From IMG/VR virus record IMGVR_UViG_3300037235_000236, positions 1 to 22,826 of that record: a DNA stretch of 22,826 nt, one strand, 5' to 3'. Origin of the DNA: a virus. The position numbers and the translations under genes are program-made. Positions 1 through 22,826 of this stretch are shown here, piece after piece. The stretch's first letter is position 1; each line of letters opens with the position of its first letter. Under the pieces are notes generated by a model. That model saw only the letters and a program-made list of their open reading frames with translations. It had not been told where the DNA came from and made no database searches.

Positions 1-98
1 ATGGTCGCCTCCCACTCGCCGCCCGACACGGTGGCGTGGCCGAGGCTGTCGACCGTGCGGCTGGTGGGGCGCTTGATGAGCTTGACCAGGGTGGTCAC
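1..98 (-). CDS. Partial gene, N-terminus only, unknown function
   Basis: An open frame starts at GTG 98 and runs off the left edge without a stop (about 32 codons; it begins VTTLVKLIKRPTSR). The GTG overlaps the TGA stop of the upstream gene (95-430) as GTGA, the coupling seen between most genes in this window, which is the main reason to accept it. Too little is visible to name a family. It shows that a second minus-strand operon continues leftward beyond the integrase, so the left edge is probably still phage DNA. No separate ribosome binding site is obvious, consistent with translational coupling. Confidence 0.6.
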   Translation of the reverse strand, partial: MTTLVKLIKRPTSRTVDSLGHATVSGGEWEAT

Positions 99-430
99 TT
101 GGTCCCCCAAGTGGCCTTGTACTCGGCGTGCGTGGCGGGGCGGAAGGCGCCCAGGCTGATGCCGTGGACCCAGCGGCCGTCGGTGGCCCGGGCCGAGCCT
201 TCGATGCCCCGGAAGCCGGCGTTGCTGGTCGTGACCCGGCACACGGTGCCGGCGGGGATCATTACGTGGCGGGGGTCACCCTCGGCGTAGTTGCGGATGT
301 CCCGCAGCGTCACCGCGTAGCCGGTGCCGTCGAAGCCGCAGGGTACGACCCCGCCGAGGATCGAGCGGCGGACGTCGTAGCTGCGGGCCCTCTCGGCCTC
401 GTGGTCGATGGTTGTGTTTTGCATGACCAT
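95..430 (-). CDS. Hypothetical phage protein, 111 aa
   Basis: I do not recognise this protein. I start it at ATG 430 (MVMQNTTIDHEAER) and not at an upstream ATG near 595, because a purine-rich GGGGGGA lies about 7 bases before 430 and the longer version would run through the integrase start region. ATG 424 is a close alternative. The body is soluble-looking, with no signal peptide or membrane segment. The stretch from about residue 38 to 75 (YAVTLRDIRNYAEG, then VMIPAGTVCRVTTSN) reads like a small beta-rich domain. It is divergent from the integrase and is the first visible gene of a leftward operon whose next gene overlaps it by 4 bases, so it may be an early gene. That role is inferred from position only. 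Confidence 0.65.
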   Translation of the reverse strand: MVMQNTTIDHEAERARSYDVRRSILGGVVPCGFDGTGYAVTLRDIRNYAEGDPRHVMIPAGTVCRVTTSNAGFRGIEGSARATDGRWVHGISLGAFRPATHAEYKATWGTK

Positions 431-536
431 TACAACGTCCCCCCAGGTCAGGGTACCTCCCGGGCAACCTGAATAAATGGTTATTTGTCCCCATGGCGCA
501 CACGATCGATACGGAAACCCTCTTATCATGGAGTGC
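431..536. promoter_or_regulatory. Divergent intergenic region; candidate operator and attP location
   Basis: This 106-base gap separates the leftward gene starting at 430 from the rightward integrase. It is AT-richer than its surroundings around 471-490. It holds a dyad with arms AATAA (472-476) and TTATT (481-485), a 5-base inverted repeat CAGGT (444-448) with ACCTG (467-471), and the palindromes GGTACC (452-457) and CCCGGG (459-464). Phage serine integrases often have attP beside the integrase gene, so this is the natural place to look, but no attP can be proven from one window. Promoters for both directions must lie here or in the flanking genes. Confidence 0.4.
524..529 (+). promoter_or_regulatory. 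Candidate -10 element of a leaderless integrase promoter
   Basis: TATCAT at 524-529 fits the actinobacterial TANNNT -10 pattern. Transcription would start about 7 bases downstream, which falls on ATG 537. Neither ATG 528 nor ATG 537 has a well-spaced Shine-Dalgarno sequence: GGAG at 530-533 is only 3 bases from 537. Leaderless messages are common in actinobacteria. No good -35 hexamer is seen 16-18 bases upstream, so confidence is modest. Confidence 0.35.
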
Positions 537-1970
537 ATGACCAGGACCTCCACCCTCGGCGGGGCGCCTCGCTGCGCCGCCGTGTATTGCCGCATCTCCG
601 ACGACCGTGAGGGGCGGGGCCTCGGGGTCGAGCGCCAGGAGCCGGTCTGCCGTCAGCTGGTCGCCGCCAATGGCTGGGTCGTTCACGACGTGTACGTCGA
701 CAATGATGTCAGCGCCTTCAGGGGCAAGCCCCGGCCCGCCTTCGAGCGCATGGTCGAGGACATCAAGGCGGGGCGGGTCAACGCCATCGCCGCTTGGGCG
801 CCGGCCCGGCTGACCCGCCACAACCGTGAGCTCGAGGACCTGATCGATCTTCTCGACGCGAACGATGTCGAGGTGGCTACCCACATCGCAGGCAAGTACG
901 ACCTGTCGTCCTCGGGGGGCCGCCTGGTGGCCCGGGTCGTCGGCGCCGTCGCCCGTCATGAGTCCGAGGAGAAGTCAGAAAGGATCAAGTCGAAGATGGA
1001 GCAGCTGGCGAGCCATGGCTCGTTTCACGGGGGGAAGCGCCCCTACGGTTACGAGGCTGACGGGCGCACCATCCGGCCCGAGGAAGCCGAGAACATCCGG
1101 TTCATGGCCCAGGCCGTCCTCGAGGGCGCCAGTGTGGTGAAGGTCGCCGCCGAGTTGAACGAGCGGGGCGTCCCGGCGGCCCAGGGTGGGGCGTGGACGC
1201 ACTCGAGGGTCCGCGCCCTCTTGGCCCTTCCTCGGCTCGCTGGCCTCCGCATCCACAATGGCGAGGTCGTGGCCGATGCGGGCTGGCCGGCCATCTTGGA
1301 CCGGGCCACCTTCGAGGCCGTGCAGGCGGTCGTGGCCGACCCCAAGCGCCGGCACCGGGGGTACTCGGTGCACTTCCTCACCGGGCTCCTGTACACCCCG
1401 GACGGGCGGCGCCTGGTTGGCAACCGCCAGGTGTACCCGAAGGCGGGGATCGAGAAGGATGCGTACGCGGCCAAGCCGGGCGTGGTCGACGGGCAGCGCC
1501 TGGCCGGCTTGACCATCGAGGCCAGCGCGGTGGAGACGTGGGTGGAGGAGTACGTCCTCGACTACACCGACCGGGTGGCGCTGGCCTCGGGCCCGGCGGT
1601 CCCTCAGCCGTCCACCGAGGTCGTCGACCTCGAGGCGGAACTGGCCGAGTTGGCCGACATGCGGGGCGCCGGCGAGATCAGCTTCGCCGAGTGGCGGGCC
1701 GCCCGAGAAGGCATCAACGTCCGCCTCGAGGCGGCCCGGGCCCGGGTCCCCGAGATGCCCTCGGTGCCACCCACCATGGCGGTCGTTCTCGGCCAGAGGG
1801 GCGAGTTGCGCCGGCGGTGGCCGAGCCTCAACACCCGTCAGCGGCGCCAGGCGCTCGAGGCGGTCCTCGAGCGGGTGATCGTGAAGCCGGTGGGCAAGGG
1901 ATGGGGGAAGGGCATGGCGCGGGGAACCGCTCCCGCTCTGTCCGATCGCCTGGAGGCCGTGCTGCGCTAG
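537..1970 (+). CDS. int: Large serine recombinase, phage integrase
   Basis: Site-specific recombinase that would join attP and attB. Numbering is from ATG 537 (477 aa); ATG 528 adds three residues. The resolvase-type catalytic domain covers about residues 12-150, with the nucleophile Ser21 in VYCRISDD and the helix RLTRHNREL at 91-99. The recombinase domain follows at about 167-280 (KRPYGYEADGR, then VAAELNERGVPAA). The next region begins like a zinc-ribbon domain (LTGLLYTPDGRRLVG) but lacks the expected cysteines: I see none after Cys38. A likely coiled coil lies at 360-405 and a basic tail at 432-465. The length suits large serine integrases. It is the only plus-strand gene, and it implies a temperate life cycle. 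The stop codon TAG overlaps that of the convergent gene. Confidence 0.93.
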   Translation: MTRTSTLGGAPRCAAVYCRISDDREGRGLGVERQEPVCRQLVAANGWVVHDVYVDNDVSAFRGKPRPAFERMVEDIKAGRVNAIAAWAPARLTRHNRELEDLIDLLDANDVEVATHIAGKYDLSSSGGRLVARVVGAVARHESEEKSERIKSKMEQLASHGSFHGGKRPYGYEADGRTIRPEEAENIRFMAQAVLEGASVVKVAAELNERGVPAAQGGAWTHSRVRALLALPRLAGLRIHNGEVVADAGWPAILDRATFEAVQAVVADPKRRHRGYSVHFLTGLLYTPDGRRLVGNRQVYPKAGIEKDAYAAKPGVVDGQRLAGLTIEASAVETWVEEYVLDYTDRVALASGPAVPQPSTEVVDLEAELAELADMRGAGEISFAEWRAAREGINVRLEAARARVPEMPSVPPTMAVVLGQRGELRRRWPSLNTRQRRQALEAVLERVIVKPVGKGWGKGMARGTAPALSDRLEAVLR

Positions 1971-2602
1971 TCGGTGGCGGCCTGGTCGGCCAGCAGGGCC
2001 CGGGCCTCGCCGTAGGTCGCCTGCTCGTTGCCGTTGACCGCCTTGAGCAGCCGGTTGAAGTAGGCCCGGCGCTGCTCGTCGCGCTCGGCGAAGCGGGCGG
2101 TCAGCTCTTCCATTTCCTCGAGGTACCGGCGCAGGTCGGCCAGAGTGTCGTCGTCGCTCGAACGGGGGAACAGCTCGAGTTGCTGGTCGCCGTCGGGCAG
2201 CGGGTTGTGACGGTCGTGGCTGCTGCGCAGCTCGGTGTCGGTCCGGGGGTCGTAGGGCCGTTCACCCTCTTTGGCCGCCACGTCGGGAAGGGCGGGGAGG
2301 GCGGAGCTGACGATGTCCCTCCAGGCCTCGAATTCCGTCATGAGCTGACGGATCTGCTCCTCGGTCGGGTACTTGAGGGCCAGCTGTAGCCGGCGCTGGA
2401 CCTCGCGCTCGGAGAGAGTAAATCCGTCACGCGTGACGGATTTGATGAGCTGGTCGAGCACCCCGTGGCGGAGGTGCCCGTTGGCGGTCGTGGCCATGTC
2501 GTCGACCAACAAGAGGCGGCCGAAACGCCAGCGCTCCCAGATGGTCCCGCTGTCGTGGGCGGCGATGTCGCGCTCGATCTTGCGGTACGGAGCGGTCTTC
2601 AT
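1967..2602 (-). CDS. Unknown protein, 211 aa, possible DNA-binding regulator
   Basis: I do not recognise this protein with confidence. Residues 20-100 are helical and contain HGVLDQLIKSV followed by FTLSEREVQRRLQLALKYP (61-79), which looks like a helix-turn-helix or the DUF3102-like pattern found in mobile-element proteins. The middle (105-145) is charged and proline-containing. The C-terminus (150-190, LRRYLEEMEELTARFAERDE) looks like a coiled coil. Its position beside the integrase suits a regulator or replication-linked protein, but this is inference. It ends tail to tail with the integrase: stop codons at 1967-1969 and 1968-1970 share one CTAG. Translation may be coupled to a 7-codon leader ending at its start. 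Confidence 0.72.
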   Translation of the reverse strand: MKTAPYRKIERDIAAHDSGTIWERWRFGRLLLVDDMATTANGHLRHGVLDQLIKSVTRDGFTLSEREVQRRLQLALKYPTEEQIRQLMTEFEAWRDIVSSALPALPDVAAKEGERPYDPRTDTELRSSHDRHNPLPDGDQQLELFPRSSDDDTLADLRRYLEEMEELTARFAERDEQRRAYFNRLLKAVNGNEQATYGEARALLADQAATD

Positions 2603-2622
2603 GTTGGCTCGACCTCGGGCAT
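2599..2622 (-). CDS. Possible 7-codon leader peptide
   Basis: ATG 2622 is followed by CCC GAG GTC GAG CCA ACA and TGA (MPEVEPT). It is preceded by a strong GGAGGT (2630-2635) at a spacing of 7 bases. The TGA overlaps ATG 2602 of the downstream gene as ATGA. The downstream gene itself has only a weak GAGG 10 bases before its start. The simplest reading is that ribosomes load at the leader and re-initiate at 2602. Alternatively the strong site serves 2602 directly over a long spacing. Confidence 0.35.
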   Translation of the reverse strand: MPEVEPT

Positions 2623-2647
2623 GACGGGTACCTCCGTTGTGCTCGGG

Positions 2648-2929
2648 CTAGGCGGCCTGCGGGCCGCCTGGCTTGTTTTTGCGGGACGGCTCGGGCGCCG
2701 CCAGGACCCGGTTCAGGCGGTCCTGGGCCTCGGCTGAGGGCTCGGGGGGGATGCGCCCGGCTTCGATGTCCTCGGCCACCCGCCGGCGGGCGTCGGCCCG
2801 GATCTCGTCCTCGGTCATCGCGTCAGCTTCAGCCCGGGGACCGCTGAACATCAACGTCCAACCACTGAACATCGCAGCGCCGATAAGGGCCATTATGTAG
2901 AGGCGGCTGGAAAACGCCCTTTGCGTCAC
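2648..2929 (-). CDS. Small membrane-anchored protein, 93 aa
   Basis: From GTG 2929 this encodes a short N-terminal segment, one hydrophobic helix (about residues 11-29, including IMALIGAAMFSGWTLMF) and a charged cytosolic or external tail (MTEDEIRADARRRVAEDIEAGR onwards) that ends proline- and lysine-rich. ATG 2893, at the start of the helix, is an alternative start. Neither has a clear Shine-Dalgarno site. GTG 2929 sits in the perfect palindrome GTCACGTGAC. It lies downstream of two other small membrane ORFs and a GC-rich hairpin block. Lysis accessory, superinfection exclusion or host-modification roles are possible; nothing in the sequence decides between them. Confidence 0.55.
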   Translation of the reverse strand: MTQRAFSSRLYIMALIGAAMFSGWTLMFSGPRAEADAMTEDEIRADARRRVAEDIEAGRIPPEPSAEAQDRLNRVLAAPEPSRKNKPGGPQAA

Positions 2930-2934
2930 GTGAC
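2925..2934. promoter_or_regulatory. Perfect 10-bp palindrome GTCACGTGAC
   Basis: A perfect dyad at the candidate GTG start of the 93-aa membrane protein, about 24 bases from a strong hairpin. A dyad of this kind could bind a dimeric regulator, or could arise by chance in GC-rich DNA. If bound, it would control the genes reading leftward from 2929. Confidence 0.25.
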
Positions 2935-2957
2935 AAATTTCGGGGTGTAGTGAGGGG

Positions 2958-2990
2958 GGCCGGGCCGGAAGGGGGGGGACCGGCCCGGCC
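2958..2990. terminator. Strong GC hairpin (11-bp stem), terminator-like
   Basis: Arms GGCCGGGCCGG (2958-2968) and CCGGCCCGGCC (2980-2990) pair perfectly around an 11-base loop holding eight consecutive G on the plus strand. No T-run follows on either strand, so it is not a textbook rho-independent terminator, although actinobacterial terminators often lack the T-run. It lies after the 72-aa membrane ORF in the direction of transcription and shares bases 2985-2990 with the next hairpin, so the two cannot form together. Confidence 0.5.
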
Positions 2991-3018
2991 GGGGCCACTT
3001 CCCCACAGCCCCGGCCGG
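2985..3018. terminator. Second GC hairpin (11-bp stem), alternative to the first
   Basis: Arms CCGGCCGGGGC (2985-2995) and GCCCCGGCCGG (3008-3018) pair perfectly around a 12-base loop. On the minus strand it begins four bases after the stop codon of the gene at 3022-3240, a usual place for a terminator. It competes with the 2958-2990 hairpin for bases 2985-2990. Alternating structures of this type are known in attenuators, but no regulatory input is visible here. Confidence 0.5.
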
Positions 3019-3021
3019 ACG

Positions 3022-3240
3022 CTAGTGCTCAGGCGCCCCAGGCGCCTCCACGGCGGCCGCCGTCGCAAGTGGTGGGCTTGGCGCCGGCGGCGGCCCAGCG
3101 AGCCAATCCGGGGGCGCAGCGGGGACGTGGTGGGGTCGCTGCTGAGCTCGTCGCAGCGCGTTGTGCCGCACCTCGTCCCACGCCACGTACAGCCAGCCGA
3201 GGTAGAAGGCGACCGCCAGGGCCAGCGCGGCCCAGCGCAC
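3022..3240 (-). CDS. Small membrane protein, 72 aa
   Basis: GTG 3240 follows directly on the TGA of the preceding 29-aa ORF. The protein has one N-terminal hydrophobic helix (residues 2-20, RWAALALAVAFYLGWLYVAW), then a charged stretch (DEVRHNALRRAQQR) and an alanine- and proline-rich tail. This single-anchor layout is seen in spanin-like, holin-accessory and exclusion proteins, but no specific family motif is visible. Its first residues resemble the 29-aa ORF upstream (RWAALA against KWAAVA), suggesting duplication of a short membrane segment. A strong hairpin follows its stop. Confidence 0.5.
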   Translation of the reverse strand: MRWAALALAVAFYLGWLYVAWDEVRHNALRRAQQRPHHVPAAPPDWLAGPPPAPSPPLATAAAVEAPGAPEH

Positions 3241-3330
3241 TCAGCGCGCCGCTGTCCAGATGATGAACACCGCCGCGGCCCACAGGGCGAGCGAGAAAGC
3301 TGCCGCCCCCGCCACGGCGGCCCACTTCAT
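3241..3330 (-). CDS. Possible 29-aa membrane peptide
   Basis: ATG 3330 opens a 29-codon frame (MKWAAVAGAAAFSLALW to WTAAR) that is one hydrophobic helix with a basic residue at each end, and it stops directly before the GTG of the next gene. The tight junction and membrane composition favour a real gene. Against it, there is no Shine-Dalgarno site, and the start lies 6 bases after a GC-rich hairpin (3337-3377). It resembles the N-terminus of its neighbour. It could be a small holin-like or regulatory peptide, or simply a non-coding stretch. Confidence 0.42.
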   Translation of the reverse strand: MKWAAVAGAAAFSLALWAAAVFIIWTAAR

Positions 3331-3336
3331 GAGGCC

Positions 3337-3377
3337 GGGCCGGGCCGGGCGCCCTCGGTAAAGAGGCGGCCCGGCCC
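3337..3377. repeat. GC hairpin sharing its stem sequence with 2958-2990
   Basis: Bases 3337-3347 pair with 3367-3377 (11 bp, core GGCCGGGCCG with CGGCCCGGCC) around a 19-base loop; an alternative register starts at 3333. The same GGCCGGGCCG stem occurs at 2958-2990, so one stem sequence brackets the two small membrane ORFs. On the minus strand it sits just before ATG 3330, where it could block ribosome access. Confidence 0.5.
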
Positions 3378-3382
3378 CAGCC

Positions 3383-3402
3383 TTCGAGCTGGACAGCTCG
3401 AA
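3383..3402. terminator. Perfect 20-base inverted repeat after the secreted-protein gene
   Basis: TTCGAGCTG (3383-3391) and CAGCTCGAA (3394-3402) form a 9-bp perfect dyad with two bases between. It starts on the base next to the TAG stop (3403-3405) of the mucin-like gene. The position suggests a terminator or 3'-end stabilising hairpin for that message; no T-run follows. A protein-binding dyad is the alternative. Confidence 0.5.
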
Positions 3403-4533
3403 CTAGTGGTCGTGGTGGTGGTCCACCTCGGCCGTAGTCGTGGTGGGGGCCTCCGTGGTCGTGGTCGCGGGCAGCGTGGTGGCTACCGGCACGGTGGTCG
3501 TGGTGGGGGCGATGGGCTGCTCGGGCACGATGTCGCAGTTGCCTTGGGCGTCAAGCTCGAAGCCCACCGGGCACACGATCACGTCGCAGGACCCGTTGCC
3601 GATGCAGATGTTGCAGTCGTCGGTCCCGAGGGCGTCGTGGTCGCAGACGACGTGGCAGTCGCCCAGGCCGGTGCATGGGCCCTCAGGCGGCAGGGTCGTG
3701 GTGGTGGGGGCCTCCGTGGTCGTCGTGGTCGCCTCCGTGGTGGAGGTGGTCGGCGCCTCGGTGGTGGTCGTCTGCTCGACCGTGGTGGTGGTCTCATGCG
3801 GCAGGGTGCAGATCTGGACCCGGCGGACGATGATGCAGTGGGTCACGGGCACCGGCACCGTGGTGGTGGGGGCCTCGGTGGTCGTGGTGGCCGGCTCCGT
3901 CGTGGTCGTCACGATGGGATGGTCGGGCACGCAGACGACGTGGTCACCGTTGTCACCGTTACCGGGGCCGCCCTGGTCGGGGTGGTCGCCGTTGAACCCG
4001 TGGTCGGGGTGGTCGCCGTTGTTCTCATCAGCGGCCTTCAGCCGGCCGTTGAACAGGTCGAAGCCGTGGTCGGGGTGCTCACCCGGCGGGCAGCTCTGCG
4101 GGTGGCCAGGCAGGGTGCCGACTACCGGCACCGTGGTGGTGGTCGCGATCGGCGGGGTGGGGACGGCCGTGGTCGGCGGCGTGGTGGGCGGCGCTGGCGG
4201 CGTCACCACGATGGCCACGCACACCAGCTGGCGGAAGGTGGCGTCGAACTGGCCTGCCGGCTCCCAGTCGGTGTTATGGCCGGCCCGGTCTTCGACCCAC
4301 GCTCCGGCCGGCGGCATGCCCTTGTGGTAATTGTCCAGCCGGGCCACGTCGCCCTGGAGCGAGGCCATGGAGGCGCAGCGGATGATTATGACTTGGTCGG
4401 CCGGCAGGTTGGCGGCCTGGGTCGGGGGGGAGCTGGCGACGTGGCGAGCTCCAGCCGACGCGGTAGCGGCCATGGTGCCGAGACCGGCTAGGGAGAGGGC
4501 GGCAATTATGGCGCCCATGAACAGTTTCTTCAC
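3403..4533 (-). CDS. Secreted threonine-rich mucin-like protein
   Basis: The 376-aa protein starts at GTG 4533, with AGGAGG six bases upstream. Residues 1-27 are a clear Sec signal peptide (MKKLF, hydrophobic core, ASA cleavage site). A small domain follows (about 45-112, Cys53 and Cys105), then three Thr/Pro/Glu linkers (115-135, 207-230, 247-281) with TTTTEAP-type repeats. Between the linkers are a histidine-rich DHPDHGF repeat area (152-200) and a compact domain with eight Cys (287-333: C287, C293, C297, C307, C310, C316, C321, C333). The C-terminus is DHHHDH, a possible metal-binding end. There is no TM anchor or sortase motif at the end. It lies after the tail fibre and before small membrane genes. 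I infer a secreted or cell-surface protein made during infection or lysogeny; its function is unknown. Confidence 0.8.
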   Translation of the reverse strand: MKKLFMGAIIAALSLAGLGTMAATASAGARHVASSPPTQAANLPADQVIIIRCASMASLQGDVARLDNYHKGMPPAGAWVEDRAGHNTDWEPAGQFDATFRQLVCVAIVVTPPAPPTTPPTTAVPTPPIATTTTVPVVGTLPGHPQSCPPGEHPDHGFDLFNGRLKAADENNGDHPDHGFNGDHPDQGGPGNGDNGDHVVCVPDHPIVTTTTEPATTTTEAPTTTVPVPVTHCIIVRRVQICTLPHETTTTVEQTTTTEAPTTSTTEATTTTTEAPTTTTLPPEGPCTGLGDCHVVCDHDALGTDDCNICIGNGSCDVIVCPVGFELDAQGNCDIVPEQPIAPTTTTVPVATTLPATTTTEAPTTTTAEVDHHHDH

Positions 4534-4629
4534 TCGGTTCCTCCTCGATTCGAGTGTCGGGGAACTGAGGGCGCCGGGTTGAGGCTACTCGGCGGGGGTG
4601 GCCCGGTTACAGGTCCAAAATGGGCCGCT
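4534..4629. other. 96-base gap between tail fibre and secreted-protein genes
   Basis: This is one of the few gaps in an otherwise overlapping operon. It carries the strong AGGAGG of the downstream gene and a short dyad (CTCG, three bases, CGAG) beside it. I see no convincing -10 or -35 pair and no T-run terminator. Independent expression of the secreted protein is possible but not shown. Confidence 0.4.
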
Positions 4630-6258
4630 CTAGCCGAAGAGGAACATGTTGGTCCGGGTGGCGCCCCCGCCGGGGCCTACGATCCGCATCCCGGCCAAGC
4701 CCTGGTAGGGGGCGCTGTTGGGGGTGACGAGGGAGATCGAGGTATCGCTCACCACGGTGAAGTTGGGCGCCGCCACCTCGTCGCCCCCGCCGAAGGTAAA
4801 GAAGACGGCGGTGACGCCCGTGAGGTTGGAGCCCGGGAAGGCGGTGGTGAGGCCACCCGAGGTCGATCCGCTCACCGGGGAGCACGGGCCGGTGATGACG
4901 GGCGGGTTCCGGTACTCGGGCTTCTCCAAAGGCCACGTCATGGTGTCGAGGAACAGGTAGGTGAAGCCGGTGGCGCCCGGGAAGTCTTGCACCTCGGAGA
5001 ACAGCATCAACTCACCCGTGGGTTGCATCAAGACGTAGACCGTCACCCGGCCCTGGTTCACGTTGTAGCCCGAGAGGAGGGCCATGCAGGGCTGGATGCT
5101 GGGCGCCCCGGCGTAGTCGGCCAAGCCCCGGGCGATGAAGGTGTTGGGCGGCCAGCCGGTGCGGGTGATGTAACCGGAGAAGCGCACGAAGCCGTGGTGC
5201 TTGCAGATGAGCACGGGGTTGGCCGGGTCGGCGGATACCCACGTCGGCTCCAAGGCGAGCGGGCGCCAAGCCGGGTAGTCGTCCACGTTGGTCGAACCCG
5301 TCGGCCCGGTCGGGCCTCGGGCGCCGTCGATGCCTTGGGGGCCGCGCTCGCCCTCGGGGCCGGTGTCGCCTTGGGGGCCGGTGGCGCCTTGGATGCCCAC
5401 GGGGCCGATGGGGCCTTCCGGCCCGGTCGGCCCGATGATGGTGAGCGGCGCCCAGGCGATCCCGCCGTCGTTGCCGGGCTCCACCCCGGGGGGCACCTCG
5501 CCCCGGCCGTACCAGACCTGGCCCACGTGGGTCACGCAATCGTTGGGCGCGTAGAAGCGGCCCGTCTGCCAGTCGCCTTGGTAGGTGAGCCCGCCCACGG
5601 GGCCGGTGGGGCCTTCGGGACCTTCGGGGCCGGGGTCGCCCTGGGGGCCGGGCGGGCCGGTAGGCCCTGTGTCCCCCGGAGGGCCGGGCACGGTGGAGTC
5701 GGCGCCGGGGGCGCCCTCGGGCCCGGGGAAGCCTTGGGCGCCGCGGTCACCGATGGGGCCGAGCGGCCCGGTGGGGCCTGCGGGGCCTACGGGGCCAGGG
5801 GCGCCGGTCGGGCCCTGCACCCCGGGCGGGCCGACCAGGCCGCGCTCGCCGGGTGGGCCTTCTGGCCCAGTGGGGCCGTCCGGGCCGGGGGGGCCGCGCA
5901 CCCCGCCGTCGACCTCGATCCACCCCGGCACGGGCTCGGCCATGTTGGCTGGCCCCGTGAAGACCCATAGGTTGCCGGTGGGCTTGTAGACCAGGCTCCA
6001 GCCGTACTCGAGGCGGGCTTCCACGCTGGGCACGCCGGGGGCGTCCCAGTCGGCCTCTATGAGCCCGTCGGGCGGGAGCTCGTCGGGCCGGCGGTTCTCG
6101 AACTCCATGAAGATGCGCGTCGAGCTGCCGGGCAGGCCGCGAGGGCCGGCGGCGCCGTCGCGCCCGGGCGGGCCCATGGTGCCGGCCAGCAAGGCCACGT
6201 CGACCTTGGCGACGTCGGGCAGCGGGACGCTGACTTCGGCGAAGGTGCCCTCGCTCAT
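4630..6258 (-). CDS. Collagen-like tail fibre with IPT/TIG C-terminus
   Basis: This 542-aa protein starts at ATG 6258, overlapping the previous stop as ATGA. Three Gly-X-Y collagen-like blocks (about 29-45, 122-222, 276-321) are rich in GPTGP, GPPGP and GPEGP triplets and would form trimeric rods. Between blocks two and three, residues 225-272 ([17 protein letters not shown], then a W near 269) look like a CBM5/12-type carbohydrate-binding module. Residues 325-450 form a globular region of unknown fold. Residues 452-542 resemble an IPT/TIG Ig-like domain ([17 protein letters not shown] to [10 protein letters not shown]). Such fibres bind host surface sugars. It is the last gene of the tail and lysis block, so a receptor-binding role is likely but inferred. 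Confidence 0.85.
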
Positions 6259-6590
6259 GCCGGCACCGTCACCCGTGACTCGACGGCCAGGCGCCCCTTC
6301 AGCACCGCGTAGCCCTCGCCGGCGCCGGGGTGGCGCCCGTAGACGTCGAAGCGCCACCACTGGCCGGGCAGGCCGATCGAGTCATAGCCGCGCAGGTAGA
6401 CCGTGACCCCGTCGTCCTCCGGAAGGCACTCGAGCGCCGTGGGCGGGCCCGTGCCTACCCATGCCTGCCAGCTCCAGTCGGCCACGTCGGCGGGCTGGCC
6501 GTCGTAGGTGAGGTGGACCCGCAGCGAGGCCGGGGTCCCCTCGTAGGTGCGCCACTCGCAGCTGGCCGGGCGCACGTCGATAACGGTCAT
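6255..6590 (-). CDS. Small baseplate or tail-associated protein, 111 aa
   Basis: ATG 6590 overlaps the previous gene's TGA as ATGA, with GGGAGG five bases upstream. The sequence is beta-rich with many tryptophans; [15 protein letters not shown] followed by DWSWQAWVG resembles the N-terminal domain found in siphovirus upper-baseplate (BppU/DUF2479-type) proteins and in fibre adaptors. It sits directly before the collagen-like fibre and overlaps it by 4 bases, which supports a role in attaching the fibre. The family match is tentative. There is no signal peptide or membrane helix. Confidence 0.6.
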
Positions 6591-6844
6591 TGGGTCCTCC
6601 CGTAGGGCGGTGGTGGCGGCATCTCGTCGGGCGGCTGGTGGTCGTCGTGGTGGTTCCCGTCCCGGGTCCCCAGGTAGGTGGCCAAGGCGCCCACGGCGGC
6701 CCCCAGCACGGTCGAGATAAGCGTTGACTCCTCAGCAGAAACCGCCCCTTCATGGACGGCGGCGCCCACCGCCACGGCGACGATGGCGAGCGCGATCCCG
6801 AGGGCCAGGACGAGGGCGGTGAGAGCTCGAGGGTCGGTGGGCAT
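6587..6844 (-). CDS. Holin-like membrane protein, 85 aa
   Basis: ATG 6844 overlaps the amidase stop by one base (TGATG). Two hydrophobic helices (about 8-31 and 42-59) are joined by a short polar turn (HEGAVSAEES). A charged tail follows, with His/Asp (DGNHHDDHQ) and a polyproline stretch (PPPPP near the end). Two helices, small size and position immediately after the endolysin fit a class II holin, which would permeabilise the inner membrane and release the amidase. Holins are too diverse to name by motif, so the call rests on layout and context. Confidence 0.7.
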   Translation of the reverse strand: MPTDPRALTALVLALGIALAIVAVAVGAAVHEGAVSAEESTLISTVLGAAVGALATYLGTRDGNHHDDHQPPDEMPPPPPYGRTQ

Positions 6845-7575
6845 CAGGCGGCGGCGCCCACCCGCCATAGGCCCAGCCATTCGCCGTTGGGGTCGTCGAT
6901 GACCCAGGCCGCCGGGATGCGGCCCGCGGCGCCGGCCGGGATCGAGCGCCAGTAGCTCTGCGGCCCGCTGAAGATCAATTGGTACACGGTGTTTTTGTTG
7001 CGGATGAACACAGTTCCCTCCGGAGGTTTGGCCGGCGGCGCCGGCGTGGTGGGTGGTTGGGGCGCCGGGGCGCTCGAGGCGGGCATGCCCGCCTGCACCC
7101 AGGCGATGACGTCGGGGCCGGCGCAGGCGGTGGCGTAGTACTTGCCGTGCCAGCCCCGCTCGAGCGTGCGGCCGGTGGCCCGGTTGAGCTCGTCGTACAG
7201 GGCGCGGCCGCTGTTCTTGGCCGCCTGGGAGAACGCCTGGACGCCCATCCGGGGCGCGTGGCCACCTTGGAGGAAGCACACCCCGAAGCCGTCGGTGTTG
7301 CGGCCGGGGCAGTGGACGCCTTGGACGTCGCGCCCGCAGCCCTCGTAGATGGTCCCGCTCATGCCGATCAGGAAGTTGTAGCCCGGGCGGGCCGACCAGC
7401 CCTGGTTGGCGTGCTGCTGCTCGATCGAGCGCACCGTGGCCATCTCGTTGGTCACGGCGCCGGCGGCGGCCGGGTAGTGGGCCACGTAAAAGCGCCTCGA
7501 GCTGAGCGCCACGCGGTTGGAGCTGCGCCCGAACCGGGCGCCCCATTGCTCGCGGGTGACGATGGTTAGTGCCAC
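6844..7575 (-). CDS. Endolysin, N-acetylmuramoyl-L-alanine amidase (PGRP type)
   Basis: Cleaves the amide bond between MurNAc and the stem peptide to lyse the host. The 243-aa protein starts at GTG 7575, next to the previous TAA. The Amidase_2/PGRP fold spans about 5-160: the REQWGARFG opening, probable zinc ligands His33 (YVAHYP), His143 (WHGKYY) and Cys151 (TACAGP), Tyr66 in PGYNFLIG, and HCPGRNTDGFGVC at 88-100. A proline-rich linker (167-186) joins a C-terminal domain (187-243, FIRNKNTVYQLIF) that is probably a wall-binding module of a type I do not recognise. There is no signal peptide, so export should rely on the holin encoded next. Confidence 0.92.
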   Translation of the reverse strand: MALTIVTREQWGARFGRSSNRVALSSRRFYVAHYPAAAGAVTNEMATVRSIEQQHANQGWSARPGYNFLIGMSGTIYEGCGRDVQGVHCPGRNTDGFGVCFLQGGHAPRMGVQAFSQAAKNSGRALYDELNRATGRTLERGWHGKYYATACAGPDVIAWVQAGMPASSAPAPQPPTTPAPPAKPPEGTVFIRNKNTVYQLIFSGPQSYWRSIPAGAAGRIPAAWVIDDPNGEWLGLWRVGAAA

Positions 7576-7722
7576 TTACTCGCCTTCCTTTCCCTCGGCT
7601 TCTAGCTCGTCGGGACCGACACCCTCGGCCTCGTCGCCCTCGGCCTCGTCGCCCTCGGCCCCGTCAGTTTCGATTGGCGTGGTCTCGCTTTCTTGCAGTT
7701 GCTGCTCGTCGTCGTCGCTCAT
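7576..7722 (-). CDS. Small acidic disordered protein, 48 aa
   Basis: ATG 7722 has a strong GGAGGTG five bases upstream, the best support for this short gene. The protein is mostly Asp, Glu, Gly and Ala, with MSDDDEQQLQ at the start and an EGDEA repeat (about residues 23-33) coded by 15-base repeats. It has no hydrophobic core and should be disordered and strongly negative. It ends directly before the endolysin start, so translation may be coupled. Small acidic proteins occur in phage lysis and structural regions without known function. A DNA-mimic role is conceivable but unsupported. Confidence 0.65.
   Translation of the reverse strand: MSDDDEQQLQESETTPIETDGAEGDEAEGDEAEGVGPDELEAEGKEGE
7622..7666 (-). 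repeat. 15-base tandem repeat in the acidic gene
   Basis: Two perfect 15-base units (7622-7636 and 7637-7651) and a third diverged unit (7652-7666) encode the EGDEA repeats. This looks like slippage-driven growth of an acidic stretch and may vary in copy number between relatives. Confidence 0.75.
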
Positions 7723-7742
7723 GTCTTCACCTCCCCCTTGGG

Positions 7743-8108
7743 TCACCTGAGGTCGCCGTCGTCGTCGAAGAACAGGTCGGCCACCTCGCCCCACTGGGCC
7801 TGTACCTGGGCCAGGATGGCGGCGTCTTGGATGCGGGACTGGTCGAAGCGCGGTGGCCCCGGCGCCGGCGAGGGCGCGTCGGGCAAGCCGCCGGCCGGCA
7901 GGTCGGTGACAAAGCCAGGGAAGGCGGCCATGAGGCGCACGAACATGAGCGTGGTGGCGCCCCCGCCCCTCAGGCAGTCGTTGGCCAGCGCCACCCAGGC
8001 CGGGCGGGCGTCGTCCTTGAAGGTCTGGGCCTCCTGCACGGTGCAGGCCCGGACTCGGCTCTGGAACACGGCGTCGTCGGTCAGCTGGGCGATTTCGACG
8101 TAGCTCAT
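7743..8108 (-). CDS. Small conserved-looking phage protein, 121 aa
   Basis: ATG 8108 is preceded by AAAGGAG at short spacing, 10 bases after the preceding tail gene. It begins MSYVEIAQLTDDAVFQSRVR, is mostly helical, and ends FDQSRIQDAAILAQVQ then WGEVADLFFDDDGDLR. Proteins of this length and layout (a DD..F..RVR start and an aspartate-rich end) occur beside tail and lysis genes of actinobacteriophages, normally as hypothetical proteins. I cannot assign a function. It has no membrane helix or signal peptide. Its place between receptor-end tail proteins and lysis genes suggests a virion or assembly role. Confidence 0.7.
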   Translation of the reverse strand: MSYVEIAQLTDDAVFQSRVRACTVQEAQTFKDDARPAWVALANDCLRGGGATTLMFVRLMAAFPGFVTDLPAGGLPDAPSPAPGPPRFDQSRIQDAAILAQVQAQWGEVADLFFDDDGDLR

Positions 8109-8118
8109 GGCTCTCCTT

Positions 8119-9012
8119 TCAGTTTTGGATACCGGCGTCGGTGATCTCGATGCGGGCTGTCCAGACCGGGAAGCGGACGGCCACGCCCGGGGTGCCCACC
8201 GTCGGGAAGGCGGGGATGAAGTGGTTGGCGATGATGAAGATCTGGGTGTTGTCCGAGGGCACCAGGAACGAGGCGAAGCCCGAGCGCAGCTGGTTCACCT
8301 GGCTGAAGATGTCGCACATGGCCCGGCGCCGCACCTCGACCTGATCGGCGAAGCGGATGGCCCGCAGCTCGACCCGGAGGATGCCGGCGTCCCCGGCCAC
8401 CTGGTGGGCGTCCATGAAGCTGGCCACCACCCGGTAGGTGCGCCCGGGGGCGTAGCCCGGCACCCAGTCGGTGAAGGCGAACATGACCGTCCCGCCGTGG
8501 CCCACGTCGATGGCGGCGGCTAGCGCCTCGGCCCGGGTCTGGCCCTTGGGCACCCAGGCTGGGATCTCGGGCAGGCCCGGCACCACCTCGTTGGACACCA
8601 AGTAGCGCCGGTCGACCCACCCGGTGGGGAATATCTCGTAGAGCGGGATCTCGAACACGCCGTGGGCGGCGTGGGGGTCGGAGTGCCACCCGTGCCAGGC
8701 TTCGAAGAAGACGCTCATGGTCTGGGCGCCCGAGTCCACCCGCACCTTGACCATGCCGTCGTCGCCGGGCGTAGCCACGTCGGACCAGTTGTAGCGCTCC
8801 CCGTAGAAGCCGTTGACCCAGGCCCCGCCGCCCCCGATGAGGAGGCGCCCGGGGTCGCGCTGGACCACGCCGAACTCACCGAAGGGGTGGCGCGAGACCA
8901 CGCCCCAGTGGCACCAAAGGTTCGCCATCTTGCGCCACCGGGTCATGTTGACCGAGCGGGTGAGCACGCCCTCGGGCTCATCAAAGGGCCAGAAGGCGTC
9001 CATGTTGCTCAT
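8119..9012 (-). CDS. Minor tail protein, paralog 3 of 3
   Basis: This 297-aa protein starts at ATG 9012, overlapping the previous TGA as ATGA. Its N-terminus carries the module shared by the three tandem genes: FWPF near residue 7, WRKMANLW with a following GVV, then GGAWVNGFYGE. A later IPAWVPKG motif is also in paralog 2. The C-terminal half is a separate beta-rich domain (VMFAFTDWVPGYAPGRTYRVV and onwards) unlike those of its siblings. Such proteins are annotated as minor tail proteins in actinobacteriophages and probably form receptor-binding or fibre structures at the tail tip. The exact partner is unknown. Confidence 0.78.
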   Translation of the reverse strand: MSNMDAFWPFDEPEGVLTRSVNMTRWRKMANLWCHWGVVSRHPFGEFGVVQRDPGRLLIGGGGAWVNGFYGERYNWSDVATPGDDGMVKVRVDSGAQTMSVFFEAWHGWHSDPHAAHGVFEIPLYEIFPTGWVDRRYLVSNEVVPGLPEIPAWVPKGQTRAEALAAAIDVGHGGTVMFAFTDWVPGYAPGRTYRVVASFMDAHQVAGDAGILRVELRAIRFADQVEVRRRAMCDIFSQVNQLRSGFASFLVPSDNTQIFIIANHFIPAFPTVGTPGVAVRFPVWTARIEITDAGIQN

Positions 9013-9950
9013 GCCCCGGCGTCCTCGCACGAGAGCACCAGCGAGCCCACCGGGAAGCGCACCACGTGGCCGGCGTTGTTGATGGTGATGCGGAGCCCGG
9101 CGGCCAGGTTGCCGTGGGCGTTGCCGATGGTCACGCTGCCCGCGAAGGGGTTGCCCACGAGGGACGAGCCCTGGGCCGACTGGTTCCACCGGAGCAGCAT
9201 CTCGTTGTAGATGAGGCCCCGGTCGTCTTGCACGAAGAAGGTCAGCTGGAAGTCGGGCTGGCCCGAGCCGTCCTGCCAGCGCTCGGGGGCGGCCAGCCCG
9301 GTGAGGCGGTAGGACCGGCCCGGGATGAAGTAGTGGGTGGAGGCCGGGTAGATGACGAGGAGGTCGGTCGTGCTTGGCCCGCCCACGTCCCACGTGCCCG
9401 CCGGGCCGAAGGCCCAACCCCACGCCCCTTGGGGCAGCATGCCCCGGGGCACCCACGCCGGGATGGCGGGCAGCTGGGGGGTGAGGTCGGGGAGGGGGAC
9501 CAGGCGGCGCAGGTCGGCAATGGACCCGTCGGTGTTCATCTGCGCCAGCGGTACCTCCCACCACCCGGCCGGGTCGCGGATGAGGTCGGTGGGGCCGCTG
9601 CCCACCTTGTAGACGATGGAGATCAGCTGGGCCACGGGGTCGTAGCGGGCGCACACCAGGCCCCAGTCGGGCGGCGCCCCCACCTGCAGCACCTTGGCCG
9701 TGTCGTTCTGGCCGTAGAAGCCGTTGACCCAGCACGCCCCCGGGGCGATCGAGCAGGCCCCGCTGTTCCAGTCCCACCCGTAGGCCGAGAGGGGGAAGCG
9801 CTCGGAGGGCATGAACGAGATATCGGGGTGGACCACGCCGTCGGCGCACCACAGCTGGGCCATCTTGCGCCAGTTGTCCATGGTCGAGTGGTTGCCCGGG
9901 GGCGCCTCGAAGGGGAAGAAGTCCTCCATGGGCACGTTCACCACGCTCAC
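9009..9950 (-). CDS. Minor tail protein, paralog 2 of 3
   Basis: This 313-aa protein starts at GTG 9950, overlapping the previous stop as GTGA; ATG 9929 (MEDFFPF) is an alternative start, but coupling favours GTG. The shared module is clear: DFFPF, WRKMAQLW, GVV, then GACWVNGFYGQ. IPAWVPRG marks the start of the second half, which has beta-rich sequence with TTDLLVIYP, YRLTGLAAPERW and LRITINNAGHVVRFPVG. It probably acts at the receptor end of the tail with its paralogs. The divergent second half suggests that the three copies recognise different ligands or build a hetero-oligomer. Confidence 0.78.
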   Translation of the reverse strand: MSVVNVPMEDFFPFEAPPGNHSTMDNWRKMAQLWCADGVVHPDISFMPSERFPLSAYGWDWNSGACSIAPGACWVNGFYGQNDTAKVLQVGAPPDWGLVCARYDPVAQLISIVYKVGSGPTDLIRDPAGWWEVPLAQMNTDGSIADLRRLVPLPDLTPQLPAIPAWVPRGMLPQGAWGWAFGPAGTWDVGGPSTTDLLVIYPASTHYFIPGRSYRLTGLAAPERWQDGSGQPDFQLTFFVQDDRGLIYNEMLLRWNQSAQGSSLVGNPFAGSVTIGNAHGNLAAGLRITINNAGHVVRFPVGSLVLSCEDAGA

Positions 9951-10864
9951 CAGTCGGCCCCTATCTCTTCGGCCTCGATGCGCAGGCACCCGGCCGCGTA
10001 GGCCCACGCCCCGCCGGCCTGGGTGGCCTCGACGCGCTGCTCGAAGGCGGCCACCAAGTCGCCCCAGCAGTTCGGGCACACGAAGGTGATGACCTTGGCC
10101 TCCAGCCGGACCACCCCGGCCTGGGTCGAGCCCGTTTGGGGGCCGCCCATCTTGAAGCGCATGCGCACGCCGGTCTGGTCGCGCACAAAGGCGAAGAGGG
10201 TGCCGGCGTAGCCCCACCCGTTGGTGGAGGTGGCGTTCCAGTTGTCCTGGCGCATGTCGAAGGTGAAGCGGTAGTGGCGGGGGGCCACATAATCGGGCCG
10301 CCAGCCGAGGTACATGACCATGGGGTTGCCCCCGTCGCCGCCGGTCCACCCGACGTCAAGCTCCTGCGCCGTCACGATGCGCCCGGGCACGTGGGGCGGG
10401 ATCACGGTGATGGGCGGGGGCGGCGCCGGCTCGGGCACGTAGCGGCGGCGGTCGGTCACGGTGCCGAAGCCGCTCAGCTCCCAGAGGTTCATCTGCGTGC
10501 CGCCGCTGGGGTCGGACCAGTCGCCCCCGTGGTAGCCGGGCTGGAACTCCAACCGGACGTGCCCGGCGGTGGGGTCCATGACGGCCACGACCATGCCGTC
10601 GTCGCCGGGGGCCGAGAGCCACAGGTGGCGGTAGGGGTCGAGGCCCATCTCGCCGTAGGCGCAAGTCGCCCATACGGCCCCCGAGCCGATCGAGACCATG
10701 CCGGGCTCGACCCAGCCGTTGAAGTGGAACTGGTCGCCGACGTCGCGCACCACCCCGCTGCGGTTCGACCAGATGGAGGCCATGCGCCGCCAGCGAGCGA
10801 AGTCGGCGCCGGCCCCCGGCCCCTCGGCCATGGGCCAGTAGTGGTCCATCTCTACGGTGCTCAT
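9947..10864 (-). CDS. Minor tail protein, paralog 1 of 3
   Basis: This 305-aa protein starts at ATG 10864, overlapping the stop of the Gp37-like gene as ATGA. The shared N-terminal module appears as HYWPM, WRRMASIW, GVV and a diverged GAVWATCAYGE. A GDDGM motif after it is also in paralog 3. The middle has a proline-rich hinge (PEPAPPPPITVIPP), and the C-terminal domain carries YRFTFDMRQDNWNAT and FVCPNCWGDL, a CPNC pair that could bind metal. It is the first of three tandem relatives and is probably attached to the tail-tip hub encoded just before it. Confidence 0.78.
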   Translation of the reverse strand: MSTVEMDHYWPMAEGPGAGADFARWRRMASIWSNRSGVVRDVGDQFHFNGWVEPGMVSIGSGAVWATCAYGEMGLDPYRHLWLSAPGDDGMVVAVMDPTAGHVRLEFQPGYHGGDWSDPSGGTQMNLWELSGFGTVTDRRRYVPEPAPPPPITVIPPHVPGRIVTAQELDVGWTGGDGGNPMVMYLGWRPDYVAPRHYRFTFDMRQDNWNATSTNGWGYAGTLFAFVRDQTGVRMRFKMGGPQTGSTQAGVVRLEAKVITFVCPNCWGDLVAAFEQRVEATQAGGAWAYAAGCLRIEAEEIGADW

Positions 10865-12120
10865 CGCTTCTCCAAGATGTCGAGGCGGCGCTCGATGGCG
10901 CGCAGGTCCCGGAAGGTGTCGAGGGACATCTGCGGGTTGCCCACGGTGGGCTGCACCATGAGCGGGCCGTTGGTCGACAGCCCGATGGTCACCTCGGTGA
11001 TGATGTCGGTGACCTCGGTCCCGTCGGGGAAGACCACGGTGACCACGTCCCCCAGGCCGTAGTGGAGCCCGAACTGCTGGTTGGGCACGTCGATGGGCGT
11101 TACCTTCACCGCCACCGGGCGGTCTAACTCGGCCAAGGCCTCTAGCCCGGCCAGGCGCAAGGCCTCCTGGTTGTCGGGCCACGGCCCCGGCGGCGGGGGC
11201 TGGCCGCCGGGCCAGCCGTCTTCGGGCTCTTCGGGCTCTTCGGGATCGTCGCCCACGTCGCTGCGGTCCCGGGTCTGCTCGACCTCCCACCAGTAGGCCA
11301 CGCTGGCGTCGTCGGCCGCCCGGCGCCATTGCCGGTCGGCGCCCTCGCGCTTGCCGAGCACGAAAACGGTGTTGGCGTCGGGGCGCTCGACCACCAGCTC
11401 GTAGCCGGCCATGGTGCCGAGCTCGGCCGAGAAGATGATGCCGGGCGCCCGGGGCAGCCACATCTCGAAGTGCAGGTCGCGCACGTCGAAGCCGTAGACC
11501 GGCCGCGATTGCCCGGCCGCCCGCTGCATGACCGCCAGGATGGGCTCCCACCGGGCGGTCACCGAGCACGGGAACGGCGCCGGGCCTTGGGCTTGGGGGT
11601 CCCAGGTGATGTTGGGGCCGGCGCGCCCGCTGACGGCGTGGTGGATGAGCCAATGCAGGACCCACGGGAAGCTGCCCTCGATCAGCACCTCGGCCCCGTC
11701 CCCCCCGGGCGGCAGCGGCGTGCCCAGGTTCTGCATCACCCGCACCGCCGTCCACACCAGGTCGCTGACCCCGTTCAGGACCACCTGTTCGCCGGCCTCG
11801 TCCCAGGTGCGGGCGGCGCGGGTGAGCGGGCCCGACATCACGGTGTCGGCCCCCGCCCGCACGACCAGGCTGGCCCGGCCCCGGCGCACCAGGTCGGTGG
11901 CGGGACCGGCCAGGCGGCTCTTGACTTCCCACGTGCCCACGTCGTTGAAGCGGGCGATGAAGACGGCCTCGCTAAAGTCCTCGAGCTCGTTGACCATCTC
12001 CTTGCTCACGTCGTCGCGGACGAGGATGTGCCAGTCCCGGCGGGTGTCGTAGGCGGCGCCGCTGCCGAAGATGGGCTCGGGCGCCTGGTAGGCGAGCGGC
12101 GGCGGTCGGAGCATGCTCAT
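10861..12120 (-). CDS. Gp37-like tail hub protein (ReqiPepy6 type)
   Basis: This 419-aa protein starts at ATG 12120 (ATGA overlap); the second ATG at 12114 is a weak alternative. The N-terminal half matches the Siphovirus ReqiPepy6 Gp37-like pattern: WHILVRDD, then ARFNDVGTWEV, SLVVRAG and SGPLTRAARTW, followed by conserved tryptophan-rich sequence. The family sits after the distal tail protein and is thought to form the tail-tip hub, playing the part of tail-associated (Tal) proteins. Around residue 310-325 there is an acidic insert (DDPEEPEEPEDGW) followed by a Gly/Pro stretch, coded by 9-base repeats. The end (LDTFRDLRAIERRLDILEKR) looks like a short coiled coil for trimer formation. Confidence 0.85.
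   Translation of the reverse strand: MSMLRPPPLAYQAPEPIFGSGAAYDTRRDWHILVRDDVSKEMVNELEDFSEAVFIARFNDVGTWEVKSRLAGPATDLVRRGRASLVVRAGADTVMSGPLTRAARTWDEAGEQVVLNGVSDLVWTAVRVMQNLGTPLPPGGDGAEVLIEGSFPWVLHWLIHHAVSGRAGPNITWDPQAQGPAPFPCSVTARWEPILAVMQRAAGQSRPVYGFDVRDLHFEMWLPRAPGIIFSAELGTMAGYELVVERPDANTVFVLGKREGADRQWRRAADDASVAYWWEVEQTRDRSDVGDDPEEPEEPEDGWPGGQPPPPGPWPDNQEALRLAGLEALAELDRPVAVKVTPIDVPNQQFGLHYGLGDVVTVVFPDGTEVTDIITEVTIGLSTNGPLMVQPTVGNPQMSLDTFRDLRAIERRLDILEKR
11221..11245 (-). repeat. 9-base tandem repeat in the hub gene
   Basis: TTCGGGCTC occurs twice in tandem (11221-11229 and 11230-11238), followed by a partial third unit. It encodes the EEPEEP acidic insert. The same dipeptide-like pattern ends the PKD protein gene at 19451-19505. 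Confidence 0.7.
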
Positions 12121-12998
12121 GGCGTCAGGTACCGGAGGCGCCAGCGCAGCTGGATGCGGGCGGTGGTGGTCTCGTAGGTCACCCGCAGGAGGTTGAGCCC
12201 CGGCGCCAGGCCCCACAGCACCGAGTCACGGGAGAGGTGGCTGAACCAGTTTGCGCCCCCGTAGCTCACGGCCCGGGCGCCGGGCAGGGTCACGATGCGC
12301 AGGATGGCGCCGGCGGCCACGACGCCCGAGATGGCCATGCGCTGGCCGGTGGTGAGGTTCTGAAAGATGAAGTTCTCGCCCGGCCCGCCCACGTCGATGG
12401 TGGGCCACGCCTCGGCGTCCCCGCCGTTGGTTATCGAGAAGTTGCCCAGGATGTTGGTGCCGCCGAGGTCGAGGGGGAAGAAGGGGAACCACTCGGTGTC
12501 CACGTTGGCGGGGGCGAAGTCGCGGACCTGTTCGGTCTGGTCGACCCAGTAGGGGTCGGGCGCCCGGAACTGCAGCGCCACCCGGGAGAAGTTGGGGAAC
12601 TCCTCCTTCAGCGCGTCGAGCCCGGCCTGGTAGACGCAGTTGAGCTCGCGCCCGGTGCCGCCCGAGCTGAAACCCACGCTGCGCAGGCGCCCCATGCCCC
12701 GGGCGGGGTCGAGGGCGCGGGCCAGGGCGCGCAGCTCGGGGCGGCCATGGCGCAGGCCGCCGCTGATGATGGGGATGACCACGGTCCGGGCGGCGTGGCG
12801 GCTGCCCCGGTAGCGGGAGCCAGGCGTGAGAGGCACCACGTCCTCCCAGATGTCGACGGGCGGCATCATGCGCCCGGTCGTGCCGCGCTCGACGGTGAAG
12901 CGCACCGACAGCCCGTCGCCGGCGACGTACTCCAGGAGCTCGGCCTCGTCGGTGGCCCACAGGTCGGGGATCTCAGCCCCGGGGCCGGGGGTGCTCAT
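12117..12998 (-). CDS. Distal tail protein (Dit-like)
   Basis: This 293-aa protein starts at ATG 12998, overlapping the tape-measure stop as ATGA. It fits the siphovirus distal tail protein layout: an N-terminal beta domain with a belt-like region (RGSRHAARTVVIPIISGG, then ALARALDPARGMGRL), a CVYQAGLDAL segment, FSRVALQFRAPDPYWVD, and a C-terminal galectin-like beta domain (FSITNGGDAEAWPTIDVGG to LRWRLRYL). Dit forms the hexameric ring at the tube end that carries hub and receptor-binding proteins. The position between the tape measure and the Gp37-like hub supports the call. The C-terminal ITNGGDAEAWPTI pattern is common in Dit proteins. Confidence 0.85.
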   Translation of the reverse strand: MSTPGPGAEIPDLWATDEAELLEYVAGDGLSVRFTVERGTTGRMMPPVDIWEDVVPLTPGSRYRGSRHAARTVVIPIISGGLRHGRPELRALARALDPARGMGRLRSVGFSSGGTGRELNCVYQAGLDALKEEFPNFSRVALQFRAPDPYWVDQTEQVRDFAPANVDTEWFPFFPLDLGGTNILGNFSITNGGDAEAWPTIDVGGPGENFIFQNLTTGQRMAISGVVAAGAILRIVTLPGARAVSYGGANWFSHLSRDSVLWGLAPGLNLLRVTYETTTARIQLRWRLRYLTP

Positions 12999-15900
12999 GC
13001 GGCCCCGCTCAACAGCTCGAGGCGCCTGAAGCCGGCCTGAAGTTGGCTGGTGTCGGCCTCGGCCACGTGCATCTCCAGGGTGTAGTTGCCGCCGCCGGCG
13101 TAGGCCCCGCCGAGCTCGCCAGCCATGGCGCTGCCCACGGCGCCGAAGTCGTAGACCCGGGCGCCAATGCCGGCGTTGGCCGCCTCGGCCATGTTCTCAG
13201 CCGCCGCCACCACCAGCGGGGTGGCCCGGACGATGCCCTCGGCCAGCTGGGTAGCGATCGAGATGCCCGAGTACACGGGCTGGCCCTTGCCGGCGAAGGG
13301 GCTGGTCGGGTCCTTGGGGGGCGAGAAGGGGAGGAGCCGCTTGAGCCCGTCGAGCAGGCCCTTCATCTTGTTCATGATCCAGCCGCGCATGGCCTCGATG
13401 CCGTCCCACAGGCCCCGGATCACGTTCTTGCCCGCGTTGACCAGCCAGGCCCGGGCGTTGCCGATGGAATTCCACACCCACGGCCCGATCTTGATGGTGC
13501 CCTGGAGCCAGCCCTTCATGGAGCTGATCCCGTTCCACAGGCCTCGGATGATGTCCTGGCCCTTGCCCCGCAGCCAGCCCTGGGCGTCCCCGATGGCCCC
13601 GGTCACCCAGCCCCCGATCTTGCGGACGATGTCGCCCACCCACCCGCTGGCGGCCCGCATCCCGTTGGTGAGCCCGCCGATCACCTTGCGCCCGGACTCG
13701 AGGAGCAGGCCCCCGGCGTCCCCGAGGGCGCCCTTTATCTTGCCGGGCAACGTCTTGGCCACATCGGTGACCCACTTGGAGGCGTCCCGCATGCCGTTGG
13801 AGAGCCCTCCCAGCATCTGGCTGCCCATCTCGGTGAGGGAGCCCTTCAGGCCTCCGAGGGCGCCGGTGATCTGGGCCGGCAGGTCCTTCAGCTTGTTGGC
13901 CAGCTGGCCCCCGAGCCCGGAGATGGAGCTCGTCACGCTGCCCAGCGCGCCCCCGACCGTGTCCTTGACCTTGTCGGCCATGTCGCCCAGGGCGCCTACC
14001 ATGCGGCCGGGCAGGCCCTTCACCGTGTCGACGACGTCGTCCATGGCCCGCTTGACTTGGCCGGGCAGCTTCTCCAGGCCCGAGAGGTCCGGGACGATCT
14101 GCTTGCCGAGGTCGCCCAGGGCGCCGATCATCTGGCCGGGGAGCTTCTTGAAGAAGTCGATGGCGTCGGAGCCGATGTCGCTCAACTTGCCGGTCAGGGA
14201 CTTGAAGGCGTCCCGGGCCCACGAGATAAGCCTTTGGCCGAGGTCGAGCGCTGAGGTTACGCGTTGTATGAGCTTGGCCGGGAGGGCGGCGAACCAGTCG
14301 AGGGTGGCCTTGGCCACTTTGCCGAGGTTCCCGGCCACGAAGCCCCACGCCGCACTGACCTTGTCGAGGATCTTCTGGCCCAGCCCGGCGATGCCCCCGG
14401 CGAACTTCTCGGGGAGGGCGGCGAACCAGCTGATCACCTTGCTGGCGGCGCCCTCGATGCCGCCCGAGACCACGTCCCAGGCCGTGCGCACCCAGCCGAG
14501 GAGCTTGCCGCCGAGGTCGCCTAGGCCGGCGACGATGCGGCCGGGCAGCCCCTTGAACCACTCCACGATCTTGTCGACCACTTTGAGGATGTCGTCGCGG
14601 AAGTGCCAAATGGCGGCCAGGATCGGGCCGCCGGGCACGAAGATCGCCACCATGATCGTGGCGATCAGCTCCCAGTGGTCTTTGATCCAGTCGATTACCC
14701 CGGAAATGGCGCCCTTGATGAAGTCGAAGGCGGCCAGAAAACCGTCCTTCACCGCGTTGACCCCCGAGAGCAGGGCGTCCCACACGGTGGACGCCACCGA
14801 CTTCACGGTGTCGAAGTTCTTGACCAGGAGCACGATGGCGGCTATCACGGCCACGATGGCGATGGCCACCAGCACGAAGGGGTTGGCCGCCATGACCAGG
14901 TTCACGGCCAGCATCACCACCTTGAAGATGGCCAGGGTGGCGTTCATGACCACCTGGATCGCGTGCCAGGCCGACATGGCCACGTTGACCGCCAGGGTGG
15001 CGGCCGCCTGCACCGCCATGGCCCCGGCCACCACCCCGATCGCCACACCCAGGGCGATCATGAGCGGCTTGCACTTGGTGACCCAGCCGATGACGCTGCC
15101 GATCAGGGTGGCGAACTTGGACAGGTAGGGCGTCACGAACATGAGCGCCCCGGTGATGGCGTCGAACAGGCCCATGGCCACGGGCTCGAACGCCACCTTC
15201 ATCTGGTTCTTGAACTTGGCCATCTTCCCGCTGAAGGTGGCCGTCTCCCCGGCCGTGCTCTTGAGCGCCCCCTCGCTGTCGCCCAGCGCCCCGACCAGCT
15301 CCTCCATGGAGATGGTCCCGGCCCGGATGGCCTCGGCTAGTTGGGGGCCGGCCTTGCCCCCGAAGACGGAGATGGCCTCCTGGTTGGCCTGGGCGGCGTC
15401 CCCGGTGTTCTTGATCGACTCCACGGTCTCGGCCAGGAACTCGGCCGGGCTCTGCTCCTGCATGTGCTTGAAGGCGTCGTTCATCTCCTCGTAGTTCTTG
15501 ATGGCGTCTTCGAGGTTTTTCTTGTTCTCCGGGCTAGGTTTTTTGTCCTGGAGGGCTTGGAACTTCTCGATCTGCTTGCCCGCGTTGTCGACCGCCTTGC
15601 CCTGCCGCTCGACCATCTTCTGCTGGTTCTTCAGGGCGGCGTTGAGGGCGGCGGTGGCCGTGGTGGTGTTCAGGCCGGCCTTGTCGAAGGTGGCCAGCAG
15701 GGCGATGGACTCGTCGAAGCTGAAGTTGAACTGGCGCATGATCGGCCCCGACTTCTCCGCTGCGGCCATGAGGGCGTCGACCCCGATGCCGCTCTTGGAG
15801 CTGGCCGTGTAGAGCTTGTCCAGGTACTTGGGCATGTCGGCCGTCTCGATCTTCCAGCCGTTGAACAGGCCCGTGGCCTTCTCGATGTTCGAGTTGAGGT

Positions 15901-16396
15901 CGGTCCCGGTCACCGACGAGAGGCGCAGCATCTGCAGCGACAGGTCCTCCAGGTCTTTGCCCGTGGCGCCGGTGCGTTGGGAGACGCTGGCCACCGCGCT
16001 CGAGATGTCCTCGAAGCTGGCCCCGGTCTGGGTGGCCACGTTCTTGAAGCTGCCCTTCAGGGCGTCGAGGTCCTTGCCCGTGGCCCCCGTTTGCTTCTGA
16101 ATTCCCTTGTAGGTCTTGTCGAAATCGGACCCCAGGTTGAACAGGGCCACGCCGGCGGCGGCCGCCCCGCCCACGATCCCGGCCGTTAGTGGTGAAAGCA
16201 CCCCGCCGCCCTTGCCCACCGAGGACGTGACTTTGCCCAGGGCGCCTTGGATGTTGCCGCCGAGGAGGTCGCCCAGGGCGCCGCCGAGTTTGCTGAAGGT
16301 CCCCTTCAGGTCGGAGCCGAGCCCACCGAGGGACTTCTTCAGCCCCTCGGTGTCGGGCAGGAGGGCGACGACGCCCTTGATGATGGGGTCGGCCAC
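12995..16396 (-). CDS. Tape measure protein, 1133 aa
   Basis: Sets tail length and is ejected during infection. GTG 16396 has GGGAGG six bases upstream. The N-terminal part (about 85-260) matches the phage minor tail (TP901 tape-measure) domain: SVSQRTGATGKDLEDL, SKSGIGVDALMAAAEKSG and GLNTTTATAALNAALKNQ. A helical charged section (255-330) follows, then a hydrophobic block with several membrane-like helices (about 443-525 and 575-596). Residues 615-1003 are a tandem repeat with a 44-residue period. The C-terminus has the familiar FSPPKDPTSPFAGKG. At about 1.5 angstrom per residue the tail would be near 170 nm, an inference from the usual rule. No peptidase or lysozyme motif was recognised inside it. 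Confidence 0.95.
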   Translation of the reverse strand: MADPIIKGVVALLPDTEGLKKSLGGLGSDLKGTFSKLGGALGDLLGGNIQGALGKVTSSVGKGGGVLSPLTAGIVGGAAAAGVALFNLGSDFDKTYKGIQKQTGATGKDLDALKGSFKNVATQTGASFEDISSAVASVSQRTGATGKDLEDLSLQMLRLSSVTGTDLNSNIEKATGLFNGWKIETADMPKYLDKLYTASSKSGIGVDALMAAAEKSGPIMRQFNFSFDESIALLATFDKAGLNTTTATAALNAALKNQQKMVERQGKAVDNAGKQIEKFQALQDKKPSPENKKNLEDAIKNYEEMNDAFKHMQEQSPAEFLAETVESIKNTGDAAQANQEAISVFGGKAGPQLAEAIRAGTISMEELVGALGDSEGALKSTAGETATFSGKMAKFKNQMKVAFEPVAMGLFDAITGALMFVTPYLSKFATLIGSVIGWVTKCKPLMIALGVAIGVVAGAMAVQAAATLAVNVAMSAWHAIQVVMNATLAIFKVVMLAVNLVMAANPFVLVAIAIVAVIAAIVLLVKNFDTVKSVASTVWDALLSGVNAVKDGFLAAFDFIKGAISGVIDWIKDHWELIATIMVAIFVPGGPILAAIWHFRDDILKVVDKIVEWFKGLPGRIVAGLGDLGGKLLGWVRTAWDVVSGGIEGAASKVISWFAALPEKFAGGIAGLGQKILDKVSAAWGFVAGNLGKVAKATLDWFAALPAKLIQRVTSALDLGQRLISWARDAFKSLTGKLSDIGSDAIDFFKKLPGQMIGALGDLGKQIVPDLSGLEKLPGQVKRAMDDVVDTVKGLPGRMVGALGDMADKVKDTVGGALGSVTSSISGLGGQLANKLKDLPAQITGALGGLKGSLTEMGSQMLGGLSNGMRDASKWVTDVAKTLPGKIKGALGDAGGLLLESGRKVIGGLTNGMRAASGWVGDIVRKIGGWVTGAIGDAQGWLRGKGQDIIRGLWNGISSMKGWLQGTIKIGPWVWNSIGNARAWLVNAGKNVIRGLWDGIEAMRGWIMNKMKGLLDGLKRLLPFSPPKDPTSPFAGKGQPVYSGISIATQLAEGIVRATPLVVAAAENMAEAANAGIGARVYDFGAVGSAMAGELGGAYAGGGNYTLEMHVAEADTSQLQAGFRRLELLSGAA
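13390..14550 (-). repeat. 132-base (44-codon) periodic repeat in the tape measure gene
   Basis: LP-centred motifs (for example FKGLPGRIVAGLGD, FAALPEKF, LPGKIKGALGD) start at residues 617, 661, 705, 752, 795, 839 and 883, spacings of 44, 44, 47, 43, 44 and 44. A GL.NGM..AS.WV motif recurs at 865, 909, 953 and 996. Aromatic residues keep similar phases. The units are diverged, so this is old duplication, not recent slippage. Confidence 0.8.
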
Positions 16397-16397
16397 C

Positions 16398-16721
16398 TCA
16401 GCCCTCCCGGCCCGTCATGTCGATGAGCTCGCCGATCGCCACCCGTCGGCGGCGGGGCGAATCATATGTTTCGGGGGCGTCCCGCCAGGGCCGGGGCAGC
16501 CGCAGCGGGCGGGGCGGCGTGCTGCCCTTCTTGGAGTTGACCTGGAGCGTGAGGCGCCACAGGGCGTGGACCATCTCGGCCGTGACCGCCTGGACCTCAA
16601 GCGCCCACAGCGCGGCCGTGCGCTCGCGCTGGGCTAGCTCCCACATGCGCTCCATGAGCTCGTCGTCGCACTCGAGCAGGGCGCCGGGAGCCAGCCTCAG
16701 GGCCACGGCCACCTCGGCCAC
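16398..16721 (-). CDS. Tail assembly chaperone, second frame (GT-like)
   Basis: This 107-aa frame starts at GTG 16721, overlapping the previous TAG by one base (TAGTG). It has helical sequence (LLECDDELMERMWELAQRER, then ALWALEVQAVTAEMVHALW) and a basic proline-rich end. A frame just before the tape measure that overlaps the preceding small gene is the hallmark of the tail assembly chaperone pair, lambda gpG/gpT type. Normally the second frame is made as a fusion by programmed -1 frameshifting. It lies in the -1 frame of its partner, open back to about 16780, but I find no canonical slippery heptamer. Separate initiation at GTG 16721 is therefore also possible. Confidence 0.7.
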   Translation of the reverse strand: MAEVAVALRLAPGALLECDDELMERMWELAQRERTAALWALEVQAVTAEMVHALWRLTLQVNSKKGSTPPRPLRLPRPWRDAPETYDSPRRRRVAIGELIDMTGREG

Positions 16722-17014
16722 TACTCCGGCGCTGGCGGTTCGGTAGGGTGCGTGCCGTTGGAGCTGGGCGGCTCGGCCTCCTCAGCGGCGAAGTGGACCG
16801 AGTCGAACCATTCCTCGAGCACGGGGTCGGACGGGGGCCAGCTCTGCTCGTGGGCCAGGTAGTAGGCCATGGTGGCGGCGTCGGCGATCGACCCCGTCTC
16901 GTAGGTCCGCTTGAAGCGCCGTTCGAACTTGATCATGGTGCTCTTCAGCACGGGCAGGCGCGTGACTGTGCCCTCCTCGTCGGTCAGGACGAGGATCGAC
17001 TCTGCGATCGCCAC
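16721..17014 (-). CDS. Tail assembly chaperone, first frame (G-like)
   Basis: This 97-aa protein starts at GTG 17014 (VAIAESILVLTDEEG), just after the major tail protein stop. It has a small alpha/beta body (LPVLKSTMIKFERRFKRTYE, then ADAATMAYYLAHEQSWP, VLEEWFDSV) and an acidic, proline-rich end. Size, order and the overlapping partner fit the G protein of siphophages, which keeps the tape measure soluble until tail tube polymerisation. It is not expected in the mature virion. No clear Shine-Dalgarno site precedes the GTG, so coupling to the upstream gene is likely. Confidence 0.75.
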   Translation of the reverse strand: MAIAESILVLTDEEGTVTRLPVLKSTMIKFERRFKRTYETGSIADAATMAYYLAHEQSWPPSDPVLEEWFDSVHFAAEEAEPPSSNGTHPTEPPAPE

Positions 17015-17019
17015 GGCGG

Positions 17020-17883
17020 CTACGCGTAGGTGAAGCCGTTGGGCAGCGTGCCCGGGGCCAGAGCGCCCGGGTTGGTCACCTCGACAGCGACGGAGCCCGT
17101 GCCGGCCGGCACCGTGCAGGTGGCCGCGGTGGCACTGGTGCGCACCACGTTCGTGGCGCTGGCGGAGCCGAAACGGACGGTCATGTTGGCAGCGAAGTTG
17201 GTGCCGGCCAGGGCCACCGGGTCGCCGGGGTCGCCGGTGTCGGGCGTCACCGACGTGATCGTGGGGTTGGGCGGCGGCGCCGCGCCCCCGTCGGTTTCGC
17301 CCAGCATGGCGGCGTTGGCCTGCCACCAGAAGGTGTTGGGCTCGGCCGCCAGCACCGTGAAGGTGAGGGGGAACACCAGGCCGGCCGTGTTGACGAGCGT
17401 GAACTCGACCGCCTCGGAGACCATGGTGCGCCGGCCAAAGAAGCGGGCTTTCTTGGCCCCGTCCTCGAACTCGACCGAGACCATGCGCTCGTCGATGAAC
17501 GAGCTCGGCGCCGGCTCGAACTCGAAGCCGTCCTGGGCGTTGCCCGACCACTCGCCGCCACCCAGGGCCAGCCTCAGGTTCTCTTTGTTGAACTGGCGCA
17601 GCGACCCGGCCACCGTCTTGGGCCGGCCGGTGGTGAGCATGCGCACGGGGTCGAGGGACTGGCTGGTCATCAGGGTGTCGGTGTCCAGGCCGAACGAGAA
17701 CGTGATGCCGTCCTCGGTGGTGTAGCCGAGGTCGTACCAGTCGGTGCCGTACTCGGTGTCGATGCCGGTGGGCGGCAGGGTGCCGGTCGGGGCCACCAGC
17801 AGGCGCTGGAAACCGGCGACCACCACCTCCTCGCCGGATAGGCCGCCGGTGGCGGCGCGGGGGGCAGCTTCGGTGACAGTCAT
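17020..17883 (-). CDS. Major tail protein with C-terminal Ig-like (IPT/TIG) domain
   Basis: Forms the tail tube. This 287-aa protein starts at ATG 17883 with AAGGAG six bases upstream, one of the strongest sites in the window, fitting high expression. The tube domain covers about 15-190, with YGTDWYDLGYTTEDGITF and a beta-strand-rich core. After a Gly/Pro linker (199-207), residues 207-287 form a complete IPT/TIG-like domain (PTITSVTPDTGDPGDPVAL to NPGALAPGTLPNGFTYA). Ig-like domains appended to tube proteins project from the tail surface and are thought to help weak contact with the host. Another IPT/TIG domain ends the tail fibre. Position between terminator and chaperones supports the call. 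Confidence 0.92.
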   Translation of the reverse strand: MTVTEAAPRAATGGLSGEEVVVAGFQRLLVAPTGTLPPTGIDTEYGTDWYDLGYTTEDGITFSFGLDTDTLMTSQSLDPVRMLTTGRPKTVAGSLRQFNKENLRLALGGGEWSGNAQDGFEFEPAPSSFIDERMVSVEFEDGAKKARFFGRRTMVSEAVEFTLVNTAGLVFPLTFTVLAAEPNTFWWQANAAMLGETDGGAAPPPNPTITSVTPDTGDPGDPVALAGTNFAANMTVRFGSASATNVVRTSATAATCTVPAGTGSVAVEVTNPGALAPGTLPNGFTYA

Positions 17884-17893
17884 AAGGGGCTCC

Positions 17894-18352
17894 TTATGGG
17901 TTGAGACCGGCCGGGGCGGCCGGCCGGCGGGTGGCCCGAGCGGGTCGCTCGGGGTGCAGAAAAACGCTCATGTCGAAACGGAAGTGCGGCTTGGCCGGCT
18001 CGTAGCTGTTGTCCGGGGAGTCGTGGAGCATGCCGAAGCGGACCTTGCTGGCCACGGCGAAGTTGTCCTGGACGAAGCGGGCGGCGGCGAGGGCCCGCAT
18101 GAGCCGGGCCAGGTGCGAGGCCTCGGCCTTGCGGTCGGCCCAGATGTCGACCTGGCACCAGGCCTCGTCGAGCACCAGGGGCTCGGTGATGATGGGCCAC
18201 CCGCCCCAGCGCACCACCCGCGCCGCCGGCCATGCGGGTTTGGCCGGCAGCGCGGTGTAGATGCGGTCCTCGAGCAGGTCGGCCAGCTCGGGCTGGGCGC
18301 GGAAGAACTCGACCACCAGGGGCTCGGCGTCGGGGATGACGGCCAGGCTCAT
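17894..18352 (-). CDS. Tail terminator protein
   Basis: This 152-aa protein starts at ATG 18352, overlapping the previous stop as ATGA. The order (portal-side connectors, this gene, major tail protein) and the alpha/beta layout fit the siphovirus tail terminator (lambda gpU / SPP1 gp17 type), the hexamer that caps the tube and joins it to the head. Visible features include EPLVVEFFRAQPELADLLED at the N-terminus, a strand pair around EPLVLDEAWCQVDIWADRKAEA, and a helix ASHLARLMRALAAARF. The last 20 residues are Ala/Pro/Arg-rich and probably disordered. The call rests on synteny more than motifs. Confidence 0.72.
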   Translation of the reverse strand: MSLAVIPDAEPLVVEFFRAQPELADLLEDRIYTALPAKPAWPAARVVRWGGWPIITEPLVLDEAWCQVDIWADRKAEASHLARLMRALAAARFVQDNFAVASKVRFGMLHDSPDNSYEPAKPHFRFDMSVFLHPERPARATRRPAAPAGLNP

Positions 18353-18669
18353 CCGTCGTACCTCCCGCCGGTGATGGCCATGTAGGCGTTGGAGAGCACC
18401 CGGTAGGGCTGGTTGTGCGCCGAGCCGTACTCGACGATGTGCCAGATGGGGCTGTCGGAGCCGAAGCCGCCCTGGAGCACGCCGTCGTCGTTCGGCGCCG
18501 GCTCGAGCGCCTGGAGGGTGTCGCGGTAGGTGCCCGTGCGCACTGGGGCCAGCGAGTAGGCGGCCTCGTAGCCGCGCTGGCCCGCTTGGCGCAGCAGGTC
18601 GGCCAGGGCCGGGTCCCGGCCGAGCTCGGCCAGCCCCTTGTCGTCGACCTGCCAGCTCTTGAGGGCCAC
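18349..18669 (-). CDS. HK97 gp10-like head-tail connector / tail completion protein
   Basis: This 106-aa protein starts at GTG 18669, overlapping the preceding TAG by one base. The central motif AYSLAPVRTGTYRDTLQ is characteristic of HK97 gp10-like neck proteins, whose APvdTG-L core is easily recognised. The C-terminus IWHIVEYGSAHNQPYRVLSNAY matches the conserved EyGt-hxpa end of the same family. It would act at the neck, between stopper and tail terminator. Overlaps of 1 and 4 bases with its neighbours show tight coupling. Confidence 0.85.
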   Translation of the reverse strand: MALKSWQVDDKGLAELGRDPALADLLRQAGQRGYEAAYSLAPVRTGTYRDTLQALEPAPNDDGVLQGGFGSDSPIWHIVEYGSAHNQPYRVLSNAYMAITGGRYDG

Positions 18670-18995
18670 TACTGGGCTCGCCTCACGATGGCCTCCACGT
18701 GGTGAGCGCGGCCCCGGAAGTCGCCCACGGCCCGGCCCTCGCCGATCGCCTCGAGCGCCATGTCGTCGACGAGCACCCGGTCCTGGTGGCCGAGCTCGGT
18801 GCCGGGCGGGAGGTACAGGTTCCAGCTGCGCTGGGAGAGGTCCTGGTTCATGGTGTCCTCCCGCGCCCACTGGGGCTGCAGGTTGCAGCGCACGGTGGAC
18901 TTGCCCACCAGCTGGCGCTGGCCGTCGACGTCGGCCGGGTCGGGGGCGTAGTGCTCGATGGTGGCCTGCTGGGGGAAGGCCCGGACCGGTGGCAT
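18669..18995 (-). CDS. Head-tail stopper protein
   Basis: This 108-aa protein starts at ATG 18995, adjacent to the previous TGA. It is a beta-barrel-like sequence: TIEHYAPDPADVDGQRQLVG, then STVRCNLQPQW, SWNLYLPPGTELGHQDRVLVD and VEAIVRRAQ. The VRCNLQP and DRVLVDD pattern fits the phage head-tail joining family (SPP1 gp16 type), which plugs the filled capsid and docks the tail. Its place after the adaptor and before the gp10-like connector agrees. No odd features. Confidence 0.8.
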   Translation of the reverse strand: MPPVRAFPQQATIEHYAPDPADVDGQRQLVGKSTVRCNLQPQWAREDTMNQDLSQRSWNLYLPPGTELGHQDRVLVDDMALEAIGEGRAVGDFRGRAHHVEAIVRRAQ

Positions 18996-19454
18996 TCAGG
19001 ACCACAGGGGGATCGACCCCGGCCAGTCGGGCCAGCGGAACACGGGCGTCGTGGGCGGGCCCACGAACGCGCTCATGGACCCGCGGCGGTAGCCGGCGGA
19101 CCGCAGGGCTTTCTGCTCCGCCTCGGTCAGCGCCCCCGGCCCCACGGCTTGCTCGGAGCCGGCCGGGTTGCTGTAGGTCTCGCTCATGGCCCCGGTCTGC
19201 AGGGAGCGCAGCCCGTCCGGGTTGGCCCCCTGGCTGACCACGAAGCCGGCCACCTTGGCGGCCACGATGCCCACCAGGTCGTCGGGGACGGGCGCCGGGA
19301 AGACCTGGTGGCAGAAGCGGCGCACGGCGGCCGAGGCCATGTCGATCAGGCGCATGACCCGGTCGGCGTCCTCGTCCGCGATGGGGCCGCCGATGGCCTC
19401 CACGTCCTCGATCGAGCACAGGGGTGGCAGCGGGGCCAGGGCGAAGTCGGTCAC
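18996..19454 (-). CDS. Head-tail adaptor protein
   Basis: This 152-aa protein starts at GTG 19454, overlapping the previous TGA as GTGA. A helical N-terminal half (SIEDVEAIGGPIADEDADR, then LIDMASAAVRRFCHQVFP, DDLVGIVAAKVAGFVVS) is typical of adaptors of the HK97 gp6 / SPP1 gp15 group that bind under the portal. The C-terminal half (GAMSETYSNPAG, then LTEAEQKALRSAGYRRGSMSA) matches the conserved end seen in actinobacteriophage adaptors. A ring-forming role at the portal is inferred from family and order. Confidence 0.83.
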   Translation of the reverse strand: MTDFALAPLPPLCSIEDVEAIGGPIADEDADRVMRLIDMASAAVRRFCHQVFPAPVPDDLVGIVAAKVAGFVVSQGANPDGLRSLQTGAMSETYSNPAGSEQAVGPGALTEAEQKALRSAGYRRGSMSAFVGPPTTPVFRWPDWPGSIPLWS

Positions 19455-19750
19455 TCCTCCTCGGGCTCCTCGGGGTCGGGTTCCTCGGGCTCCTCGGGGT
19501 CGGGCGGCGGCCCGGGGTCGGTGCCGCCGTCGGGCGCCCCGGGGCGGACGGTGAACATCCGGGTGCGCGTTGGCCCCCAGTTGCGCCCCATGGCGTCCCG
19601 GAAGGCGGTGGTGATGGCGTACGTGCCGGCGTGGCGGTAGAGGTGGTCCACGGCCAGCTCGGGCGGGGGCGAGACCGTCAGGTTGATGACCTGGGGCGCG
19701 CTCATATCGCCCCAGTTGATGTTCACCCGGCCCAGTGGGGGCAGCGCCAC
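19451..19750 (-). CDS. PKD-domain protein, probable capsid decoration
   Basis: This 99-aa protein starts at GTG 19750, directly after the major capsid TAA. Residues 7-69 resemble a PKD (Ig-like) domain: RVNINWGDMSAP corresponds to the usual strand plus WGDGS, VDHLYRHAGTYAITTAF to the H.Y..pGtY.v core, and TRMFTV to the last strand. The tail (70-99) is Pro/Glu/Asp-rich and coded by a 24-base tandem repeat. A one-domain PKD protein between major capsid and adaptor genes is best explained as a decoration protein on the capsid surface. A neck-associated role is the alternative. No signal peptide is present. Confidence 0.72.
   Translation of the reverse strand: MALPPLGRVNINWGDMSAPQVINLTVSPPPELAVDHLYRHAGTYAITTAFRDAMGRNWGPTRTRMFTVRPGAPDGGTDPGPPPDPEEPEEPDPEEPEEE
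19458..19504 (-). repeat. 24-base tandem repeat at the end of the PKD gene
   Basis: Two identical 23-base blocks (19458-19480 and 19482-19504) repeat with a 24-base period and encode the acidic PDPEEPEE tail. The repeat ends against the GTGA overlap with the next gene. Copy number may vary among relatives. Confidence 0.8.
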
Positions 19751-20746
19751 TTACTTGACCGTGTTGGTCGCCGTCTTGGTGCCCTGGCCGCTCACCGTGG
19801 ACTCGGTCGCTTGCATGGAGCTGGCGGCGGGTACTTTCACGGCGGCGAAGGGGTCGCCCAGGCCTTGGGTGCCGTCGGGCTTGTTGAGCACCGGTCGGCC
19901 GATCACGGCGCCCACGCGCATGTAAACGCGCATGATGGCGACGTCGTCTTGGAACGCCGACACGGTCACGGCCCCGGTGGTCGGGTTGCGGATCACGCCG
20001 TCGGTCGAGATGTCGAAGCGCATGTCCTCCCGGAGGCCCACGATCAGGCACGTCCAGTCGCCGGCGATGAGGTCGGCGGCGCCGGCGGGCGTAAAGCCGA
20101 TCCGGCTGTAGGCCAGGGGCGAACCGAACATGGTTGCCGGCGCCCCCGGCTCGGACGGCGCCCACACCAAGAACTCACCGGTGGCGGTGCGCACGCCTCG
20201 GAAGGCCCCGCGCACCGTGGTCCGGGCGCCGAAGCCGGTCACGTCCAGGCCCGAGTTCTCGATCTTGGTCATAGCGGCCGAAACTGCGGCCACGATGTCG
20301 GGCTGGTCGGGACTGGGCTGGGCCTGGATGGGCGGGCCGGCGGCGGCGAGTACTCCACCGGTGGGGAAGCTGGGCGGCGCCCCCACGCCAGAAATGACGG
20401 CATTGTCTAGGGTTTTGGCCACCGCCTCGCCCAGACGGGGCCGCACCTCGCCCCAGATGTTGAACGCGCTGTCGTCGAGGTAGGAGCGGGGCACCGGCAT
20501 CAGGGCCGCGATCTCTTCGGCCTGGATCACCAGCGAGGACCACCGCATCTCCGTCTCGGGCTTGGCCGAGCCGGGGGCGGCGATGAAGCTGGCGGTGGGT
20601 AGGGCCGACAGGACCGGGATCTGGGTCTGGCCGGTGGTCATACGTTGCTGGGCGGCGAGCTGCAGCGTGATCGAGCTCGCTGCCGCCGACTGCAGGATCT
20701 GCCGGCCCATCTCGACGGGGATGAGTCCGGAAAAGTCAGAAGCCAA
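19751..20746 (-). CDS. Major capsid protein, HK97 fold
   Basis: This 331-aa shell protein starts at TTG 20746, chosen because a strong GGAGGT lies six bases upstream and the sequence begins MASDFSGLIPVEMGRQIL. It follows the Phage_capsid pattern: an N-terminal arm, the E-loop region (AQQRMTTGQTQIPVLS, PGSAKPETEM), the spine helix and P-domain (LGEAVAKTLDNAVISGVG), and a C-terminal part with LAYSRIGFTPAGAADLIAGD and QDDVAIMRVYMRVGAVIGRP. Length suits an HK97-type capsid with a separate scaffold and no fused delta domain. No capsid protease gene is seen between portal and capsid, although the MuF-like protein was not tested for one. Confidence 0.92.
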   Translation of the reverse strand: MASDFSGLIPVEMGRQILQSAAASSITLQLAAQQRMTTGQTQIPVLSALPTASFIAAPGSAKPETEMRWSSLVIQAEEIAALMPVPRSYLDDSAFNIWGEVRPRLGEAVAKTLDNAVISGVGAPPSFPTGGVLAAAGPPIQAQPSPDQPDIVAAVSAAMTKIENSGLDVTGFGARTTVRGAFRGVRTATGEFLVWAPSEPGAPATMFGSPLAYSRIGFTPAGAADLIAGDWTCLIVGLREDMRFDISTDGVIRNPTTGAVTVSAFQDDVAIMRVYMRVGAVIGRPVLNKPDGTQGLGDPFAAVKVPAASSMQATESTVSGQGTKTATNTVK

Positions 20747-20861
20747 GGCGATACCTCCAAAAGTGGACGACGGGACTCTGAGCTTCCCGGCGTGCTCTCA
20801 GTGGCATCGCCAGCGCCCTTGCGGGCCGGTCAGCCCCGCGAAGGCTGCCGCGGTGGGGATG
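20747..20861. promoter_or_regulatory. 115-base leader of the major capsid gene
   Basis: This is the largest gap in the head operon, where other genes overlap. It contains the GGAGGT site (20753-20758) and short stems: CTGAG (20778-20782) with CTCAG (20797-20801), and GCGGG (20821-20825) with CCCGC (20835-20839). Such leaders can raise capsid expression through a promoter or message processing. I see no convincing -10 and -35 pair. Confidence 0.4.
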
Positions 20862-21425
20862 TTAGCGCTTGTTGACCGCCTGCCTGATGACGGCGTTGAA
20901 CGGGGCGTCGGGGTCGGTCGTGCCCGGCGGCCGCATGCCGCCGTCGCCGTTACCTCGAGGCGGGCCTGGCGGCGGGGGCGGCGGCCCGCCGTTGCCCGTG
21001 CCGGCTAGGTAGGGCCGCGCCGTCAGGAGCTCGTCGAGCTGGGTCGTGGCCGCGGCGGCGTCGAAGGCCCCGTCGGCGCCCATGATCTTGGCCTGGTCGA
21101 CGTACCGGGCGGCGTCGTCGGGGTCGTGCAGGCGCTTGGCCGCCAGCACCCGCAGCTCGGCCAGGGCCAGCACCTTTCCCTGCTCGGCCTTCATGGCCGC
21201 CCGGGCCTCGTCGGCGCCGGCCATGCGGGCCTGGGACAGGGCCGCGGCTTGGTTGTCCTTGTCCTGCTGCAGCTGGGCCACCAGGGCGTCGTGGCCCCGT
21301 TGCTTCTGGCGCAGGGCACCCAGGTCGGTGTTCAGCTGCTTGAGTGCGGCGTCCTTTTCAGCGATGGCCGTGTCCCGCTCAGCCAGGGCGGCCTGGGCCG
21401 CCCTCAGGTCCTCCTCGAGGCCCAT
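20862..21425 (-). CDS. Capsid scaffolding protein
   Basis: This 187-aa protein starts at ATG 21425 with AGGAGG eight bases upstream, inside the end of the preceding small gene. Residues 1-70 form a long Ala/Glu/Gln-rich coiled coil (EEDLRAAQAALAERDTA and onwards). Residues 85-140 contain helical segments with DPDDAARYVDQAKIM and ELLTARPYL, a pattern typical of actinobacteriophage scaffolds. A Gly/Pro linker (142-158, six prolines in a row) leads to a basic end (PFNAVIRQAVNKR) suited to binding the capsid protein. It guides procapsid assembly and is absent from mature virions. Position directly before the capsid gene confirms the call. Confidence 0.88.
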   Translation of the reverse strand: MGLEEDLRAAQAALAERDTAIAEKDAALKQLNTDLGALRQKQRGHDALVAQLQQDKDNQAAALSQARMAGADEARAAMKAEQGKVLALAELRVLAAKRLHDPDDAARYVDQAKIMGADGAFDAAAATTQLDELLTARPYLAGTGNGGPPPPPPGPPRGNGDGGMRPPGTTDPDAPFNAVIRQAVNKR

Positions 21426-21429
21426 CTGG

Positions 21430-21588
21430 TCATCCTCCTTTTTGGGCCTGGCGCTGCTCGGCGAGCCGCCAGAAGCGCAGGCAGTTGAGACAGGTGGCCA
21501 GCTCGACGTCGTCGGTCAGGTCGCCCTGTTGGCCGCAGTAGCTGAGGCCCGTAGTGGCCTTGCGCAGGTGGACCCGCTTGGGCGCCAA
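21430..21588 (-). CDS. Small Cys-containing protein, 52 aa, possible zinc binder
   Basis: This short frame fills the gap between the MuF-like and scaffold genes. TTG 21588 follows directly on the previous TGA and is the first possible start in frame. The protein begins LAPKRVHLRKATTGLSYC and contains Cys18, then TCLNCLRFW (Cys33, Cys36). With His7 this gives a plausible zinc-knuckle set, and similar tiny HL...C...C..C proteins are common in actinobacteriophages. Its last codons hold the AGGAGG of the scaffold gene, so it may tune scaffold translation. The alternative frame from GTG 21592 is Arg/Pro-rich and looks like a shadow. No function is known. Confidence 0.65.
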   Translation of the reverse strand: MAPKRVHLRKATTGLSYCGQQGDLTDDVELATCLNCLRFWRLAEQRQAQKGG

Positions 21589-22182
21589 TCACAGCACCGG
21601 TTCGACCGAGCAGTTGCACCCCGGGTGGATCTCCATGGCGTCACCCGAGGCGACCTCGACGTCGGCCAGGGCCACGCAGAACTCGCAGCCGTCGCCGGCG
21701 AGTACTCGGTGGTAGCGGACCCCGGTCCCCTCGGTGAGGGCGGACATGGCCCGGGTCTGGGCGATGGCCAGCTCGGTGTCGGCCTTGCGCGCCACGTCGT
21801 TGCGGGCCTGGGCGATGGCCTCGGCGAAGGCCACGCCGGCGCCGAGCGCGGCCCACATGGAGAACGCCGGCGTGCGCCAGGCGCTCGGGTCGTCCTCGAG
21901 CACCTCGTCCTCGTCGAGGCCTCGGTAGGGGATGCGGGCCACCACCGCCAGGTAGCCGCCCAGCGCGCCCACCAGGCCGCGCTGGGCCGCCCGGCTGAGC
22001 GGCGCCGCCCGGGCCGCGAACACCTCGGCCAGCTCGCCGTCCTCGTCGTCGTCGTCCTCCCAGTCGATGTCGTCCCACTCGTCGTCGAGGGCGTTCTCCA
22101 GGCCCCGCCGGATAGCGGCCCCTTGGCGGGCGTAGAGGCGGGAGGCGGCTGTCTGGACCTGGGGAGGGACGACCAGGGCCAT
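21589..22182 (-). CDS. MuF-like minor capsid / head morphogenesis protein
   Basis: This 197-aa protein starts at ATG 22182, overlapping the portal stop by one base (TGATG). Its C-terminus has the signature of MuF-like proteins: GDGCEFCVALAD (Cys166, Cys169) and IHPGCNCSVEP (His186, Cys189, Cys191), a probable metal site. The helical middle (108-150, FAEAIAQARNDVARKADTE) also fits. MuF proteins bind near the portal and are packaged in small number. An unusually acidic stretch at about 33-50 (DDEWDDIDWEDDDDEDGE) separates the N-terminal helix from the rest. Typical MuF proteins are longer, so this is a compact form. No toxin domain is attached. Confidence 0.82.
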   Translation of the reverse strand: MALVVPPQVQTAASRLYARQGAAIRRGLENALDDEWDDIDWEDDDDEDGELAEVFAARAAPLSRAAQRGLVGALGGYLAVVARIPYRGLDEDEVLEDDPSAWRTPAFSMWAALGAGVAFAEAIAQARNDVARKADTELAIAQTRAMSALTEGTGVRYHRVLAGDGCEFCVALADVEVASGDAMEIHPGCNCSVEPVL

Positions 22183-22826
22183 CAGGGCACCTCGGGCGGC
22201 ACCGGCGGCGCAGGGGGCTGCTCGGGGCCTGGAGGTAGGGCCAGGGCGGCCAGGAAGGCTTGCTCGGCCAGCATCTCGCGGAAGCGGGAGATCTGCTGGG
22301 GCGAGTAGCCGAGGTCCTCCCACAGCTGCTGTATGGGGACGTCGAGCGCCTTCTTCTTGAGCGTGGCGTCGACGTGCTCGCCCTCGGTGCGGCTCTCGGG
22401 GTCGGCCCAGATGGTTTCGGCCGCCCGGTAGTCGGCCCGGTCGTCGCCGAGTACTCGGAACGACAGGCGGATGACCTCTTCCCACGCCTCTGAAAAGTGG
22501 CGCATCTTTCTTTTCGCTTTGGCCACCAGGCCCGTCTCAGCCGCCTTGATCGACTCGCCCGAGGGGAACTGACCGGACAGGTAGAAGTAATGGGGCGGCG
22601 TGCGGGTCTGGCTGGCGATGTGCTGGACGAGCATCTCGGTCGACTTCACGTAGGCGGTGAGGTCGGTGGCGGCGAACTCGCCGAACTTGACGTCGGGGTT
22701 CTCGGCCATCCAGAGGCGGTCGACGGCGGCCTTGAACGGCTCCACCGGGGCGTCGGTGTCGGGGTCGCGGGGGATGTCCATGCCCGTGACCCAGCGCTGG
22801 CGGAAGGCGCCGAACTCGCTGGCCAC
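22182..22826 (-). CDS. Portal protein, C-terminal 214 residues (partial)
   Basis: The frame is open to the right edge, so the gene is cut by the window and its start is not seen. The sequence matches the SPP1 gp6-like portal family: VDRLWMAENPDVKFGEFAA, then YVKSTEMLVQHIASQTRTPP, YFYLSGQFPSGESIKAAETG (a hallmark segment) and KAKRKMRHFSEAWEEVIRLS. The end is Ala/Pro-rich (PPGPEQPPAPPVPPEVP). The portal is the dodecameric ring through which DNA enters and leaves the head. A terminase gene would be expected just beyond the right edge. It is coupled to the MuF-like gene by a one-base overlap. Confidence 0.88.
   Translation of the reverse strand: MASEFGAFRQRWVTGMDIPRDPDTDAPVEPFKAAVDRLWMAENPDVKFGEFAATDLTAYVKSTEMLVQHIASQTRTPPHYFYLSGQFPSGESIKAAETGLVAKAKRKMRHFSEAWEEVIRLSFRVLGDDRADYRAAETIWADPESRTEGEHVDATLKKKALDVPIQQLWEDLGYSPQQISRFREMLAEQAFLAALALPPGPEQPPAPPVPPEVP

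Follow-up and report, generated by a model that had tools for sequence, protein, structure and literature searches.

Gene content of the window

The window (the whole stretch of DNA analysed, 22,826 bp) is a complete IMG/VR record and represents a fragment of a siphovirus-like phage. Gene order on the minus strand starts with the portal gene, followed by head genes, including a major capsid gene (matching annotated capsids, of Arthrobacter phages among others, at ~33%), and by tail genes. Gene roles for which no family is cited were assigned from sequence and gene order. The relevant features are:

22826-22182, minus strand: portal gene
20746-19751, minus strand: major capsid gene
16396-12995, minus strand: tape measure gene, among the tail genes
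8119-10864, minus strand: three tandem genes for related tail proteins
6844-7575, minus strand: endolysin, N-acetylmuramoyl-L-alanine amidase (Amidase_2)
6590-6844, after the amidase in minus-strand order: holin-like protein
4630-6285, minus strand: tail-fibre protein, collagen-like, with a TIG-like domain at the C-terminus; its gene immediately precedes the secreted-protein gene
4540-4546, minus strand: Shine-Dalgarno sequence GAGGAGG, spaced 6 nt from the GTG start
3403-4533, minus strand: secreted modular protein of 376 aa, GTG start, stop codon at 3405-3403
3241-3330, minus strand: hydrophobic single-span peptide of 29 aa, directly upstream of the 72-aa protein
3022-3240, minus strand: single-span membrane protein of 72 aa (VRWAALALA..AWDEVRHN)
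2648-2998, minus strand: protein of 116 aa whose N-terminal segment is hydrophobic; judging by its sequence, probably membrane-bound or exported
477-1970, plus strand: large serine integrase (Resolvase and Recombinase)

The three tandem tail proteins (298-309 residues) share 28-36% mutual identity and a common WR(K/R)MA motif, and are probably diversified tail-tip or receptor-binding proteins. Independent contigs with 99.85-99.95% identity cover positions 12364-22826; for the part of the window that holds the secreted-protein gene, no second independent contig was found. A contig of the same phage continues beyond the right end of the window with a ParB/methyltransferase-like fusion, TerS and TerL. 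The fusion, as read from a sequence of the same phage population (L008:316-1623), appears to combine a DNA methyltransferase with a ParB-like domain and lies immediately upstream of TerS. Rfam and tRNA scans found nothing.

The open frame at 3403-4533 is a genuine, phage-borne gene. Its GC content by codon position (0.64/0.56/0.91) resembles that of the neighbouring genes for the collagen-like protein, the amidase and the capsid, which indicates coding sequence rather than a chance open frame. The gene lies outside the core modules, between the lysis genes and the integrase, separated by a 96-base gap from the collagen-like fibre gene on the same strand. With the secreted-protein gene, the row of 29-, 72- and 116-aa hydrophobic proteins (2648-3330, minus strand) makes up an envelope-directed block before the integrase; a 211-aa protein lies between the small membrane proteins and the integrase. 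In temperate phages of Gram-positive hosts, lysogenic-conversion genes come after the tail and lysis genes and ahead of the integrase (gene order 'tail, lysis, lysogenic conversion', PMC3952083), and by analogy the secreted-protein gene sits in the lysogenic-conversion position. A scan limited to the sigma-70 consensus detected no promoter-like site for it. Given the late-gene strand and the lack of such a site, transcription may be late and not in the lysogen.

Signal peptide and modular organization

The 376-aa product is composed of the following parts (all minus strand):

4453-4533: Sec signal peptide, residues 1-27 (rule-based; cleavage between 25 and 29, AxA present)
4198-4452: N-terminal domain, residues 28-112, with Cys53 and Cys105
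4093-4197: Pro/Thr-rich linker 1, residues 113-147
3931-4092: Cys148-Cys201 segment, rich in Asp, His, Gly and Asn (EHPDHGF, DHPDHGF, DHPDQ)
3838-3918: Thr-rich linker 2, residues 206-232
3808-3837: short Cys233-Cys242 element, CIIVRRVQIC
3676-3798: Thr-rich linker 3, long, with TTTTEAP, residues 246-286
3535-3675: eight-Cys domain, residues 287-333
3424-3522: Thr-rich linker 4, residues 338-370
3406-3423: DHHHDH end (tail VDHHHDH)

The signal peptide, VKKLFMGAIIAALSLAGLGTMAATASA followed by GA, is of the n/h/c type and begins at a credible start codon. A scan for charge, hydrophobicity and AxA that also required a Shine-Dalgarno sequence returned this gene as the sole match in the window, bearing out the signal peptide proposed in the sequence-only reading. 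No lipobox Cys was visible at the cleavage region, the first Cys being residue 53, and the search for a further membrane segment was negative (hydropathy of 19-residue windows outside the signal peptide reached 1.37 at most). The product is thus probably exported by the Sec pathway, and the presence of a signal peptide with no second membrane segment suggests that the mature protein (36 kDa, pI 4.5) is soluble.

The DHPDHGF repeat area, the eight-Cys domain and the DHHHDH end described previously were all present, the DHPDHGF repeats lying inside the Cys148-Cys201 segment, where direct repeats are visible at the DNA level. The TTTTEAP-type linkers were likewise found, but there are four Thr-rich linkers, with four TTTTEAP copies, instead of the three reported. 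The 14 Cys fall into even groups of 2+2+2+8 (residues 53, 105, 148, 201, 233 and 242, and eight in 287-333). An even Cys count in each module is consistent with disulfides formed outside the cytoplasm. AlphaFold2 models of the N-terminal and eight-Cys domains were of low confidence (pLDDT 62-63), and Foldseek found no significant fold match with either model.

Search for relatives

No relative of the 376-aa protein was detected in Pfam (up to E 1), among 38,880 PHROG families (E<=0.1) or, by sequence, in the PDB, and the whole protein had no match in phage records. As the sequence-only reading had advised, the two domains were searched separately. Among 2.9 million viral contigs the N-terminal domain had no relative, while the eight-Cys domain had one, in a sister phage (L002/L006). 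A DNA motif for DCHVVCD recovered the sister from viral contigs together with unrelated matches. The Cys domain had no match in PLSDB plasmids, and a pattern-limited search of 84,980 bacterial and archaeal species genomes with the Cys domain or the portal found no relative.

Among related phages, 48 records (portal ~40-66% identical) contained no convincing relative; since these records are mostly fragments, this absence is only suggestive. The single weak match, between residues 63-110 and the L024 tail assembly chaperone (E 0.003), was at chance level. It was rejected, as 60 trials with shuffled N-terminal domains gave values down to 0.008, a profile of the chaperone did no better than 0.12, and none of the PHROG chaperone families matched. 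Amidase and collagen C-terminus, used as baits for the left ends of sister phages, found none. The probably secreted protein is ordinary in kind and, as a sequence family, new, an orphan.

A related cassette in a sister phage

The sister gene (L002/L006:5-325) lies on a 9,114-bp contig and is unannotated. Its eight-Cys domain is 83% identical to that of the window phage at the amino acid level and 84.5% at the DNA level, and the last linker is similar. All eight Cys of the domain are conserved, and 27 of the 50 differences fall at third codon positions. By comparison, identity between the two phages is 64% for the capsid protein and 65% for the portal protein, and ~70% for these genes in DNA. 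In both phages the gene is followed by a homologous single-span membrane protein with AWDE-RHN. The C-termini differ: the sister ends in PPCDQHQYGCQPKGH, a different tail with two more Cys and without DHHHDH. The location also differs, as the sister gene is directly upstream of TerS whereas the window gene follows the lysis and collagen genes. Note that the sister contig ends before the signal-peptide region would be reached and carries a TAG at its second to fourth bases, just before the Cys domain, reflecting either a contig-edge error or a shortened gene.

A cassette of higher similarity than the structural genes, found in a different place, fits exchange, or strong constraint plus movement, better than it fits a core virion gene. 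The distribution is sporadic, with one relative at a differing position on the TerS side and none convincing in the 48 related records. We infer that the gene belongs to an accessory cassette exchanged between phages.

Alternative explanations

The sequence-only reading held that the protein is secreted or displayed by the cell and is not part of the virion. This is partly supported: the Sec features, the modular build and the lack of likeness to any known virion protein favour it. The premise that virion proteins carry no signal peptide holds as a general rule and is not proof. A virion-associated adhesin, exported or released at lysis and attaching to particles or to the upstream collagen-like fibre, is unlikely but is the best placed of the alternatives. 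The gene is directly downstream of the fibre gene on the same strand, with the 96-base gap, and linkers with small Cys modules would be in keeping with a binding module carried on a fibre. Against this stand the Sec signal peptide, the lack of a match among the PHROG families, the absence of a relative from the 48 related records, where structural genes persist, and the sister cassette, which adjoins TerS instead of following a fibre gene. Close homologues with a proven structural role in virions, named earlier as the finding that would count against secretion, were looked for; the sole homologue is the unannotated sister gene beside the terminase.

It is rather less likely that this is a late-expressed envelope protein aiding lysis or release with the adjoining small membrane proteins. 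The gene does follow the amidase and the holin-like protein (6590-6844), and two or three small membrane proteins come after it. However, it has no enzymatic domain, the collagen-like gene intervenes between it and the lysis genes, and the sister carries the gene pair beside the terminase.

Extracellular uptake of zinc, nickel or copper by the Asp/His repeats, the Cys domain and the DHHHDH tail, suggested by composition, appears improbable. Whereas the 19 His, the acidic mature pI of 4.5, the DHPDHGF repeats and the DHHHDH end would be compatible with metal binding, the sister lacks the DHHHDH tail, an even number of Cys in an exported protein suggests disulfides, and Fer4 matches were far under the cut-off.

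More doubtful still is a recently captured host gene, or host DNA at a prophage edge. TTTT/EAP linkers occur in secreted actinobacterial proteins, and the sequence-only reading had taken them to hint at an Acidimicrobiia host and gene capture. Neither proposal found support, since no relatives of the Cys domain or the portal were present in the 84,980 species genomes (pattern-limited search). The gene, moreover, is located between the late genes and the integrase, with phage genes adjoining it in two phages. Finally, it is extremely unlikely that repetitive GC-rich DNA produced the open frame as an artefact; low-complexity repeats and long plus-strand frames could suggest this, but the ribosome site, the third-position GC content and the coding-type change relative to the sister argue against it.

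A probable accessory surface or secreted protein

Taken together, export, position and sporadic distribution are best read as those of an accessory protein that is secreted or displayed at the surface. We consider it fairly probable that the phage carries the gene as an accessory of the moron type, placed in the lysogenic-conversion position, and that its product is exported and acts outside the membrane. The host Sec machinery would export the product, with removal of the signal peptide, and outside the membrane it would fold as a series of small modules, each stabilised by disulfides, with extended Thr/Pro linkers between them. In Sec-secreted actinobacterial proteins Thr or Ser can carry O-mannose, and a phiC31 receptor of Streptomyces is an O-mannosylated glycoprotein (PMC12757957). 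The Thr/Pro linkers may therefore be glycosylated, and in an actinobacterial host they would probably be O-mannosylated. The mature protein would then either remain on the surface of the cell or be released from it. Its likeliest job would be to alter how the surface of the carrier cell interacts with the outside, presumably with expression in the lysogen.

Within the accessory reading, superinfection exclusion ranks first, by binding or masking of a receptor or by catching an incoming tail; this is a guess that we hold tentatively. Adhesion or matrix binding ranks second and is a weaker guess. A bolder proposal, to which we give low credence, is that the eight-Cys/Thr-linker protein and the AWDE-RHN membrane protein form an exchangeable, phage-specific pair, by which actinobacterial phages would bring about surface exclusion or adhesion; such a device would so far have gone unrecognised, and its small Cys domain would be new.

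Many temperate phages alter the host surface in other ways, and accessory genes with such effects are poorly known outside well-studied host groups. Being an orphan family with clear anatomy and signs of exchange between two related phages, this one offers something concrete to test for superinfection or surface effects in an actinobacterial host. If it is only a secreted orphan, it is one among many such phage genes.

Comparison with known systems and with secreted proteins of related phages

By functional analogy, the Ltp lipoproteins (PMC3952083) and gp41 of Cutibacterium acnes phages (PMC11480721) come closest to the window protein. Like the Ltp-type superinfection-exclusion lipoprotein of phage TP-J34, it is phage-encoded and predicted to be exported, has folded modules on a low-complexity spacer and is encoded near an integrase (PMC3952083). 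The spacer is Ser-rich in TP-J34 Ltp (PMC3952083) and Thr-rich in the window protein. In contrast to Ltp, the window protein lacks a lipobox and a detectable Ltp repeat domain (no Pfam match up to E 1), its modules are of the disulfide type, and its gene lies outside the lysogeny module, on the strand of the late genes. No sequence relation was detected, and by sequence the window protein is not a member of the Ltp lipoproteins. The C. acnes gp41, an actinobacterial-phage protein with a signal peptide, a disordered region and an extracytoplasmic domain, has been proposed to act in superinfection resistance (PMC11480721). It shares with the window protein the plan of a signal peptide, a flexible region and outer domain(s), but it is membrane-targeted, has a predicted cystatin-like domain, and is described with neither Thr linkers nor an eight-Cys domain (PMC11480721).

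Ten related phage records were scanned for secreted proteins. A distantly related phage (portal 41% identical) encodes a 591-aa protein with a signal peptide and a TTT-rich linker (L073:16920-18692). Like the window protein, it combines a signal peptide with a Thr-rich linker and is the product of an accessory gene among phage genes. It differs in its length, in showing no sequence similarity and in being encoded between capsid-side and tail genes. On our own reading of its sequence, the large C-terminal part looks beta-helical. Another record (L102) encodes several secreted proteins with no sequence relation to the window protein, one of which (L102:13944-14786) may be a DUF1996 protein. The occurrence of unrelated secreted proteins in some related phages suggests that secreted accessories are not unusual in this clade and are different each time.
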